Assembly: GCA_946480715.1 (NCBI GenBank)
Contig: CAMLKK010000011.1
Span: forward strand, 1-64,000
From: an uncultured Bacteriovorax sp.
Lineage (GTDB): Bacteria > Bdellovibrionota > Bacteriovoracia > Bacteriovoracales > Bacteriovoracaceae
Length of the DNA: 64,000 bases
Direction of reading: 5' to 3'
Shown here: positions 1 to 64,000 of the stretch, one piece after another
How positions within the stretch are numbered: the first letter of the stretch is position 1
How the letters are laid out: each line of letters begins with the position of its first letter
Program-made: the position numbers and the translations under genes
The notes under the pieces: model-generated
What the model was told of the DNA's origin: nothing
Database searches by the model: none
The model's input: only the letters and a program-made list of their open reading frames with translations

Positions 1-65
1 GTTTCGCTATCCGTGAAGGTGGACGTACGATCGGTGCTGGTACAGTTGCTGAAATTTTAGATTAA
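1..65 (+). CDS. tuf: Elongation factor Tu, C-terminal end (partial)
   Basis: Only the last 20 codons are present, in the frame beginning at base 3 and ending with TAA at 63-65. The peptide contains FAIREGGRTIGAG and ends VAEILD, the very conserved end of EF-Tu domain 3. EF-Tu delivers aminoacyl-tRNA to the ribosome. A tuf gene directly before rpsJ is the common str-S10 order. The 5' part lies outside the window. Confidence 0.95.
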   Translation, partial: FAIREGGRTIGAGTVAEILD

Positions 66-89
66 TTTGAGAAAAACATTTGCGGTCGC

Positions 90-118
90 TTGACAAAGGG
101 CCGCATACAAAATAAAAA
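90..118 (+). promoter_or_regulatory. Candidate sigma-70 promoter for the S10 operon
   Basis: A perfect -35 hexamer TTGACA (90-95) is followed after 17 bases by TAAAAA (113-118), a weak -10. It lies between tuf and rpsJ. The -35 sits in the loop of a short TGCGG/CCGCA inverted repeat (81-85 with 101-105), which may be a weak tuf terminator. Read-through from tuf is also possible. Confidence 0.4.
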
Positions 119-150
119 GTCAAAAACAAAAATAAGGACCGACGTATATT

Positions 151-459
151 ATGAAAGCTACAAGATTAAGAATCAAGCTACGCGCCTATGATCACAAGCT
201 TTTGGACACTTCTGTAAACGAAATCGTTCAAACTGCAAAAGAAACTGGTGCAAGAGTAGCGGGACCAATCCCTCTACCAACTGAAATCAACAAGTTCACA
301 GTTCTTCGTTCTCCGCACATCGATAAAAAATCGCGCGAGCAGTTCGAAATGAGAACTCACAAGCGTCTTGTTGATATCATCGAGCCAACTCAGCAAACAA
401 TTGATCAACTTATGAAGTTGGATTTGTCTTCTGGGGTTGACGTAGAGATCAAGTACTAG
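151..459 (+). CDS. rpsJ: 30S ribosomal protein S10
   Basis: S10 is a 30S head protein and, as NusE, a partner of NusB in antitermination. The 102-residue length is the family norm, and the conserved [13 protein letters not shown] block lies near residues 50-62. An AAGGA sequence lies about 11 bases before the ATG. It is the first gene of the S10 operon, 85 bases after tuf. Confidence 0.97.
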
Positions 460-504
460 TAAAACATACGAACTTTTCGAAACTAAATATTAATAACCAT
501 GTAT

Positions 505-528
505 GCATCCCTTAGACTAGGGTGATGC
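505..528 (+). promoter_or_regulatory. Hairpin in the rpsJ-rplC leader
   Basis: GCAT-CCCT (505-512) can pair with AGGG (519-522) and ATGC (525-528), leaving a two-base TG bulge and a six-base loop. It ends three bases before the rplC Shine-Dalgarno GGAGG (532-536). It could be a translational control or processing site, but no U-tract follows, so it is not an obvious terminator. Function is unproven. Confidence 0.3.
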
Positions 529-541
529 TGTGGAGGAAAAA

Positions 542-1195
542 ATGTCTGACGCAAAAATTGCTTTAGACGCTGTTTATGGCGTTAAAGCAGGAATGACTCG
601 TGTTTTTGATGAAAACGGAAACCACATTCCAGTTACAGTTATCAAAGTTATCCCTAACCTAATCACACAAGTTAAAACCACTGAAAAAGATGGTTACAAC
701 GCTTACCAAGTTGGTTTCGGCGAAAAGCGCGAAGCTCTTCTTAATAAGCCAAACAAGGGTATCCTCGCGAAGGCCGGCGTTTCTCAAAACGTTACAAATT
801 TTTCTGAAATTAAAGCTGAATCAGTAGACGCTGCTAACCTTGGTAAGGAAGTTGATGTTGCTACTTTTACAGCTGGTTCATATGTAGATGTTACAGGTGA
901 ATCTAAAGGTAAAGGCTTCGCCGGTGTTATGAAACGTTATAACTTCCGCGGTGGACCTGCTTCTCACGGTTCTCACTTCCACAGAAGAGTGGGATCTATC
1001 GGTAACAGAGCTACTCCAGGCCGCGTTTTCAAAAATAAGAAAATGCCAGGTCATATGGGTACAGATAAGAAGACAGTACAAAACATCGTAGTTGTTGAAG
1101 TAAATCTAGATAAAGGCTACCTACTCCTTAAAGGGTCAGTACCTGGAGCTAAAGAAGGATTTATTAAAATATCTAAAGCTCTTAAAAAATCATAA
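542..1195 (+). CDS. rplC: 50S ribosomal protein L3
   Basis: L3 is an early-assembly 50S protein reaching toward the peptidyl-transferase centre. Conserved blocks include GKGFAGVMKRYNF, GGPASHGS and GRVFKNKKMPGHMG. The ATG at 542 is chosen over an in-frame GTG at 530 because GGAGG (532-536) sits five bases before 542 and overlaps the GTG. This gives 217 residues, close to the usual 205-215. Confidence 0.95.
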   Translation: MSDAKIALDAVYGVKAGMTRVFDENGNHIPVTVIKVIPNLITQVKTTEKDGYNAYQVGFGEKREALLNKPNKGILAKAGVSQNVTNFSEIKAESVDAANLGKEVDVATFTAGSYVDVTGESKGKGFAGVMKRYNFRGGPASHGSHFHRRVGSIGNRATPGRVFKNKKMPGHMGTDKKTVQNIVVVEVNLDKGYLLLKGSVPGAKEGFIKISKALKKS

Positions 1196-1216
1196 GACGC
1201 AAGGTAGAGGTCGCAA

Positions 1217-1834
1217 ATGACAGAATTAAATGTATTAAATAGTAAATTTGAATCAAAAGAAAAAATAAAAGTAAGTCTTGAGTTCGCTCCAGACGCTATC
1301 AACGTTCCAGTGGTTCACCAAGTTGTTAAAGCAACTCTTGCCTCTAGAAGACAAGGGAATGCTTGTACAAAAGGTAAATCAGAAGTTCGTGGTGGTGGTA
1401 AGAAGCCTTTCAAGCAAAAAGGAACAGGTAACGCTCGTCAAGGGTCTACACGTTCTCCTTTAATGCCAGGTGGTGGTACAGTTTTCGGACCTAAGCCACG
1501 TTCATACGAACAAAAAGTTAATAAGAAAGTTGTTCTTAATGCTCTTAAGTCAGTTCTTGTTGATAAGCACCTAGCTGGTAAATTAACAATCGTTGATACT
1601 CTTACTTCAACTGGTAAGACAAAAGAGATGTACGCTCTTCTAGAGTCAAAAAATCTTTTAAACGCACTAATCGTAACTAACGACTCTGCTAGCTTAGCAA
1701 TCAGAGCTGCTAGAAACATCAGAACTGCAAAAGCTCTTGGTGTTGATAACATGAGCGTTTACGAAGCTGTTAAATATGAAAATTTAATTATGGAAAAGCA
1801 AGCATTCGAAAAACTTGCTAACAAATTGGTGTAA
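1217..1834 (+). CDS. rplD: 50S ribosomal protein L4
   Basis: L4 lines the 50S exit tunnel and in E. coli also represses its own operon by binding the S10 leader. The 205-residue protein has the basic tunnel loop with GTGNARQGSTRSP near residues 74-86. An AGGTAGAGG sequence precedes the ATG. The gene ends two bases before rplW. Confidence 0.97.
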   Translation: MTELNVLNSKFESKEKIKVSLEFAPDAINVPVVHQVVKATLASRRQGNACTKGKSEVRGGGKKPFKQKGTGNARQGSTRSPLMPGGGTVFGPKPRSYEQKVNKKVVLNALKSVLVDKHLAGKLTIVDTLTSTGKTKEMYALLESKNLLNALIVTNDSASLAIRAARNIRTAKALGVDNMSVYEAVKYENLIMEKQAFEKLANKLV

Positions 1835-1836
1835 TC

Positions 1837-2127
1837 ATGGCTGCAATTAACGACGTATTAGTAAAACCTCTTATTTCTGAAAAAATCGCAATCGCAACTG
1901 AAGCAAACAATCGCTACGGTTTCGTTGTGAATCTTAAAGCAAATAAGAATCAAATCAAAAACGCAATTGAGTCTTTCTACGATGTGAAAGTTGTAAGTGT
2001 AAAAACTGCAGTTATCCCAGGTAAAGTAAAAAGAACTGCAAAGTCTATGAAGAAGACTTCTTCTTATAAGAAAGCTCTTGTTCAATTGGCAGCAGGACAA
2101 AAGATTGAGTTTTTCAAAGGAATCTAA
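1837..2127 (+). CDS. rplW: 50S ribosomal protein L23
   Basis: L23 sits at the exit tunnel and docks trigger factor and SRP. The 96-residue protein starts with the typical VLVKPLISEKI block (residues 8-18). It begins two bases after rplD, so translational coupling is likely. The extended hairpin region (YDVKVVSVKT) is intact. Confidence 0.96.
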   Translation: MAAINDVLVKPLISEKIAIATEANNRYGFVVNLKANKNQIKNAIESFYDVKVVSVKTAVIPGKVKRTAKSMKKTSSYKKALVQLAAGQKIEFFKGI

Positions 2128-2153
2128 TTTTTAAAGATTTTTAAGGAATAATT

Positions 2154-2978
2154 ATGGGAATTACAAAATTTAAACCAGTCACACCTACGCTTAGAAAAAA
2201 GCAGGTTATGAACTCTAAAGACCTTACTAAAGGCGTAGAGATTCCATCAAACCTACTTGCTGTAAAAAAATCAAAAGCTGGTCGTAACAACGACGGCCGC
2301 ATTACAACTCGTCACCATGGTGGCGGTGTAAAACAAAAATACAGAATCATCGACTTCAAGAGAAATAAGCTTGAAGTACCAGCAACTGTTAAAGCTATCT
2401 GTTACGATCCAAACAGAACATGTAACATCGCTTTAATCGTTTATGCTGATGGTGCAACTAACTTCATCCTAGCTCCATTAGGATTGTCAGTTGGTGATTC
2501 AATCATTTCATCTGCATCAGCGGATATCAAAGTTGGAAACGCTAAACTTCTAAGTGATATTCCAATCGGTACACTTGTTCACAACGTTGAACTTAACCCA
2601 GGTGCAGGCGGACAAATCGCTCGTTCAGCTGGATCTTACGTTCAAGTTATGGCGAAAGAAGGCGAAATCGTTCTTCTAAGAATGCCATCAGGTGAATTAA
2701 GAAGAGTAAAAAGCAACTGTCGCGCAACAATCGGACAAGTTGGTAACCTAGACCACGAAAAAGTTAACCGCGGTAAAGCTGGTATCACAAGAAAGCTTGG
2801 TATCAGACCTACAGTTCGCGGTGTATCTATGAACCCTGTTGATCACCCGTTGGGAGGTGGTGAAGGTAGAACTTCTGGTGGACGTCACCCAGTGACTCCA
2901 TGGGGATTACCTACTCGTGGATACAAAACTCGTAAGAATAAGAGAACTGATAAATTTATCGTTAAGAGAAGAAAGTAA
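2154..2978 (+). CDS. rplB: 50S ribosomal protein L2
   Basis: L2 is a core 50S protein needed for subunit association and peptidyl transfer. The 274-residue length is normal. The C-terminal signature [18 protein letters not shown] carries the conserved His, and [18 protein letters not shown] lies near residue 53. An AAGGA sequence precedes the ATG. Confidence 0.98.
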
Positions 2979-2997
2979 GTAATTAGGGAGTAATAAA

Positions 2998-3282
2998 ATG
3001 GCTCGTTCATTAAAGAAGGGACCTTTCGTTGATACACATTTGCTTAAGAAAGTTGCAGCTATCGCAAACGATAGCAACAAAGCAAGCAAAGTTATTAAGA
3101 CATGGTCACGTCGTTCAACAGTAGTACCTGAATTTATCGGGATCACGTTTGCTGTACACAACGGGAAAAAATTTGTTCCTGTTTATGTAACTGACAACAT
3201 GATTGGCCATAAGCTTGGTGAATTTTCTATCACTAGAACTTTCCACGGGCACGGCGCTGATAAGAAAGTAGCTAAGAAATAA
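2998..3282 (+). CDS. rpsS: 30S ribosomal protein S19
   Basis: S19 works with S13 at the top of the 30S head. The 94-residue protein has [10 protein letters not shown] at its start and [16 protein letters not shown] toward the end, both family hallmarks. AGGGAG lies before the ATG. It sits between rplB and rplV as in most bacteria. Confidence 0.98.
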
Positions 3283-3301
3283 TTAATTTGGAGAGGGGCT
3301 T

Positions 3302-3637
3302 ATGTCCGTTAAAGTAAAATTAAACAACGTTGGAATCGCACCAAGAAAAATTAGACAAGTTTGCGACCTTGTTAGAAACAAGAAAGCTTCTGAAGCAATC
3401 AAAATCTTAAGATTTTGTGAGAAGAAAGAAATTGCTATCGCACTTACAAAGCTAATCAACAGTGGTCTAGCGATCGCTAACGAAGCAAACAAGTACGATC
3501 TAGATAATCTAGTTGTTGGAACAATCTTCACAGACGAAGGACCAATGCTTAAGAGAATCATGCCAAGAGCTCAAGGTCGCGCTTATAAAATTAGAAAAAG
3601 AACAAGTCACGTTACAGTGGTTTTAAAAGAAGCATAG
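3302..3637 (+). CDS. rplV: 50S ribosomal protein L22
   Basis: L22 forms part of the exit-tunnel constriction. The 111-residue protein has the N-terminal block GIAPRKIRQVCDLVR and the C-terminal hairpin region MPRAQGRAYKIRKRTSHVTV, where macrolide-resistance changes occur in other bacteria. GGAGAGGGG precedes the ATG. It is followed after 10 bases by rpsC. Confidence 0.97.
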   Translation: MSVKVKLNNVGIAPRKIRQVCDLVRNKKASEAIKILRFCEKKEIAIALTKLINSGLAIANEANKYDLDNLVVGTIFTDEGPMLKRIMPRAQGRAYKIRKRTSHVTVVLKEA

Positions 3638-3647
3638 GAAGGGATAA

Positions 3648-4274
3648 ATGGGACAAAAAGTACATCCTTACGGTTTTAGATTAGGTTATATCAAAGGTTG
3701 GCACTCAAGCTGGTACGCCAAAGATAGATATGCTGAACTTCTTCATGAAGATCTAAAAATGAGAACTTATATTGAGAAGAACATGAAAGCCGCTGCTGTA
3801 GCAAGCATCGACATTTCTCGTACCTCTGATCAAGTTAAGGTAACCGTAAATACAGCTAAACCTGGAATTGCTATCGGTAAAAAAGGTACAGGGATCGAAA
3901 AAATCCGTAACGACCTTAAAAAAATGACTACTGGAACTTTAATTTTCAACATCGCTGAAGTTAAAAGACCAGATGCAGACGCTAAGCTTATCGCTGAAAA
4001 CATCGCTTCTCAGCTTGAGAAACGTGTAGCTTTCAGAAGAGCAATGAAAAAAGTTATGCAATCAGCTTTCAGAGCTGGTGTTAAAGGGATCAAAGTTAGA
4101 ACTTCAGGTCGTCTTGGTGGTGCTGAGATGGCAAGAACTGAAGGGTACGCTGAAAGAAAAGTCCCTCTTCATACTTTAAGAGCAGATATCGACTACAACA
4201 CAGCTGAAGCAATGACTACTTACGGAATCATTGGTGTAAAAGTTTGGGTTTATAAGGGCGAGATCTATAAATAG
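3648..4274 (+). CDS. rpsC: 30S ribosomal protein S3
   Basis: S3 lies at the mRNA entry site of the 30S subunit. A KH domain with the loop [15 protein letters not shown] is near residues 73-87, and the C-terminal domain has [16 protein letters not shown]. At 208 residues it is shorter than E. coli S3 (233) because it lacks the long C-terminal tail. AGGAAGGG precedes the ATG. Confidence 0.98.
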
Positions 4275-4304
4275 GTTTTATAGAATTTTAAATAGAGGTT
4301 ACTC

Positions 4305-4724
4305 ATGTTAAGTCCTAAAAGAGTTAGATTTAGAAAACAACAAAAAGGAAGAATGACTGGTGCTGCTAACCGCGGAAATACACTAGTGTTCGGTGAATAT
4401 GGTCTTCAAGCTACAGGTTGTGGATATATCACAAACAGACAAATTGAAGCTGCTCGTATCGCGATTTCAAGAAAAATGAAGCGCGGTGGAAATATGTGGA
4501 TCAAAATCTTCCCAGATAAGTCGCTTTCAAGAAAGCCGGCTGAAGTACGTATGGGTGGCGGTAAAGGTTCTCCAGAAACTTGGGTAGCAGTTATCAGACC
4601 AGGAAGAATTTTATTTGAAGTAGGCGGCCTTGAAGAAGGTGTTAGTTTAGATGCTCTAAAGCTAGCAATGTATAAATTGCCTATAAAAACTAAAATAGTT
4701 AAGAAAGAAGCCTTGTCTAATTAA
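4305..4724 (+). CDS. rplP: 50S ribosomal protein L16
   Basis: L16 helps place tRNA in the A and P sites. The 139-residue protein begins [16 protein letters not shown] and has [20 protein letters not shown] near residues 82-101, both signature regions. AGAGG stands eight bases before the ATG. Confidence 0.97.
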
Positions 4725-4772
4725 AAAAAAGATGCAATAAGGCGCAGACATAAATTTATTTTTGGACACACT

Positions 4773-4964
4773 ATGATCACATTAGATGACGTAAAAAAAC
4801 TTAATCAAAAAGAAGTTGGAAAAAAACTTGTTGAACTTAAAAAAGAGCTTCTAACTCTTAAGATCCAAGCTGCTGTTTCTGGGACTGAAAAGCCACATAG
4901 AAAGCAACTTCTTAAAAAAGACATTGCTAGACTTTTGACTTTTAGCAAACAGCTAACCAAATAG
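4773..4964 (+). CDS. rpmC: 50S ribosomal protein L29
   Basis: L29 is a small two-helix 50S protein near the tunnel exit. The 63-residue protein has the usual LVELKKELLTLKIQ helix and KKDIARLLTF near the end. Its ribosome binding site is weak (GGA eight bases before the ATG) compared with neighbours, so expression may rely on coupling to rplP, 48 bases upstream. Confidence 0.93.
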   Translation: MITLDDVKKLNQKEVGKKLVELKKELLTLKIQAAVSGTEKPHRKQLLKKDIARLLTFSKQLTK

Positions 4965-4974
4965 GATATTGATA

Positions 4975-5226
4975 ATGAGCGAAGTAAAAAAGACATTCAA
5001 AAAGACACTAGACGGAACAGTTGTTAGCGATAAGAACGAAAAGACAATTGTTGTTAAAGTTACAAGAAGATTCAAAGATGGCGCTTACAGCAAATTCGTA
5101 AGTACATCTAAGAAGTACCACGTACACGATGAAGCTTCAAAAGCTAAAATCGGTGACGCTGTTACAATCATCGAGTCACGTCCGTATTCGAAATTAAAGA
5201 AATGGGAATTGTTAAAAGTTAACTAA
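4975..5226 (+). CDS. rpsQ: 30S ribosomal protein S17
   Basis: S17 is an OB-fold 16S rRNA-binding protein. The protein is 83 residues from the ATG at 4975. A TTG at 4969 is in frame but is too close to the AGGA at 4963-4966 to be the likely start. The [17 protein letters not shown] core and [20 protein letters not shown] block are typical. Confidence 0.95.
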
Positions 5227-5237
5227 GGGATAAAGTT

Positions 5238-5606
5238 ATGATCCAAATGCAAACTAATCTAGAGGTAGCAGATAACTCTGGAGCAAAAATGGTTAGATGT
5301 TTCAAGGTTCTTGGGGGTTCTAAAAGAACTTCTGCAGGAATTGGAGATATTATCGTAGTAGCGGTTCAACAAGCTGTTACTGGCGGTAAAGTTAAAAAGG
5401 GTGATGTTAAAAAAGCAGTAATCGTAAGAACTGTTTACCCAATCAGAAGAGAAGATGGATCATACATCCAATTCGATACAAACAGTGTTGTTATCATCAA
5501 CAACGCTAATGAGCCAATTGGTACTCGTATTTTTGGGCCAGTTGCTAGAGAGCTAAGAGGAAAGAACTTCACAAAGATCTGTTCTCTCGCTCCAGAAGTT
5601 CTTTAA
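5238..5606 (+). CDS. rplN: 50S ribosomal protein L14
   Basis: L14 contacts the 30S subunit in intersubunit bridges. The 122-residue protein starts [17 protein letters not shown], the family signature, and ends with [27 protein letters not shown] precedes the ATG. It is the first spc-type gene but lies only 11 bases after rpsQ, with no terminator, so S10 and spc appear to be one transcription unit. Confidence 0.98.
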
Positions 5607-5629
5607 CAGTCGTAGGTAGGTTGTAGTTT

Positions 5630-5941
5630 ATGAAAAAGTTAAAAGTTAATGATGAAGTTGTTGTAACTACCGGTAGCAATGCAGGGAAAACAGGAAAAAT
5701 TCTTTCTCTAAATAGAAAGACAAGTAAAGTTGTTGTTGAAGGTGTGAACGAAGTTAAGCGTTCAGTTAAGCCAAACCAACAAAATCCAGAAGGCGGATTC
5801 GTAACAAAGAATCTTCCGCTTCATGCAAGCAATGTATCTTTAATCAGCCCAAAAACTAAGAAACCTACAAAGGTTAAGTTCACTGCTGGAAAAGATAACA
5901 AAAAGCAGAGAGTTTCTAAAAAGTGTGGCGCTGTAATTTAA
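5630..5941 (+). CDS. rplX: 50S ribosomal protein L24
   Basis: L24 starts 50S assembly. The 103-residue protein carries the N-terminal KOW motif (residues 6-30, VVVTTGSNAGKTGKILS). The C-terminal RVSKKCGAVI matches the family ending. The ribosome binding site is the weak AGGTTG about nine bases before the ATG. Confidence 0.96.
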   Translation: MKKLKVNDEVVVTTGSNAGKTGKILSLNRKTSKVVVEGVNEVKRSVKPNQQNPEGGFVTKNLPLHASNVSLISPKTKKPTKVKFTAGKDNKKQRVSKKCGAVI

Positions 5942-5954
5942 TTAGGGAATTTAT

Positions 5955-6494
5955 ATGAGCAGAATGAAAGACATATACAGAAAAGAAGTTGTACCAGCAC
6001 TAGTAAAAAAATTTGGATATGATAACGTCCACAGAATTCCTAAGATCGAAAAAATCGTAGTGAACTGTGTAACAAAAGACGCAGTATCAAACTCTAAAGT
6101 TGTTGACTCAATCGTAAACGATTTAGCAGCAATTACTGGTCAAAAACCAGTTGTAGCTAGAGCTAAAACTTCAATCGCATCATTTAAAGTAAGAGAAGGT
6201 ATGCCACTAGGTGCTTCTGTTACTCTTAGAGGCGAAAAGATGTATGAATTTCTTGATAGATTGATTTCGATCTCGCTTCCACGTGTACGTGACTTTAGAG
6301 GTGTTTCTTCTAAGGGATTCGACGGTAAAGGTAACTACACTTTAGGTCTAAAAGAGCAGATCATCTTTCCTGAAATCAACTACGATAAAGTTGATAAGAT
6401 CAGAGGCTTAGGGATTTCTATCGTTACGACTGCACAGACTAACGATGAAGGAAGAGAGCTATTAACATTGATTGGAATGCCTTTTAGAAAATAA
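5955..6494 (+). CDS. rplE: 50S ribosomal protein L5
   Basis: L5 binds 5S rRNA in the central protuberance. The 179-residue length is standard. It shows [30 protein letters not shown] and [20 protein letters not shown], all family blocks. AGGG lies nine bases upstream of the ATG. Confidence 0.98.
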
Positions 6495-6505
6495 TGGAGT
6501 TATAA

Positions 6506-6691
6506 ATGGCTAGATTAGCTAAAATTATCGCGAACGAAAAGAAACCTAAGTTTAAAGTAAGACATAGAAATAGATGTGAGCACTGTGGAAGACCAAGAGC
6601 TTTCATTAGAATGTTCAAACTTTGCAGAGTATGCTTCAGAGGACTTTCTCTAAAAGGAATGGTTCCAGGCGTAACGAAGTCAAGCTGGTAA
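6506..6691 (+). CDS. rpsN: 30S ribosomal protein S14, zinc-binding type
   Basis: This 61-residue S14 is the short zinc-ribbon form, with CxxC pairs at residues 24/27 and 40/43 and the RHRNRCEHCGRPRAF region. The longer zinc-free form (about 100 residues) is typical of E. coli. If the genome has a second rpsN, a zinc-dependent switch is possible, but none is seen here. TGGAG precedes the ATG. Confidence 0.97.
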   Translation: MARLAKIIANEKKPKFKVRHRNRCEHCGRPRAFIRMFKLCRVCFRGLSLKGMVPGVTKSSW

Positions 6692-6712
6692 TTAGTAATT
6701 TAAGAGGAAAAT

Positions 6713-7096
6713 ATGCAAACAGATCCAATTTCAAACATGCTAACTATCATCCGTAACGGAGTTAGCGCTGGCCATGAAAAAGTAGAATTTCCAGCTAGCA
6801 AAATTAAGGCAGCAATTTGTAAAGTTTTAAAAGACGAAGGTTATATCAAGTCTTTCAAGATCGTAGCGAAAGCTCCAAATGATATCAAAATCAAAGTTGC
6901 TCTTAAAGAAGGTGCAATTGTTGGGTTAAGCAGAGTTTCAAGACCAGGCTTACGTAGATATAGTGACTATGAATCTTTCAAACGCGTAATGAGTGGTTTG
7001 GGTGTTTCTGTAGTTTCTACTTCTAAAGGCGTTATGTCTTCACGTGAAGCTAAGAAAAATAAAGTGGGCGGGGAAGTTCTCTGCAACGTTTGGTAG
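6713..7096 (+). CDS. rpsH: 30S ribosomal protein S8
   Basis: S8 binds the central domain of 16S rRNA and in E. coli represses the spc operon. The 127-residue protein has DPISNMLTIIRNG at the start and STSKGVMSSREAKKNKVGGE near the end, a signature. AGAGGAAA precedes the ATG. Confidence 0.98.
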   Translation: MQTDPISNMLTIIRNGVSAGHEKVEFPASKIKAAICKVLKDEGYIKSFKIVAKAPNDIKIKVALKEGAIVGLSRVSRPGLRRYSDYESFKRVMSGLGVSVVSTSKGVMSSREAKKNKVGGEVLCNVW

Positions 7097-7107
7097 GAGT
7101 TTGAGTC

Positions 7108-7650
7108 ATGTCACGTATTGGTAAACATCCAGTAAATGTTCCTGAGAAAGTTGAAGTTACTATCAAAGGTGACCTAATTACTGTAAAAGGTGCTAAGGGC
7201 ACTTTAACACATAAATTTAATAAGCACGTAACTGTAACTCTTGAAGGGAAAGCAGTAACGGTAAAGCCAGTTGATGATTCTGCAGAAGCAAGATCACAAT
7301 GGGGAACAGCTCGTACTCTAGTAAGCAATATGGTAACAGGTGTTAGCACTGGTTTCGTAAAGTCTTTAGAGTTCAACGGAGTTGGTTATAAAGCAGCAGT
7401 TTCTGGAACAACACTTCAATTGAGCTTAGGTTATTCTCACTCAATTGATTTCCCACTTCCTGCTGGAATCACAGCTAAAGTTAACAAGAACCAAATCGAT
7501 ATCGAAGGTTCAAACAAAGAACTAGTTGGGCAAGTAGCAGCTAAAGTTAGATCATTCAGAGAGCCTGAACCATACAAAGGGAAAGGTGTTAAATACACGA
7601 CTGAGACAATTATTAGAAAAGCTGGTAAAGCTGGTGGTAAGGGTAAGTAA
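7108..7650 (+). CDS. rplF: 50S ribosomal protein L6
   Basis: L6 sits near the GTPase-associated centre of the 50S subunit. The 180-residue protein has two L6 repeats. The signature EPYKGKGVKY is at about residues 152-161. AGGAG lies eight bases before the ATG, and the gene follows rpsH by 11 bases. Confidence 0.98.
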   Translation: MSRIGKHPVNVPEKVEVTIKGDLITVKGAKGTLTHKFNKHVTVTLEGKAVTVKPVDDSAEARSQWGTARTLVSNMVTGVSTGFVKSLEFNGVGYKAAVSGTTLQLSLGYSHSIDFPLPAGITAKVNKNQIDIEGSNKELVGQVAAKVRSFREPEPYKGKGVKYTTETIIRKAGKAGGKGK

Positions 7651-7680
7651 TAAGTAAGTAATTACTAAGCGGGAATAAAT

Positions 7681-8055
7681 ATGAGAAAGCCATACGGTAA
7701 GATTGCAAACGAAAAAGATGCACAGAGACTTAGAAAAAGACTGTCAATCAGAAACAAGATCAGTGGAACTTCTGAGAGACCTCGTATTTGTGCAGTAAAG
7801 TCTAACAAGCACATTTCAGTTCAAGTTATTGATGACACTAAATCAGTAAGCTTGTTCACAGTTAGTACTTTTGGAAAAGATGCTGCAGCTGAAAGCTGTA
7901 ACATTGAAGGTGCTAAAAAAGTTGGGGCAAAAGTTGCTACTATGCTGAAGAAAAATAACCTGAACGCTGCTGTTTTTGATAGAGCTGGGTATAAGTACAC
8001 AGGCGTAATCGCGGCACTTGTTCAAAGTATTAGAGAAAGCGGAATACAGGTTTAG
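7681..8055 (+). CDS. rplR: 50S ribosomal protein L18
   Basis: L18 binds 5S rRNA beside L5. The 124-residue protein has the [15 protein letters not shown] basic start, [20 protein letters not shown] and [23 protein letters not shown], all typical. The ribosome binding site is GCGGGA, six bases before the ATG. Confidence 0.97.
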
Positions 8056-8063
8056 GAGATCAT

Positions 8064-8666
8064 ATGTCTGAAGAAATTTCTGTAATTGAAGAATTTGAAA
8101 CTGAAGCTGGTAATAAAAAAGGCCCGCGCGGTAAAAAAGGTGACGGTGCTCCTCCAAAGAAGAAAGCTCCTGGAACAGGAACTGAACTAGAAGAGAGAGT
8201 TGTTGCTGTAAACAGAGTAGCAAAAGTTGTTAAGGGTGGTAGAAGATTTTCTTTCTCAGCTCTAATGATCGTTGGTGATAAAAAAGGAAAAGTTGGATAC
8301 GGACTTGGGAAAGCTAAGGAAGTTCCAGAAGCTATCAGAAAGGCAACTCAAGAAGCTTATAAAATGATGATCGATGTTCCTCTTGATAACGGAACAATTC
8401 CTCATGAGATCATGGGTGAATTCGATGCTGGTAAAATCCTTTTCAAGCCAGCTGCAGAAGGTACTGGGGTTAAGGCTGCTGGTGCTTGTCGTTCAATTCT
8501 TGAACTTGCAGGTGTTAGAAATGTATTAACAAAATCTCTTCGTGGAAATAACCCACACAACATCGTTAAAGCAACTTTCAAAGCTCTTAAAGAGTTAAGA
8601 TCAGTTGAAGCGATCGCTAAAGCAAGAGATAAAGACGTTAAAGGTCTTAGAGCAAAAAATAATTAG
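8064..8666 (+). CDS. rpsE: 30S ribosomal protein S5 with an N-terminal extension
   Basis: S5 helps mRNA unwinding and decoding accuracy. The conserved part starts near residue 43 ([20 protein letters not shown]) and runs to the end (200 residues against about 166 in E. coli). The first 40 residues are an acidic stretch followed by a Lys/Gly/Pro-rich segment, unlike the short E. coli start. AGGAG six bases before the ATG supports the long start. Confidence 0.96.
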
Positions 8667-8674
8667 GAATTTTT

Positions 8675-8863
8675 ATGGCTAAAACATCTTCAAAATTAAA
8701 AGTTAAACTTGTTAAAGGCTTAGCTGGTACGACTGAAAAAGTTCAGGCAAACGTACGTGGTCTAGGTTTAAGAAAAGTTGGCCAAACTTCTGAGCTTGAA
8801 AACACTCCAAGCGTAAGAGGAATGGTTAAAAAAATTATCCACATGTTGGAAGTAAAAGAATAA
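8675..8863 (+). CDS. rpmD: 50S ribosomal protein L30
   Basis: L30 is a small 50S protein absent from some bacterial lineages. The 62-residue protein has the GLGLRKVGQTSELENTPSVR block. AGGAATTTTT lies before the ATG. Its place between rpsE and rplO is the usual one. Confidence 0.95.
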   Translation: MAKTSSKLKVKLVKGLAGTTEKVQANVRGLGLRKVGQTSELENTPSVRGMVKKIIHMLEVKE

Positions 8864-8897
8864 CTAATTGTTCGTTAGGTTATAGAGGAAATTGTAT

Positions 8898-9350
8898 ATG
8901 TTGACGTTGAATAATCTACAAAGCCCAAAAGGTGCTAATAGAAATACAAAAAGACTTGGTCGCGGACAAGGTTCTGGTCAAGGTACTCAGGCCGGTAAAG
9001 GTCACAAAGGACAAAAAGCTAGAAAAAGCGGTCACGTGAGATCAGGGTTTGAAGGTAACAACCTTCCTCTATACATGAGACTTCCTAAGCGTGGATTTAA
9101 CAACATGAAGTTCGCTGATGCTTACGCTGTTGTTACTCTTGAGAACATTGAAGCGAAGTTTGCTAAAGGCGAAATCGTTAATAGAGAGTCACTAATTACT
9201 AAGGGACTTCTATCTGGCCAAGATAAAAACCTAAATATCAAAATTATTGGGTGCATTCCTCTAACTAAAGCTTTAACATTTCAGGAAATATCAAAATTTT
9301 CTAAGAAAGCTCTTGAATCAATCAAGAACGCATCTGGAATGGTTAACTAG
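8898..9350 (+). CDS. rplO: 50S ribosomal protein L15
   Basis: L15 is a late-assembly 50S protein. The 150-residue protein shows KRLGRGQGSGQGTQAGKGHK and LPKRGFNN, typical of the basic Gly-rich N-terminus. The ATG at 8898 is preferred over a TTG at 8892 because GAGGA (8885-8889) is eight bases from the ATG and only two from the TTG. Confidence 0.96.
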   Translation: MLTLNNLQSPKGANRNTKRLGRGQGSGQGTQAGKGHKGQKARKSGHVRSGFEGNNLPLYMRLPKRGFNNMKFADAYAVVTLENIEAKFAKGEIVNRESLITKGLLSGQDKNLNIKIIGCIPLTKALTFQEISKFSKKALESIKNASGMVN

Positions 9351-9367
9351 TTTAGGAAGAATTGCCA

Positions 9368-10678
9368 ATGGCTACATCTCAAGGAAAGATAGAGGAATTA
9401 AAGAAACGCGTATTTTATACATTCTTGCTACTGCTAGTTTACAGACTAGCAGCGCAAGTACCTGTTGCAGGTGTTAATGCTTCAGCATTAGCTTCATACT
9501 TCTCTGAAGGCGGCGGCGGAATTTTTGATCTAGTAAACACTTTCAGTGGTGGTGCTTTCAAGAGATTCTCTGTTCTTGCTCTCGGGATCATGCCTTACAT
9601 TACTACATCGATCATCTTCAGCTTATTAGGTGAAGTTGTTCCACAAATCCAAGAAATGCAAGAAGACAGCGAAGGCCATAAGAAAATCCAGAGATGGACT
9701 CGTTATGCTTCAGTACTTCTTTGTTGTATTCAAGGTTACGGTATGGCTGCCGTATTTGAAGGCTTAAGAAGCCCGACAGGTGTTCCACTTATTAATGAAC
9801 CAGGAATGCTTTTCAGATTAACAACGATGATCACACTTGCTGGTGGAACGATGTTTCTTCTTTGGTTAGGTGAACGCATTACTGAGTTTGGTCTTGAAAA
9901 CGGTGTTTCACTCATTATCTTTACAGGTATTGCAGTCGAACTTCCGTCTGAGTTCTTCCAAAAAGTTACACTTTTCAGAAGTGGTGAACTTTCAGGATGG
10001 AGCTTGGCAATTAGTTTAGCCATCATTGTTATCTCTCTCTATATCGTTTCATATATTGAAAGTGCGTTTAGAAATATTCCAGTTCAATATGCTAAGAGAG
10101 TTGTGAACAACCAGGTTTACGGTGGAAATCAAAATCTTCCACTTCGTTTAGATACTGGTGGTGTAATGCCTCCAATCTTAGCTTCATCACTATTGGCTGC
10201 TCCGGCAACTCTAGCGAACTTTGTTCCAGCTACGAGCCCGCTTAAGCCATACGTTGATACGATTCATCAGTCGTTAATGCCAGGTCAATTATTGTTTAAC
10301 CTAGTGTTCGCATTGTTGATTTTTTACATGTCGTTTTTCTATGCTCCAATTCAGTTTAAAACAAAAAAAGTTGCTGAAATGTTGCAGAAGAACAACGCTT
10401 TTGTTCCAGGAATTCGTCCAGGTCAAAAGACGCAAGATTATTTAGATTTCGTTCTTAATAGAGTAACTTTCTTCGGAGCTCTTTTCTTGATCGTGGTTTG
10501 TATTCTTCCATCTGTTATCACTGGAAGTCACAGCCGCTTTGAAGGAACTTCGCTTCTGATCATGGTAAGTGTTGCCATGAGAGTTATGCTGAACGTACAA
10601 ACATTCATGTATTCAGATAAGTATGAGACCGCCTTTAAGAGTAAAGGAAAATACAACGGTCCAAATAGAAGGTTTTAA
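9368..10678 (+). CDS. secY: Protein translocase subunit SecY
   Basis: SecY is the pore of the SecYEG channel for export and membrane insertion. The 436-residue length and about ten hydrophobic segments fit. Family marks are GIMPYITTSIIFSLL, GNQNLPLRLDTGGVMPPILA and FVPGIRPGQKTQDYL. An in-frame TTG lies at 9362, but the ATG at 9368 is better spaced from AGGA (9354-9357). adk follows after three bases. Confidence 0.98.
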   Translation: MATSQGKIEELKKRVFYTFLLLLVYRLAAQVPVAGVNASALASYFSEGGGGIFDLVNTFSGGAFKRFSVLALGIMPYITTSIIFSLLGEVVPQIQEMQEDSEGHKKIQRWTRYASVLLCCIQGYGMAAVFEGLRSPTGVPLINEPGMLFRLTTMITLAGGTMFLLWLGERITEFGLENGVSLIIFTGIAVELPSEFFQKVTLFRSGELSGWSLAISLAIIVISLYIVSYIESAFRNIPVQYAKRVVNNQVYGGNQNLPLRLDTGGVMPPILASSLLAAPATLANFVPATSPLKPYVDTIHQSLMPGQLLFNLVFALLIFYMSFFYAPIQFKTKKVAEMLQKNNAFVPGIRPGQKTQDYLDFVLNRVTFFGALFLIVVCILPSVITGSHSRFEGTSLLIMVSVAMRVMLNVQTFMYSDKYETAFKSKGKYNGPNRRF

Positions 10679-10681
10679 TTA

Positions 10682-11320
10682 ATGAAACCTCACTTGATCA
10701 TACTTGGCGCTCCTGGTTCAGGGAAAGGCACACAGGCGGCGAAGTTAGTTGAAAAAGGCTTTAAGCACATTTCAACTGGCGATCTTCTGAGAAGTGAAAT
10801 TGCTAAAGGTAGTGAATTAGGCCAGAAAGTTTCGGGAATTATTTCTCGCGGTGATTTGGTAGACGATAGTACTGTAATGGCCCTCTTAAAAGCCAACTGC
10901 GACGTAGACAAAGTTAGCTATATTTTTGATGGGTTCCCTCGAAACATTGCTCAGGCGGAAATGCTTGAAGCAGAACTTCTCCAAGGAAGAAAGACCCTCG
11001 CGGTTTACTTCAAGATTGACCTGGGAATTTTAATTGACCGGGTAGTAAATAGAAGAACGTGTGGCAATTGCGGCGAAATTTATAATCTCGCTACAAAAGC
11101 TCCTCGCGTTGCTGATGTTTGCGACAAGTGTGGAGCGAAGGATTCACTTAAGCAAAGAAAAGACGACACTCAAGAAGTTGTTTCTAATCGCTTAAAGATT
11201 TTCGCTGATACAGTTGATCCAATGCTGGCCTTCTATAAATCTAAAGGTGCTTTGGTAGAAATTGATGCTTCTATGCAAGAGTCAGCGGTCACGACAGCAC
11301 TAGAAAAAGTTATTGGTTAA
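10682..11320 (+). CDS. adk: Adenylate kinase, zinc-LID type
   Basis: Adenylate kinase interconverts ATP plus AMP and two ADP. The P-loop GAPGSGKGT is at residues 9-17, and GFPRN marks the AMP-binding region. The LID carries two CxxC pairs (CGNC and CDKC), the metal-binding form common outside the Enterobacteria. At 212 residues it is full length. Its place after secY is standard; map, which often follows, is missing. Confidence 0.97.
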   Translation: MKPHLIILGAPGSGKGTQAAKLVEKGFKHISTGDLLRSEIAKGSELGQKVSGIISRGDLVDDSTVMALLKANCDVDKVSYIFDGFPRNIAQAEMLEAELLQGRKTLAVYFKIDLGILIDRVVNRRTCGNCGEIYNLATKAPRVADVCDKCGAKDSLKQRKDDTQEVVSNRLKIFADTVDPMLAFYKSKGALVEIDASMQESAVTTALEKVIG

Positions 11321-11329
11321 ACAAAATAA

Positions 11330-11358
11330 TTGGGTCTAAATAGCACTTGCTATATAGG
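11330..11358 (+). promoter_or_regulatory. Candidate promoter upstream of infA
   Basis: TTGGGT (11330-11335) and TATAGG (11353-11358) are 17 bases apart in the 73-base adk-infA gap. A second possible pair is TTGCTA (11347-11352) and TATACA (11371-11376), 18 apart. Either could give extra transcription of infA-rpmJ and the alpha genes. Neither matches consensus strongly. Confidence 0.3.
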
Positions 11359-11393
11359 TTTAAATCAGGATATACAACCTGCTTTAGGGAATT

Positions 11394-11612
11394 ATGACTG
11401 ACAAAGATATCATCGAAGTAGAAGGCGAAGTTACTGAGCTTTTGCCGAACACGAAATTTCGTGTGAAGTTGCCGAATGGACACATTATTATCGCTCATAT
11501 TAGCGGTAAAATGCGTATGCACTTTATTAAGATCCTTCCAGGAGACAAAGTTCTGGTTGAGATCAGCAAATACGATTTAACTAAGGGTAGAATAACTTAC
11601 AGAAGTAAGTAG
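11394..11612 (+). CDS. infA: Translation initiation factor IF-1
   Basis: IF-1 binds the 30S A site during initiation. The 72-residue OB-fold protein has the family blocks [37 protein letters not shown] and RITYRSK. AGGGA (11386-11390) precedes the ATG. It lies in the spc-alpha junction next to rpmJ, as in many bacteria. Confidence 0.97.
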
Positions 11613-11632
11613 TTGTAGTGGGGATATAGTTT

Positions 11633-11749
11633 ATGAAAGTTAGAGCTTCAGTAAAAGTCATCTGTAAAGATTGCAAAGTTATCAAAAGAAAAGGTGTTTT
11701 AAGAGTTGTTTGCAAAAGCAGTCCAAAACATAAACAGAGACAAGGATAA
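11633..11749 (+). CDS. rpmJ: 50S ribosomal protein L36
   Basis: This gene of 38 codons plus TAA begins [19 protein letters not shown] and ends SPKHKQRQG. The zinc ligands CxxC (residues 11 and 14), a third Cys (27) and a His (32) match the zinc-binding form of L36. GGGGATA precedes the ATG. Its place between infA and rpsM is the canonical one. Confidence 0.97.
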
Positions 11750-11762
11750 TTAGGGGTAATAT

Positions 11763-12146
11763 ATGGCACGTATTTTAGGTGTAGACATTCCAAGAAACAA
11801 AGCAATGAGAATCGCACTTCAATCTCTTTACGGAGTTGGACCAAAAGTAGCGATGGACGTTTTAACTCTTTCTGGAATTGATCCAGAAAAAAGTTCAAAT
11901 GATATTTCTGAAGAAGAAGTTCAGACAATCAGAAAGCACCTTGAAGAAGGTCACGTGGTTGAAGGGGATCTTCGTCGTGAGATCGGTCTTAACATTAAAA
12001 GACTAAAAGATATGGCCTGCTACAGAGGTGTTCGTCATAGAAAATCACTTCCTGTTAGAGGACAAAGAACGCATACAAATGCAAGAACGAGAAAAGGTCC
12101 TGCAGTTGCTATCGCTGGTAAGAAATCAATCAAGTCGCTTAAATAA
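11763..12146 (+). CDS. rpsM: 30S ribosomal protein S13
   Basis: S13 bridges the 30S head to the 50S subunit. The 127-residue protein has [20 protein letters not shown] at its start and the C-terminal signature [25 protein letters not shown] precedes the ATG. It opens the alpha-operon genes, 13 bases after rpmJ. Confidence 0.98.
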
Positions 12147-12164
12147 TTAATTTAGGATAGTTAT

Positions 12165-12548
12165 ATGGTAAAAAAAGTTGTTAAGAAAAAAGTAAAAAAG
12201 AACGTATCGCACGGGATTTGTCATATCCAAGCTTCGTTCAATAATACAATCGTAACGTTCACTGATCCTCAAGGGAACGCACTTGCTTGGGCAAGCGCTG
12301 GTCAACTAGGATTCAGAGGATCTAAAAAATCGACTCCATTCGCTGCTCAAACTGCTTCTCTAGAAGCTGCTAAGAGAGCTGTTGAACACGGATTAAACTC
12401 AGTAGAAGTACGAGTAAAAGGTCCAGGAGCTGGTAGAGAGAACGCTATCAGAGCTCTTCTTGGAGCAGGAATCAGAATCGTATCTGTTTCTGATAGAAGC
12501 CCTATTCCTCACAACGGATGTAGAGCACCAAAGAGAAGAAGAGTCTAA
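12165..12548 (+). CDS. rpsK: 30S ribosomal protein S11
   Basis: S11 forms the platform near the E site. The 127-residue protein shows [34 protein letters not shown] and the C-terminal [22 protein letters not shown] lies before the ATG. The next gene is rpoA; rpsD, usually here in proteobacteria, is absent. Confidence 0.98.
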
Positions 12549-12572
12549 TTACCTATTTAAGGAGTCGTTGAA

Positions 12573-13601
12573 ATGGATAATTTTACAGCTAAAAACTGGA
12601 ATAGCATGATTAGACCAGTAGCCCTAGAAGCTGAGAGCGAAAGCTTAAGAAATGATTACGGAAAATTCGTAGCAAAACCACTTGAGCGCGGTTACGGCCA
12701 AACTCTTGGTAACTCTCTTCGTAGAGTTCTTCTTTCTTCTCTTCAGGGAGCAGGAATTGTTGCTATCAGAATCGAAGGTGTTGAGCATGAATTCGGCACA
12801 ATCAATAACGTAAAAGAAGAAGTTTCAGAAATCATTCTTAACTTAAAAGAAGTGCGTTTCAAAATTTCTGGAAAAGAAGACACTGTTCTTGTTCTTGAGA
12901 AATCAGGAGAAGGTCCAGTAAGAGCTTCAGACATCGTAACAAACGCTAACGTTGAAATTCTTAACCCAAATCACGTTATCGCTAACATCTCTTCTGGTGG
13001 ATCACTTAAGATCGAACTTAAAGTGGCTCGCGGAAAAGGATACGTTACTGCTGTAGATAACAAAGACGAGTATGAACTACCTGTTGGATGGATCTACCTA
13101 GATACACTTTTCTCGCCAGTTTACCGTGTTAACTACTCTGTTACGAACACTCGTGTTGGTAAGAGAACTGACTTCGATAAATTGACTCTAGAAGTGTGGA
13201 CAAACTCTGGAATTAATCCTGCTGATTCAATCGCTTTCGCTGCGAAAATCCTAAGAGACCAGCTTGCTGTGTTCTTAACTTTCGAAGATGAAGAGCAAGT
13301 TGTTAAGCATGATTCTAAACCAGTTGCTATCTCTTCACCTACAAACAATGCGCTTCTTAAGCCAGTATCTGAACTTGAGCTATCTGTTCGTTCAGCTAAC
13401 TGTCTACAGAATGCAAACATTAAGTATATCTACGAACTCGTTTCGAAGACAGAAGGTGAAATGCTAAGAACGAAGAACTTCGGAAGAAAGTCTTTGAATG
13501 AAATCAAAGAAATTCTTACGAGCATGGGTCTTGGTCTTGGAATGAAAGTTGATAGCTTAATGAAAGATATGCAAGACGGTAAGACTGTAGGTAAAAACTA
13601 A
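12573..13601 (+). CDS. rpoA: RNA polymerase subunit alpha
   Basis: Alpha nucleates RNA polymerase assembly and contacts UP elements and activators. The N-terminal domain (about 1-235) has [20 protein letters not shown]. The C-terminal domain (about 260-330) has the [14 protein letters not shown] helix-hairpin-helix region. At 342 residues it is slightly longer than E. coli alpha (329). AAGGAG precedes the ATG. Confidence 0.98.
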
Positions 13602-13625
13602 GATTTTTTAAAATTAGGTGGAAGT

Positions 13626-13982
13626 ATGAGACACGGTAATCACAAATATACATTAGGCGTAAAGCCAGCTCACAGAACAGCAATCATCAGAAACCTTGCT
13701 GTTGAAGTATTCGATCACGGGAAAATCAAAACGACACATGCTCGTTGTATGGCCCTAAGAGGATACGTTGAAAAACTAATCACTCTTGCTAAGGAAGACA
13801 CTGTTCACAACAGAAGACTTGCTTACGCAAAATTGAACGACAAGAACGCGGTAACGAACCTATTCGTTAACGTAGCACCAAAGTTCAAAACTAGAAACGG
13901 TGGATACACTCGTGTTGTAAAGATCGCTGACGGACGTGTTGGTGACAATGCAAAAATGAGCTACTTCACTCTAGTAGAGTAG
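13626..13982 (+). CDS. rplQ: 50S ribosomal protein L17
   Basis: L17 is a 50S protein near the tunnel exit. The 118-residue protein has the HRTAIIRNLAVEVFDHGKIKT block (usually LxR..A.LR.L...L) and RNGGYTRVVKIADGRVGDNA. AGGTGGAAG precedes the ATG. It ends the ribosomal superoperon, and a strong terminator begins 18 bases downstream. Confidence 0.97.
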   Translation: MRHGNHKYTLGVKPAHRTAIIRNLAVEVFDHGKIKTTHARCMALRGYVEKLITLAKEDTVHNRRLAYAKLNDKNAVTNLFVNVAPKFKTRNGGYTRVVKIADGRVGDNAKMSYFTLVE

Positions 13983-14000
13983 TCTTAAAAAAGTTATTAT

Positions 14001-14028
14001 AAAGCCTCCCTAGTGGAGGCTTTTTTTT
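14001..14028 (+). terminator. Intrinsic terminator after rplQ, overlapping the next gene's ribosome binding site
   Basis: GCCTCC (14004-14009) pairs with GGAGGC (14015-14020) around a five-base loop, extended by AAA/TTT and followed by eight T. The 3' arm GGAGG lies nine bases before the ATG at 14029, so it is also the only Shine-Dalgarno of that gene. TATAAA (13998-14003) touches the 5' arm and could be a -10 box. Confidence 0.85.
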
Positions 14029-14625
14029 ATGCGCTTAAATCTTTTTACAAAATTCGCACTCGTCTTCGGACTTCTTTTTCTCACATATCTTTATGCTCAA
14101 TATGAGCGAAAAAAATATTATTCAGATGATAGCAATAGCGAGAGTGCTCACGTCTTAAAAGAGCTTCCAAACCTTTCAGTTGTTGATGTGAATACCAATG
14201 CAAGGATTTCCGCGCACGACTTCAATAAAGGCTCAATGGGAACGTTTGTTCACGTTTGGGGAACATGGTGTGCTCCTTGTGAAAAAGAGATGCCTGAATT
14301 TTTGGGTTATGCTGATAAGTTAAAAGATACGGGAATTAAATTTCTTCTTGTGGCCGTGAATGACGATTTGATGAAGATTAAAAAGTATCTCGCTCGTTTT
14401 CCTAATATTCCCAAAAATGTGACTTATGCGATTGATACCGACAACAAAGTAATGGACCAATTAGGTACACTAAAAGTGCCGGAGACTTTTCTTTTTAATA
14501 AAGAGGGGAAACACATCAATAAGTTCATTGGGCCGCAAGACTGGTTGGCAGAATCATATGTTACTCGTCTAAACTTTTGGCTAAATGGCGAAATTTCAAC
14601 GCCGACAAAAGTAGAATCCCACTAA
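14029..14625 (+). CDS. Membrane-anchored TlpA/ResA-like thioredoxin-fold protein
   Basis: A 198-residue protein with an N-terminal membrane anchor (residues 7-24) and then a periplasmic thioredoxin fold. The active-site motif WCAPC is in VWGTWCAPCEKEMPEF near residues 81-96. A cis-Pro region follows in LKVPETFLFN. Such proteins reduce disulfides in the periplasm, often for cytochrome c maturation; the partner here is unknown. The ATG directly follows a terminator T-run, with SD GGAGG inside the terminator stem. Confidence 0.85.
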   Translation: MRLNLFTKFALVFGLLFLTYLYAQYERKKYYSDDSNSESAHVLKELPNLSVVDVNTNARISAHDFNKGSMGTFVHVWGTWCAPCEKEMPEFLGYADKLKDTGIKFLLVAVNDDLMKIKKYLARFPNIPKNVTYAIDTDNKVMDQLGTLKVPETFLFNKEGKHINKFIGPQDWLAESYVTRLNFWLNGEISTPTKVESH

Positions 14626-14658
14626 TTGTGTTAAAAAATTCTTCAGTCTAGTTAAGTT

Positions 14659-14683
14659 TTTTCGGAAAGTGCCGAAAAGTTTT
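14659..14683 (+). terminator. Weak terminator after the thioredoxin-like gene
   Basis: TTTTCGG (14659-14665) pairs with CCGAAAA (14672-14678) around a six-base loop, followed by GTTTT. The stem is short and the T-run is only four or five bases, so it may be leaky. Confidence 0.4.
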
Positions 14684-14725
14684 ACAACTTGGGTGTTTAA
14701 AGCCCCTCACTCTTGGGAGAGTTGT

Positions 14726-16291
14726 ATGATTAATTGGCAAGATATGGGAAAACTTCACGTTATTCAAAAACTTGAAGGCATCTTAGGAAAGTGGTTCGAA
14801 GTCGAAATGTTCTATGCTGATTCACACGGAAAGTTGTGGTCAGATCATGCAAATAAAAATTATGCATTCAAGAGTCCATTCATGAAAGTGCAGATGCAAT
14901 CTGCTTACGGACATGATTTCTTAGCTGAAGATGTTGAGAAGATGGTGGAGAGACTTTCTGCTGGTAAAGAAGATCTTGTTGTATACGAATCATATTTCAA
15001 ACACGTTAAAGGTGTTGCGTTCCCAGTGAAGATAGAAGGGGAGTTCGCGGGTGCAGTTTTCGTTTATCCATTTGTTGTTGATACAGCAACAAGTGCAGAT
15101 ATCGAAGCAATCAAAAAACAAATGATCGAATGTGGAACACCGGAATCAGACGCAGCAATGGCGTGTGAAAAAATTAAGAAGATGTGGCCACGTGAACTTG
15201 AATACGTAAAAGAATTAACAGGACTTGTAGCGGAAGAGATGGTTTCATTTCATGATGAGATCACAAAACGCGAAACTCAAATTCAAGCACTGAGCTCTGA
15301 AGTGGGTGAGAAATATCGTTACCACGCGATGATTGGTAAATCGAAAAAGATGCAAGCGATCTATTCACTATTAGAAAAGATTTCTTCTTCTGAATCATCA
15401 GTTCTTATCAACGGTGAAAACGGTACAGGTAAAGAACTTGTGGCGAAAGCGATTCACTTCTATTCACCTAGAAAAGATAAAATGTTTTTAGCTGTTAACT
15501 GTTCAGCGTTTAACGATAACCTTCTTGATTCGGAATTATTCGGTCACGTGAAAGGATCGTTTACGGGAGCGGTTAAAGATAAAAAAGGTCTATTTGAAAC
15601 GGCTAACGGTGGAACGCTGTTCCTGGATGAAATCGGGGATACAACTCTTTCAATGCAAGTAAAACTTCTTCGTGTACTTCAAGAAGGTACTTATCTACCA
15701 GTAGGAGCAACAACTCCTAAAAAAGTAGACGTGAGAATCGTAGCGGCGACAAATAAGAATCTAAAAGAAATGATGGCCAAAGGTGAGTTCCGCGAAGACT
15801 TATATTACAGAATCAACGTTATCAACGTTGCACTTCCACCTCTTCGTGAGCGTCATGACGATATTCCTGTTCTGATGGATTTCTTCCTTAAAAAGAGATG
15901 TGATGAGTCTGGAAAAGCATTAAAAACTTTTGCTAAGAAGTGTATGGAAAAAATGCTTGATTACCCATGGCCAGGGAACGTTCGTGAACTTGAAAACGAA
16001 GTTGAGCGTCTGGTAGTTTTAGCGGGTGATGATAAAGTTATTGATTCATCTAATTTATCAGCGCGTATTCTTGATTGGGGAGCATCGGCTGAGCCAGCGT
16101 TCAAAGGAGTAAACACAGAAGGAACACTTCGTGATGCTCTTGAGCAATTAGAGATTATGATGATTCGTGAAGGATTGAAGCGATGCAATTTCAATAAATC
16201 AAAACTTGCTAAAGAACTCGATATCTCGAGAGCAAGCTTGATTATGAAAGTTGATAAATACGGACTCGATAAAAGAGTTAAAGCTGCCTAA
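14726..16291 (+). CDS. Sigma-54-dependent transcriptional activator (NtrC-like AAA+)
   Basis: A 521-residue enhancer-binding activator for sigma-54 RNA polymerase. About 190 N-terminal residues form an unrecognised sensory region, not a response-regulator receiver. The AAA+ domain has Walker A GENGTGKE (230-237), the sigma-54 contact loop as GSFTGA (277-282) instead of the usual GAFTGA, Walker B LFLDEIG, and [11 protein letters not shown] Fis-type helix-turn-helix ends the protein ([19 protein letters not shown]). The ATG at 14726 has GGGAGAG four bases upstream; a GTG at 14669 has no ribosome binding site. Target genes are not evident. Confidence 0.9.
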
Positions 16292-16322
16292 ATTTTTAAT
16301 TAATTGACGCGGAATAAGATAG

Positions 16323-16374
16323 CCTCCTAAGGAATGACGGTATAAAATGCCTCCTTCTTTAGGAGGTTTTTTTT
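16323..16374 (+). terminator. Terminator with alternative pairing, overlapping the carboxylase ribosome binding site
   Basis: CCTCCT (16350-16355) pairs with AGGAGG (16361-16366), followed by eight T, making a terminator. The same 3' arm, as TTAGGAGG (16359-16366), can pair over eight bases with CCTCCTAA at 16323-16330. AGGAGG lies eight bases before the ATG at 16375 and is its Shine-Dalgarno. TATAAA (16341-16346) lies between the two alternative 5' arms and resembles a -10 box. Confidence 0.7.
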
Positions 16375-17940
16375 ATGCATCAAACGCAAACGCTTGAAGG
16401 CAAACGCGAGCTTTTATTAAAACTCAGACATGAGTCAGAGCTCGGCGGTGGCGAAGCAAGAATTAAAAAACAACACGAGCAAGGTAAATATACAGCACGC
16501 GAGAGAATTGAAAGATTAGTAGATCCTGGATCATTTCTTGAATTCGATCGTTTTGTTATCCATAAAAATCAAAACCTCGGTTTAGATAATAAATTTCTTG
16601 GAGACGGTGTCGTTACAGGTATCGCTTCAATCAACGGACAAAAAGTTGCTCTTTTCTCGCAGGACTTTACTTGTTGGGGTGGAGCTCTTGGTGCCGCTCA
16701 CGCAAAGAAAATTTGCAAGATCATGGACTTCGCTCTTGAAAACAGAATTCCAATGATCGGTATCAACGATTCGGGTGGAGCTCGTATTCAAGAAGGTGTT
16801 GAAGGTCTTGCTGGTTACGGAGAGATCTTCTATAGAAACGTTAAGTGTTCTGGAGTAATCCCGCAAATTTCATTGATCATGGGGCCATGTGCAGGTGGAG
16901 CCGTTTATTCTCCTGCTCTAACAGACTTCATTTTCATGGTTGATAAAACATCATACATGTTCGTAACTGGTCCGGATGTAATCAAGACTGTTACTCACGA
17001 AGAAGTGACAAAAGAACAACTTGGTGGAGCGACTGCTCACGCTGAAAAATCTGGTGTTGCTCAATTCAGAGTCGCTACTGAAGATGAGTGTTTCGAGCGC
17101 GTTCGTGAACTTCTAAGCTACATTCCGCCAGCAAACTTCACAAAAGCGACAGCGAAATATACTTCAGATATCGTTTACCGCGATAACGTAAAAATCAAAG
17201 AAACTGTTCCAGCAAATCCGAAAAAACCATACGACATGAAAGAAATCATCTTCGATATCGTTGATGATGCTCAATTTTTAGAAGTTCATAAAGACTATGC
17301 TAAAAACATCATCGTTGGTTTTGCTTCAGTTGGTGGAATTAAAATTGGTATCGTAGCAAACCAGCCAGCAGTACTTGCAGGCGTTCTCGATATCGCTTCT
17401 TCTGAAAAAGCTGCACGCTTTGTTCGTTTCTGTGATGCTTTTGATATTCCTATTCTCACTCTAATCGACGTTCCAGGGTTCTTGCCAGGAACTGTTCAGG
17501 AGTTCGGAGGAATCATTAAGCACGGATCGAAACTTCTTTATGCATATTCAGAAGCAACTGTTCCTCTTATTTCAATCATCACTCGTAAATCTTACGGTGG
17601 TGCATATCTCGTTATGGCTTCAAAACATTTACGTTCAGACGTTAACCTTGCTTACCCAACTGCTGAAATCGCAGTTATGGGTGCTGAAGGCGCAGTTAAC
17701 ATTATCTACCGTGGAGAGTTGGAAGGATTAACTGGAAAAGCTTTCGACGATAAAAAAGCGCAATTGATTGCAGATTACGAAGAAAAATTCGCTAATCCAT
17801 ATCGTGCAGCTGAACTTGGATTCTTAGATGCAGTTATTCTACCGGAAGAAACACGTAAGCGTGTTTATGAATATCTGATTGCACTTAAGAATAAAAAACA
17901 AGAAAAGCCGAAACGCAAACACGGCAACATTCAACTTTAA
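16375..17940 (+). CDS. pccB: Acyl-CoA carboxylase, carboxyltransferase (beta) subunit, probably propionyl-CoA carboxylase
   Basis: This subunit moves CO2 from carboxybiotin to an acyl-CoA. At 521 residues it contains both halves of the carboxyltransferase fold (crotonase-like), as in PccB, and is much longer than the split AccA or AccD. Marks include NDSGGARIQEGVEGLAGYG, GPCAGGAVYSPALTDF and PGFLPGTVQEFGGIIKHGSK. The biotin carboxylase and biotin carrier genes follow immediately. Propionyl-CoA is the likely substrate because methylmalonyl-CoA mutase is also in this window, but acetyl-CoA or broad activity cannot be excluded. The start codon directly follows a terminator T-run. Confidence 0.92.
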   Translation: MHQTQTLEGKRELLLKLRHESELGGGEARIKKQHEQGKYTARERIERLVDPGSFLEFDRFVIHKNQNLGLDNKFLGDGVVTGIASINGQKVALFSQDFTCWGGALGAAHAKKICKIMDFALENRIPMIGINDSGGARIQEGVEGLAGYGEIFYRNVKCSGVIPQISLIMGPCAGGAVYSPALTDFIFMVDKTSYMFVTGPDVIKTVTHEEVTKEQLGGATAHAEKSGVAQFRVATEDECFERVRELLSYIPPANFTKATAKYTSDIVYRDNVKIKETVPANPKKPYDMKEIIFDIVDDAQFLEVHKDYAKNIIVGFASVGGIKIGIVANQPAVLAGVLDIASSEKAARFVRFCDAFDIPILTLIDVPGFLPGTVQEFGGIIKHGSKLLYAYSEATVPLISIITRKSYGGAYLVMASKHLRSDVNLAYPTAEIAVMGAEGAVNIIYRGELEGLTGKAFDDKKAQLIADYEEKFANPYRAAELGFLDAVILPEETRKRVYEYLIALKNKKQEKPKRKHGNIQL

Positions 17941-17949
17941 GAGGCTGAT

Positions 17950-19383
17950 GTGAGTAAACAAAAAAGAATCTTAATCATCAACCGTGGAGAGATCGCTGCT
18001 CGTATTGCGAAAGCATGTCGTGAGCTTGGTCACACAGCAGTTGGTGTTTGGACAGATAATGAAGTTCAGGCAAAACACTTAGAAGTTTGTGATGAATGGG
18101 TAAGACTTCCTGGTTCTACTAATGCTGAGACTTACCTTAATATCCCAAATATCCTAGACGTTTGTAAAAAATATAAAATCGACGGTGTTCACCCAGGGTA
18201 CGGATTCCTTTCTGAAAACACAGAGTTTTCGCAAGCTCTAGTTGATAACGGAATTACTTGGATTGGACCACACCCAGAAGCTGTTAGAGTTATGGGTGAT
18301 AAAGCGGTTTCTAAAGAATTCGCTCAGAAAGTTGGAATTCCTGTTGTTCCTGGATCAACGGGTGCAGTTCCTACAATTGAAGAAGCGATCAAGATCGCTA
18401 ATCAAATTAAATATCCCATTCTGCTTAAAGCTGTTGCTGGTGGTGGTGGACGCGGTATGCGCGTTTGTCATAATGAGCAAGATGTTCGCAACAACTTCGA
18501 AGCTGTTGGTCGTGAAGCAAAAGCTGCTTTCAAAAACGGCGACCTGCTTGTTGAAAAATACATCGTTAATCCTCACCACATTGAAGTTCAGATTCTTGCC
18601 GATAGAAAAGGAAATGTTTTCCATTTCTTCGAAAGAGAATGTTCAATTCAACGTCGTCACCAGAAAATCGTGGAAGAAGCCCCATCACCATTTATTGGAG
18701 ATGATGAAGAACTCCGTCAACGTGTTTGTAATTCAGCGGTAAAACTTGCTAAGGCCATTAACTATGATTCAGCAGGAACTGTTGAACTTATTATGGGTGA
18801 AGATAAAGAATTTTACTTCCTGGAAATGAACACACGTATTCAGGTAGAGCACCCGATCACAGAAGAAATCACAGGAATCGATTTGATCGTTTGTATGATT
18901 CAATCGGCTTTCGGTGATGATCTGGGAATTCCTTCACAGGAATGGATCAAGAGAACAGGTCACGCTATTGAATGTCGTATCTGTGCTGAAGATCCAATCA
19001 CGATGCTTCCAGCACCAGGACTTGTAACAGGTTGTGAAACAAATTTCCCGCAAGGAATTCGTTTCGACAACTGTCTCTATAAAGGGCTTAACGTTACTCC
19101 AGATTTCGACCCAATGGTTGGAAAGCTTGTAGCGAAAGGGATCAACAGAGAAGTTGCGATTAGAAAAATCAAAACAGCTCTTGATGGACTACTAATTGAA
19201 GGACTTAAGACAAACATTCCTCTTCATAAAGTTATTATGAAAAACGAAGTTTTCTTAAAAGGAAAATATTCTACAAACTTCATCAGTACTGAAAAGCCGC
19301 AAGAGCAAGTCAACACTGATATGGACTTCACTTCAATTTATAAGGTTATTGCCGGGATTGAAGCTAGAAGAATGGGGTTGTAA
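17950..19383 (+). CDS. Acyl-CoA carboxylase, biotin carboxylase subunit
   Basis: The enzyme uses ATP and bicarbonate to carboxylate the biotin on the carrier protein. The 477-residue ATP-grasp protein has KAVAGGGGRGM as the nucleotide loop and EMNTRIQVEHPITE as the catalytic strand. The start is a GTG at 17950 with GAGG six bases upstream. Its stop TAA overlaps the ATG of the carrier gene by one base. It is AccC-like in size; the biotin domain is a separate protein rather than fused as in PccA. Confidence 0.93.
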   Translation: MSKQKRILIINRGEIAARIAKACRELGHTAVGVWTDNEVQAKHLEVCDEWVRLPGSTNAETYLNIPNILDVCKKYKIDGVHPGYGFLSENTEFSQALVDNGITWIGPHPEAVRVMGDKAVSKEFAQKVGIPVVPGSTGAVPTIEEAIKIANQIKYPILLKAVAGGGGRGMRVCHNEQDVRNNFEAVGREAKAAFKNGDLLVEKYIVNPHHIEVQILADRKGNVFHFFERECSIQRRHQKIVEEAPSPFIGDDEELRQRVCNSAVKLAKAINYDSAGTVELIMGEDKEFYFLEMNTRIQVEHPITEEITGIDLIVCMIQSAFGDDLGIPSQEWIKRTGHAIECRICAEDPITMLPAPGLVTGCETNFPQGIRFDNCLYKGLNVTPDFDPMVGKLVAKGINREVAIRKIKTALDGLLIEGLKTNIPLHKVIMKNEVFLKGKYSTNFISTEKPQEQVNTDMDFTSIYKVIAGIEARRMGL

Positions 19384-19895
19384 TGAGAACATATTTAATC
19401 GACAACGATAAAAACGAATACATCATCGACCTCGTAAAAACTCGCGCACACGCTGCAGAGATGGTTGAATTTGAATTCCGTACAATCAAAGATCACAAAG
19501 AAGTAGATAAAGCGACAATCTTTGTCCGCAAACTTGCAGATCAATACTTCGCTTCAACTGATGGCGTTCGTTGGAATAAGCTTGCTCGTCAAGATTCTCC
19601 ATCAATTCTATTGAACGTTGACCGCGTGTTTAAGCTTTATCGCGGCTATAAGCCATCAAGCTTAGGCGGTGGTGATGAAGGCGGACTATTCACGCAAATG
19701 CCTGGAAAAGTCGTTAAGATCCTTGCTAACGTTGGCCAAAAAGTCGAGAAGGGACAAACTCTTCTTATTTTAGAAGCTATGAAAATGGAAAACGAGATCA
19801 AGTCGAATACGAATGGAACGGTTAAGGCCATCCACGTAAAGGCCGGAGACGCGCTTGAAAACGGCGTCCTTATGATGGAAGTTGAGCCAGAATAG
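19383..19895 (+). CDS. Biotin carboxyl carrier protein
   Basis: A 170-residue carrier for the preceding carboxylase. The C-terminal lipoyl/biotinyl domain (about 103-170) has the biotinylation motif EAMKMENEIKS, with the target Lys at residue 134. The first 90 residues resemble the linker/BT region seen in PccA-type enzymes, suggesting a split PccA-like enzyme. The start overlaps the biotin carboxylase stop by one base. Confidence 0.92.
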   Translation: MRTYLIDNDKNEYIIDLVKTRAHAAEMVEFEFRTIKDHKEVDKATIFVRKLADQYFASTDGVRWNKLARQDSPSILLNVDRVFKLYRGYKPSSLGGGDEGGLFTQMPGKVVKILANVGQKVEKGQTLLILEAMKMENEIKSNTNGTVKAIHVKAGDALENGVLMMEVEPE

Positions 19896-19905
19896 TTAGA
19901 AGACA

Positions 19906-19920
19906 TTGTAAAATTTACAA
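19906..19920 (+). promoter_or_regulatory. Perfect palindrome, possible operator
   Basis: TTGTAAA-A-TTTACAA is a perfect 7-base inverted repeat around one central A. It ends two bases before TATAAG (19923-19928), a -10-like sequence upstream of the exported-protein gene at 19977. The position would suit a repressor site. It is AT-rich, so chance is possible. Confidence 0.3.
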
Positions 19921-19928
19921 ACTATAAG

Positions 19929-19976
19929 ACCTCTTAGACCCTTCATTGATAAAGAAGCGGTTTAAGAGGTTTTTTT
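19929..19976 (+). terminator. Terminator after the carboxylase operon, overlapping the next ribosome binding site
   Basis: ACCTCTTA (19929-19936) pairs with TAAGAGGT (19963-19970). The 26-base interior can form a smaller stem (CTTC 19941-19944 with GAAG 19953-19956). Seven T (19970-19976) end directly at the ATG at 19977. The 3' arm AAGAGG is the Shine-Dalgarno of that gene. TATAAG (19923-19928) abuts the 5' arm. Confidence 0.6.
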
Positions 19977-21311
19977 ATGATCAAAATAAGTGCAATTGTT
20001 CTTAGTCTTTTAGCTGTTTCTTCGTACGCAGAAGAACCTAAAACATCCTTCGATGTAACGATCGATAAATTAAACTTCGTTCGACCAGTTAAAGGCGTTG
20101 GTAAAGCGGGAACACTGGTTTTCAAATCCGCATCAGTTCTCAACAATGGAATCGTTTTAAATGTGAATAACGTGAATAATTATTTTGATTCACAAATATT
20201 CGTTCGTCCTACGTTCCTTGGTTTCACCACTCAGTTTGGAAATTTCGGTTTTGGTATTGAAGAATTGAATATGATCAACACTGTTAAACAAACAGATCTT
20301 ACGAACGCTAAATTTATTATGGATGACAACCAATTGGCCCTCTCAGGAGAGTCGATGAATTTTGTTAATGTTGATTCCAGTGTTCGCTTAAAAGGATTTC
20401 GTCTTTACTGCCAGAATAACACCTTAGCAGTTAAAGAAAGCGGTGCCCTTCAAACAGATATATTGAGCAGCTGTTTTAGCTTCATGACATTAAACGGAAC
20501 TTACCAACCTGGGAATGAGCTCGCGGATCTCGAGTATGAAGGAATAGATGGCGTTGATAAAACGTTCATCAAAGCGAAAGTGAGAAGCTTTGATATCAGA
20601 CCGAATGAAATCCTTGCGAATCTTCCGACTGCTACAACTGTAAGCAATGACTCTTATACAATCAATGCAAGTGATGTAGTTTTAAGTTGTGCTAAGGATG
20701 CTGATCTTGTTGGACTTGATTTTGAAAAAATCAAAAAGCCATGTATGAATAAACTTCGCCTTAATCCGCTTAAAGCTAATTTGATTGATAAAAAAGAAAA
20801 TTCTCAATTCAATCTTGATGTGAAGAATATCGTCGTTCAAGACAAAATCCTCTACGTTACATTAAACAACGCTGTGATGTCTGATCCAAAATCTTCGACT
20901 CACATTACGAATACATTGCTTAATTGCCGTAAAAATGCAGATAGTGACCTATTAGAACTCACTCACGTTCTTAGAGATTGTTTAGAATATGGTCGCGCTT
21001 CGATTGCGGAAGTAAGAAGCACTGGACCAGATGACAAAAAAGATAGCTCAAATAAAAACATCGCCATTAGCGTTGAGAACGGCGCTATCATTATCCAGGC
21101 CGATATCAAATTCCTGGGTTTTACAAGCAGAGTGAGTATTTACGGTCGTGCAAGTCTTGATGAGCAGAAGAGACATTTGATATTAAATATCACTGACACG
21201 AAACTTCCTTTAGGAATTACATCCGTAAAACTACTTATGCATTTTTTAAAGAAAGATCTCATCTCGAAAGACATTACATTTTCAAATAACGTGATTACAA
21301 TTGCTCTATAG
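19977..21311 (+). CDS. Exported protein of unknown function
   Basis: A 444-residue protein with a signal peptide (residues 1-18, ending SSYA) and presumably periplasmic or outer-membrane. The rest is rich in beta-prone repeated segments and has scattered Cys (SCFSF, SCAKD, CRKN, DCLEY) but no motif I recognise. It follows a terminator and probably has its own promoter at 19923. It is followed after 10 bases by another small exported protein, probably in the same operon. Confidence 0.75.
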   Translation: MIKISAIVLSLLAVSSYAEEPKTSFDVTIDKLNFVRPVKGVGKAGTLVFKSASVLNNGIVLNVNNVNNYFDSQIFVRPTFLGFTTQFGNFGFGIEELNMINTVKQTDLTNAKFIMDDNQLALSGESMNFVNVDSSVRLKGFRLYCQNNTLAVKESGALQTDILSSCFSFMTLNGTYQPGNELADLEYEGIDGVDKTFIKAKVRSFDIRPNEILANLPTATTVSNDSYTINASDVVLSCAKDADLVGLDFEKIKKPCMNKLRLNPLKANLIDKKENSQFNLDVKNIVVQDKILYVTLNNAVMSDPKSSTHITNTLLNCRKNADSDLLELTHVLRDCLEYGRASIAEVRSTGPDDKKDSSNKNIAISVENGAIIIQADIKFLGFTSRVSIYGRASLDEQKRHLILNITDTKLPLGITSVKLLMHFLKKDLISKDITFSNNVITIAL

Positions 21312-21321
21312 GGGACTCAAA

Positions 21322-21666
21322 ATGAAAAAACTTTTAATTTTAGCTACTATTCTTCCTTCAGTTTCTTTCGCTTCTCTTTACAGCTGCTCAGGTGCAGGTT
21401 TCAATCTTGAAGTCGCTGCAAATCCTCTTTCAATGAGAGTTGTAGGGAATGGATACAATACGAATCTTACAAATTTAAATGCAGTAGTTAACTTCGATAC
21501 AATCGTTTCAGGCAATACTGCAAATCCTCCAGGAACATTTAAATTGGTTGTGAAAGATTCAAGCTTTGCAAATCCTGGTGATCAATTTAAAGGAATTGTA
21601 ACTGTTTCTACTCCAACAGGAGTGAGAGAGTTTCCGGGACTTACTTGTGTAAAAGGTAACGACTAA
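21322..21666 (+). CDS. Small exported protein of unknown function
   Basis: A 114-residue protein with a signal peptide (MKKLLILATILPSVSFA). The ATG at 21322 is chosen because GGGGA (21311-21315) precedes it and the signal peptide begins there; an upstream TTG at 21301 lies inside the previous gene. Two Cys (SCSG and LTCVK) may form one disulfide. Its stop overlaps the stop of the convergent radical SAM gene by four bases. Confidence 0.75.
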   Translation: MKKLLILATILPSVSFASLYSCSGAGFNLEVAANPLSMRVVGNGYNTNLTNLNAVVNFDTIVSGNTANPPGTFKLVVKDSSFANPGDQFKGIVTVSTPTGVREFPGLTCVKGND

Positions 21667-22658
21667 GAATTTGCCAATATCGCGGCCAGCTCATCGGCCT
21701 TATATTCCATGAGCTGGTCACCATTGTTCTTTTGATAGAGCGGACTAAAGACTATCGAATTTATCTCACCTTCAGAAATTTCATTCAGCTTCAATTTTAA
21801 TTCGCGCGCTTCTTCAAGTTTACCAGGCTCCACCATTAGTCGAATGGAGAAATGTTTCTTCTCATGTCCTCTAAGTGATTTCTTTTTTTCAACGATACTT
21901 CTACAAGTGTTCACGAATTTTTCACGATTAAATTGAGAAAAATGCACGCTGAAACCAAGATGGCTCAATTCGATTAATTCTTGAAAATATTCACTGTCAC
22001 GACTTCCATTGGATTGAACAAGAATGTAATGACCAAGCGATCTGAGATATCGAACTATTTCGATGAATGCTGGATTAACTGTGGGTTCGCCACCTGTGAA
22101 AATCCATTGGGCCTTATTCAGTTTGCAAAAATTTTGTAGAAGTTGATCAACTGCTAATTTTAATGATCCGAAAGATTTATGAGACTCGTATGTGTTTGAA
22201 GTAGAGGGTGGACAATAGTCACATTGATAATTGCAACGTCTTCCAATATCCCAAGTGATGCTTAATGGATAATGTTTCGCCTTTTCAGTATTCGCGTACG
22301 TAATTGTTACGGGCTCTACCATTTTTTCTGAGAAGGTAATTGGTGATTTTAATTCTGATTCTGGCCTATACTTAGGTATCGCCATGTCAGCACCACACAT
22401 ACACCATTCTTTTGTACAAGTTACCCATAAATCAGGAAACTGCACTCCGCTATCAAAAACGTTGCCTAGGAAGCCACCAACCTTGCAAGTGGCGCCGTAA
22501 ATATTTCCATCAGATGTGATATGTAAATTGCTTGCACCTGCCGAACACTTCCATCCTTTCCACTTATTAATTTTCGATGCCAGAATTTCTTCTGTGTTAT
22601 GTTCTGAAAAGTTTCCAGTATGATCAACGAACATCAGTATTTTTTTTGATTTTTGCAT
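21663..22658 (-). CDS. Radical SAM protein with N-terminal Cys-rich (SPASM-like) domain
   Basis: A 331-residue enzyme with the radical SAM 4Fe-4S motif CxxxCxxC (Cys142, 146, 149 in RRCNYQCDYCPPS) and FTGGEPTVNP downstream. Unusually, a Cys-rich block precedes the core: Cys38, a dGNI turn, Cys58, then Cys81, 86 and 88 (CTKEWCMCG). This order resembles a SPASM auxiliary-cluster domain, which normally follows the core. The substrate is unknown. It is about the same size as, and clearly paralogous to, the next gene upstream; its ATG abuts that gene's stop codon. Confidence 0.8.
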   Translation of the reverse strand: MQKSKKILMFVDHTGNFSEHNTEEILASKINKWKGWKCSAGASNLHITSDGNIYGATCKVGGFLGNVFDSGVQFPDLWVTCTKEWCMCGADMAIPKYRPESELKSPITFSEKMVEPVTITYANTEKAKHYPLSITWDIGRRCNYQCDYCPPSTSNTYESHKSFGSLKLAVDQLLQNFCKLNKAQWIFTGGEPTVNPAFIEIVRYLRSLGHYILVQSNGSRDSEYFQELIELSHLGFSVHFSQFNREKFVNTCRSIVEKKKSLRGHEKKHFSIRLMVEPGKLEEARELKLKLNEISEGEINSIVFSPLYQKNNGDQLMEYKADELAAILANS

Positions 22659-23666
22659 TTAAGCGTGCTCCTCAATGAGAGCTAGTTCCTCTGAAGAGTA
22701 TCGCATGAGCTCTTCTCCGTTTTCACGGCTATAAAGTGGGGACATATTAATGGCATTAATCATTTCTGAATTTGATAGCTCTTGAATTTTGGTTTTTAAG
22801 AGACGTGCTTGTTCAAAACCCAATGGAGCAACCATGAAACGAATGGAGAACCAGTTTTTTTGCACTTTAGGATCGCTAAGCTTTTCTTTAATAATAGCTT
22901 TGCAATTTTCCAATAATCTTTCTTCATTATATTCTTCGAAATGAACGCTTAATCCAACAGAGCTGAATCGAATGAGCTCTGAGAAATAATTTGGATCACG
23001 GCTGCCATTACTCTGGGTATGTAACACTTGTTGGAAGCTCGCTAAGTATTTAATTAAGTCTAAATATGCTGGATTGATCGTTGGCTCTCCGCCGGTAAAG
23101 ACCCATTTGGCATTTTTATCCTTGCAAAATTTTGTAAGTAATAAGTCAGCAGCTTGTTTGAGTGATTGTAGTGATTTGTGAGATTCAAAATTGTTTGCAG
23201 TTGACGGCGGACAGTAGCTGCAGCTGTAATTGCATCTCCTTCCAATGTCCCAAGTGATAATTTGGGGAGCTCTGTGCTTTTCATATAAATCATCCGGGCC
23301 AACAAGATTAGCATTCACAATATTTTCTTGGAAATGTGTTGGTATACCCAGGGTGATAGCTTCAGTATCTTTCATTTTCAATAGGCGCATGTCTGATCCA
23401 CACATACACCATGTCTTCGAGCAAGTGATCCATTCTTTGGGAAATTCCACGCCATGATCAAAAACATTTCCCAGTAGGCCACCTACCTTACATGTAGCCG
23501 CAAAAATATTTCCATCAGCTGTAATATGTAAATTGTTAACACCGGCCGAACACTTCCAACCGACCCACTTATTTAGCCTTTTACTTAAGGCCTCAGCAGT
23601 CGATAACAAGCTGTAGTTTCCCTTTTCATCGCAGAAAAATAGATCTTTATTAGGTAAACGTTTCAA
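22659..23666 (-). CDS. Radical SAM protein, paralogue of the adjacent gene
   Basis: A 335-residue protein with radical SAM Cys145, 149 and 152 (RRCNYSCSYCPPS) and VFTGGEPTINPAYLDLIKYL. It has the same N-terminal Cys-rich block (Cys39, 59, 82, 87, 89) as its neighbour. Identity between the two is high in the Cys regions and lower elsewhere, so the duplication looks old rather than recent. The start overlaps the end of the nucleotidyltransferase-like gene, so the genes form one operon (24520 down to 21663). Substrate unknown. Confidence 0.8.
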   Translation of the reverse strand: MKRLPNKDLFFCDEKGNYSLLSTAEALSKRLNKWVGWKCSAGVNNLHITADGNIFAATCKVGGLLGNVFDHGVEFPKEWITCSKTWCMCGSDMRLLKMKDTEAITLGIPTHFQENIVNANLVGPDDLYEKHRAPQIITWDIGRRCNYSCSYCPPSTANNFESHKSLQSLKQAADLLLTKFCKDKNAKWVFTGGEPTINPAYLDLIKYLASFQQVLHTQSNGSRDPNYFSELIRFSSVGLSVHFEEYNEERLLENCKAIIKEKLSDPKVQKNWFSIRFMVAPLGFEQARLLKTKIQELSNSEMINAINMSPLYSRENGEELMRYSSEELALIEEHA

Positions 23667-24520
23667 GGGTTTAATCCTAATTGTTTATGTAAATGTTCTA
23701 TCCATCCAATCCAGGGAGTCACATCTTTTGAGAGTGCTAATCGTGAACGAACTGTGCTTTTACACAAATAGAGTTCATGAAATTGAAGTGCAGATTTTAC
23801 TTCCTTAATGTCTTTTGAACCGAATTTTTCGTCCACAGGCTCACCCGGCATAAGTGAGTTTAAAAATTCAAATTCTTCTTGGTTGAGATGCAATTGAAGT
23901 CCTTTTCCAGAAGCAGTTTCCAAATATTGAGACCAGTAACAAATTGTTTTATGCCCAGTTGCTGATATTTTAAAGCGTTCGAAACAAGGGAAGTCCTGAA
24001 TAGTAAATGGAGTTTTAAAATCTTCTTTTTTAGAAATTTTTATCAAAGAGTTTTTTAAAGATCTCTGTTTTTTAAATTCTTCGAACTCAGTTGAAGCCTT
24101 TTGCATTTCGGCCAGGGTCCAATTGAGCTTACGGAAGTACCAGCTGAAGCAAATATAATCGTTAGTCCATTCTGATTGAATAATTTTGAGTTTTTGATAT
24201 TCATGCTGCTCGTAGATTTCGGGAACGTCCAGCATGATAAAAAATCGTTTGAACTTCAAAAATGAGAGGAATAATTCTTTAGTATCGGAATTATCGTCAA
24301 TGACAAAAGTAAGGTCTATATCAGATAAAAAAGCATCAAAAGTTGTTTTTTCAATTAACGAATTTCTGATGATTACCTTTTTTAGATTTGGAAAACGCCA
24401 TTTCAAATAAGCTGATAAAAATGGAACTAAAAGGTATTGATAAAATAACGCCACTGAAAAGTGGAAAAATTTTGCGTTTGAAAAAATAAGATGCATACGG
24501 TGGAGAATCTTATTCTTCAT
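23663..24520 (-). CDS. Nucleotidyltransferase-like protein
   Basis: A 285-residue protein. Residues 52-75 (RNSLIEKTTFDAFLSDIDLTFVID) resemble the active-site region of polymerase-beta-type nucleotidyltransferases, with the metal-binding DxD pair at Asp67 and Asp69. The usual GS pair is reduced to NS. A hydrophobic N-terminal stretch (about 18-40) may be a buried helix. It lies upstream of two radical SAM genes and overlaps the first by four bases. The substrate and even activity are uncertain. Confidence 0.45.
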   Translation of the reverse strand: MKNKILHRMHLIFSNAKFFHFSVALFYQYLLVPFLSAYLKWRFPNLKKVIIRNSLIEKTTFDAFLSDIDLTFVIDDNSDTKELFLSFLKFKRFFIMLDVPEIYEQHEYQKLKIIQSEWTNDYICFSWYFRKLNWTLAEMQKASTEFEEFKKQRSLKNSLIKISKKEDFKTPFTIQDFPCFERFKISATGHKTICYWSQYLETASGKGLQLHLNQEEFEFLNSLMPGEPVDEKFGSKDIKEVKSALQFHELYLCKSTVRSRLALSKDVTPWIGWIEHLHKQLGLNP

Positions 24521-24526
24521 GAAATT

Positions 24527-25774
24527 CTATTCCACCAACTCTTTCAACTCTGGAAATACGCTAGCGAATGATTCTTTTCTTAGTTCATCCAACTTGAGAG
24601 TGTTCTGCTTGAATAATCCCAAGAGGTGGCTGTTATCTTTTTCATCAATGAATGTAATGATGTTTTCAAAATCTTTAGCGGCCTTAATAAACATAGGCCC
24701 ACGTTGAATAAGTGTGCGTGTGAATGCACTTAATTTGTTCTTTACCAAAGTCTTTAAGTGAGCAGGAAGAACCTGTACACAATATTCATCCGGATCAAGC
24801 AACAGATTAATATTAAAATCTACCGGAGAAATAATTCTGCTTGTCACCAATTTATCGAAAAGCTCCGGAAGATAGAGCACATTCATAATATTGACTGTGC
24901 AATTTACATAGCGAATAACAGTCGGGTGATTAGTCATTAATTTCTGGAGATTTTCTTCGATCAGTTTCCACTTGGTGCCGTGTCGGAAATATTCGGCACG
25001 AGCTCCAAAATCATCGATGCTTATTCCAACTTTAACGAATGAGAACTTTGACCAAATCTCAGCGAGATTGTGTTGACCATAATTCAATTGCGCCAAGTTT
25101 GTATTATAGCTCAAGCGTATGTCGAAGCGTTGTTGTTGTTCGAGCAACTTTAAAACTTCGAAATGTTCTTTCGTGATTAGTGGCTCACCACCACCGAAAT
25201 AGATTTCTTCAGCATGCGGAATAGCAACTTTCAATTCTTCCCAGAAGTTTGGGGATTGAATTGAAACACTCTTAACTTTTTGTTCTGTAGATTTGTAATT
25301 GAAAAGTAATTGATGGTCTTCATACCAAGAACTACTCAATGAAGGGCCACAACCACGACATTTGAAATTACATAGATTGCTAAAACGGATATCGATATAT
25401 TTCAGTTCAAAATTATCCGTATTGAGAGATCCATCTTCAGCGGTATCTAAAACTTTATCTAAATGCGACTCAAATCTTTTGTTAATTGAAGTGCGCATAC
25501 TTTCAAAGCCGGAATTTTCTAAAACATAACAGCGCTGACATCCTGCTGATGGTTTATTGTTCAGCATATTTTGTCGGAGTTCTTTATATTTTTCTGAATT
25601 CCAAATTTCTTTGAGCGATTGATTTGTACCATTGCCGTAGACATTGTCATAGGGAGATACACAACAAGGGATAACAGAGCTGTCAGGCATCACGTGAAGG
25701 TGAATCCAAGGTATGAGACAAAATGTCTTGGAATCCTTCAATTCCTGTAATTCTTTTTCCAAATTTCTCTCCAT
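24527..25774 (-). CDS. Twitch-domain-type radical SAM protein
   Basis: A 415-residue protein. The radical SAM motif is Cys135, 139, 142 (SNLCNFKCRGCG), followed by IYFGGGEPLITKEHF. The N-terminal domain has FCLIPWIHLHV (Cys19), paired Cys37/38 and Cys79/82, a Cys-rich SPASM/twitch-like block placed before the core. The ATG at 25774 is preferred to a TTG just before it. It ends six bases before the nucleotidyltransferase-like gene, probably in one operon, and is divergent from a paralogue at 25848. Confidence 0.8.
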   Translation of the reverse strand: MERNLEKELQELKDSKTFCLIPWIHLHVMPDSSVIPCCVSPYDNVYGNGTNQSLKEIWNSEKYKELRQNMLNNKPSAGCQRCYVLENSGFESMRTSINKRFESHLDKVLDTAEDGSLNTDNFELKYIDIRFSNLCNFKCRGCGPSLSSSWYEDHQLLFNYKSTEQKVKSVSIQSPNFWEELKVAIPHAEEIYFGGGEPLITKEHFEVLKLLEQQQRFDIRLSYNTNLAQLNYGQHNLAEIWSKFSFVKVGISIDDFGARAEYFRHGTKWKLIEENLQKLMTNHPTVIRYVNCTVNIMNVLYLPELFDKLVTSRIISPVDFNINLLLDPDEYCVQVLPAHLKTLVKNKLSAFTRTLIQRGPMFIKAAKDFENIITFIDEKDNSHLLGLFKQNTLKLDELRKESFASVFPELKELVE

Positions 25775-25847
25775 CAACTATAATTAAGACTAGCCTAATT
25801 AGCACTGATAGTTAATCATTAAAACGTAAGACAATTTTAGGTTAAGC

Positions 25848-27131
25848 ATGGACGAAAAACCAATTGAAAAAGCATTTTGTATCCTTCCTTGGATTCACAG
25901 TTTTGTGAACAGTGACGGAAATTATCAAGTATGCTGTACAAGTGAAGAACATCACCGTGCAATCAAAGCGAATGACGGTAAGTACTTCAATATCAAAGAC
26001 AAGCCGAGCCTTGATGAGGTCATGAACTCCGAATTCATGAAGAAAGTCCGTCGCGATATGATGGAAGGCAAATGGAATCCGGTATGCGCCCGTTGCTTAG
26101 TTACCGAATTGGACAACGGTGTCAGTCGAAGAATGATCGAAAATAAAAATTACGATCATGTTATTGTTGAATCTGTTCTTCAGACAAAACCTGACGGAAC
26201 AATCCCAGTCAAATTCAAATCAATTGATTACCGTCTTGGTAATCTATGTAATTTGCAATGTCGAATGTGCGGCCCCCATTCTTCAACAGCTTGGTTGAAA
26301 GAGTGGAACAACGTAAAAATTGACAATGAAATGATGACTCCTGAGCGTAGAAAGGAACTCGAAAGTTTTGATTGGATTGAAAAAGATCATCTCTTCCAAG
26401 AGTTCAAACAAAAGCTGGAACATGCAGAACACCTCCACTTCGCCGGAGGAGAGCCCTTAATTACACCTCAGATGGCGAGAATGTTAAAATACTGTATCGA
26501 CAGTGGTTATGCTAAAAATATCACGCTGACTTACAATACTAATCTCACTAAGCTTCCTGAAAACATTTTGGAATTATGGAGAGGTTTCAAGGCCGTACGT
26601 TTGTTGTGTTCTGTAGACGGATTCGGTCCCGTAAACGATTACATCAGACATCCTTCAAAATGGGATGTGCTCGATAGAAATTTAACTTTTCTCGATCAAA
26701 ACGCTGAAAAATATCAGTTGGAAGAAATCTTGCTGTCTTGTACTGTTCAAATTTATAACGTTCTTGATCTGCCAAACCTCTTTGCTTATTTGAAGAAATT
26801 CAAAAAAGTTGTACCTGCTGCGAATTTAATTAATTTGCACATTCCAAGTTATCTTCAGTCGAGTGTATTGCCTGATGAAATCAAAGTTGTAGCGACTGAA
26901 AGATTGACTAAGTTGTACGATGAACTCAAAGATGAATTACCTGAAAGACATAAATATCTAGCAGAAAACATTCTGCAAGTTCTAAACTTCATGAATCAAA
27001 AAAATACTTCAGACCAACTTTCACTTTTTAAGAGAATCAATGGAAACATGGATAATATCAAAGGTGTAAAGATGGAGTCTGAACTGCCTGAACTTCATCA
27101 GTTGCTTAAAAAGCATACAGACTTATTTTAG
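25848..27131 (+). CDS. Twitch-domain-type radical SAM protein, divergent paralogue
   Basis: A 427-residue protein with radical SAM Cys134, 138, 141 (GNLCNLQCRMCGP) and HFAGGEPLITPQM. The N-terminal block has FCILPWIHSFV (Cys11), paired Cys29/30 and Cys80/83, the same layout as the gene at 24527. The two are transcribed divergently from a 73-base gap. AGG lies about eight bases before the ATG. The substrate is unknown; proteins of this kind often sit in polysaccharide or natural-product loci. Confidence 0.8.
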   Translation: MDEKPIEKAFCILPWIHSFVNSDGNYQVCCTSEEHHRAIKANDGKYFNIKDKPSLDEVMNSEFMKKVRRDMMEGKWNPVCARCLVTELDNGVSRRMIENKNYDHVIVESVLQTKPDGTIPVKFKSIDYRLGNLCNLQCRMCGPHSSTAWLKEWNNVKIDNEMMTPERRKELESFDWIEKDHLFQEFKQKLEHAEHLHFAGGEPLITPQMARMLKYCIDSGYAKNITLTYNTNLTKLPENILELWRGFKAVRLLCSVDGFGPVNDYIRHPSKWDVLDRNLTFLDQNAEKYQLEEILLSCTVQIYNVLDLPNLFAYLKKFKKVVPAANLINLHIPSYLQSSVLPDEIKVVATERLTKLYDELKDELPERHKYLAENILQVLNFMNQKNTSDQLSLFKRINGNMDNIKGVKMESELPELHQLLKKHTDLF

Positions 27132-27151
27132 AAGCTCTTTATCCATCATTT

Positions 27152-28141
27152 TCAATTAAGCTTTTTAACTACAATATTCTTAATTGAAGGGTACACAATT
27201 TCGGCGAACTTCTCATACCCCATGATGTTAAAGTGACCGTCATTCGGATATGAGTATTGATCAATTGTTAAGTCTTTAAAGCTGTTTTCAAAATCTCCAA
27301 AGAGATCAATAAAAGACACGTTTTTATATTTCTCAATTTCATTTTTCAATTCAATTTTTTTAATTTTATTCTCTAGCTCATATGGGTATGGGTGAAAGAA
27401 AATATGAAATGATTTATTCTCACTTAAAGTTTCGTTTTGGAATTCAACAGCTGTTTTTGCGATCGTCTTAATTGCATCTTGATCACTTTTTAATGCTTCA
27501 TCTGGCGATTTTAAATCCCAATTCCATTTAAATGCCGTCTTCATTATTGCTCTAAATAGATGTGAGTTTTTCCATAGCGTTTCTACGAAAGAAAGCTCAC
27601 CACTTTTTCTTTGAAATCTTTCAAATCCACCTTTTGATGAAATATCTGATATGTCAGATGTATTTAAAAAATAAAATATGATATCTGGATTATATACATT
27701 TAGTCTGCGATGAAAGAATTCCACTTCGCTAACGATGTCACCACCTGGTATTCCTCCGTTAATCACCGAAATTTTATTTTTAGGAAAATCTTTTTCTAAA
27801 AATTTCGAAACTTGTTCCGCAACAGTTTTTCCTTCGGGAGCACCCACTCCAAATGTAAATGAGTCTCCTAGAAACAAAATTCTTAGTTCATTTTTCTCTT
27901 TGTTGGAGAACTCTGGACCTCTGATTGATAGCGAATTCAAATTGATATCTGGAAAATCGAAATCAATCGTCTTGTGTGTATGTTTTGAATGTGTTGGAAA
28001 AGGAATCACTTCTGACGGTGAAACGTATGTGCCTTTATAATTGATTTCGGTGTAGGTTTTAACGATGCCTGATAATCTTACAAATGATTCACATAAAACA
28101 ATTGTTAGTATTACTGAGAACAGAATTGCGAGTTTTTTCAT
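27152..28141 (-). CDS. Exported or anchored SGNH/GDSL-type hydrolase
   Basis: A 329-residue protein with an N-terminal membrane anchor or signal (residues 3-20). Block I is FLGDSFTFGVG with the Ser nucleophile. Block V is DGHFNIMGYEKFA with the catalytic Asp-x-His pair. Such enzymes remove or add acyl groups on sugars or lipids. Convergent with the radical SAM gene at 25848 and 15 bases upstream of meaB's end, it may share the mutase transcript. Confidence 0.75.
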   Translation of the reverse strand: MKKLAILFSVILTIVLCESFVRLSGIVKTYTEINYKGTYVSPSEVIPFPTHSKHTHKTIDFDFPDINLNSLSIRGPEFSNKEKNELRILFLGDSFTFGVGAPEGKTVAEQVSKFLEKDFPKNKISVINGGIPGGDIVSEVEFFHRRLNVYNPDIIFYFLNTSDISDISSKGGFERFQRKSGELSFVETLWKNSHLFRAIMKTAFKWNWDLKSPDEALKSDQDAIKTIAKTAVEFQNETLSENKSFHIFFHPYPYELENKIKKIELKNEIEKYKNVSFIDLFGDFENSFKDLTIDQYSYPNDGHFNIMGYEKFAEIVYPSIKNIVVKKLN

Positions 28142-28156
28142 ATTCCAATTAAAATA

Positions 28157-29119
28157 CTAATCAATCAATAAATCAACATACTCCTGCGCAGCCAAAAGTG
28201 GAAGTTTATTTCCTGCGCTTACTTCGGCTTCAATTTTTTGCTTCTTTTTCTTCAAAGTTTCGTTGGAGTTAATTTTGAGTTCAAGTAATTCATGAACCAA
28301 CTTGTTGAACCAGGCTTTATTCTGAGAAAGTCGTTTTTGTTCGAGATTACCATTGAGAATCATTTGAGATTTGAAATCCATCATCATCTCATAAATCTTA
28401 TCCAGGTTCTTTTTTTCCAGAGCGCTACAGTGGGTGACTTTCATTTTCCAATTAGAACTTTGAGAGATAAATTCAATCGCACTTGAGTATTGTGATTGCG
28501 CCTTCATCGCCATAGTTAATTGATCACCATCAGCTTTATTGATGATGATTGCGTCTGCTAGTTCTAAAATTCCTTTTTTTATGCCTTGTAATTCATCACC
28601 GGCATTTGGGAGCATGAGAATGGAAAAGAAGTCGACCATTCCGGCCGCTTCGTACTCAGATTGTCCAACACCAACCGTTTCAACAAGAATAATATCGAAT
28701 CCAGCTGCTTCACAAAGAAGGATGCTTTCGCGAGTTTTTTGAGAAACACCGCCAAGGAAACCTGAACTTGGTGAAGGTCTAATGAATGAATGTGGATTCT
28801 GTGAAAGAAGCTCCATTCGTGTTTTATCGCCAAGAATAGATCCACCAGAAAGTGGGGAACTTGGGTCAATTGCAAGAACCGCAACTTTGTGGCCCTGACT
28901 AATGAGATAGAGGCCAAAATTTTCAATGAAAGTTGATTTGCCGACACCGGGTACACCAGTTATGCCTATCCTGAAACTTTTTCCAGCATGAGGAAGAACG
29001 TTTTTAAGAAGTTCTTGTGCCTCTAGATTGTCCGCAGGTAAAGAACTTTCCACCAGGGTTATAGATTTAGCAAGAGTTCTTCTATCGCCCTTTAAGAGCT
29101 TATCAAGCTCAATTTTCAT
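28157..29119 (-). CDS. meaB: GTPase MeaB, methylmalonyl-CoA mutase chaperone
   Basis: MeaB (ArgK family) uses GTP to load and protect the B12 cofactor of methylmalonyl-CoA mutase. The 320-residue protein has the P-loop [33 protein letters not shown] and ETVGVGQSE, all family marks, and NKADGD as the base-recognition motif. Its start overlaps the end of the mutase gene by four bases (ATGA), so they are co-translated. Confidence 0.95.
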
Positions 29120-31260
29120 GAACGCTTTTCCTGATAAGCTTTTAGTAGTTCTTCAGCACAATAAGGAATGGTTGTTCCTGGTCCGAAAATCCTACTTACG
29201 CCGGCCTTAAATAAAAATTCATAATCTTGTTTTGGAATAACTCCACCAGCGACAACTATAATATCATCAGCTCCCTGAGCTTTGAGTTCATTCACTAATT
29301 CTGGAATTAAAGTTTTGTGTCCTGCCGCTAAAGATGAGGATGCTACGAAATGAACATCATTTTCAATTGCTTGTTTAACGACTTCTTGTGGAGTCGAGAA
29401 CAATGGAGAAAGATCAACGTCGAAACCTAAATCTGCTAAACCAGTAGCTACAACTTTAGCTCCGCGGTCGTGACCATCTTGGCCCATTTTGGAAATGAGG
29501 ATTCTTGGTCTTCTACCTTCTTTAGCGATAAAAGCTTCAATCATTTCTTTAATCATCTTTGTTTCCTGTGCATTGTTCATGTCATATGAATGTCCGTAGA
29601 CGCCTGAAACAGTTTGTGTAGTTGCACTGTAACGTCCCCAAACTTTTTCGAGCGCATAAGTGATTTCACCAACTGAAGCTCTTAAGCGAGCAGCCGTGAT
29701 AGCAAGTTCTAAAGCGTTTCCTTCACCTGTCTCAGCGTAACGAGTAAGCGCCTGTAGAGCATCCATTACTTTTTCGTCATCACGATTATTGCGCAAATGA
29801 TCCAGTCGCTTTAACTGGCTTTCACGAACTTTATGATTATCAATTTCTAAAATTTCAATTTCGTCTTCGTTTTTCAATCGATATTTGTTAACACCAACAA
29901 TTGTATCTAAGCCTTTATCGATTCTCGCTTGTTTTTTGGCAGCTGCTTGTTCGATATTAAGTTTGGGCATTCCGGTTTCAATCGCTTTTGCCATACCACC
30001 AAGTTTTTCAACTTCTTCAATCATCGCCCATGCTTTATCAGCAATATCTTTCGTTAGCGATTCCATCATGAAAGATCCCCCCCAAGGGTCCACAACTTTC
30101 GTGATATTCGTTTCTTCCTGAAGAATGATTTGAGTATTTCTTGCGATTCGTGCCGAAAAATCTGTTGGAAGTGCAATCGCTTCATCAAATGAATTTGTAT
30201 GGAGTGATTGTGTACCACCAAAAACAGCGGCCATTGCTTCAACAGTTGTTCTGATAATGTTGTTATATGGATCTTGTTCAGTTAAAGACCAACCCGAAGT
30301 TTGACAATGGGTTCTTAGAATTTTTGAATCTTCCTTCGTTGGATTATATTTTGAAACGATCTTATGCCATAGAAGTCTAGCAGCTCTAAGTTTTGCGATC
30401 TCCATGTAAAAATTCATTCCGATTCCAAAGAAAAATGAAAGTCGGGGAGCGAAGTCATCAATCGACAATCCTGATTTTAATGCCGTTTCGATGTACTCCT
30501 TTCCGTCAGCAAGTGTGTAAGCTAGTTCTAGAGCTGCATCAGCTCCTGCTTCCTGCATGTGATAACCAGAAATAGAAATAGAATTGTATTTCGGCATGTA
30601 TTTCGAAGTGTATGCAAAAATATCTGCAATGATTTTCATCGAAGGTTTCGGAGGAAAGATGTAAGTATTTCGGACCATAAATTCTTTCAGAATATCGTTT
30701 TGAATTGTTCCTGAAAGTTTGTCTGGAGTTACTCCTTGCTCTTCAGCGGCTACAATGTAATTGGCCAAAATGGGGAGGACGGCTCCGTTCATTGTCATCG
30801 AAACCGAAACTTTATCGAGCGGAATTCCATCGAAAAGAATTTTCATATCTTCAACAGAATCGATTGCTACACCTGCTTTTCCAACATCGCCACTTACTCG
30901 CGGGTGATCAGAATCATAACCACGGTGAGTTGCTAAATCGAATGCAACTGAAACACCTTGCCCACCAGCTGCTAGGGATCGTCTATAAAATGCATTTGAT
31001 TCTTCGGCAGTTGAAAAACCTGCATACTGTCGAATTGTCCATGGTCTGCCTGCATACATAGTTGCTTTTGGTCCACGAACGTATGGGCCGAAACCTGGCA
31101 TGCTATCAACGAAGTCGATTTTTTCAACATCCGCTTTAGTGTAAAGTGGTTTTACAACAATACCTTCGGGGCTATTCCAAGAAAGAGCTTCTGCTGTCTT
31201 GCCTTTTGTCTCTTTCTCAACAAGTTTTTTCCAATCGTTTATATTTTTTTCCAATGACAT
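29116..31260 (-). CDS. scpA: Methylmalonyl-CoA mutase, single-subunit form
   Basis: The enzyme converts (R)-methylmalonyl-CoA to succinyl-CoA using adenosylcobalamin. The 714-residue protein has the TIM-barrel substrate domain (about 1-560) with [20 protein letters not shown] and the C-terminal B12 domain with the DxHxxG motif (DGHDRG). It is the all-in-one large-subunit type, with no small MutA subunit nearby. With the carboxylase at 16375-19895 and MeaB it gives propionate assimilation; the epimerase is not in the window. A promoter candidate lies at 31293-31321. Confidence 0.96.
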
Positions 31261-31292
31261 GAGGTGATCCTGGTAGGGAAATAATTTCCTCC

Positions 31293-31321
31293 ATTTTAGA
31301 AGAGAAGGTAAATGAAGTAAA
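31293..31321 (-). promoter_or_regulatory. Candidate promoter for the mutase-meaB operon
   Basis: On the minus strand TTTACT (31316-31321) and TAAAAT (31293-31298) are 17 bases apart. The -35 matches consensus at four of six bases and the -10 at five of six. It lies 33 bases before the mutase ATG in the 111-base divergent gap. Confidence 0.35.
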
Positions 31322-31371
31322 ATTTAATATGGCCCTGTCATTCAGTGGGGAATCTCTAGGAGAAGTGTCTC

Positions 31372-31908
31372 ATGAGTCAAAAGACTGATCTCGTCCTTGA
31401 AAGCTCTTTACAGGTTTTTTTCTACGACCATCTTCAAGAATTTAATAAGAAATCTCTTAAGCCATTGCCCAATGAGACAATCTTTTATTCCAGCTTGGTC
31501 ATGGATAATTACGGTGTGTCAGAGAAATTCTTTGAGCAGGTGAATGGAAAGGCCAAGGAAAAAATATTAGGAATTAAACTGCTGGAGTCTAGCCAGTTTC
31601 CGAAAGAAAAACAGAAACAAATCCTTAAAGACATCGCTGAAACCTCACTATTAATTTGCGGATACTTTGCCGATTCACTTAATAGAAAAATTATCGATGT
31701 GAATTATTACCAAGATCTGGGAGTGATTGCATACGGACGTTTGAATTCATTTATGCCTTCTGCTTACGACATACCATCTTTTTATAAATTGATGGCCCAG
31801 TCGTTCAGTGACGTAACTTTACTTATGAATTTTGTGGCGAAAAAATATTCTGCAGAAAGCGATAAAGACCTTCCGTGGCTTATATTACCGCAACGGAAGG
31901 TCTCTTAA
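31372..31908 (+). CDS. Protein of unknown function
   Basis: A 178-residue protein with no signal peptide and no motif I recognise. It is mainly helical in appearance and contains a hydrophobic stretch in the middle (ETSLLICGYFADSL). AGGAGA lies 10 bases before the ATG. It is divergent from the mutase operon and convergent with the M16 peptidase gene. Its last codons lie inside a long inverted repeat that looks like a two-way terminator. Only a soluble cytoplasmic location can be suggested. Confidence 0.7.
   Translation: MSQKTDLVLESSLQVFFYDHLQEFNKKSLKPLPNETIFYSSLVMDNYGVSEKFFEQVNGKAKEKILGIKLLESSQFPKEKQKQILKDIAETSLLICGYFADSLNRKIIDVNYYQDLGVIAYGRLNSFMPSAYDIPSFYKLMAQSFSDVTLLMNFVAKKYSAESDKDLPWLILPQRKVS
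31866..31903. terminator. Candidate bidirectional terminator inside a gene end
   Basis: AGACCTTCCG (31866-31875) and CGGAAGGTCT (31894-31903) form a perfect ten-base stem with an 18-base loop. It lies between two convergent genes, with the stem inside the last codons of the 31372 gene. T-rich bases follow on both sides, but neither has a long T-run. Confidence 0.45.
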
Positions 31909-31909
31909 A

Positions 31910-34471
31910 TTATTCTCGACCAACAATGATCGTGTTCCATTTTTGTGAGAGTATCTTTTTGATATTTTTTTGGAAATCTTCGTGCTTCAAATTCTCAATG
32001 TCGTTATTTCCTCGATAATAGTAATCGAGTCCTTGTGATTGAAGAACTGGAACTGAGTAAATGCTGGCGTAGTCTTCATTTGTTTGAACGTTGATCAAAT
32101 TCTGGCCTTTGATCATCGTCTTGATTCTCATGAAATCTTCTTCTGGAAGACCATTCTCTTTAATTTTATTAATAAGTTCTTTAATAGCTACAAGTGCTTT
32201 GGGAACTTTGTCATGTCCAGAGGCCATGTAAATTCCGAAATAACCACCTTCAATGGCCGAGAAGTGAACAGGCTGAGCTGAATAACATAGACCTTGTCTA
32301 TCTCTCACTTCCACAAATAATTCAGATGATTGTCCAGATAAGTGAGTCGTTAACATTTTTAGATATAAATTTTCTGGTGATCCCATTTTCCCGCATGGAA
32401 TTCCATAGAAAATTTGAGTCTGTTCACGATCGAATTTGATAAATCGTTCAGCTCCAGTTGTTGATTTGTATTTTTTGAATTGAACTTTCGTACTCTTTCG
32501 AGCTGGTAGAGCATCGAATAGTGGTTTCAAGTTTTCTAAAACCTCTTCTAACGAAGCATCTCCACAGTACGAGATCAGCATTTCTTTTGATTTTAAGTTT
32601 TTCTTATGAGTATCTAAAATCTTTTTCTGTGTGACTTGTTTAATCGATTCGTTCGTCCCCAATGGATTCAAGGCATATGGGTGAGTTCCAAAGAATAACT
32701 TTTGAGCTTCTTTAAAACATTGTTTGACCGGATCTTGTTTTTGGTTAACAAGCGATCTTAATGACAATTGTTTTTCATGATTAAGATATTTTTGTGGCAT
32801 GTCCGGCTTAAGTAAAGCACCAGAGAAATGTTTAAGCAGACTGAGAAAATGTTCAGAAAGTCCATGAACTAATAAACCATAGGCATTTTTTCCTGCGAAC
32901 CCATTAATGTTTGAAGATTTTTCTTCTAACTCTTGCTTAATTTTTTCATAACTGATTTTACTGTGACCTTTCGTCAGCATTGAACTGATGAAATGATAGT
33001 AGCCGTTGTTTTTTGTAGTCTCCTCTGTCAATCCACCACGGAGATAAGCCTGAAGCACAAAAGTTGGTGTCATTTCATTGCGACGGTAAACGAGAGAAAC
33101 ACCCGGCTTGATCTTAATAAGTTTTACTTGCTGATCGTATTCTGAAGTTTCAATTTTATACTTATTGGTCGCTTTAGCCGAAAGATTGGTGCGAATTTTT
33201 GCAAGTTGAGTTTGAAATTGAGTGAGAGTTTTTTTCGCTTGGTCGCTGTTGGCCTCTTTAGGAAGCTGTAAACTTAAGTGGAAATTTTTAGAAAAAATGC
33301 TTTTTAGTGAGTGGTTAACTGCGCTTGGATGAGTCGATTTTATACGATCAATAAACTCTTCTTCGCATTTAATATCACCGTTCTGAGCATAACTATGTCC
33401 AAATGAAAATGAGAACGATTCTATTGACTCCAACTCGTAAACTTTTGAAGAGAGATATTGATTTTTAATTTTTTGGACTTCATCTACCGCTAATCCATCT
33501 TTCAAAGCGGTTTCTACAGTTTGTAAAAAGCGTTTTAAAACTTCATTCATGTTTTTATGTGGAAACACTAAACGGATAAAATGAGCACCACCATGGGCCA
33601 TGAACATCGTTGAAGCTGAAGCAACGTTGGCCAGTGTTTTATCCAAAACTAAAGATTTATAGAGACGAGATGTTTCACCATATCCCAAACAATTGATCGC
33701 AAGATCTTCACTTGCGGCTTCACGTTCATTGTAATGAGGGGCTTTCAGCACCATAGTTAAAGTGGCCATACCAACTTCTTTTTGGTGAACATCAACTGTC
33801 GGTTTGTTTTTTAATTCGAACTCAGGAAAAGAACTTTCTGGTCCTTCTGGGAGTTTGTATTGCTCAATAACCTTTTCGATCTCTTCACGGTTTGTTAAAT
33901 CACCTGCCACAATCAACATTGAGTTCGAAAGGTTGTAAAAATTATTGCGGAAAAAATTTAATTGATCGATCGAAAAGTTTTTGATCGTATCTTCGCGGCC
34001 TAAAATTTGATGAGCATATGGTCCATCGAATGCAGAACTTTGAAGTTTTCCGAAAGCAAATTGGCTTGGACTATCAATTGAGCGACGGAACTCCTCAAAT
34101 ACAACTCCGCGCTCAGGAATTAGATCCTCTTCCCTGAACATGGGATTCGCAACCATATCCATTAAAATATTAGTCGAATCTTTAAGTCTGTCAGAAGGAC
34201 TGTTTATGTAATAACAAGTGTAATCAAAAGATGTGAACGCATTTATTTCTCCACCAAAAGATTCAACTTCAAACGCGATCTGTGCACCTGGACGAGTTTC
34301 TGTTCCTTTAAAAAACATGTGCTCTAAAAAATGAGCGATACCTTCGTGATCATATTTTTCAAGCGCACTTCCGGCCCTGAACCACATTTGAACTGTAGCC
34401 GCAGTAGAACCAGGTGCATGTACGAATAGGGTTTTAAGATTGTTTTTTAGAGTAACCAGTTGATGCTGCAT
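31910..34471 (-). CDS. M16-family zinc metallopeptidase (two-repeat form)
   Basis: An 853-residue protein in the pitrilysin/insulinase family. The N-terminal half has the inverted zinc motif HxxEH (His47, Glu50, His51 in HFLEHMFFKG) and the downstream Glu near residue 127 (VVFEEFRR). The C-terminal half is a second M16 fold without HxxEH, as usual. No signal peptide is visible, so it is probably cytoplasmic. AGGA precedes the ATG. The gene ends two bases after the convergent 31372 gene. Confidence 0.9.
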   Translation of the reverse strand: MQHQLVTLKNNLKTLFVHAPGSTAATVQMWFRAGSALEKYDHEGIAHFLEHMFFKGTETRPGAQIAFEVESFGGEINAFTSFDYTCYYINSPSDRLKDSTNILMDMVANPMFREEDLIPERGVVFEEFRRSIDSPSQFAFGKLQSSAFDGPYAHQILGREDTIKNFSIDQLNFFRNNFYNLSNSMLIVAGDLTNREEIEKVIEQYKLPEGPESSFPEFELKNKPTVDVHQKEVGMATLTMVLKAPHYNEREAASEDLAINCLGYGETSRLYKSLVLDKTLANVASASTMFMAHGGAHFIRLVFPHKNMNEVLKRFLQTVETALKDGLAVDEVQKIKNQYLSSKVYELESIESFSFSFGHSYAQNGDIKCEEEFIDRIKSTHPSAVNHSLKSIFSKNFHLSLQLPKEANSDQAKKTLTQFQTQLAKIRTNLSAKATNKYKIETSEYDQQVKLIKIKPGVSLVYRRNEMTPTFVLQAYLRGGLTEETTKNNGYYHFISSMLTKGHSKISYEKIKQELEEKSSNINGFAGKNAYGLLVHGLSEHFLSLLKHFSGALLKPDMPQKYLNHEKQLSLRSLVNQKQDPVKQCFKEAQKLFFGTHPYALNPLGTNESIKQVTQKKILDTHKKNLKSKEMLISYCGDASLEEVLENLKPLFDALPARKSTKVQFKKYKSTTGAERFIKFDREQTQIFYGIPCGKMGSPENLYLKMLTTHLSGQSSELFVEVRDRQGLCYSAQPVHFSAIEGGYFGIYMASGHDKVPKALVAIKELINKIKENGLPEEDFMRIKTMIKGQNLINVQTNEDYASIYSVPVLQSQGLDYYYRGNNDIENLKHEDFQKNIKKILSQKWNTIIVGRE

Positions 34472-34506
34472 TTTAATTCCTTTTTCTCCAACTTTTGGGT
34501 AAGTTC

Positions 34507-34534
34507 ATTATAGCCTTCTTACGGAATATGTCCC
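34507..34534 (-). promoter_or_regulatory. Candidate promoter for the M16 peptidase gene
   Basis: On the minus strand a perfect TATAAT (34507-34512) is preceded after 16 bases by GGGACA (34529-34534), which matches TTGACA at four positions. The start of the M16 gene is 35 bases further on. It lies in the 92-base divergent gap to hemW. Confidence 0.45.
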
Positions 34535-34563
34535 CAGAGATTTTTATAGATTTTTAGAGTTAA

Positions 34564-35676
34564 ATGACAAAAAAAATAGACTCTCTCTACATTCACTTTC
34601 CCTTCTGTTTGCACCTGTGCAATTACTGCGATTTTTTTAAGCGTAAAAGTGATGCATCCAAATCAGATTTAGATTTTTTTGAACAGTTTCTTATTCGAAG
34701 TTTCAATCGACATGAAATCCTGACAAAAGAATATGGTTATTCCTTTGTGCCCCTCAAAACCCTTTATATAGGAGGAGGAACACCTTCACTATGGGGTGAG
34801 AGTGGAGCTCAGTTTTTAAAGCAGTTCCTTGCTGATAGGGGAATCACTTTAGACAAAGATGTCGAATTTACACTGGAAGTTAATCCTAAGGCATGGACGG
34901 AAAAAGGAATAGAATCTTTCGAAAACGCAGGAGTTAATCGTTTTTCCATTGGTGTTCAAACTCTGAATAAAAATTTACTTCCACTTTTAGAAAGAACTCA
35001 CAACATCGATGATGTTTTTGAAACGCTCGATTTTTTCTCAAAAAGAGGTTCTAATTTTTCAGTGGATTTTATGTTGGGTCTTCCTTCTTCAGACAAACAT
35101 GGAAGAAATATTGAAGATGAGTTGAAGCGTGTTTTGCAATTCAATCCTCAGCATTTCAGTGTGTATATTTTGACAGTAAAAAGTAACTACAAACATTTCA
35201 CAACACTGCCCCATGAAGACTGGATCCATGATGAATATCTAAAAACGGCTGATTTTCTCCTTGGTCACGGATTTAACCATTATGAGGTTTCTAATTTCTC
35301 CCGTCCTTCGAAAGAATCGCAACATAATCTGAATTATTGGCGATCTCATACAGTAGCAGCATTAGGAGCTTCAGCTACTGGTTTTCTTGCTGAGAAACGT
35401 CTGCGATACAAATGGAAAACACAAGAAGAAGAAATCGAAATAGAAAATTTGACCGAGAAAGAATTTGCGCTGGAGAAGATTTACATGTCTCTAAGGTCAG
35501 ATATCGGTCTGTCTAGAGATGCTCTTTCTAAAGCTGAACATTTTGATGTTCTTGCAAAAAAATGGAATGCTTCTGGTTACCTAAAAAGATTAACAGCTGA
35601 TAAATTGCAATTAAATAGTCATGGTTTCCTCATGCTTGATTCACTCATGAACGATCTTTTTATCTATCTTGAATAG
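34564..35676 (+). CDS. hemW: Radical SAM heme chaperone HemW
   Basis: HemW binds heme and carries it to acceptor proteins; it resembles the anaerobic coproporphyrinogen oxidase HemN but lacks that activity. The 370-residue protein has HFPFCLHLCNYCDF with Cys15, 19 and 22, and YIGGGTPSLW. The length and short N-terminus fit HemW, not HemN (about 450 residues). It overlaps the convergent hydroxylase-like gene by 13 bases. Confidence 0.88.
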   Translation: MTKKIDSLYIHFPFCLHLCNYCDFFKRKSDASKSDLDFFEQFLIRSFNRHEILTKEYGYSFVPLKTLYIGGGTPSLWGESGAQFLKQFLADRGITLDKDVEFTLEVNPKAWTEKGIESFENAGVNRFSIGVQTLNKNLLPLLERTHNIDDVFETLDFFSKRGSNFSVDFMLGLPSSDKHGRNIEDELKRVLQFNPQHFSVYILTVKSNYKHFTTLPHEDWIHDEYLKTADFLLGHGFNHYEVSNFSRPSKESQHNLNYWRSHTVAALGASATGFLAEKRLRYKWKTQEEEIEIENLTEKEFALEKIYMSLRSDIGLSRDALSKAEHFDVLAKKWNASGYLKRLTADKLQLNSHGFLMLDSLMNDLFIYLE

Positions 35677-36254
35677 TGAATATTCATAATGAGATGGTAT
35701 CGATTTGTGTCTGAGATATTAACTGCTCGATGTTTACGACTCACATCTATTATATAAATTGAACCATCAGCATTGAGATGGTGTCTTTCATTTTCATAAT
35801 CAAAGAAGCAATTATCATTGGTAATGATGGGGATGTGTAAACGGAATTTTTTTTCTCCGTCACGACTATCACCATCTGTGTGCCAATAGGCTTCTGATTC
35901 ACAATGAGGTGCAAGCACAGCTATTCGTATTCGCGATAGTTGGATGTTGGGATCGGCTAATTTTATAAGCTTAACGACTTCCAAAATATAATCTTTGTAA
36001 ATTGGAGTGGGAGTCGTGAAATCGTTTTGAGTGAAAAGTTCAAATAAATCATTTTTTAATGTATGGGGCGTGTTGGGATCATTAACTTTTTCACCCGATT
36101 GCCATCCATCTTCTATAGTGCCGTTGCTAGATGTAATCGACCATCCTCCCCAAACGCCATTTTGTTTTAGATACGGTGGATAATTATCAATAACAAATTG
36201 AAGGTAGTTCTTAAGTTTAACAATATCGATTTTTTGATCGAGCCTAATGATCAT
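35664..36254 (-). CDS. Aspartyl/asparaginyl beta-hydroxylase-like protein
   Basis: A 196-residue protein with the likely Fe(II) ligands of 2-oxoglutarate oxygenases: His125-x-Asp127 (YWHTDGDS) and His175 (SRKHRAVN), and an Arg shortly after for 2-oxoglutarate. This matches the Asp/Asn hydroxylase family, which hydroxylates side chains of proteins or peptides. It is the last gene of the operon that starts with the precursor-like peptide at 38387, and its start overlaps the gene before it by four bases. The substrate is unproven; the peptide of the same operon is a good candidate. Confidence 0.65.
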   Translation of the reverse strand: MIIRLDQKIDIVKLKNYLQFVIDNYPPYLKQNGVWGGWSITSSNGTIEDGWQSGEKVNDPNTPHTLKNDLFELFTQNDFTTPTPIYKDYILEVVKLIKLADPNIQLSRIRIAVLAPHCESEAYWHTDGDSRDGEKKFRLHIPIITNDNCFFDYENERHHLNADGSIYIIDVSRKHRAVNISDTNRYHLIMNIHYSR

Positions 36255-36733
36255 TTTTTATAAATCCTTATTCCGTGCTGGAAGGATAAGCTTCTTACGC
36301 ATATCAATTCAGTATCAGGGCTTTCAAGTTCCTGAAGGGCGGCGCCATTTGATAAGAGAACGTTGAATACAGGATCTAAGCAATCGCTTAGTGATGGTCG
36401 AGGGTTATAAATAATCCATTCTGAAAAATCAGAATTCTTTAAAAGTATAGTTGTGGGAAATTCTGGAAAATTTAAAGCAATATTTTTTTTGCTGTTTTGA
36501 GATTGATGGAAATAGATCTCTAATTTGCTTTCAATTTTTTCTAATGCAGAAAGTTCGAATTCATCATTAATAAAGATGAGAAGTTTTTTTACTTTTTCTG
36601 TAGATTTCCTTTTTGAATAAAAGAATATTTTAGAATTTTGGAATTCAAGAAGTTCAGAGTAAAAAGGACAATCATAATTTTGAAATTCATTGTTCCAAAA
36701 AGTTTGGGGTGAAAAATGACTATTTATTTTCAT
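36251..36733 (-). CDS. Protein of unknown function in the precursor-peptide operon
   Basis: A 160-residue protein with no signal peptide. It has aromatic and acidic residues throughout and three Cys (CPFY, DCLD, ICVR). I do not recognise the family. It overlaps the glycosyltransferase gene before it and the hydroxylase-like gene after it by ATGA, so it is translated with both. Its conserved place suggests a role in the same pathway, but nothing in the sequence shows what it does. Confidence 0.65.
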   Translation of the reverse strand: MKINSHFSPQTFWNNEFQNYDCPFYSELLEFQNSKIFFYSKRKSTEKVKKLLIFINDEFELSALEKIESKLEIYFHQSQNSKKNIALNFPEFPTTILLKNSDFSEWIIYNPRPSLSDCLDPVFNVLLSNGAALQELESPDTELICVRSLSFQHGIRIYKK

Positions 36734-37926
36734 TCTTCACTCCAAAATGACTTATAAAGAAATTCATATTGCTCAAAATTAATTTGTCCCGATGGTGAAT
36801 ATAAATTTAGAGCTTGATTGCCTAGGATATCGCTAAATCCTGAAAAGGAATCCGAAGTGTTTACAATTTTTGATATATATTGAGAGAACTTTATATCTGC
36901 AAGTTCATCATGAATCGAGTGAGCGAATGTCTCTCGGCTGGAAGAATTTATTTCTAAAAGGTTATGAAGAGATTCGCTTGATGTTTGTTCGATTGTTAAT
37001 TCATTGTTGTCCCAGAAAACATTTTTCCCTGCGGAAAATTTTTTCCCCAGTTTAAGTGTATCTAGAAATCCACACCATTTAGTGAGAAGACATGGGCATC
37101 CGGTTGCTAAGGCTTCTAGCGGGGAGTATCCATAATCTTCGTCGTGATAGAGAGAATAACTTAAAAAGAGATCAGCTGCATTGTAATAAGCATTAAGCTT
37201 TCTGTGATCCTGGCGTTGGATGAAATGAATATTTTTGTTTTTTAATTTAGCGAGCAGTGTGGATAACTCAAAATAATATTCACCGGGGCGATACGACTTT
37301 TCAAAAAAAGTTGGATTTTCAAAATGGTCCAATGGCCCAATCAGTGCAAGATGATAGTGAGGATTATTCAATTGCCAGCGATCAAACTCTTCAATCAGCA
37401 AATGGATATTTTTTTGCGCCGAAATTCTTCCGGTATAGAGAAACAGTTTATCTTCGTTTTTTAGAGATAGCTCGTCACGTATATTTCGTCGAAGTTCTTT
37501 GGAAAAATAAAACGACTCCAAATTTATTGGAAATGGCATCACTGTCACTGATGTCGGTTGCTTCACTGTTTTTTCAATTAGTTTTTGGAAGCTTGTTGAA
37601 GCTGACACCCAGGTAACGTTCTTGCCTAATAAGGCATCTTCTAATTTTAAATAAAAAGAACTCTTGCGAATGTAATCACCAAAAAGATGAAAAACAAAAT
37701 GACTTCCAGAAGGTGTTTTCAATATGAATTGATGAAAATCTGGATGTGTAACAACCATTGGGTGAATAATGACAAAACGAGTATTAGATTTTTCTGCTGA
37801 TAAATTATTTGAAGTTATGATTTTTAAATTAGGTATATTTTTGGAATATAAACGTATTAGATTATGACTTATTTCAGTCACGCTATCTTGATCTTGAATT
37901 TCAGACGTGACGAGAACTGTTTGCAT
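36730..37926 (-). CDS. GT4-type glycosyltransferase in the precursor-peptide operon
   Basis: A 398-residue GT-B enzyme. The C-terminal half has YTGRISAQKNIHLLIEEF and the GT4 donor-site pattern Ex7E in DEDYGYSPLEALATGCP. It is a distant paralogue of the two glycosyltransferases at 38627 and 40962, sharing SLYHDEDYG and LLTKW. It lies eight bases after the PqqD-like gene. It would move a sugar from a nucleotide-sugar; the acceptor could be the peptide, another protein or a polysaccharide. Confidence 0.8.
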   Translation of the reverse strand: MQTVLVTSEIQDQDSVTEISHNLIRLYSKNIPNLKIITSNNLSAEKSNTRFVIIHPMVVTHPDFHQFILKTPSGSHFVFHLFGDYIRKSSFYLKLEDALLGKNVTWVSASTSFQKLIEKTVKQPTSVTVMPFPINLESFYFSKELRRNIRDELSLKNEDKLFLYTGRISAQKNIHLLIEEFDRWQLNNPHYHLALIGPLDHFENPTFFEKSYRPGEYYFELSTLLAKLKNKNIHFIQRQDHRKLNAYYNAADLFLSYSLYHDEDYGYSPLEALATGCPCLLTKWCGFLDTLKLGKKFSAGKNVFWDNNELTIEQTSSESLHNLLEINSSSRETFAHSIHDELADIKFSQYISKIVNTSDSFSGFSDILGNQALNLYSPSGQINFEQYEFLYKSFWSEE

Positions 37927-37933
37927 GAAAACT

Positions 37934-38233
37934 CTACGTCGAGCTTTGTGGATTCTCGTGAAAGCTCACTAGTTTGAAATTTTCTAATTCGTTCAATAGA
38001 TCATCAATTTCTTTGTTGAATAGACCAGATGCAATTTTTCTTTCCATTTCAACTTCGAGGACAATTTCAGAAAGCTTTCTATCACCGGTGAATTTTTTGC
38101 AAATATCAGCAGCAACGCCATCAAGTGAAAAACCTCTATTAGTATTAGAATTGAAGAGGAAAAGTTCTTCACGACTTGTATTGCTTGGGAAGATTTGGGC
38201 TTCTAATTTCGGATAGTGATTAGAGTACTTCAT
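37934..38233 (-). CDS. PqqD-like peptide-binding protein (RiPP recognition element)
   Basis: A 99-residue protein with the PqqD winged-helix pattern: LFNSNTNRGFSLDGVAADIC then a LSEIVLEVE helix, IDDLLNELENFKLV at the end. PqqD-like domains bind the leader of a precursor peptide and bring it to the modifying enzyme. The ATG at 38233 starts one base after the stop of the peptide gene at 38235. An earlier in-frame codon (38275) is inside that gene and is unlikely to be the start. Confidence 0.7.
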   Translation of the reverse strand: MKYSNHYPKLEAQIFPSNTSREELFLFNSNTNRGFSLDGVAADICKKFTGDRKLSEIVLEVEMERKIASGLFNKEIDDLLNELENFKLVSFHENPQSST

Positions 38234-38234
38234 T

Positions 38235-38387
38235 TTAATAACAAGCACCGGCCCCGACTGGGCTTGAAGGCACAATAAGACTGATAATTTGAATTGCGGT
38301 CAGCGGCTTTAGTGTGCCAAAGTAAGGTTTTTCAACCTGCCCTTCGTCACTACCTTTTGGCTGACTATTTTCATCTTCTTTTTTCAT
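38235..38387 (-). CDS. Short precursor-like peptide, possible RiPP substrate
   Basis: A 50-residue reading frame, too short to be listed by most gene finders. AAGGA (38397-38401) lies nine bases before the ATG, and a promoter-like pair lies at 38410-38437. The first 20 residues are charged and polar (MKKEDENSQPKGSDEGQVEK). The rest is hydrophobic and ends SSPVGAGACY. A leader-then-core layout directly before a PqqD-like gene is typical of RiPP precursors. No Cys except residue 49. Alternatives: a small membrane peptide or a chance frame, although the ribosome binding site and tight coupling argue against chance. Confidence 0.6.
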   Translation of the reverse strand: MKKEDENSQPKGSDEGQVEKPYFGTLKPLTAIQIISLIVPSSPVGAGACY

Positions 38388-38409
38388 CAATCTTTATCCT
38401 TATAATCTC

Positions 38410-38437
38410 AGTATAATGTAAAAGCGCTGATTTACAA
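38410..38437 (-). promoter_or_regulatory. Candidate promoter of the precursor-peptide operon
   Basis: On the minus strand TTGTAA (38432-38437) and TATACT (38410-38415) are 16 bases apart, both matching four or five of six consensus bases. The distance to the ATG at 38387 is 22 bases. An inverted repeat CCTA-N7-TAGG (38439-38453) lies just upstream. Confidence 0.45.
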
Positions 38438-38626
38438 ACCTAGTTTAATTAGGATGACTAATTACTGACAGTTGGGAGCATTATTTAAACAAATAATCAA
38501 AAATGGCCGACGGTAGCGGTAGGTTATTGCCAGTATTTATGGCCACTAGCTCTCCAAAACAAAAAAAGGATGGAATTATCAAGGACTTCATTGAGATAAT
38601 ATATGTCACTAGAATAAGGACTGTTA

Positions 38627-39970
38627 ATGAAGCTGTTGCTGATAAAGAGCCGGGATGAATCCAGTTGGGGAAGTTGTAAGGTCATCTCACCTAACTTGCA
38701 TGAACTTTACAAACAGTTGAGCATTCACGAGATCGAATGGTTCAGCATTCCACAAGAGTTAATTCGATCAGAGCTTGGTTCTAAGAAATCTTCAATTGAA
38801 GAACTTAAAAATAAAATTTCCAGTTGGAAGCCGGATCGAATTATATTTTTAGATCATCTTCCAGTTCCTTCAAGCATTCTAGGTCATCTCTCACTGCATA
38901 TGCAGTTGAGAAAACTTCCACCTCTTATATTTCACATTTATGGTGATTTTACGTATTTTTCATCGGAGTGGCTTTTTCTTAATACTGAACTTCGAGAACA
39001 TCCAATTAGATTCATTGTTGCATCTGAATCACAAAAACGTTTATTGGAATTTTTTCTTGAAGGCACTCATTCATCAGTGAGTAAATTGTGTTTTCCTGTA
39101 AATGAAAATGATTATTTTTTTGACTTAAAAGAAAGATTAGAAGTTAGAGAAAATTTGAATCTTGCTCAAGATGATTTAGCGGTTCTCTATTCTGGTCGCA
39201 TTAGTTTACAGAAAAATGTTGATACCTTAATCAGAAAATTCGCTGAAGAGAGATCGCGAAATCCAAAATTGAAGCTTTTTATAGCTGGGGCGTTTGATGA
39301 TGTTGGTGCGGATTTTTTGGGTTACAGCACTTACCACGGTTACATGTTCCATAAAATGCATAATCTGCTAAAAAGTTTGGATCAGGATGTGGTTAAGGAC
39401 ATCCATTTTTTGGGAAACCAGAAAAAAAATGATTTACGACGATTGAAAGCAGCGGCCGATTGTTTCGTGAGTTTAAGTCTCTATCACGATGAAGATTATG
39501 GAATGTCACCTGCAGAAGCACTATGCACCGGTTTGCCTTCTCTTCTAACTGACTGGGGAGGGTATAGCTCATTTGCAGGCAATCAAGAATGGTCATGCAA
39601 ACTGGTTGACGTAGACATCACAGAATTTGGTCTTGAAATTGATATTGATAGTGTCGGTAATTTTCTTTCAGATATTGCTGTTGAAAAAAGAGATATGGAA
39701 GAAGGAAAAGAGTTACGAAGAGAATTACGATCTAAAAAATTTCAAGAAGCCTTTTCAATAAAAGGTAACGTTCCAGTTTTACAAAGCATCCTTGAACAAG
39801 ACATAAATCCATTTGAAGGTTTTAATTGGTATTTAGAACAGTATGCTAATGCTCTGGGAATGAACTGGTCAAAGAGCAAACTCAATAAATTTCTAAATCC
39901 CGATCGCCGAAGTTTTTATTACAATGTTTATAAAAACTATATCTCTGCTTTAAAAGGAACTGAAAAATGA
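38627..39970 (+). CDS. GT4-type glycosyltransferase, first copy
   Basis: A 447-residue GT-B enzyme. It begins with SWGSCKVISPNLHEL, shared with the copy at 40962. The donor domain has LYSGRISLQKNVDTL, FIAGAFDDVG and the Ex7E motif in DEDYGMSPAEALCTG. AAGGA lies six bases before the ATG. It overlaps the next gene by ATGA. The pair of this gene and its partner is repeated directly downstream. The acceptor is unknown. Confidence 0.8.
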   Translation: MKLLLIKSRDESSWGSCKVISPNLHELYKQLSIHEIEWFSIPQELIRSELGSKKSSIEELKNKISSWKPDRIIFLDHLPVPSSILGHLSLHMQLRKLPPLIFHIYGDFTYFSSEWLFLNTELREHPIRFIVASESQKRLLEFFLEGTHSSVSKLCFPVNENDYFFDLKERLEVRENLNLAQDDLAVLYSGRISLQKNVDTLIRKFAEERSRNPKLKLFIAGAFDDVGADFLGYSTYHGYMFHKMHNLLKSLDQDVVKDIHFLGNQKKNDLRRLKAAADCFVSLSLYHDEDYGMSPAEALCTGLPSLLTDWGGYSSFAGNQEWSCKLVDVDITEFGLEIDIDSVGNFLSDIAVEKRDMEEGKELRRELRSKKFQEAFSIKGNVPVLQSILEQDINPFEGFNWYLEQYANALGMNWSKSKLNKFLNPDRRSFYYNVYKNYISALKGTEK

Positions 39971-40962
39971 CAAAGCAAAAAGAAATTATTCAGTGGAGCT
40001 ATGATTTCATTCAAAACTATTATTTGAACAATACGGAAACGATTACTGATCAAGAGCGAACCTATCTAAGTTATTTAAGTCCTTTTGCTGATAAATATTT
40101 TGGTCCAACGAATCCGGCCTTAATTTTCGGTGGAGTTGATGTGGCCCAACTCATGAAAAAAAACATTTGGACCATTAGAGATGGACTTATTCCATTGTCG
40201 ATGTTTTTTCGTGATAACACACTTAAACCTGACAAAGTAAAACTCATGATTCACAAAGACCTCTGGTTTATCGTGCCTGAGGAATGGAGATCATCTGTAA
40301 CCTTTTACGAAATTGTTGCGAACACAAATTACTCTCAGAAAAATCCACCAAAGCGCATGATCATCATGGGGAGCCCAAACGAAACTTTAGCAGACCCAGA
40401 TGAATTTGTTGAAGACATTGAGGGAATTGCAAAATCACTTGGGCGCAAAAACATCGATGCAATGGAGATCATTGGTTTCTTCCCTAATAAAAGAACAGAT
40501 TTATGGGGAAGATGGCAGGATGAAAATATTTTTAGTTATGCCAAAGTCCTATTCAAAGAATTTAAACTGGATATCAAGTTTCCGGAATGGCAAATGCTAA
40601 AGAATGAAATGAATCTTAAAGATACTGTATATTGCGAAATTAACAGAGGTCATTTTATTAAAGATTCATTTCCTCTACATTTGTTTTTGTCGAGAGGGGC
40701 AGGTCTGCTGGATTCAACAAAAGAGAAAGCACCTCTCCTAGAAATAAATACAATTCCATTGAGTCTTTATCACAAAATTAAAACTTACAGTTTGGATGAA
40801 AAAAATTGTCCTCAATATATTGATCCACTTTCTGATGATCAATTACCGTATTTAAGAAAGATAATTGAGAAAGGTACTAATCCTAGAAATATCGGTGCAG
40901 GCTGGGAGAAGTGGTATGGCACATATGTTAAGCGCTACTATAAAAATAATGAGCTGATTTAA
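39967..40962 (+). CDS. Unknown partner protein of the glycosyltransferase, first copy
   Basis: A 331-residue protein I do not recognise, with no signal peptide. Stretches such as LMIHKDLWFIVP, DPDEFVEDIEG, FPNKRTDLWG and GHFIKDSF recur in the copy at 42299, marking likely functional sites. It follows its glycosyltransferase with a four-base overlap and precedes the next with a one-base overlap. The pairing suggests it forms a complex with, or acts next to, the glycosyltransferase. Confidence 0.7.
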   Translation: MTKQKEIIQWSYDFIQNYYLNNTETITDQERTYLSYLSPFADKYFGPTNPALIFGGVDVAQLMKKNIWTIRDGLIPLSMFFRDNTLKPDKVKLMIHKDLWFIVPEEWRSSVTFYEIVANTNYSQKNPPKRMIIMGSPNETLADPDEFVEDIEGIAKSLGRKNIDAMEIIGFFPNKRTDLWGRWQDENIFSYAKVLFKEFKLDIKFPEWQMLKNEMNLKDTVYCEINRGHFIKDSFPLHLFLSRGAGLLDSTKEKAPLLEINTIPLSLYHKIKTYSLDEKNCPQYIDPLSDDQLPYLRKIIEKGTNPRNIGAGWEKWYGTYVKRYYKNNELI

Positions 40963-42299
40963 TGAAAAAAAATATTCTTATCATACGTTCTTCGAAGCTT
41001 TCATCTTGGGGAAGTTGTAAGGTTATCTCTCCCAACCTACAAGCAGCTTATGAGTATCTTAAGGGGGAAGACCTAGAATTGACCTATTTTGATATTCCTG
41101 AACTTTTCTTAAAAGAAGAATTTATTCACGGACAAAACATCATTGAATCGCTAGTTAATCTAATTAAGCAGAATAATTTTTCAGAAATTGTCTTAATCGA
41201 CCATGTTCCTAATCCACCCAAGATTTTACTCTATTTTGAGTTTTATATTGATTATAACAAGCTCCCACCATTAGTCTTTCATGTTTACGGAGACTTTACA
41301 TTTTTTGCCAATGATTGGCAGAGACTCTCACAGAAATTAAAAGGACATCCTGTTAAGTTTATTGTTGCATCGGAATCACAAAAAAAATTAATGAACTTTT
41401 TCTCTGAAAGCGACATTACATTAGAGCAGTATTTGTTCCCAGTTAATGAGAAAGAATATTTTTTCAATGAAGAAGAGCGAGAGCAGACGAGAAAAAAATT
41501 CGGAATTAATTCTGATGAGAAGGTTGTGCTCTATAGCGGCCGAGTAAGCTTACAAAAAAATGTCGATCTTTTGGTACAGGAGTTTCAGGAAATATATAAA
41601 TTCTCAAAAGGGAAGGCCCACCTCTGGATTGCTGGGTCATTCGACGATATCGGTGCAACTTTTATGGGGGTTGGAACAAGGGAAGGTTATCTATTTTCTA
41701 AGATGCATAGTCTGCTCGAAACTTTCGATTCCGGATGCAGAAAAAATATTCACTTCTTGGGACATCAAAACAAAAAGCAATTACGACAATTGAAAAATGG
41801 TGCTGACATGTTTGTAAGTCTGAGTCTTTATCACGATGAAGATTATGGAATGTCACCTGCTGAGGCGCTGAGCTGTGGATTACCAAGTTTATTAACTGAC
41901 TGGGGAGGATATTCTTCATTTGCTAACTCCAAGTGGGATTGCTATTTGATGCCCGTCACTCTTACGCCATACGGACATTTACTTAAGGTCGATACATTTC
42001 TGGATTTCTACAAGCGATTTAGCCAAGAAACAAATTTAAAAAGACGTGCACAAAGAGCAAATGATTTTAGCTCCGAATTTGGAATTGTTGGATCATCGTC
42101 TAAACTGAAAAGTATTTTGATGAAGCCATTTAGTAAGTTTGGCGGGTTCAAATGGTCTCTTGGATATTATTCAAACGAATTCTGGGCAGTAAGGATTTGG
42201 AAAGAATTAAGCAAACAGCTGACACCTTCAAGTGACACCTTTTATAATGAAGTTTATCAACATTACATTTCTGGTAAGACAGAAAATAAGTGGGACTAA
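40962..42299 (+). CDS. GT4-type glycosyltransferase, second copy
   Basis: A 445-residue paralogue of the gene at 38627, beginning IIRSSKLSSWGSCKVISPNL, with LYSGRVSLQKNVDLLV, WIAGSFDDIG and Ex7E in DEDYGMSPAEALSCG. The C-terminal donor domain is more alike than the N-terminal acceptor domain, as expected if the two act on different acceptors. The ATG overlaps the previous stop TAA by one base. Confidence 0.8.
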   Translation: MKKNILIIRSSKLSSWGSCKVISPNLQAAYEYLKGEDLELTYFDIPELFLKEEFIHGQNIIESLVNLIKQNNFSEIVLIDHVPNPPKILLYFEFYIDYNKLPPLVFHVYGDFTFFANDWQRLSQKLKGHPVKFIVASESQKKLMNFFSESDITLEQYLFPVNEKEYFFNEEEREQTRKKFGINSDEKVVLYSGRVSLQKNVDLLVQEFQEIYKFSKGKAHLWIAGSFDDIGATFMGVGTREGYLFSKMHSLLETFDSGCRKNIHFLGHQNKKQLRQLKNGADMFVSLSLYHDEDYGMSPAEALSCGLPSLLTDWGGYSSFANSKWDCYLMPVTLTPYGHLLKVDTFLDFYKRFSQETNLKRRAQRANDFSSEFGIVGSSSKLKSILMKPFSKFGGFKWSLGYYSNEFWAVRIWKELSKQLTPSSDTFYNEVYQHYISGKTENKWD

Positions 42300-43291
42300 T
42301 GACAGATCAATATGTTCAATGGGGCTTCGAGCTCATAAAAAATTCATACCTCAATAAAAAACAGCACAGTGATTCCAAGGATGAGCTCTATCTGCATTAT
42401 TTATCACCATTTTCCCAAGAATTCTTTGGTAGTCATTCGCCAGTGTTATTGTTTGGTGGTCACGATTTTAAAGAGGTAGAAAAAAATAAGACAGTCTCAT
42501 TAAGAGACGGGCTGATACCACTTTATATATTTTTTGAAACATTCAAGGCAAAAGACTTTTCATGTGAATTGATGATTCATAAAGATTTCTGGTTCATTGT
42601 TCCAGATGACTGGCGAGAAAAAGTTCGGTTCTATAATGTTCGTTCTAAGAATGAATATAGTAAGTCTAATTTACCTTCTAAAATTATAGTAACAGGTATC
42701 CTTAACTCAACGTTTGTTGACCCAGATGAATTTGGTGAAAGCCTCGATCATTTGGCGAATACTTTGGGCAGAGAAAATCTTAAAAATATTGAAGTCATTT
42801 CTTACTTTCCCGATAAAAGAAACGATCTGTGGGGATCTTGGGAAGAAGACAATATACTTCGCTATTCAAAGATGATTTTCGAAAAACTTAAGCTAGATAT
42901 TAAAACTCCAACATGGAGAGATCTGACAAATGAACTTGAATTCTTAGACTGTCTTTATTATGAAGTGAATGCAGGTCTATTTATTAAGGATAGTTTTGTA
43001 CAATTCAAGACACTTTCAAAAGGTGCTGGATTGCTTCAGCAGAATTCAGAAGTTGGACCTTTCAAAAAAGTAGGCGAGATTCCAGCTTCACTTTACCACA
43101 CATATGATATTTATAAGCTCGATGTGGATAAAGTCGGAAAATATTCTGCTCCATTCAGTCGTGAAAAAATTCCTTATTTTAAGAGAATAGCTGAGAATGA
43201 TTTCAATGGTGTTCGTATCAATATGTATTGGGAGCAGTGGTTTGCAAGCTATCTAAAGAAAGTTATCAAAGATAGAAAGCTTCAAAAATAA
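42299..43291 (+). CDS. Unknown partner protein of the glycosyltransferase, second copy
   Basis: A 330-residue paralogue of the gene at 39967, with matching LMIHKDFWFIVP, DPDEFGESLDH, FPDKRNDLWG and GLFIKDSF. The ATG at 42299 overlaps the preceding TAA by one base and has GGGA upstream; an in-frame GTG at 42290 is less likely. Its stop directly abuts the stop of the convergent ABC permease gene. Confidence 0.7.
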   Translation: MTDQYVQWGFELIKNSYLNKKQHSDSKDELYLHYLSPFSQEFFGSHSPVLLFGGHDFKEVEKNKTVSLRDGLIPLYIFFETFKAKDFSCELMIHKDFWFIVPDDWREKVRFYNVRSKNEYSKSNLPSKIIVTGILNSTFVDPDEFGESLDHLANTLGRENLKNIEVISYFPDKRNDLWGSWEEDNILRYSKMIFEKLKLDIKTPTWRDLTNELEFLDCLYYEVNAGLFIKDSFVQFKTLSKGAGLLQQNSEVGPFKKVGEIPASLYHTYDIYKLDVDKVGKYSAPFSREKIPYFKRIAENDFNGVRINMYWEQWFASYLKKVIKDRKLQK

Positions 43292-44029
43292 TCAAAAGTA
43301 TTTTTGGCGATTTTTTTGGATTAAGTAATCAAGACCGTAGTAGAAAATGGCACCTAGGGCGCTCAATAAAAATATTGAAGAATAGACGTTGATTAGTTTG
43401 AATTGATCCCATGAGCGCCAAATAAAATAGCCGAGCCCATTGTTGCTGGCAGTTGTTTCACTCACAACAACTAGAGTTAAACCATAATTAAGCGCTAATT
43501 TCAGGCCAGTTAATATTTCTAACTGGCTACCTTTTAAAAGATAATGCCAGCAGTAATCAAAGGTTTTTAAAGGATATATTTTTAATATGTCAGCAGTTGG
43601 ACCATTGAGAACTTTTCTAAATCCCAGTCGGCTATTAATAAACACGGGATAAAAAATTCCAACAGCAATCAAAGCAATTTTCGATTTTTCATCAATACCG
43701 AAAACGAGAAGCATTAGAGGATATATCGCAACTTTAGGTAGCGGAAAGGTTAAAGCAACAAAAGGATTTATAAGATGGTCGAACAAGCGGTTAGTGCTTG
43801 TTAAGAGTGCCAGCATTATAGCGACTGGAAAAGTAAGCAGTGATGCCCACAAGAGGCGTTTTAGGCTGAGTATGACATTCAAAGTAAAATCACTATCGCT
43901 TTTTAAAAGTTGGATAAGATTGAGTGTAATTTTAAATGGAGATGGATAGAACCCCGGATCAATAACTGAGAATACTGTCATTAAGTGCCAAACAATCAAA
44001 AAGAGGAGAATACTTATGATTGATTTCAT
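43292..44029 (-). CDS. ABC transporter permease (SsuC/TauC/ThiX type)
   Basis: A 245-residue inner-membrane protein with about six hydrophobic segments. It has the ABC-permease coupling region (PLKTFDYCWHYLLKGSQLEILTGLKLALNYGL, including the usual Gly) and resembles nitrate/sulfonate/taurine permeases. GGAG precedes the ATG at 44029, which overlaps the end of the ATPase gene by ATGA. Substrate unknown; alkanesulfonate, nitrate or a pyrimidine precursor are possible. Confidence 0.85.
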   Translation of the reverse strand: MKSIISILLFLIVWHLMTVFSVIDPGFYPSPFKITLNLIQLLKSDSDFTLNVILSLKRLLWASLLTFPVAIMLALLTSTNRLFDHLINPFVALTFPLPKVAIYPLMLLVFGIDEKSKIALIAVGIFYPVFINSRLGFRKVLNGPTADILKIYPLKTFDYCWHYLLKGSQLEILTGLKLALNYGLTLVVVSETTASNNGLGYFIWRSWDQFKLINVYSSIFLLSALGAIFYYGLDYLIQKNRQKYF

Positions 44030-44733
44030 CTCTTCTCCACCAAATAGCACTCATAAATTTTTTTAAATAAATCAGAGTAATGAGGTTTTGCCCTTTCATT
44101 TATTAGTGATGATGAATGTGTATCCTCATTGGTTTTAACTTCAAACGAGTGTGAGATGTTTTGTGTTTTCTTCGAAAGAAATGAAATGCTGTGAGATAGA
44201 TATATGGCCTCATCTATATCATGAGTAACTAGAATGATCGTTGGTTTATTTAAATTCCATAATTCGATTGTAAAATTGTATAAATCTTCTTTTTGAATTT
44301 GATCGAGATGGGAAAAAGGCTCATCCAGAAGTATTGTATCAGGATTATTGGTAAATGCGCGCAAGAGGTTAAATTTCTGCTTCGTGCCTCCTGATAATTG
44401 CTTAGGATATTTATCTAAATGCTCTTTAAGTTGAAAACGTTCGATGAGGTTTTCGTTGAGCAATTGTGAGGGATTACAAAGTTGCAGATTAGTTCGAATA
44501 TCAAGCCAATTTAGAAAAGCTTCTTCCTGAAAAACAAATCCAAGTTTTTCGGATTTATTGTCAATCTCACCAGAATCAGGAAGACGAATTCTCGCCAATA
44601 GTTTCAATAAAAGGCTTTTTCCAGCACCCGTTGATCCTAGGATTGTATGAATTTTTTGTGGATCAAACTGCAGTGTAAGATCGTGAAGAACTCGCTTTGA
44701 GTTATAACTAACATTGACGTTTGATATTCTCAG
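44026..44733 (-). CDS. ABC transporter ATP-binding protein with an apparent CTG start
   Basis: About 235 residues from a CTG codon (44731-44733). Standard gene finders would begin at the TTG at 44607, but that start removes Walker A. Upstream in frame the sequence reads LRISNVNVSYNSKRVL then GSTGAGKS (Walker A), so the true start must lie upstream, where no ATG, GTG or TTG exists in frame before a stop. GAGGA lies four bases before the CTG. The signature LSGGTKQK and Walker B TILLDEP are present. The SD overlaps the stop codon of the substrate-binding gene. Confidence 0.75.
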   Translation of the reverse strand: MRISNVNVSYNSKRVLHDLTLQFDPQKIHTILGSTGAGKSLLLKLLARIRLPDSGEIDNKSEKLGFVFQEEAFLNWLDIRTNLQLCNPSQLLNENLIERFQLKEHLDKYPKQLSGGTKQKFNLLRAFTNNPDTILLDEPFSHLDQIQKEDLYNFTIELWNLNKPTIILVTHDIDEAIYLSHSISFLSKKTQNISHSFEVKTNEDTHSSSLINERAKPHYSDLFKKIYECYLVEKR

Positions 44734-44740
44734 TTGGTCC

Positions 44741-45727
44741 TCATTTTAAGCTTTTTTCTGCAAAATCAGAAAAGCTTGTATCGACAATCGTCTTAATATC
44801 CAATTGTTTTTTAATATAATTTTTCTCATACCACTTGATGTCTGTTTGAAGTTCTTTGATGTTTAGAGCACCATAAGGATTCAATCCAACGATCGCCATT
44901 TTTTCCCAGATAATATCATCTTCAATTTTAATGGATTTCTTAAGATCTGCAATAACTGCGGCACGGTTAATGTTTTTAACGAAAGCATTATTGTAGTCAG
45001 ATATGCCTTTGCTATAGGCAACCATAAATTTTTTTGCTTCTTCCGGGTTATTCTGGATGAACTGTGGAGAGTAAAATAAAGCTCCACTTTGTTGTTTAGG
45101 ATAAACTTCAGAACCCTTTCCAACTATTGTAGCAATGTTCTCTAGGACTGCTTTTGTCAAAAAAGGTTCAAGTTGAATTGTTGCATCTATAGTTCCGGCC
45201 TTGAGAGCAAGATTCATTTCCGCGTAAGACAACTTAACAAATGTAACATCTTTGCTGGTGAGTTTTCCCTTCTGCAGAAATCGCTCTGTTAAAATTTCCT
45301 GTGAGACTCCATCGAGTGATGTTAGACCCATTTTAAAACCTTTTAGGTCCTTAAGAGTTTTGAAACGACCACTTTTTAAATGTTCGTTTCTTACAATTAG
45401 AGCAAGATAATCTTTGTTAACAGCAATATGTCCTTTGTCGGCGACAATTTTAAATTTTTGTCCTTCTGCAATTGCATTAAACAATCCGGCCGTAATGTTA
45501 CCAGCGCCTACATCCAATTCACCTTTTGATAATAACAAAGTCATTGGAGCACCTGAATTGTTGAAATCAGTAATCTCAACATCAAGACCTTGTTCTTTAA
45601 AGTAACCTCTTTCTTTCGCTAAGTAGATACCTGCTGAACTCACGACGGGTGAAGAACCCACTTTAATAGTTTTAGCAAACACTGATGATGAAAGAGATAA
45701 GAATAAAACGAGAACAAAAAGTTTCAT
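44741..45727 (-). CDS. ABC transporter substrate-binding protein (SsuA/TauA/ThiY type)
   Basis: A 328-residue periplasmic binding protein with a signal peptide (MKLFVLVLFLSLSSSVFA). It shows the NMT1-type fold: AGIYLAKERGYFKEQGLDVEI, LSKGELDVGAGN and LKAGTIDATIQLEPF. The start at 45727 has GGAG six bases upstream and opens the signal peptide; an earlier TTG lies 54 bases before and does not. The two following genes form its transporter. A palindrome with FNR-box geometry lies upstream. Confidence 0.85.
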   Translation of the reverse strand: MKLFVLVLFLSLSSSVFAKTIKVGSSPVVSSAGIYLAKERGYFKEQGLDVEITDFNNSGAPMTLLLSKGELDVGAGNITAGLFNAIAEGQKFKIVADKGHIAVNKDYLALIVRNEHLKSGRFKTLKDLKGFKMGLTSLDGVSQEILTERFLQKGKLTSKDVTFVKLSYAEMNLALKAGTIDATIQLEPFLTKAVLENIATIVGKGSEVYPKQQSGALFYSPQFIQNNPEEAKKFMVAYSKGISDYNNAFVKNINRAAVIADLKKSIKIEDDIIWEKMAIVGLNPYGALNIKELQTDIKWYEKNYIKKQLDIKTIVDTSFSDFAEKSLK

Positions 45728-45752
45728 GTGGGGCTCCATTAAATATTTACAT

Positions 45753-45781
45753 ATTTTGCAGCCTTGATGACTTAATAACAA
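45753..45781 (-). promoter_or_regulatory. Candidate promoter of the ABC transporter operon
   Basis: On the minus strand TTGTTA (45776-45781) and CAAAAT (45753-45758) are 17 bases apart. The predicted start site is near 45746, about 19 bases before the ATG. The weak -10 would suit an activator-dependent promoter. Confidence 0.35.
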
Positions 45782-45782
45782 C

Positions 45783-45796
45783 CCGATAAATATCGG
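45783..45796 (-). promoter_or_regulatory. FNR-box-like palindrome
   Basis: CCGAT-AAAT-ATCGG is a perfect inverted repeat with the GAT-N4-ATC geometry of FNR sites (TTGAT-N4-ATCAA). Its centre is about 43 bases upstream of the predicted start site, close to the -41.5 position used by FNR-type activators. It lies between the stop of the adjacent FNR-like gene and the transporter promoter. Confidence 0.45.
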
Positions 45797-45799
45797 TTT

Positions 45800-46495
45800 C
45801 TAATTAAGACCGATTCGAGAGAGAACTTCTCGATTTAAAAGAGTTAATTCGCGACCATTTTCTTGAATCCATCCTTCTTCTCTAAACTCACTAAATAATC
45901 TTATGACTGTATCTTCTGCCGCGCCAACAATTGTTGCTACTTCCCCCCGAGTGAGTCGCCATTCAACGTAGTTTGAATCTGAATCCTTGAAGTCATCATA
46001 ATAGTTAATGATAAATGTTGCTAATCGCTCTCTTACGTTCTTTTGTTTGTGATCGAGATTTTGTTTTTCGATAGAATTAATATCGCTTGAGAGTTTCTTG
46101 ATTAAATGAAGTGAAAACTTTGTATTCCTTTTAAGGAGATCTAAAATAGTATCTATAGGGATAAAGCAAGCAGATGAATTTTTGAAGGCCTGAGCTGATC
46201 CCTTATAAGTATCTTCAATAAATAAACTTCTGTGCCCAGCTGTATCACCAGGAGACACAACTCTTACAATAGAATCACCATTGCCAGAGTCCTGCAATAT
46301 TTTGAATCCACCACTTGCTATACAGTGAAGACCTGATGTGGGCTCACCCTGTTTGAAAGCAAATTGATTTCTTTTATAAACCATCAATCTTTTCGAACCA
46401 TTAAGCTTTTTAAGTGATTCAGTATCTAAGTCAGAAAACAAACTTTTTTTCCAAACCGGACAACTCTCACATTTATCACTGCATGAATTACTCAT
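45800..46495 (-). CDS. CRP/FNR-family regulator, probably FNR-like
   Basis: A 231-residue regulator with a cyclic-nucleotide-binding-type fold (about 18-130), a dimer helix and a C-terminal winged helix. Cys5, 9 and 12 form an N-terminal cluster (CSDKCESC), and Cys110 (SACFIP) aligns with FNR Cys122. This suggests an oxygen- or NO-sensitive 4Fe-4S cluster. The recognition helix reads AAEDTVIRLFSEF, close to the FNR ETISRLL pattern. It lies directly upstream of the ABC operon on the same strand, with a likely binding site in between. Confidence 0.75.
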   Translation of the reverse strand: MSNSCSDKCESCPVWKKSLFSDLDTESLKKLNGSKRLMVYKRNQFAFKQGEPTSGLHCIASGGFKILQDSGNGDSIVRVVSPGDTAGHRSLFIEDTYKGSAQAFKNSSACFIPIDTILDLLKRNTKFSLHLIKKLSSDINSIEKQNLDHKQKNVRERLATFIINYYDDFKDSDSNYVEWRLTRGEVATIVGAAEDTVIRLFSEFREEGWIQENGRELTLLNREVLSRIGLN

Positions 46496-46502
46496 TGATC
46501 AC

Positions 46503-47840
46503 CTAATAGATGGAATAGACAAAATTAATATTTTTTTCAAAAGCTCCCAGGAAAAAAATCATTCCGCCAAGTACGAAAAAATAAATTAACCTCAGCCAGT
46601 TCGGACTTGAGTGGAATTTTTCCATAAATGTATCAAATGAATAACGCTGGAAAATTTCATAAGCCACTATAGCCATAACACTGATTAAAATAGAGCTTCG
46701 GTTGGCCATGAAGTAATGAATAAAATTACCTTGAAAATAAACAAGGCTCTTAATGATAGCCTGAAATTGATCAACGCTATTTGATTTGAAAAGGACGCCT
46801 GGTACAGATATGAGAATAGTATAAAAGAACAGCCATTGAAAAAATTTTATTAAAGTTGTTTTTGGTTTTTGTGGGAATAATTTTCTCCACTGATAATTTA
46901 AAGCGATCAATAGAACTTGGATGATGGCGTATAAAAAGTAAGTAAGCTTGATTCCATGCCAGAGGGCGAATACGTTGAATGTGATCAGCATCAGAAACGT
47001 AGGGCCAAACTTACTTATTCTGGTTGTCAGTAATGGATAAAAAACATATTTTCTGATCCAGCTGGTAAGTGACATGTGCCATCTTTTCCAAAACTCAATT
47101 ATTGAACTCACTTGAAATGGTCGGTCGAAATTTTGAGGCAAATTCAATCCAAATACCAACCCGATTGCAAGAGCCAGATCAGTAAAGCCTGAAAAGTTAG
47201 CATAGATCTCGTATTTGTTTGCAAGAAAAGGAATGAAATAATTCTTCTCTGGTTGAAGTGAGGTATAGAGATCATTCGTTAAGAAACTAAGGTTGCCTGA
47301 GATTACATAAATTTTAAAAAGTCCTATGAAGGCTAGAACTAGTGCTTTTGTAATATCTCTTGATGAAAAAAGAATTGGTCGAGCAAATTCTTTAAAACTT
47401 TCACCCGAAACAATTGGTCCCGTGGCGAAGTTTCCCCAAAAAAAAGACAGTGAAAAAAATTGATGGATAGAGATGTTCTCTGAATGAAGATTTTTGGATT
47501 CTATGAGAATTGCGATCTGTTGGAAAACAAAAATTGATAGTCCCAATGGAATCAAAATATCATTTGTTTCAGGGAGTATATATTTGAACCAAGCGAGAAA
47601 AATTATATTCAAAAAGATGGCAGTCAACTTCAGCCAATTGATATTTGACATGCGAACGACGAAAAAATCTATAAGTGCTAAAACAATAAACCCCAGAATA
47701 AATTTAAAATTTATACAAGCTAAGTAATAGAGTGAAACTGTTGAAAGCAGGGCCCATCGCTTGGCAGGATTGAGGAAAAGTGCAAATAAAAATGCAACAG
47801 CAGTTAAAAATAGTATTAAAATAATAGAAACAGAGGCCAT
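46503..47840 (-). CDS. MBOAT-family membrane O-acyltransferase (DltB/AlgI-like)
   Basis: A 445-residue inner-membrane protein with about ten hydrophobic segments. The catalytic His is in NVFALWHGIKLTYFLY (about 290-305), and FWKRWHMSLTSWIRKYVFYPL is the DltB/AlgI signature. It moves acyl groups across the membrane to a cell-surface acceptor. It stands divergent from an AMP-ligase gene with only 20 bases between, and with the carrier protein and SGNH-type gene it forms a Dlt-like module. Confidence 0.88.
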   Translation of the reverse strand: MASVSIILILFLTAVAFLFALFLNPAKRWALLSTVSLYYLACINFKFILGFIVLALIDFFVVRMSNINWLKLTAIFLNIIFLAWFKYILPETNDILIPLGLSIFVFQQIAILIESKNLHSENISIHQFFSLSFFWGNFATGPIVSGESFKEFARPILFSSRDITKALVLAFIGLFKIYVISGNLSFLTNDLYTSLQPEKNYFIPFLANKYEIYANFSGFTDLALAIGLVFGLNLPQNFDRPFQVSSIIEFWKRWHMSLTSWIRKYVFYPLLTTRISKFGPTFLMLITFNVFALWHGIKLTYFLYAIIQVLLIALNYQWRKLFPQKPKTTLIKFFQWLFFYTILISVPGVLFKSNSVDQFQAIIKSLVYFQGNFIHYFMANRSSILISVMAIVAYEIFQRYSFDTFMEKFHSSPNWLRLIYFFVLGGMIFFLGAFEKNINFVYSIY

Positions 47841-47860
47841 GTGGCATTCCGAGTTTATTT

Positions 47861-49216
47861 ATGAAAGGTTCAGCTAAAATTTTAACAGAAGTTAATCGTT
47901 TGAGTCTATCCTCAATATGTGAGACGGAAACAAATCGAAGTCTAACATCTGAACAATTTAAAGAAGAGATAGGAAAGAGAGCGTTTGAGCTCGAACAAAG
48001 ATTTGCTCTTCGTCCTGGGCAAAGTGTTGTCTTGCTTGAAAGTAATAATATAGGCTTTTTTGTCGATTTTTTTGCCCTATGGATTTTAGAAGTGACAGCT
48101 ATTCCGGTCGACCCAAGCATGAAAGGTCACGGACTCGAGCTTTTTTGTGAAAAAATCAGACCCAATCTTTTGATAGATGATAATGAGATTAAAAACTTCC
48201 ATGCAGAAGTAAATCCAATTCTGAACAATATCGCACTCATTCTTTTTACTTCTGGTAGCACAAGTTCACCTAAAGGTGTGCTTATTACCAAATCATCTTT
48301 GCTAAAAAAAATGGAAATAATGAAAACCTATATTTCTGAAAGTGAAGTTGAAAATGCACTTTGCTTTGTACCAACTTATTTTGGACACGGCCTTATCTGC
48401 AATAGTTTGTTTTGCATCTTTAATTCTATAAATTTTTATATTAGTCCTAAAATGACTCTTGATTATGCTTCACAATTTGCTGAGCTTTTAAAAAAATTTA
48501 AAATCACATTTTTCAGTACTGTTCCCAGCCATTGGGAAATGATTCTCAGTTTTTCAAGGGAATTGGATCAATCAAATTTAAAAAGAGTCCATTGTGCCAG
48601 CGCTCCACTTAGGGCAGAAAAAATCGATCCAATTTTAAAATGGCTTAAGAAAGTTCCTTTTTATGATGTCTATGGGGCAACGGAAATGCTTGGGTGGTTC
48701 GCCCATCGGAGAATAGAGAATATTGAGAATACAAGTTCATTTGAAATTTTTTGGAATGTGGATAAAAGTTTCTCAAAGGAAAATGAACTTGTTTTAAAAT
48801 CAGATTATATGTTTAAGGGATATTGGAAGGGGAGTGAAGTAGAACCAGCAGTTGATTTTAATACAGGTGATATTTTTAGCGGTAATAAACTCATTGGAAG
48901 GTCAAAAAATATTATCATCAAAAATGGTCAAAAAATAAGCACAGATGATCTTAACGCTGAACTATTAAAACTGACACATGCAAAAGATGTTGCGACTTTT
49001 CCCGTTGATGATCGCTTCACTGGAGAGTCAATAGGCGTTTTTGTAGTTTTAAGGGATGCCTATTCTATTGATGAGTTTAAAGGAGATTGTCGAAAAAATT
49101 TAACCTCATTCAAAGTCCCGCAAATCTATGTAGTCGTCGACAAGATCCCTGTTAATAGTCGAGGAAAAGGTAGTTTGAGCTTATTGAAAGATGCTTATTT
49201 GGCGTTAAAGCAATGA
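47861..49216 (+). CDS. AMP-forming acyl or amino acid ligase, DltA-like role
   Basis: A 451-residue adenylate-forming enzyme. The ATP-binding loop is LFTSGSTSSPKGV (about 126-138), the YGATE motif is DVYGATEM, and the A8 region is FNTGDIF then GRSKNIIIKNGQKIS, with a conserved C-terminal Lys in SRGKGSLSL. It would activate an acid and load it onto the carrier protein encoded next. The gene ends with an ATGA overlap to that carrier. The acid is unknown: D-alanine as in Dlt, or a fatty or hydroxy acid. Confidence 0.85.
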   Translation: MKGSAKILTEVNRLSLSSICETETNRSLTSEQFKEEIGKRAFELEQRFALRPGQSVVLLESNNIGFFVDFFALWILEVTAIPVDPSMKGHGLELFCEKIRPNLLIDDNEIKNFHAEVNPILNNIALILFTSGSTSSPKGVLITKSSLLKKMEIMKTYISESEVENALCFVPTYFGHGLICNSLFCIFNSINFYISPKMTLDYASQFAELLKKFKITFFSTVPSHWEMILSFSRELDQSNLKRVHCASAPLRAEKIDPILKWLKKVPFYDVYGATEMLGWFAHRRIENIENTSSFEIFWNVDKSFSKENELVLKSDYMFKGYWKGSEVEPAVDFNTGDIFSGNKLIGRSKNIIIKNGQKISTDDLNAELLKLTHAKDVATFPVDDRFTGESIGVFVVLRDAYSIDEFKGDCRKNLTSFKVPQIYVVVDKIPVNSRGKGSLSLLKDAYLALKQ

Positions 49217-49446
49217 TAGATACAAAAATATTAAATATATTCAATGAAATTTTCGGAACAAACGTGAATTCCACGGATCTCGATCGAGATAATTTCCCAG
49301 AATGGGATTCAATGAAACATGCCGAGTTGATAATTGAAATACAAAAACAACTTTCGATCAAATTTGAAACAGATGACATAGTTAAGGTCAATAATCTTAA
49401 ACAACTCGTAATAGCAGCATCTAGAAAGCTTCCAGCTCAATTTTGA
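49213..49446 (+). CDS. Acyl carrier protein
   Basis: A 77-residue carrier protein with the phosphopantetheine attachment Ser33 in WDSMKHAEL, in a DltC/ACP-like helical fold. It starts inside the stop codon of the ligase gene (ATGA). It overlaps the convergent SGNH-type gene by 26 bases. It would accept the activated acid from the ligase for the MBOAT protein. Confidence 0.85.
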   Translation: MIDTKILNIFNEIFGTNVNSTDLDRDNFPEWDSMKHAELIIEIQKQLSIKFETDDIVKVNNLKQLVIAASRKLPAQF

Positions 49447-50365
49447 GATGCTGAGTATATTTCTCAGCTCCTTCACCACTTAAATGACTTACATCCACAA
49501 AGTCTGCTTTCTTTAGTGCTGGATAATAACTGCCATCAATAATCTTCAAATTAGAATCGTTAAAAGATTTGAGATAGCTAATTACGCTTGAATCATACGT
49601 GGTAGAAGTAGAATCTTTTAACCGTGGAGTGCGTACGAAAAAAACGGGAAGATTATATTTACCTGCTTCATTCAAGATATAAGCCAGTGAGCTTCGTTCA
49701 ATTTCAGGTGGAGCTATTTCATGCGAATAGTTCTCTTTGGGCGCATAGAACTCTTGTTCAGACAATTTACGATTTCTAGTTGGAAAATGCCCATTTGCTT
49801 CTTGAACCGATGTGGGGAAATTCGATCTATAATTGTCGAAATCAAAATCACTCATTGAAAGACGTTGTTTTAAGTTATTGAGTGAAGACTCAGTTAGATG
49901 AAGTTTTGATAAAAGATAATTTGTAAAATTCAAAATCAGAGAGGGTTCATTGCTTGTTAAAAGAACATCTTTAAATTTCACTATTTCATTAGGTATTAAC
50001 AGATCCCATAAATCTGAATCATAGTGATCATCGATAAATGTTTGCGTGATGATGATTCCCTTTTGAACTTTGGAGAAATCCTGACTTTTTAAAACCTTTT
50101 TGGTCAAATATAGTGACGAACCAATCAAACAATAAGACCGTGATGATTCAGATAAAACTTTGGGAACAATGTTGTACAGACATGTTGAATCACCGATTAT
50201 CAAATAATCATGCTTCTGGTCTCTTACATATGAATTGAGCTTATAGATTTCCTGTGTACGAATAGAGAATAAGTTTCCATTTTTATACACCCATATTTCA
50301 ATTATCAACCAATAGAGACAGAAGAGACCTAGGCAGGTTGCCATCATTTTTAGGCGAATTTTCAT
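49421..50365 (-). CDS. Anchored SGNH-like protein, DltD-like role
   Basis: About 314 residues from the ATG at 50365, chosen because AGGAAG precedes it and a membrane anchor (MMATCLGLFCLYWLII) follows; upstream ATGs at 50410 and 50431 have no ribosome binding site. The SGNH motifs are IIGDSTCLYN (Ser nucleophile) and DVSHLSGEGA (Asp-x-x-His). DltD-type proteins work with DltB outside the membrane. It is convergent with the carrier gene. Confidence 0.7.
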   Translation of the reverse strand: MKIRLKMMATCLGLFCLYWLIIEIWVYKNGNLFSIRTQEIYKLNSYVRDQKHDYLIIGDSTCLYNIVPKVLSESSRSYCLIGSSLYLTKKVLKSQDFSKVQKGIIITQTFIDDHYDSDLWDLLIPNEIVKFKDVLLTSNEPSLILNFTNYLLSKLHLTESSLNNLKQRLSMSDFDFDNYRSNFPTSVQEANGHFPTRNRKLSEQEFYAPKENYSHEIAPPEIERSSLAYILNEAGKYNLPVFFVRTPRLKDSTSTTYDSSVISYLKSFNDSNLKIIDGSYYPALKKADFVDVSHLSGEGAEKYTQHLKIELEAF

Positions 50366-50526
50366 CTTCCTAGAGCAAGTGAGTTTGGTCTTGAGGTTTT
50401 GTTGAATCATGCATTCTAAGAATAACACCATTTAGGAATGATGCAGAGTCTATTTCATGAGACTTCTTTATAAAAAGGGCGAATGAAGTTACAATGAATT
50501 AATCTACTTAGTTGAGGTCTTAGAAT

Positions 50527-51585
50527 ATGAGTAAAAAACAACCTAAATCCCAAATTATCATTGGCGTTTTTGTTATTGTCTGTGCGCTGGCCGGAATTCT
50601 TTATTTTAAAAATAAGGATGCAGGCGAAACTGTAAAGGTCGTCGACCTTGAAGCTAAACCAAAAGTTGATTTCAGCAATATCAAAGATAAAAAAAATGGG
50701 CCTCTAGTTTTTCTACTAGGATATTTGACAGAGAAGCAGCTTGAGAGTTTGAAACGTGGAGAAAATGTCGCTAAAACATTCTTTGAAAAAAACGGAATGA
50801 ATATTGAATTTAAGTATACAGAGCCGGATCCTGCGCGTGTTGTTTTGCTAGAACCAGACTGGGATTTTTCAATTGCGACATCAGCAGTTGCTCTTGCACA
50901 GTATTTTAATGGCGTTAAGATGCGACCAATACTGTGGGATAATAATTGCAATCTCAACGTCAATCTCATTACACTCAAAGATTCAAATTTTTATAATCCA
51001 AATGATTTGGCCGGAAAAAAAGTTTTGATTTATAACTTTGGTTATTACTCGCCTCTAGAACTTGATGCCATTGATAGATGGGGCATAGCTAAGACTGATT
51101 TTTATTATACTTCAGATGCTAGACGTGCATACGCAGCTCTTCAGAATAAGCAAGTAGATGCCGTAATGTCTGGAGTTGTAGTGAGCTCTCGTAGTGAAGG
51201 GAAGATGAGTTATGTTTTTGGTAAAATGCCTAACCCTATGGTTAAGGAAATTGCCATTACAGATTCTAAACTTCCTTGCAGAGTTGTGAACGCTTCGAAT
51301 GCCACAGATCCTTCAAAAGTTAAAAAAATGATCGAATTAGTTAAAGAAATCGGTGAAAAGAAAGATAACCGTGCTCTCTATCCAGGAATCTTAATTGATC
51401 ATACTCCAATTTCAGATGAAGAATTTCAGGCCGTACTTAAAAAATTCGACATGAAAAAATTGGAACCGCTAAAAAATATCGCTAAAGACTTCAATGATAT
51501 GCAGCCAGCGGACGTACCTATCGATGTTCCTGTTCAACAATCGAATAAAGAGCAAATTCCACAAACAACTCCAATAAAAAGGTAA
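50527..51585 (+). CDS. Membrane-anchored periplasmic-binding-protein-like protein
   Basis: A 352-residue protein with a single N-terminal membrane anchor (residues 9-27) and then a type-2 binding-protein fold similar to NMT1/SsuA proteins (LAGKKVLIYNFGYYSP, AALQNKQVDAVMSGVV). The C-terminal 30 residues are low-complexity Pro/Gln-rich. No transporter genes adjoin it, so it could sense or hold a ligand rather than feed an importer. It starts a plus-strand set running to 54485. Confidence 0.6.
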   Translation: MSKKQPKSQIIIGVFVIVCALAGILYFKNKDAGETVKVVDLEAKPKVDFSNIKDKKNGPLVFLLGYLTEKQLESLKRGENVAKTFFEKNGMNIEFKYTEPDPARVVLLEPDWDFSIATSAVALAQYFNGVKMRPILWDNNCNLNVNLITLKDSNFYNPNDLAGKKVLIYNFGYYSPLELDAIDRWGIAKTDFYYTSDARRAYAALQNKQVDAVMSGVVVSSRSEGKMSYVFGKMPNPMVKEIAITDSKLPCRVVNASNATDPSKVKKMIELVKEIGEKKDNRALYPGILIDHTPISDEEFQAVLKKFDMKKLEPLKNIAKDFNDMQPADVPIDVPVQQSNKEQIPQTTPIKR

Positions 51586-51597
51586 TGGATAAATTTA

Positions 51598-52185
51598 GTG
51601 AAAGAGAAAGTATATGTTGGACCTATTTGGGGGCAAGTTAACTTGCTGGAAGAGATATTTTCCAAAACAACAGATCATGAAGTCGTTTTTTTTGGTGGCT
51701 ACTTTCATTTCTCTGAATCGAATTCAAATATTGCTAAATTTTTTCTAAATCATCGTGAAGTTTCATCTTTTAACTTATCCCGTTTTGAAAATGAGATATT
51801 AGTTCTTATGAACTTACAGGAAGAAAAAAATTATCATTTCAAACGTTGGATCAATCCGTTCTCGGGTATATTGAGTTTTCTGAATGCTTACAATACATCA
51901 CTTGAGGCATTACTCGCTGATTCTGAACGAATAAATGAAACTATTGAAAAAAAGATGAATCGAGAAGTCGATTACTTCTTCTTGAAAAGTTGGACCGAAA
52001 TAAAGCTGCCAGAAGCAGTGGATTTGAAAATTGAAAATTCGATTAAAGATAAAACAGCATTCAAGAAACTTTCCGTTTATCGTGCAAGTGGTGAAACACT
52101 TTTTGAATTGAAATTTAAAGATAACATCCTTGAAAATTATATTTCGCACTCCTTAGAGAAACTTAAGGAGTACGAAAATTTATGA
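51598..52185 (+). CDS. Degenerate calcineurin-like phosphoesterase
   Basis: A 195-residue protein starting with GTG. Its first 40 residues read YVGPIWGQVNLLEEIF then VVFFGGYFHFS, which follow the phosphoesterase pattern GDIHG...L...  GDYVDRG, but with the metal-binding Asp, His and Asp replaced (GPIWG, GGYFHF). The catalytic metals are therefore probably not bound. It may be a regulatory or scaffold relative. It overlaps the hydroxylase gene by four bases. Confidence 0.4.
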   Translation: MKEKVYVGPIWGQVNLLEEIFSKTTDHEVVFFGGYFHFSESNSNIAKFFLNHREVSSFNLSRFENEILVLMNLQEEKNYHFKRWINPFSGILSFLNAYNTSLEALLADSERINETIEKKMNREVDYFFLKSWTEIKLPEAVDLKIENSIKDKTAFKKLSVYRASGETLFELKFKDNILENYISHSLEKLKEYENL

Positions 52186-52841
52186 GTAAACAAACAAAGC
52201 GTCTAGGAACATTCCCTATTCCTGCTGGTTTGATAGAAGCCATTCAAAAGTTTGCGAATTGGGATGATGAACGGAGTAAATACTATGGTCTTGAATCATC
52301 ACGATCTGTTTTATTGAAATATAATTTGCAATACCCAGAGGGGATGATCCCGCGATTAAATCAAGACTCCAAAGAGCTGTTTGAACTCCTCGAGCCTGTT
52401 GTTGAATACGTGCAGTCGCTCTATTCGGAATCTTATTGTTGCAAAGCTATTATTACGAACCTTCCGGCCGGTGGACGAATTGAATCACACATTGACCCAG
52501 GCTGGGCCTTTACATTGCAAAAAAGATTTCACTGGGCAATTGCGACCAACTCTAAAGTGAATATGTCGGTCGGTGAAACAAACATTCATATTCCGGTTGG
52601 TGAAATTTGGGAAATAAACAATAAAGAAATTCATGGGGCAGTAAACGATGGTGAATCGGATCGCTACCATTTTATTTTTGATCTTGTGCTTATTGATGAA
52701 GCAATAGCGCAAACACCACGTCCTTTTGAACCGAATTCTTTTGATGATCGCTTATTTAAGTTAATACTGCAAAAGAAGCGCAAGACTGGAAAATTTGTCG
52801 TTCAATCACTCAGTGAGAAAATTAGTAATGACAACAACTGA
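52182..52841 (+). CDS. Aspartyl/asparaginyl beta-hydroxylase-like protein
   Basis: A 219-residue protein with His103-x-Asp105 (ESHIDPGW), His151 (KEIHGAVN) and Arg161 (SDRYHF), the Fe(II) and 2-oxoglutarate ligands of this family. The ATG overlaps the end of the phosphoesterase-like gene (ATGA), and the radical SAM start lies inside its 3' end. It is one of three such proteins in the window. Confidence 0.7.
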   Translation: MSKQTKRLGTFPIPAGLIEAIQKFANWDDERSKYYGLESSRSVLLKYNLQYPEGMIPRLNQDSKELFELLEPVVEYVQSLYSESYCCKAIITNLPAGGRIESHIDPGWAFTLQKRFHWAIATNSKVNMSVGETNIHIPVGEIWEINNKEIHGAVNDGESDRYHFIFDLVLIDEAIAQTPRPFEPNSFDDRLFKLILQKKRKTGKFVVQSLSEKISNDNN

Positions 52842-53730
52842 AATGAAGCCGATTTTAAAATTTGAGCCGGAGAATAATCCGTTCAACATTATTTATGTTG
52901 ATATTACTCATCGTTGTCAAATGGCATGCTCCAACTGTTATTTACCTAATCGCAGTTTTCCTGATATGGAGCTTGGACCACTATATGAACTACTGGAGAA
53001 GTTGCCTCACAAAATCGATGTACGACTCATTGGTGGTGAACCAACTTTACGAGAAGATCTTGTAACGATAATCAAAGAAATCGTTAAACGAGGTCATCGT
53101 CCAATGTTGATCACAAATGGGCTTAAATTGTCTGATAAAGACTATTGTCGCCAATTAAAGGATGCTGGATTGGAATACGCTCAAATTTCATTGAACGGAT
53201 TTGATGATGATCGACTTTATCAAATCTTAGATCAAATGGTCTGTGCTGAAAAAAAAATGGCAGCTGTTGAAAACTGTAATGAAGTTGGTATCGGCGTCTC
53301 TTTAGCCGCGATAATTGTAAAAAACCTCAATGAAAAGATCGTTGGTCCAATGATAAATTATGCTCGTCAATTGAAATTGCCAGTTCGAATAAATTTCAGA
53401 AATGTTGGTGATTTAGGGCGAAGTATGACGGGAAAAATTGAGAACTATACTTTTGAAGAGCTTATATCTTTAACAGCTCAGGCAATCAAAACTTCCCCGG
53501 ATGAACTCTTGAAACATCAAGTATCACCTAATCAGCTGAGATATCCACTGAAGTTAGGTTCAAAACGAAGTGAAGTTATTTGGATAAAACTTACAGATTG
53601 GAATCGATATCCAAAAGAAATTAAAACAGTAGCACCCAAAAGCGAAAATATCATTAAAGGACGAGTAACAGAAGATTTTAAAATCGCTCCATTCTTCGAT
53701 CATGTGAAACAAAACGAGTTTGGTTATTAA
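52828..53730 (+). CDS. Radical SAM enzyme without a SPASM domain
   Basis: About 300 residues from the ATG at 52828. The cluster motif is Cys30, 34, 37 (THRCQMACSNCYLPN), followed by LIGGEPTLREDL and MLITNGLKLSD. The C-terminal third has no Cys-rich block. The alternative ATG at 52843 and the longer frame from 52795 lack ribosome binding sites. It is enclosed by two hydroxylase-like genes with overlaps on both sides, so the three probably act on one substrate, perhaps a peptide or sugar. Confidence 0.75.
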   Translation: MTTTEMKPILKFEPENNPFNIIYVDITHRCQMACSNCYLPNRSFPDMELGPLYELLEKLPHKIDVRLIGGEPTLREDLVTIIKEIVKRGHRPMLITNGLKLSDKDYCRQLKDAGLEYAQISLNGFDDDRLYQILDQMVCAEKKMAAVENCNEVGIGVSLAAIIVKNLNEKIVGPMINYARQLKLPVRINFRNVGDLGRSMTGKIENYTFEELISLTAQAIKTSPDELLKHQVSPNQLRYPLKLGSKRSEVIWIKLTDWNRYPKEIKTVAPKSENIIKGRVTEDFKIAPFFDHVKQNEFGY

Positions 53731-54485
53731 TGGATATTCGAAGGTTATATTCTAAAGCATACTATCCGCACACCGAATGGAATCTTCCTCGGGAGTTCTT
53801 TTTAAAACTACCTGCCACATATTCTTTTGATCTTAAAGCATTAAGGGACTACGTCGGTAAAGTCATTGAGAAAGTTGGTCTTACAAATTTAAAAATGAAT
53901 GATAACGAAACCATTTTCAATGTTGGCTACAAAGGAATGGGCTTTACTCATCGAAAAAATGCACTTAATCCTTCGCATGACGCTTTTAGATTGTTCAATG
54001 AGAAGGGGGAATTTGATACCTCTTCGTCTTCAAAACGCACAATGTATTCTCTCTTGAAAGATCGAGATAAACACCAATTTGAAAAAAATTTTACTGAAAA
54101 AACAGAATATTTTACAGGCCCCCTCGAGAAGGCATTGTTACCGTTTAAATCCCTCATTACTAAAGTTCGTGTCGTGGAACTTGGTCCGGGGCAAAAGTTA
54201 CATGAACATTTTGATTATCCGTTTTATGAAAATGTAAGAGTGCATGCAGTATTGGAAACAAATGAAGATGTTGAATGGTGGGTTGAAGATAAAATGTTCA
54301 AGATACCGGCCGATGGTAATTTTTATTGGTTTGATACAGGACGTGCTCATCAAGTCATAAATTCAGGAGCATCAATAAGAAGAGTTCTAAGCGTGCATCT
54401 TAGTGTGTACAAAGATAAAGAAAACAATTTGATCTATGGACCTGAAACTGATCTTGTTGATCTGATATTGGAATCCAAAATCTAA
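53730..54485 (+). CDS. Aspartyl/asparaginyl beta-hydroxylase-like protein, second of the cassette
   Basis: A 251-residue protein with His160-x-Asp162 (LHEHFDYPF) and His207 (RAHQVINSG) followed by Arg217/218, the Fe(II)/2-oxoglutarate set. The ATG overlaps the radical SAM stop codon by one base. The first 100 residues are not recognised. It ends with a stop-to-stop overlap with the convergent GT2 gene. Confidence 0.65.
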   Translation: MDIRRLYSKAYYPHTEWNLPREFFLKLPATYSFDLKALRDYVGKVIEKVGLTNLKMNDNETIFNVGYKGMGFTHRKNALNPSHDAFRLFNEKGEFDTSSSSKRTMYSLLKDRDKHQFEKNFTEKTEYFTGPLEKALLPFKSLITKVRVVELGPGQKLHEHFDYPFYENVRVHAVLETNEDVEWWVEDKMFKIPADGNFYWFDTGRAHQVINSGASIRRVLSVHLSVYKDKENNLIYGPETDLVDLILESKI

Positions 54486-55456
54486 TTATATTCTTTCGAG
54501 AAGTCTTTTAACAAAATCCAGCTATGCTGAAATAGTCCTTTAAGCAATCCCACACTGTAGATAAAAAGAATGAATAAATGCATGAATAGATAGTCAGGCT
54601 TAAAAGCTTTATGCTTCCACAATCCTTGAATATAGACGATTAAGAAATAACTGAAGAAGAGAATTCCCAATTTTGATGAGAGGTTGAAGAGCCAGGTAAA
54701 AAAAAGAAAATTAAAAATAAGCGGAAGGAAATATATAAACTCTGACCAAAGTGGGAGCTTCATGAAATTTAGTACTCGGCATTCTCCGCTTTTCATAACA
54801 GAAGCGGCGAGTGGTCCATAGCTGGATTTACGGTCATGGTAGACGTACAAGCGAGGATCATACTTAATGACTTTGCCTTCAAGTTTTAATTTTTTTAGAA
54901 GATGATTTTCTTCATTTCTAAACAGTTCTCCATCAAATTGATGTTTCTCAAATAGTGACCTTTTCATCCAAAGGTTACAGAGTATAAGTGATGCTTCATC
55001 GGCCAGTACTGGTTTCTCAGAATTATGAGCATGGTGTCTTTGAAAAGTTTTACCCATACATAAAGGTGATGAAAGCACATATCCTAAAATTTTCTGAAAT
55101 CTTGAACATGTCGGAGAAGATTGGTCAGGCCCTCCAAGGACATCCCATTTATCGTCGAAATTCACTTTTTCAAAGTAATCAGTGGGCACAACACAGTCAT
55201 CATCCAGAAATAATATGTTTTCCGCCTGACATTTCGTTACGCCGAAGTTTCTCGCCGCTGAAGGCGAGGACGATGGAATATAGTAGCATTTTACTTCTGG
55301 AAAATTACTCTTAGTTTTCTCAAAATAAGACAGTTCACCGTTAAATATAACGATAGTCTCCATCTTTTCTGAACGCATAACGCTTCTTAGAGATTGCAGA
55401 CAATTCTCAAGCTCTTTTTTTCTATTGTATGTAACGATGACAATGCTAAAATTCAT
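54482..55456 (-). CDS. GT2-family glycosyltransferase with C-terminal membrane helices
   Basis: A 324-residue protein. The GT-A domain has SIVIVTYNRKKELENCLQSL, SAARNFGVTKC and the metal motif LFLDDDCVV. About three hydrophobic segments (roughly 240-310) anchor it to the inner membrane. It would add a sugar to a lipid-linked or protein acceptor on the cytoplasmic face. It is divergent from the HPr-kinase-like gene at 55486. Confidence 0.8.
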   Translation of the reverse strand: MNFSIVIVTYNRKKELENCLQSLRSVMRSEKMETIVIFNGELSYFEKTKSNFPEVKCYYIPSSSPSAARNFGVTKCQAENILFLDDDCVVPTDYFEKVNFDDKWDVLGGPDQSSPTCSRFQKILGYVLSSPLCMGKTFQRHHAHNSEKPVLADEASLILCNLWMKRSLFEKHQFDGELFRNEENHLLKKLKLEGKVIKYDPRLYVYHDRKSSYGPLAASVMKSGECRVLNFMKLPLWSEFIYFLPLIFNFLFFTWLFNLSSKLGILFFSYFLIVYIQGLWKHKAFKPDYLFMHLFILFIYSVGLLKGLFQHSWILLKDFSKEYN

Positions 55457-55485
55457 TAAACAATTATCCTAGTCTCGAGGTGATT

Positions 55486-56517
55486 TTGCAACGTATACAA
55501 TTGCAAATCTTTCATGTGACCGTTTATATCGAAAGCCAATGGGCGGAAGTAATCGAGTTATTGAAGAAGGATTTCTGGTCTTATTTATCGACAGATTCAC
55601 CTTATGCAGAAGGATCAACAATTGCTCTTTCTCTATTCAGAGAAAACACTAAGCCTCAATTTCCTATTAAAGTAGCTAGTCTTCAAACCCAAAATGCAAT
55701 TAATTACGATGAAGGTTTTACACGTTTCAGCGATTATTATGGCTCGCTATACTCCATCATTGATTTTGAAAAAAACCGAGCGAAGATTTATTCAACAGAC
55801 TTAGAAAAAATGCATGAGGTGGCTTATCTCATGATCTTATCCAGAGTGGGAAAAATCCTTGATCTCGATGGGCTTCATAAACTTCACGCATTTGCGATAA
55901 GTATCGGCGAAGTTGCTCTCGTCTGTATGATGCCCTCAAAAGGGGGGAAAAGTACTCTTCTGACAGAACTGTTGAAAGATCCAGAAGTGAAAATGCTTTC
56001 AGACGATATTCCTCTGGTTGATTCAAGAGGAAAGCTTTATCCATTTCTTTTAAAAATAGGAATGGATGAAATTCCGGCAGATTTCCAAATTGCAAATCCA
56101 GAAGAAAATGTCTATCAGATGAAGCGAGCTCACTATGGAACCAAACAATTGGTATGTACTCGTGGAATAACAGAAAAATTAGAGATTCATGACAAACAAT
56201 TTGAAAAAATAATATTGCTCGAATCATTTAGAGTGAATTCCCCCGTTTCAAGTTTAAGAAAAGTATCTTTTTGGAAATCATTCAAAGGCGTTTTTAAACA
56301 TGGGATTATAGGGGTCGGCTCTCCCATTATCATTGAGTACTTTTGGGAATTTGGTTCAAAAGATTTTGCAGTTAAAACCTTTATATTTTTAAGGCGGATG
56401 ATTGCATTCGGATTTCTATGTAAAAGAGCAAAGAGATATCACCTCTATGCTGGAACTGAACCGAAAAAGACAGCTCAGGATGTCTTAAAATTAATTCGTA
56501 GACTTAGCCATTGGTAA
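55486..56517 (+). CDS. HPr-kinase-like ATPase
   Basis: About 343 residues from a TTG at 55486, chosen because GAGG (55477-55480) lies five bases upstream; a GTG at 55480 overlaps that site. The core has a P-loop MPSKGGKSTLL and then MLSDDIPLVDSRGKLYPF, as in HPr kinase-like proteins. These are often found beside peptide-modification genes, where they are thought to phosphorylate Ser. The canonical HprK and its HPr partner are not in the window. Confidence 0.55.
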   Translation: MQRIQLQIFHVTVYIESQWAEVIELLKKDFWSYLSTDSPYAEGSTIALSLFRENTKPQFPIKVASLQTQNAINYDEGFTRFSDYYGSLYSIIDFEKNRAKIYSTDLEKMHEVAYLMILSRVGKILDLDGLHKLHAFAISIGEVALVCMMPSKGGKSTLLTELLKDPEVKMLSDDIPLVDSRGKLYPFLLKIGMDEIPADFQIANPEENVYQMKRAHYGTKQLVCTRGITEKLEIHDKQFEKIILLESFRVNSPVSSLRKVSFWKSFKGVFKHGIIGVGSPIIIEYFWEFGSKDFAVKTFIFLRRMIAFGFLCKRAKRYHLYAGTEPKKTAQDVLKLIRRLSHW

Positions 56518-56522
56518 AATTT

Positions 56523-58295
56523 ATGAAGAAAATAAAATCAAAGCTCGAATCCTTTCTAAAAGACAGGCCACTCGTATGGTTATTCATTTTCACAATCTGT
56601 ATCGTCGCAGGCTTTGCCAACAGAGTTGTTTACAATCCCGATGATTATTATGAGCTTTATTCCGCGCCAATTAAAAAGACGAATTTAGATTTTTATTTTA
56701 CCGATGTTTCACATTTGATTGGTGTAAGACCTTATCACAAGGAGAGTTTCAGAAATTCTGATTCGTCTCACGTAATTATTGGGGATATTGATCGTGATCA
56801 CTATGAAGACTTTATTTCAATAGGAAGAAACGAGAAAGGTAAAAATTTTTTCAATATTTACAAAAATGTTGAAGGTAAACGCTTCGATCTTCAAAAGGAA
56901 CTGATGAAGCCTGTTTGGGATGAAGTTGGTAAAGAAAGAATTTACACAGCGGCGCTAACCGATTTGGATAATGATCAATGGTTGGATTTAGTCATTGTTC
57001 AGCAAAAAAATAACCAGCAACAGGTTACTTTTTTTAAAAACATAGCTGGCGAATTTAATTCAAATGTCTGGGCCCCAGTAATCACTGAAGGGGACAAAAG
57101 GAATATCAATCTCGTTGATGTCAATGCTGATGGTTTCGTTGATCTTTATTTCTCAAGTTTTCTACAAGATCGCATGACAAGTGTAACTCCGCTCATTTCA
57201 AATGGTTCAGATGGCGGTAAAAACATTCTTCTTCTCAACATGCTAGGAAAAAAATTCGAAGATCAAACAGATCGATACAATCTTGGCAATAGAGGCCTTA
57301 GCTGGACTGCTGCGATTAGCGATTTTAATCAAGATGGATTTCCAGATATTGTCGACATTAACGATTTTGGATACAACGCTTTTAAGTTCAATCATGAAGG
57401 GAAATATTTCAAAGAAGAGACGAAAGATTCTTTTCAAGCAGAAAACGTAAGTTATTCCATGTCCGGAGAAGTTGCTGACTTTAACAATGATGGTCTTTTC
57501 GATATTTTTATTTCCAACGTGAATAGGCCAACCCTTTTTTCAGGTAACAATTTTCTTCTTATAAATGATCCGAAGGCCAAGGGTAGATTCAGAAATCTTG
57601 CTTCTAAAGAACATGTCGATGCTTGCGGATGGGCCTGGGGGGCTAAAGCATTTGAACCCATGAGGGATGGGAATGAAGCTATCATTGTGGTTAATGCTCC
57701 CACGCGTTCACCGAATTCTGCTTTAAGATCCAGCTTTAACTCTGCTCCAATTTTTCTTAAAGAAGCTTTAATCAATGGTGATGACACTCTTTTTGCGAAA
57801 GGACATTTTAACAACCTTACTAAATTTCCTGAAAGAAACTGCGTTTTTGTGAAGAATGAAGACTCATATATAGATGTCGCTCATCAAGTGGGTATTAGAG
57901 ATGAAAAAGGCGGAAAATCTATTGGGGAAATTGACTTTAATAATGATGGAGCTTCCGATTTTATAATTGGCAACATTGATTCGAATCCAATTCTTTATCA
58001 AGGGACTTATACCGGACCAAATAATTGGATTGGTTTAGAATTGGTGGGAAGAAAATCAAATCGAGATGCCATAGGCGCGGTTGTTAAAGTTAATTTCGAT
58101 AAGAGATCTAAGATTAAACAAGTCTTTCCTACGAATGGTTATCAGTCACAATCTACGAAAAAAATTATTTTTGGAATTAAGAAGGATGAGAAACTTTCTA
58201 ATATTCAGATTATGTGGCCATCCCGCAACGTTCAAACCGTGACGAATTTCACCTTAGGGCAATACAACAGGATTGAGGAATATGTTCAAGATTGA
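56523..58295 (+). CDS. FG-GAP/ASPIC-UnbV repeat protein
   Basis: About 590 residues with an N-terminal membrane anchor (residues 15-33) and at least six FG-GAP-type repeats (such as GDIDRDHYEDF, DLDNDQWLDL, DFNQDGFPDI, DFNNDGLFDI), whose acidic loops bind Ca2+. An ASPIC/UnbV domain ends the protein (GRKSNRDAIGAVVKV, QSTKKIIFGI). The ATG at 56523 starts the anchor; a TTG at 56511 overlaps the previous gene. It overlaps the RnfD-like gene by 14 bases. Confidence 0.8.
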   Translation: MKKIKSKLESFLKDRPLVWLFIFTICIVAGFANRVVYNPDDYYELYSAPIKKTNLDFYFTDVSHLIGVRPYHKESFRNSDSSHVIIGDIDRDHYEDFISIGRNEKGKNFFNIYKNVEGKRFDLQKELMKPVWDEVGKERIYTAALTDLDNDQWLDLVIVQQKNNQQQVTFFKNIAGEFNSNVWAPVITEGDKRNINLVDVNADGFVDLYFSSFLQDRMTSVTPLISNGSDGGKNILLLNMLGKKFEDQTDRYNLGNRGLSWTAAISDFNQDGFPDIVDINDFGYNAFKFNHEGKYFKEETKDSFQAENVSYSMSGEVADFNNDGLFDIFISNVNRPTLFSGNNFLLINDPKAKGRFRNLASKEHVDACGWAWGAKAFEPMRDGNEAIIVVNAPTRSPNSALRSSFNSAPIFLKEALINGDDTLFAKGHFNNLTKFPERNCVFVKNEDSYIDVAHQVGIRDEKGGKSIGEIDFNNDGASDFIIGNIDSNPILYQGTYTGPNNWIGLELVGRKSNRDAIGAVVKVNFDKRSKIKQVFPTNGYQSQSTKKIIFGIKKDEKLSNIQIMWPSRNVQTVTNFTLGQYNRIEEYVQD

Positions 58296-59118
58296 TCGGA
58301 ACTGGTATCAGTTTAGCGCTCATTGGATTTATATTTTATTATCACTCGGACTTTATCAGTCTTTGTTTCCTTTTTATAATTTTATCGGTGCCTATGTATT
58401 CGCAACAGCAGTTTATTTCCTAGGTCAAAAATATTTTCCTGAAATAGAAAAACACAATCTCTTGTCTGTCGTTACCGTCTGCAATTCTGTTTATCTAAAT
58501 TTAGGTTATAATTACAAACAGTATTACATTCTCCATATTGTCGTTCTTCTTGCATTATGGTCGAAATTCTATCTTAGGGATAAAGAATCAGGAAAAAGTT
58601 TGTACAATCCGTCTATGGTTGGAATTTTCATAGTCGCGATGTTAGCTCCTTCATATGCCACTCACACACCCTATCTTTGGTCTTCGGAGTGGTGGCAGAT
58701 CCTGATTGCCTTGATTGCAGGTACGACAGTAACATATCTGGTGAAGACGCATACGATTTCATACAGCTATATCCTAAGCTATATGGGATTTGCTTTCATA
58801 ATCGACATAATGAAGTTCATGGTAACTGGAACTACTTTTGATTATCAGCAAACGTTGTTTTGGGTTTTAGGTGCTTTTTCGTTCAATAAGTTGATTCATA
58901 CGTTTCATGTTATTTCTGATCCACAAAGTTCTCCATCATCAAGACAAGGAAGAATTTTATTCGGGATTAGCATTGCACTCGTGGAAGTTATCTTTAAGAA
59001 TTTAGATATACTAAATAATGTGATTATTTCGTACTTGCTAGTTGCAACTGTATTTCAATTAGCGAGAACCAGAAATTTCAATCCTTTCAATTTTTCGAAT
59101 TCAGCCGTAAAAGCATAG
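58282..59118 (+). CDS. RnfD/NqrB-like (UnbU-like) membrane protein
   Basis: A 278-residue protein with about eight hydrophobic segments. SLYNPSMVGIF and HVISDPQSSPSSRQGRILFG match the RnfD/NqrB flavin-site region, though the rest of an Rnf complex is absent. An UnbV-type gene followed by such a protein is the conserved pair first noted beside enediyne clusters. GAGGA precedes the ATG at 58282 closely. The electron-transfer partner is unknown. Confidence 0.7.
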   Translation: MFKIDRNWYQFSAHWIYILLSLGLYQSLFPFYNFIGAYVFATAVYFLGQKYFPEIEKHNLLSVVTVCNSVYLNLGYNYKQYYILHIVVLLALWSKFYLRDKESGKSLYNPSMVGIFIVAMLAPSYATHTPYLWSSEWWQILIALIAGTTVTYLVKTHTISYSYILSYMGFAFIIDIMKFMVTGTTFDYQQTLFWVLGAFSFNKLIHTFHVISDPQSSPSSRQGRILFGISIALVEVIFKNLDILNNVIISYLLVATVFQLARTRNFNPFNFSNSAVKA

Positions 59119-59125
59119 GTGTTTT

Positions 59126-60202
59126 ATGAAAAAAATAATGTTAGTGACTTTATTCCTCCTCCTTGGTTGCAGCAGTAATACGAAAAATTCTTCGCAATCC
59201 GTTTCAGAACCATTATTAAATGTGAGTGAGTACGATGAGGCGAGCGATTATTTTGTTAACGATCGACAACATTTTAAGAGCTTCTTAGACAAATATTGGG
59301 ATTCAATTAAATTGAGCGATAAGAAACCCAAAAGCTATTACGTCGACAACTTTCAAGATAGACGTGTCAAGGATACATTTGTTCAGTGGATGACTAAATC
59401 GATTAACGATTTCAACTCTCGAGAACTCAAGATTTATCACGGCAAGATGTTCAGCTATTTTTATCAAAATCGTGGGAAGGAAAAAACTATCTTCTATTCA
59501 CATGGAAATGTATCACCTTTAGCTTATTGGGCTGAGTTTGCGACAGCTTTCAATGATAGATTCAAAGATTACAATGTTGTTTTCATTCACTCGACAAAAA
59601 TCAACTATGATCCGAAAAATTATTCAGCTGAAGAGCTGAATTCACTCTTTGAAGAGGATACGAAGAATTTTTTTAACCAGACTAAGATTTCTGCTGATAA
59701 ATCATATTTCAATATCGTCTGCCATTCAGCGCTTTTCACTTATCAGTATTTCAAAAACAATCCGAACGGTTATGCAAAAATAGTTTATTATGCGCCAATG
59801 ATTAAAAAGGCGTCGGACGATGTTGTACAAGATTTTTCGAAGATCTTCGACCCTAATCTAGTGATGGATAATTTCTACTCTGTCTATTATCTATATTCGT
59901 TATCAACTCCTAGAGGAACCAGATCATTTCCGATTCCACACAATTCTTTAAGTTTTAATATTGCCACTGAGAAAAACCTAACAGAGTTGTACTACAAAGG
60001 ATTAGACATTTCGTCATTCAAGAAAAAGGCCTTGATCCATGCAGATGGAGAATCAATGCTTACAGAGGAATCAATGGCCATGAAAGAGTTCAATCCTTCA
60101 TCGGTAATATTGTTAAAAAACATGCTTCATCACGATTATTTTTCCGTGCGCGACAGGTTTAATTATTACTTTGATTCTTTAGAGCAATTAATACTTCAGT
60201 AG
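59126..60202 (+). CDS. Lipoprotein with alpha/beta-hydrolase-like fold
   Basis: A 358-residue protein with a lipobox LLLGC (Cys15), so likely lipid-anchored. FYSHGNVSPLAYWAEF and NIVCHSALFTYQYF resemble the oxyanion and nucleophile regions of an alpha/beta hydrolase, but the nucleophile elbow is CHSAL rather than the usual GxSxG. A late His (LHHDYF) could complete a triad. It follows the UnbU-like gene by seven bases and precedes the second MBOAT gene. Confidence 0.6.
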   Translation: MKKIMLVTLFLLLGCSSNTKNSSQSVSEPLLNVSEYDEASDYFVNDRQHFKSFLDKYWDSIKLSDKKPKSYYVDNFQDRRVKDTFVQWMTKSINDFNSRELKIYHGKMFSYFYQNRGKEKTIFYSHGNVSPLAYWAEFATAFNDRFKDYNVVFIHSTKINYDPKNYSAEELNSLFEEDTKNFFNQTKISADKSYFNIVCHSALFTYQYFKNNPNGYAKIVYYAPMIKKASDDVVQDFSKIFDPNLVMDNFYSVYYLYSLSTPRGTRSFPIPHNSLSFNIATEKNLTELYYKGLDISSFKKKALIHADGESMLTEESMAMKEFNPSSVILLKNMLHHDYFSVRDRFNYYFDSLEQLILQ

Positions 60203-60208
60203 GGAAAA

Positions 60209-61447
60209 ATTATCTTAACGCTTAATGGACTGAACTTTAAAAAAAGTATTCTTCTAGCTGTTAGCCTTGGGCTAATATATACCCTCGCTGGAAAATTCAT
60301 TCTTCTATTGTTAGTCATTTCGCTTATTCATTATTGGTTTATTTTCACATTGTCGATTTCCCATAAAAGATTCGCTGGTGTAATGGTATTCGTAAGCAGC
60401 GTAGTGCTGCTACTACTGACTAAAATCAACCTTCAACAGCAAGCAACTTGGTTTATTCCTTTGAGTCTGTCTTTTTACGTGTTTCGCAATTGGAGCGTAT
60501 ACTGGGATTTTAGTTCTGATGGTGATCTAAATGACGTATCGCTTTTGGATTTTTTTCTTTTTTCATTTTACCTTCCAAGCTTTTTAACTGGTCCTTTTTT
60601 AAAAATTTCAGGTTTAATGAATGCAACAAAAGAAGAGTATTCATTCCAGAAAACTTCGGATGGCCTTTTTTTATTCATTCGAGGTTGCGCAAAAAAAGTA
60701 CTTATTTCTCAGGTGCTCATTATACCTTTGATGGATAGAGGAAGTTTTTCCTCAGCTGAAACTGTTTTAAGACTTTTTTTGAATGTCATCTATGTAACGG
60801 CAGACTTAAGTTCTTATACTGATATGGTACGGGGAATCTCAAAAATTTGCGGAATCGATCTACCTATAAATTTTAATTTATCATTGTTAGCGACAAACAT
60901 TTCTGATTTTTGGCAAAGACAGCACATAACGTTTTCGAATTGGTTGCGGGAGTATATTTACTATCCACTCTTTTTCAAATCGTCTAGCCAGTATGGTGCT
61001 TCTGCAGGTTATGTTGTGGCCGTTTGTCTAACATTTCTTTTTTCGGGGTTTTGGCATGTGCCTTCACAGAGTGGATTAATATTTGCGACAGGACATATTT
61101 TTGCCTTCCTCTCTTTGAGTAAATCAGATACTCGCCTTGGTAAAATCAAAGATTTTATTATTATGTGGATTGTACTCCTCATTACATTTTGGCCCATAGT
61201 ACAACCTGAGGACTCGTGGACTAAATTGAATCTTGATTGGAAAAAAACGATTATTTATTCTGCGTGGATTGGTGCTGTATTTAGTTGCTCTCTGTTTGCA
61301 CTCTTAGAATATTATGATTATCAATTGAAGAAACAGAATTCTCTTAATCTTAAACTTTGGTCTTTAGTAATGCATGTGATGTTGTTTGCACTCACATTGA
61401 TTTATTTCAACAAGAATGCGCCAACATTTCTATATTTTAGTTTTTAA
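60209..61447 (+). CDS. MBOAT-family membrane O-acyltransferase with a non-standard start
   Basis: About 411 residues. The first ATG/GTG/TTG in frame is a TTG at 60308 with no ribosome binding site, and it would cut into the first membrane helices. The frame is open upstream to the preceding stop, reading LNGLNFKKSILLAVSLGLIY, a normal MBOAT N-terminus. AGGGA (60201-60205) suits an ATT at 60209 or an ATC at 60212. The catalytic region FSGFWHVPSQSG then ATGHIF is typical. It is part of a second Dlt-like module. Confidence 0.75.
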   Translation: MILTLNGLNFKKSILLAVSLGLIYTLAGKFILLLLVISLIHYWFIFTLSISHKRFAGVMVFVSSVVLLLLTKINLQQQATWFIPLSLSFYVFRNWSVYWDFSSDGDLNDVSLLDFFLFSFYLPSFLTGPFLKISGLMNATKEEYSFQKTSDGLFLFIRGCAKKVLISQVLIIPLMDRGSFSSAETVLRLFLNVIYVTADLSSYTDMVRGISKICGIDLPINFNLSLLATNISDFWQRQHITFSNWLREYIYYPLFFKSSSQYGASAGYVVAVCLTFLFSGFWHVPSQSGLIFATGHIFAFLSLSKSDTRLGKIKDFIIMWIVLLITFWPIVQPEDSWTKLNLDWKKTIIYSAWIGAVFSCSLFALLEYYDYQLKKQNSLNLKLWSLVMHVMLFALTLIYFNKNAPTFLYFSF

Positions 61448-62414
61448 TCAATGCGTTCGTGATTAAAGAAGAACTTTCATGAGCAGGATGAATACAGTCA
61501 AAATATTTCACCTGAGAAAGTGATCGTAGGTCTACAATTTTGACATTAGCATTTTTCGCAACCGTAATAAGGTCTGCCAACAAGCTTTCTTCATATTCAT
61601 TATATTCATGAGCTACTGGAGTGGGAGGAATCCAGACAATTGTCTGATCAGACCGTGATTGAAAAGTAGAAATCAAATCTCCAAAAATTTTTATACCTTC
61701 TTTATTGTCTGAAGGATTATTGGTTGTCCATCTCATCATTGTTTCGCATTCACTAACTATCCGAGGGCGATGAATCTCTGGAAGTTGCATGCCAGATATA
61801 TAGCCTCTTAAAGATGAATCTTGAATGTTTCGGAATTCTTCAACATGTAAATGTCTTTTGATTTTTCGATAATCGTCATTGGAATTCATGTTGTTAAAAA
61901 ATGATTTTATAATGTCTTGAAGAATATATCGCTGTAGATACAATTCATAATTATACAGAATAGGTTTTAGAACCGCTGGAGTTGAATTTAATTCTGAAAA
62001 AAGCGACAAGTTTTGCGCGCTAGACATCATCTTAATCATTCTTTGACTTGCAGACATAGGATTAAGTTCTATAAAAACTTTTGAATATTTCTTTTTTGTA
62101 GATTGAGCAAGTTTCAACATTTCACTATATGATCCCGCAACAAGACTCGCATTATACGAAGACTTCTCAATCAAACGAGGATCTATGGAATACGCTGTCC
62201 TTGATGAACCAATGAAAATTGTGTCGACATCTTTTTCTGTCAATCCGTAAACTTTTTTTTGCCAATCGTAAGTAAGATAGAAGTAACTTGCACCATTAAT
62301 ATGATTCAAGAATTGGTGATAAAGTGAACTTCTTAATAAAAACTGAAAACTAAATAGGCTTGTAAAAAACAATACCAAAAAAATGATGGAACGATTTTTT
62401 ACTGACATTGGCAT
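61437..62414 (-). CDS. Anchored SGNH-like protein of the second acylation module
   Basis: A 325-residue protein with an N-terminal membrane anchor (about 9-26). SGNH-like motifs are IFIGSSRTAYSI (Ser) and FDCIHPAHES (Asp-x-x-His). It is distantly like the SGNH-type protein at 49421. Two ATGs are possible (62414, 62408); the first is kept. Its start lies inside the 3' end of the small Cys-rich gene, and its end overlaps the convergent MBOAT gene by 11 bases. Confidence 0.65.
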   Translation of the reverse strand: MPMSVKNRSIIFLVLFFTSLFSFQFLLRSSLYHQFLNHINGASYFYLTYDWQKKVYGLTEKDVDTIFIGSSRTAYSIDPRLIEKSSYNASLVAGSYSEMLKLAQSTKKKYSKVFIELNPMSASQRMIKMMSSAQNLSLFSELNSTPAVLKPILYNYELYLQRYILQDIIKSFFNNMNSNDDYRKIKRHLHVEEFRNIQDSSLRGYISGMQLPEIHRPRIVSECETMMRWTTNNPSDNKEGIKIFGDLISTFQSRSDQTIVWIPPTPVAHEYNEYEESLLADLITVAKNANVKIVDLRSLSQVKYFDCIHPAHESSSLITNALIKN

Positions 62415-62656
62415 GTAACGATCCAGCTGTCTTTATATTGCTCTGAACATCTTAGAAATTTTGCTTTGGGTTTTATACAAAAATCCCTCGCAATTTCTTC
62501 GCACATTTTTTTAGGTACACAGCTATCGAGAATTTCAGGGTGGTCGAAGGGTTCAAGCGGTCCTTTAAGCTTGGCCTTTTTAGTCGGTTTTACATCAGTT
62601 GCTGACGCAAAAACGGGTAAGGAAAAGCTTAATAAAAAAATGAGTATATATTTCAT
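62399..62656 (-). CDS. Small exported Cys-rich protein
   Basis: An 85-residue protein with a signal peptide (MKYILIFLLSFSLPVFA). The mature part has six Cys (SCVP, KMCEE, DFCIK, RCSE, TCQC), enough for three disulfides. I do not recognise the family. The ATG at 62656 starts the signal peptide; a longer frame from 62680 adds residues that are not signal-like. It overlaps the SGNH-type gene by 16 bases. Confidence 0.6.
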   Translation of the reverse strand: MKYILIFLLSFSLPVFASATDVKPTKKAKLKGPLEPFDHPEILDSCVPKKMCEEIARDFCIKPKAKFLRCSEQYKDSWIVTCQCQ

Positions 62657-62704
62657 TATTCGATACAATGATAATAACATATTTTGCTTTAGATGGAGCA
62701 GCCA

Positions 62705-62995
62705 ATGTTATCCCAAGATGAGATTGTTCTCAAAGTAATTGGATTTCTAAACGACAATAAGAAATTCTTAAAAATCGAAACATCAAAACTAATTGATTCG
62801 GATACGCTCATTTTTGGCGAAAATGGTTTGCTTGATAGCATCGGCCTTGTTCATCTAATAGTTAATTTGGAAAAACAAATTAAAAACGAAACAGGGAAAA
62901 AGATTGTATTAGTGAGCTCTGAAGCCATGAGTAGAACAAAGAGTCCGTTTAAATCTGTTTCGACAATTGCTCAATTAATCAAGGAAAAGCTTTGA
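62705..62995 (+). CDS. Acyl carrier protein of the second acylation module
   Basis: A 96-residue carrier with the phosphopantetheine Ser45 in GLLDSIGLVHL. The ATG at 62705 has GGAG six bases upstream, inside the earlier ATG-started frame at 62693. It is longer than the carrier at 49213 and is not a close relative. The last codon overlaps the TTG start of the reductase gene (TTGA). Confidence 0.8.
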   Translation: MLSQDEIVLKVIGFLNDNKKFLKIETSKLIDSDTLIFGENGLLDSIGLVHLIVNLEKQIKNETGKKIVLVSSEAMSRTKSPFKSVSTIAQLIKEKL

Positions 62996-63669
62996 ATATA
63001 TTAATCACTGGAACATCACGTGGCTTAGGAAAATCATTGGCCGAAATTTTTTTAAAAGATGGTCATACTGTATTTGGTATTGCTAGAGGTGAATCAACTA
63101 TTGATCATAAGAATTATCTTCATCTCACTGGCGATTTAACAGATACGGATAAAATTTTAAATTTAATAGGAAATTTAACATCGGTGGATGTTCTCATAAA
63201 TAGTGCTGCCAAAGCAAAACTGAACCCATTTTTAATCTCCAATGAAGTGGACCTCGAAGAGTTACTTTCTGTTAATGTGGAAGGTGCATATCTACTTACC
63301 AGAGAAATTGCGAAATTGATGGTAGCTAATAATTTTGGACGCATTATAAACGTCACGACCATAGGAACGAAACTTAACATTAAGGGAGAAGTGCAATACT
63401 TAATGAGTAAAGCTGCATTGGAAAAAATGACTGATGTACTTGCAAAAGAACTTTTTCATTTCGGGATTACTGTAAACAATGTCGCCATTTCACTTATGGA
63501 TACTGATCTCATCAAAGGTCTTAACCAACAGCAATTAAAAGATGTACGCTCTCAATTAATTGATGATCATTTTGTTAACAAGGTGGATTTAAAACATCTT
63601 TTTGATTTCCTCATTCACGAGAATGCTCGATCAATAACAGGCCAAAAAATTTCATTTGGTGGAATATAG
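62992..63669 (+). CDS. Short-chain dehydrogenase/reductase
   Basis: A 225-residue SDR starting with TTG inside the carrier stop. The Rossmann motif is TGTSRGLG (residues 6-13), NSAAK is the NAG-type motif and the catalytic Tyr136/Lys140 are in QYLMSKAAL; the usual catalytic Ser is replaced by Thr in VTTIG. It probably reduces a carrier-bound acyl chain, as FabG does. The stop TAG overlaps the GTG start of the ligase gene. Confidence 0.8.
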   Translation: MNILITGTSRGLGKSLAEIFLKDGHTVFGIARGESTIDHKNYLHLTGDLTDTDKILNLIGNLTSVDVLINSAAKAKLNPFLISNEVDLEELLSVNVEGAYLLTREIAKLMVANNFGRIINVTTIGTKLNIKGEVQYLMSKAALEKMTDVLAKELFHFGITVNNVAISLMDTDLIKGLNQQQLKDVRSQLIDDHFVNKVDLKHLFDFLIHENARSITGQKISFGGI

Positions 63670-64000
63670 TGTTTGATTTCCAAAAATACGCAAGCAATAT
63701 TGCTCTAATCGAGGGCCATCAAAAAATTACTTTCGCAGAGCTTGAGAAGTTAATTACTAACTTGAAATCGATTGTAGGCAATATTCCTAAAGGAGCGGTT
63801 GTATCTTTGTTGGGTGACTTCACCATTCAAAATGTTTCAATGCTTATCAGCTTATTGGAAAATAAAAATATAGTGGTTCCACTTTTATCGGCAAATGCAA
63901 ATCGATATGAAGAAGGGTTTGTTGAGTATATTGTAGAGTTTAAGCAAGAGTGGATTATAACTAAGCGTGCGACGAACAAGGAGCATAAAGCTTTAAGGGA
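63669..64000 (+). CDS. AMP-forming ligase, N-terminal part (partial)
   Basis: Starts with GTG overlapping the reductase stop by one base and runs off the window after 110 codons. The beginning resembles the N-terminal domain of adenylate-forming enzymes (NIALIEGHQKITFAELEKL, then NIPKGAVVSLLGDFT), similar in layout to the gene at 47861. The AMP-binding motifs lie outside the window, so the call rests on this start and on the operon. Confidence 0.65.
   Translation, partial: MFDFQKYASNIALIEGHQKITFAELEKLITNLKSIVGNIPKGAVVSLLGDFTIQNVSMLISLLENKNIVVPLLSANANRYEEGFVEYIVEFKQEWIITKRATNKEHKALR

Follow-up and report, generated by a model that had tools for sequence, protein, structure and literature searches.

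A candidate RiPP operon encoding a PqqD-like protein, a GT4 glycosyltransferase and an AspH-type hydroxylase in an uncultured Bacteriovorax sp.

The operon and its surroundings

The window, a stretch of 64,000 nucleotides of DNA from an uncultured Bacteriovorax sp., contains a minus-strand operon of five genes (35664..38387) encoding a short peptide, a PqqD-like protein, a GT4 glycosyltransferase, a protein designated UNK and a hydroxylase. The features considered here are:

38401-38397, minus: ribosome-binding-site-like AAGGA of the peptide gene, 9 nt upstream of its ATG
38235..38387, minus: precursor peptide gene, 50 aa, core type A (64 other family proteins, purifying selection, AAGGA upstream)
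38271..38321, minus: leader block FGTLKPLTAIQIISLIV, residues 23-39, presumed recognition sequence (from its conservation; PqqD would bind here)
38238..38270, minus: core PSSPVGAGACY, residues 40-50, presumed modified part (core alignment)
37934..38233, minus: discrete RiPP recognition element (RRE; PqqD-like), 99 aa (profile and fold searches)
36730..37926, minus: GT4 glycosyltransferase, EX7E motif intact (Pfam match, motif)
36251..36733, minus: UNK, shortened member of a GT4-partner family, 160 aa (profile comparison with hhalign)
35664..36254, minus: Asp_Arg_Hydrox-type 2-oxoglutarate hydroxylase (Pfam match; HxD...H and R conserved)
38627..43291, plus: divergent run of two GT4 and partner pairs (447/331 aa and 445/333 aa), linked to the operon and of possible, unproven, role in the pathway

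All five frames are open. The peptide and PqqD-like genes are separated by one base, and both the GT4/UNK and the UNK/hydroxylase junctions are ATGA overlaps, in agreement with the sequence-only reading of this DNA; only the spacing between the PqqD-like and GT4 genes, given there as eight bases, is corrected to seven. That reading had also placed one promoter-like pair ahead of the operon. The sequence exists (TTGTAA-16-TATACT, 38437-38410), but promoter-like sites in 35000-39500 are as frequent (15) as in shuffled sequences (15.3 +/- 3.6), and the pair was rejected as evidence for the operon. The hydroxylase stop overlaps a convergent gene (34564-35676), HemW-like as assigned by eye. An MBOAT gene is found among the surrounding genes, and an M16-like peptidase gene, also named by eye, adjoins at 31910-34471. 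The M16-like gene was considered as a dedicated leader peptidase and rejected as specific, being present in 124 of the 129 genomes of the class while the peptide is present in 10.

The precursor peptide

The peptide belongs to a family of 65 database proteins, the window's own included, which carry neither a Pfam domain nor a functional name; searches with Pfam and NCBIfam models gave no match to the peptide at curated cut-offs. The family is built of a leader block, FGxLxPLTxxQ(I/V), whose F, G, P, T and Q are invariant in 65/65, and of a variable core of 11-23 residues closed by a Tyr that is likewise present in all 65 members. Three core types occur: type A, PSSPVGAGACY in the window; type B, GTTSSNSSYGGY, which is Cys-free; and type C, NSDNSAGACACACACGGPCY. 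Across the family the cores end in CY or GGY, those of types A and C in Cys-Tyr, and only the Tyr is invariant. Core position +2 is Ser/Thr in 59 of the 65 peptides and lacks Ser/Thr in the other 6, and type C cores hold just one or two Ser/Thr. The window core contains neither Asp nor Asn, one or the other of which is present in two of seven distinct type A cores. A hydrophobic stretch in the peptide is visible by eye.

Ten pairwise comparisons among five peptide genes gave pS values of 0.56-0.89 that exceed the pN values of 0.09-0.21, and each of the four pairs with the window member shows purifying selection. Judged from this coding pattern, the 50-residue frame is therefore a conserved gene. 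The earlier proposal depended on the peptide being kept in relatives together with its neighbouring genes, and it is indeed conserved alongside them; a close relative, P0032, retains it as well. No second precursor was found in the window, where the peptide profile matched a single frame only and the small frames next to three other places lacked the leader motif. Weak peptide matches in G118, G247 and G339 were dropped after a scan of both strands of these loci gave no leader motif.

The PqqD-like protein

The 99-aa protein scores just under the cut-off of the Pfam PqqD model PF05402 (E 2.5e-4, 21.8 bits, cut-off 23.4), and seven of ten members of its family match the model at E <= 0.01, the best at 3.5e-8. 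Profile comparison with the PDB gave 3g2b (E 4e-4). Its predicted structure (pLDDT 87.2) has the winged-helix fold of solved RREs: the fold search is headed by TbiB1 with leader peptide (E 1.0e-3, prob 1.00, TM 0.69/0.76), followed by the PqqD NMR structure (E 0.022, prob 1.00, TM 0.69/0.72) and a lasso B1 protein, other proteins being mixed in from rank 8. Both kinds of search thus bear out its description as PqqD/RRE-like. The presence of an encoded short precursor with a conserved leader and a variable core, with an RRE beside it, is what is expected of a RiPP system. With the peptide retained alongside its neighbouring genes and the 99-aa protein identified as PqqD/RRE-like, the sequences compared give good support to reading the operon as a RiPP system. 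The leader block would be bound by the PqqD-like protein, and we infer that the peptide is the substrate of the operon enzymes.

Gene order, oxygenases and radical SAM genes in relatives

Co-occurrence was surveyed in 129 genomes of the class, and all relatives with gene context are metagenome assemblies. The peptide is real in ten of the 129 genomes, and PqqD is strong in nine of these ten. At 12 mapped loci with a leader-motif peptide, peptide and PqqD genes are adjacent on one strand in nine (window, G001, G002, G004, G005, G007, G008, G011 and G014) and not so in G003, G012 and G013. Two of these genomes weigh against the RiPP reading. In G012 a distance of about 20 kb separates the PqqD and F7 genes (F7 is described below) from the peptide, and in the 2.6 Mb assembly of G003, which keeps peptide, second oxygenase, GT4 and partner, neither F9 nor the hydroxylase was found, nor any PqqD match at E <= 0.001. 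The uninterrupted order peptide-PqqD-GT4, suggested earlier as the one to look for, is confined to the window and G001 among the 12 loci; in G002, G004, G005, G007 and G008 an oxygenase gene lies between PqqD and GT4. Downstream of the operon, G005, G007 and G008 have genes for an ABC-2 permease and an ATPase (Pfam on the G005 pair).

The window hydroxylase matches Asp_Arg_Hydrox (PF05118) above its cut-off (E 2e-8, 34.5 bits, cut-off 22.6), its HxD, H and R are conserved in 5/5 sequences, and it is strong in five of the 129 genomes, all with the peptide. The clusters of relatives carry a second oxygenase (OXY), found in each of the ten peptide genomes and as a weak match in one more of the 129. 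The OXY profile gave no meaningful match in the PDB and no match in Pfam or NCBIfam. It aligns with the hydroxylase by hhalign (93%, E 2.9e-7) and has the WHxD...HR motifs in common with it, and was therefore placed in the hydroxylase superfamily.

Clusters of relatives also contain a SPASM radical SAM gene (F7) and a radical SAM-zincin fusion (F9). With 35.1 bits, F7 exceeds the cut-off of 27 set for the SPASM domain model TIGR04085, and its motifs CxxxCxxC and C-x2-C-x5-C-x3-C are present in 6/6 sequences, the latter motif being tied to peptide modification in a passage of PMC3023750. F7 lies within the cluster in G002, G003, G004, G011, G013 and G014, contiguous with PqqD and peptide in G011 and G014. 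It is present in 7/7 genomes with a core Cys and in 0/3 with a Cys-free core, a link drawn from ten genomes, of which the Cys-free three may represent a single lineage; F7 is strong in exactly these seven Cys-core genomes and F9 in six of them. The absence of radical SAM, which had been put forward as part of an unusual combination, thus holds at the window locus, where zincin and OXY genes are also lacking, but is not supported for the system as a whole.

It might be argued that the short operon is a decaying remnant, with radical SAM, zincin and OXY genes lost from this place in the window and in G001, and peptide maturation left incomplete. Between HemW and the hydroxylase, where the window genes overlap directly, G002 has F9 and F7, and in G014 the CxxxCxxC motif has disappeared from one of the two F9 copies. 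Against decay, the five window frames are open with the GT4 and hydroxylase motifs intact, the peptide is under purifying selection in every window pair and is retained in P0032, and G001 holds F7, F9 and OXY on other contigs. These contigs are not indicated to be contamination by G012 (DNA identity to G012 73-91%, the peptide contig 74-82%), another source being possible. We regard a remnant as improbable.

The glycosyltransferase and its partner family

The glycosyltransferase matches Glycos_transf_1 (E 2e-23) and has an intact EX7E, which we take to be the GT4 motif. UNK, for which no Pfam or NCBIfam match reached curated cut-offs, aligns by hhalign with 280-aa proteins (85.7%, E 5.5e-6) and these with the 331/333-aa partners (99%, E 5e-18), the direct comparison of UNK with the latter reaching just 55% (E 1.2e-4). 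By these profile alignments UNK is a shortened glycosyltransferase-partner protein. The 280-aa partner gave nothing in NCBIfam and Pfam, and partner fold searches gave nothing significant, with weak resemblance to GT-B proteins, GtfA/GtfB, Asp1 and Gap1 among them. In G002, G004, G005, G007, G008, G011 and G014 one or two GT4-partner pairs, or a fused version, are found no more than about 10 kb away from the peptide, and four fusion proteins occur at three loci (L008, L009 and two in L010). Partner-family matches stronger than 1e-90 are found in exactly the ten peptide genomes, the next best among the 129 being 5.6e-41.

A glycan, and not the peptide, may be the substrate of the GT4: GT4 paralogues exist in genomes without a peptide hit (G006, G009, G010 and G015), and weaker partner relatives in 51 more genomes of the class. 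In a rival reading, the operon would serve a surface glycan, and the peptide would be no more than a small protein, of the membrane or regulatory, that travels with it. The hydrophobic stretch of the peptide, the GT4 paralogues, the polysaccharide-type exporter of relatives, the nearby MBOAT gene and a partner family distributed more widely than the peptide speak for that explanation. It does not account for an RRE beside a short peptide in which a fixed block is followed by a variable end rich in Cys, Gly and Ser, which is the RiPP signature, for the tracking of core Cys content by radical SAM, or for the near restriction of OXY to peptide genomes; we consider it quite unlikely.

Proposed pathway

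The locus probably represents a RiPP family that is as yet uncharacterised. Its core would be both glycosylated and hydroxylated, and cores containing Cys would in addition undergo radical chemistry at Cys/Tyr. In the model, the 50-aa precursor is made and its FGxLxPLTxxQIIxLL segment would be bound by the PqqD-like RRE, presenting the core to the enzymes. The GT4 and its partner, shortened in the window, would glycosylate the core. The likeliest site is the Ser/Thr found almost constantly at the second or third core residue (S41/S42 in the window), a guess because type C cores have one or two Ser/Thr and six of the 65 cores lack one at +2. The AspH-like hydroxylase would then oxidise a core residue. 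Asp/Asn hydroxylation is disfavoured for the window, whose core has neither residue; the enzyme would more plausibly act on Pro40/Pro43, Val or Tyr. In Cys-core relatives the SPASM enzyme and the radical SAM-zincin fusion would join, probably to make a change linked to Cys or Tyr and to cleave off the leader, while the short operon of the window would draw on radical SAM and zincin genes elsewhere in the genome or do without. In Cys-free relatives the polysaccharide-type ABC-2 exporter after the operon suggests export of a glycopeptide. As a tentative and rather doubtful generalisation, these would form a RiPP class in which a GT4 is paired with a GT-B-like, catalytically silent partner that reads the RRE-presented peptide. 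The pair would glycosylate a near-constant Ser/Thr of the variable core, AspH-type oxygenases would hydroxylate Pro or Tyr, radical SAM enzymes would come and go with core Cys, and the products would be glycopeptides exported by Bacteriovorax-like bacteria.

The phylum of Bacteriovorax is known mainly for predation, and the pathway would give it a peptide product. It would also add a glycosyltransferase and oxygenase route to RRE-guided peptides. Three natural core types on one leader make the enzyme tasks readable from the co-variation of genes and residues, and offer a natural test of AspH-type oxygenases on RiPP core residues other than Asp/Asn.

Comparison with known systems

No description of the peptide family or of the gene combination was found in the titles and abstract openings searched. 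PMC8067016 reports RiPP clusters detected by antiSMASH in Bdellovibrionota, among which the present cluster may have been detected automatically.

Like PQQ biosynthesis, the system has a discrete PqqD-fold chaperone beside a peptide, but the PqqD equivalog model TIGR03859 scores here 13.7 bits, its cut-off being 46. The families most like F7 and F9 are radical SAM/SPASM maturases (PapB of ranthipeptides, HxsB, CcpM), and type C cores are Cys-rich; F7 and F9 nevertheless fall far under the curated cut-offs of the NCBIfam radical SAM RiPP maturase equivalogs, the best-scoring rows being 60.7 vs 340 bits for F7 and 90.5 vs 370 for F9. The second-best NCBIfam match of the window glycosyltransferase is glyco_rSAM_CFB TIGR04157 (48.3 bits, cut-off 400), a family of Bacteroidales radical SAM RiPP contexts with another precursor and in another phylum. 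GtfA/GtfB, Asp1 and Gap1, among the GT-B proteins to which the partner family shows a weak and non-significant fold resemblance, are glycosyltransferase/partner proteins. Glycosyltransferases are mentioned for two Bacteroidales clusters in a section of PMC10352776.

There is also a likeness in gene content to mycofactocin, a glycosylated RiPP cofactor according to PMC7491314, in which a Tyr-ended short precursor, a small putative peptide-binding protein, a radical SAM enzyme with C-x2-C-x5-C-x3-C and a glycosyltransferase are clustered (PMC3023750, as for the mycofactocin statements below). The product could accordingly be imagined as a small glycosylated redox cofactor carved from the C-terminal Tyr via RRE, SPASM enzyme, peptidase and glycosyltransferase, and not as an exported glycopeptide. 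The Tyr end of all 65 peptides, preceded by Cys in types A and C, recalls the invariant Cys-Gly-Val-Tyr end of the mycofactocin precursor; the RRE, SPASM, zincin and glycosyltransferase genes stand side by side in G002, G004, G011 and G014; and ten of the 11 genomes with any peptide match have a single one, G014 having two. Such a cofactor is nonetheless unlikely, given that type B has neither Cys nor F7, that the glycosyltransferase is a GT4 and not the group 2 enzyme of mycofactocin, that the core varies over 11-23 residues, for which a cofactor has no need, and that an ABC-2 exporter follows type B operons, whereas mycofactocin is described as having no association with transporters. A glycosylated and hydroxylated peptide is the reading that we retain. 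Relative to mycofactocin, the system further has three core types and no CGVY end, AspH-type oxygenases are added, and the place of the creatininase-family protein is taken by a zincin that forms part of F9, the second radical SAM enzyme.

The operon and its proposed precursor peptide

The peptide cluster is predicted, from genes alone, to be an uncharacterised RiPP family, and the window holds its short form. The five genes lie where a sequence-only reading had placed them:

38387-38235, minus strand: peptide gene
38233-37934, minus strand: PqqD-like gene (99 aa)
37926-36730, minus strand: GT4 gene
36733-36251, minus strand: gene of a 160-aa unknown protein
36254-35664, minus strand: hydroxylase gene

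That reading described the spacing correctly for the single base and the two ATGA overlaps, but the PqqD-GT4 gap is 7 bases, not 8, and the promoter-like pair it noted is no more than expected by chance.

The 50-residue frame is a real peptide gene. Its conservation in relatives, on which the RiPP proposal depended, was borne out: scanning genomes for relatives of six GT4 orthologues led to 18 loci, and the peptide profile matched at 10 of them. Type A peptides stand at L001-L004, and the cores at L006, L008, L009, L012, L014 and L015 are diverged. Loci L001-L004 also hold the nearest relatives of the window's GT4, and all four are in Bacteriovorax- or Bacteriovoracaceae-named assemblies; these names place the window near the Bacteriovorax group.

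A profile of 11 peptides recovered 65 family proteins, the window's own included, from 1877 protein-database candidates, and all 65 lack both a Pfam domain and a functional name. In all of them a variable N-terminal part is followed by the leader block FGxLxPLTxxQ(I/V)xxLL, whose F, G, P, T and Q are invariant, and by a core of 11-23 residues that ends in Tyr (65/65). Type A cores (26) have one Cys each, type B cores (21) have no Cys and 4-6 Ser/Thr, and type C cores (18) have 4-6 Cys and 1-2 Ser/Thr. Core position +2 is Ser or Thr in 59/65, and Cys occurs ahead of the core in three peptides. Outside this set, a related peptide of genome G013 finishes with a long Cys/Gly-rich stretch whose last residue is Trp, and Ser replaces the Thr. 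Over the last 29 codons, in the 10 pairs of five type A genes with DNA, synonymous divergence was 0.56-0.89 versus 0.09-0.21 for non-synonymous divergence.

The proposed leader-binding protein

The 99-aa protein of the window scores slightly under the Pfam cut-off for PqqD; nevertheless, its proposed PqqD-like identity was supported by profile and fold searches. Seven of the 10 members of its family match PqqD at E <= 0.01, and the family profile reaches the solved PqqD structure 3g2b (E 4e-4). The confident model (pLDDT 87.2) found TbiB1 with its leader first (E 1.0e-3, prob 1.00), then TruD and PqqD and, lower in a list interspersed from rank 8 with some unrelated proteins, lasso B1, MibB and a sactipeptide enzyme. 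According to PMC12710340, a W/Y/LxxP/L/I sequence is the binding target of many RREs. The YFGxL or FGxL of the leader block would, from its letters, loosely resemble it.

Glycosyltransferase, probable partner and oxygenases

The GT4 motif EX7E is present in 6/6 orthologues, the window's among them. The hydroxylase carries HxD...H plus an Arg in 5/5, and a second oxygenase of the relatives' clusters (OXY), related to it (hhalign 93%), has WHxDE...HR in 6/6. Type B operons have, at the position of the 160-aa unknown, a 280-aa protein related to it (85.7%), and this 280-aa protein is related to the 331/333-aa proteins paired with the remaining GT4 genes (99%). Compared directly, the 160-aa and 331/333-aa proteins are weakly linked (55%). 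Since this homology chain is accompanied by fusions of the partner to GT4 (four proteins, three loci), the 160-aa protein is most likely a glycosyltransferase partner, shortened in the window. A model of a 331-aa paralogue (pLDDT 68.6) gave only weak fold matches, with GT-B and sugar-nucleotide enzymes heading the list, and we hypothesize that the family may adopt a GT-B-like fold. Two tandem GT4-partner pairs occupy window 38627-43291 (plus strand), divergent from the peptide operon.

The larger cluster in relatives

Gene maps show the order peptide-PqqD-OXY-GT4-partner in G002, G004, G005, G007 and G008, with the hydroxylase as its last gene in G002 and G004. The short version is that of the window and G001. 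After the partner gene, the three type B loci carry genes of an ABC-2 permease and an ATPase (Pfam check on the G005 pair).

The operon was noted as having no radical SAM gene, and neither F7, a SPASM radical SAM gene, nor F9, a fusion of a radical SAM gene with an HExxH zincin, is found within the window's 64 kb; in G002 and G004, however, both adjoin the cluster. A HemW-like gene, judged by eye, adjoins the hydroxylase in the window, the spot held by F9 and F7 in G002. In G001, F9 and OXY share a contig and F7 lies on a different one; F7, PqqD and peptide are contiguous in G011 and G014. Both families are most like PapB, HxsB and other peptide maturases, with scores far under those cut-offs; F7 passes the SPASM domain model. 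CxxxCxxC and C-x2-C-x5-C-x3-C are both present in 6/6 F7 proteins, and F9 shows CxxxCxxC in 5/6 and HExxH in 6/6. One F9 copy of G014 (L052:6879-8528) has lost CxxxCxxC and retains the HExxH zincin part; its contig also has one further PqqD and one further Cys-rich peptide (L030). In G013 (L049:7866-10689) the fusion is split, the radical SAM and zincin genes flanking the peptide.

Genomes with a match (E <= 0.01 for the peptide) among the 129 of the class

Peptide: 11; 10 real
OXY: 11; the 10 peptide genomes and one weak
PqqD: 18; 9 weak and 9 strong, the strong ones all in peptide genomes
F7: 10; 7 strong
F9: 9; 6 strong
Hydroxylase: 9; 5 strong
Partner family: 61; the 10 peptide genomes far above the others
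M16-like peptidase: 124

Across the phylum the peptide was matched in 14/368 genomes (11 real). F7 is present in 7/7 class peptide genomes with core Cys and 0/3 without, a chance of 1 in 120 if genomes are independent, though the three genomes lacking it may belong to a single lineage. The hydroxylase does not occur in the type B genomes, whose cores have neither Cys nor Pro, nor in G003, and is only weakly matched in G012; its absence with Pro-free cores would fit, without proving, action on Pro.

Other genes of the window

Four radical SAM genes (two with a SPASM domain), about 11 kb from the peptide at 21663-27131, did not group with F7 or F9; a nucleotidyltransferase-like gene, judged by eye, is clustered with them. 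The row at 46503-50431 (MBOAT protein, acyl-activating-enzyme-like protein, 77-aa carrier-like protein, 336-aa protein) presumably resembles an acyl-transfer set of the Dlt type; apart from MBOAT, these proteins were judged by eye. An operon-like run at 50527-54485 (plus strand) encodes an NMT1-like binding protein, a 195-aa unknown, an AspH-type hydroxylase, a radical SAM enzyme and a second AspH-type hydroxylase; no leader-motif peptide was seen there, and its first three genes have relatives inside the 40 kb around the peptide in G004. The HprK-like protein at 55480-56517 (TIGR04352, only 11.1 bits) has relatives in the stretches around the peptide of G002, G003, G004 and G012.

Assessment and comparison with known systems

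Several observations speak against the RiPP reading. G003 (an assembly of only 2.6 Mb) has peptide, OXY, GT4, partner and F7 with PqqD, F9 and hydroxylase not detectable, PqqD and F7 of G012 are separated from the peptide by about 20 kb, and GT4 paralogues and weaker partner relatives occur in peptide-free genomes. In addition, all relatives with gene context are metagenome assemblies. By gene content the nearest known system is mycofactocin, whose defining features the peptide cluster does not share.
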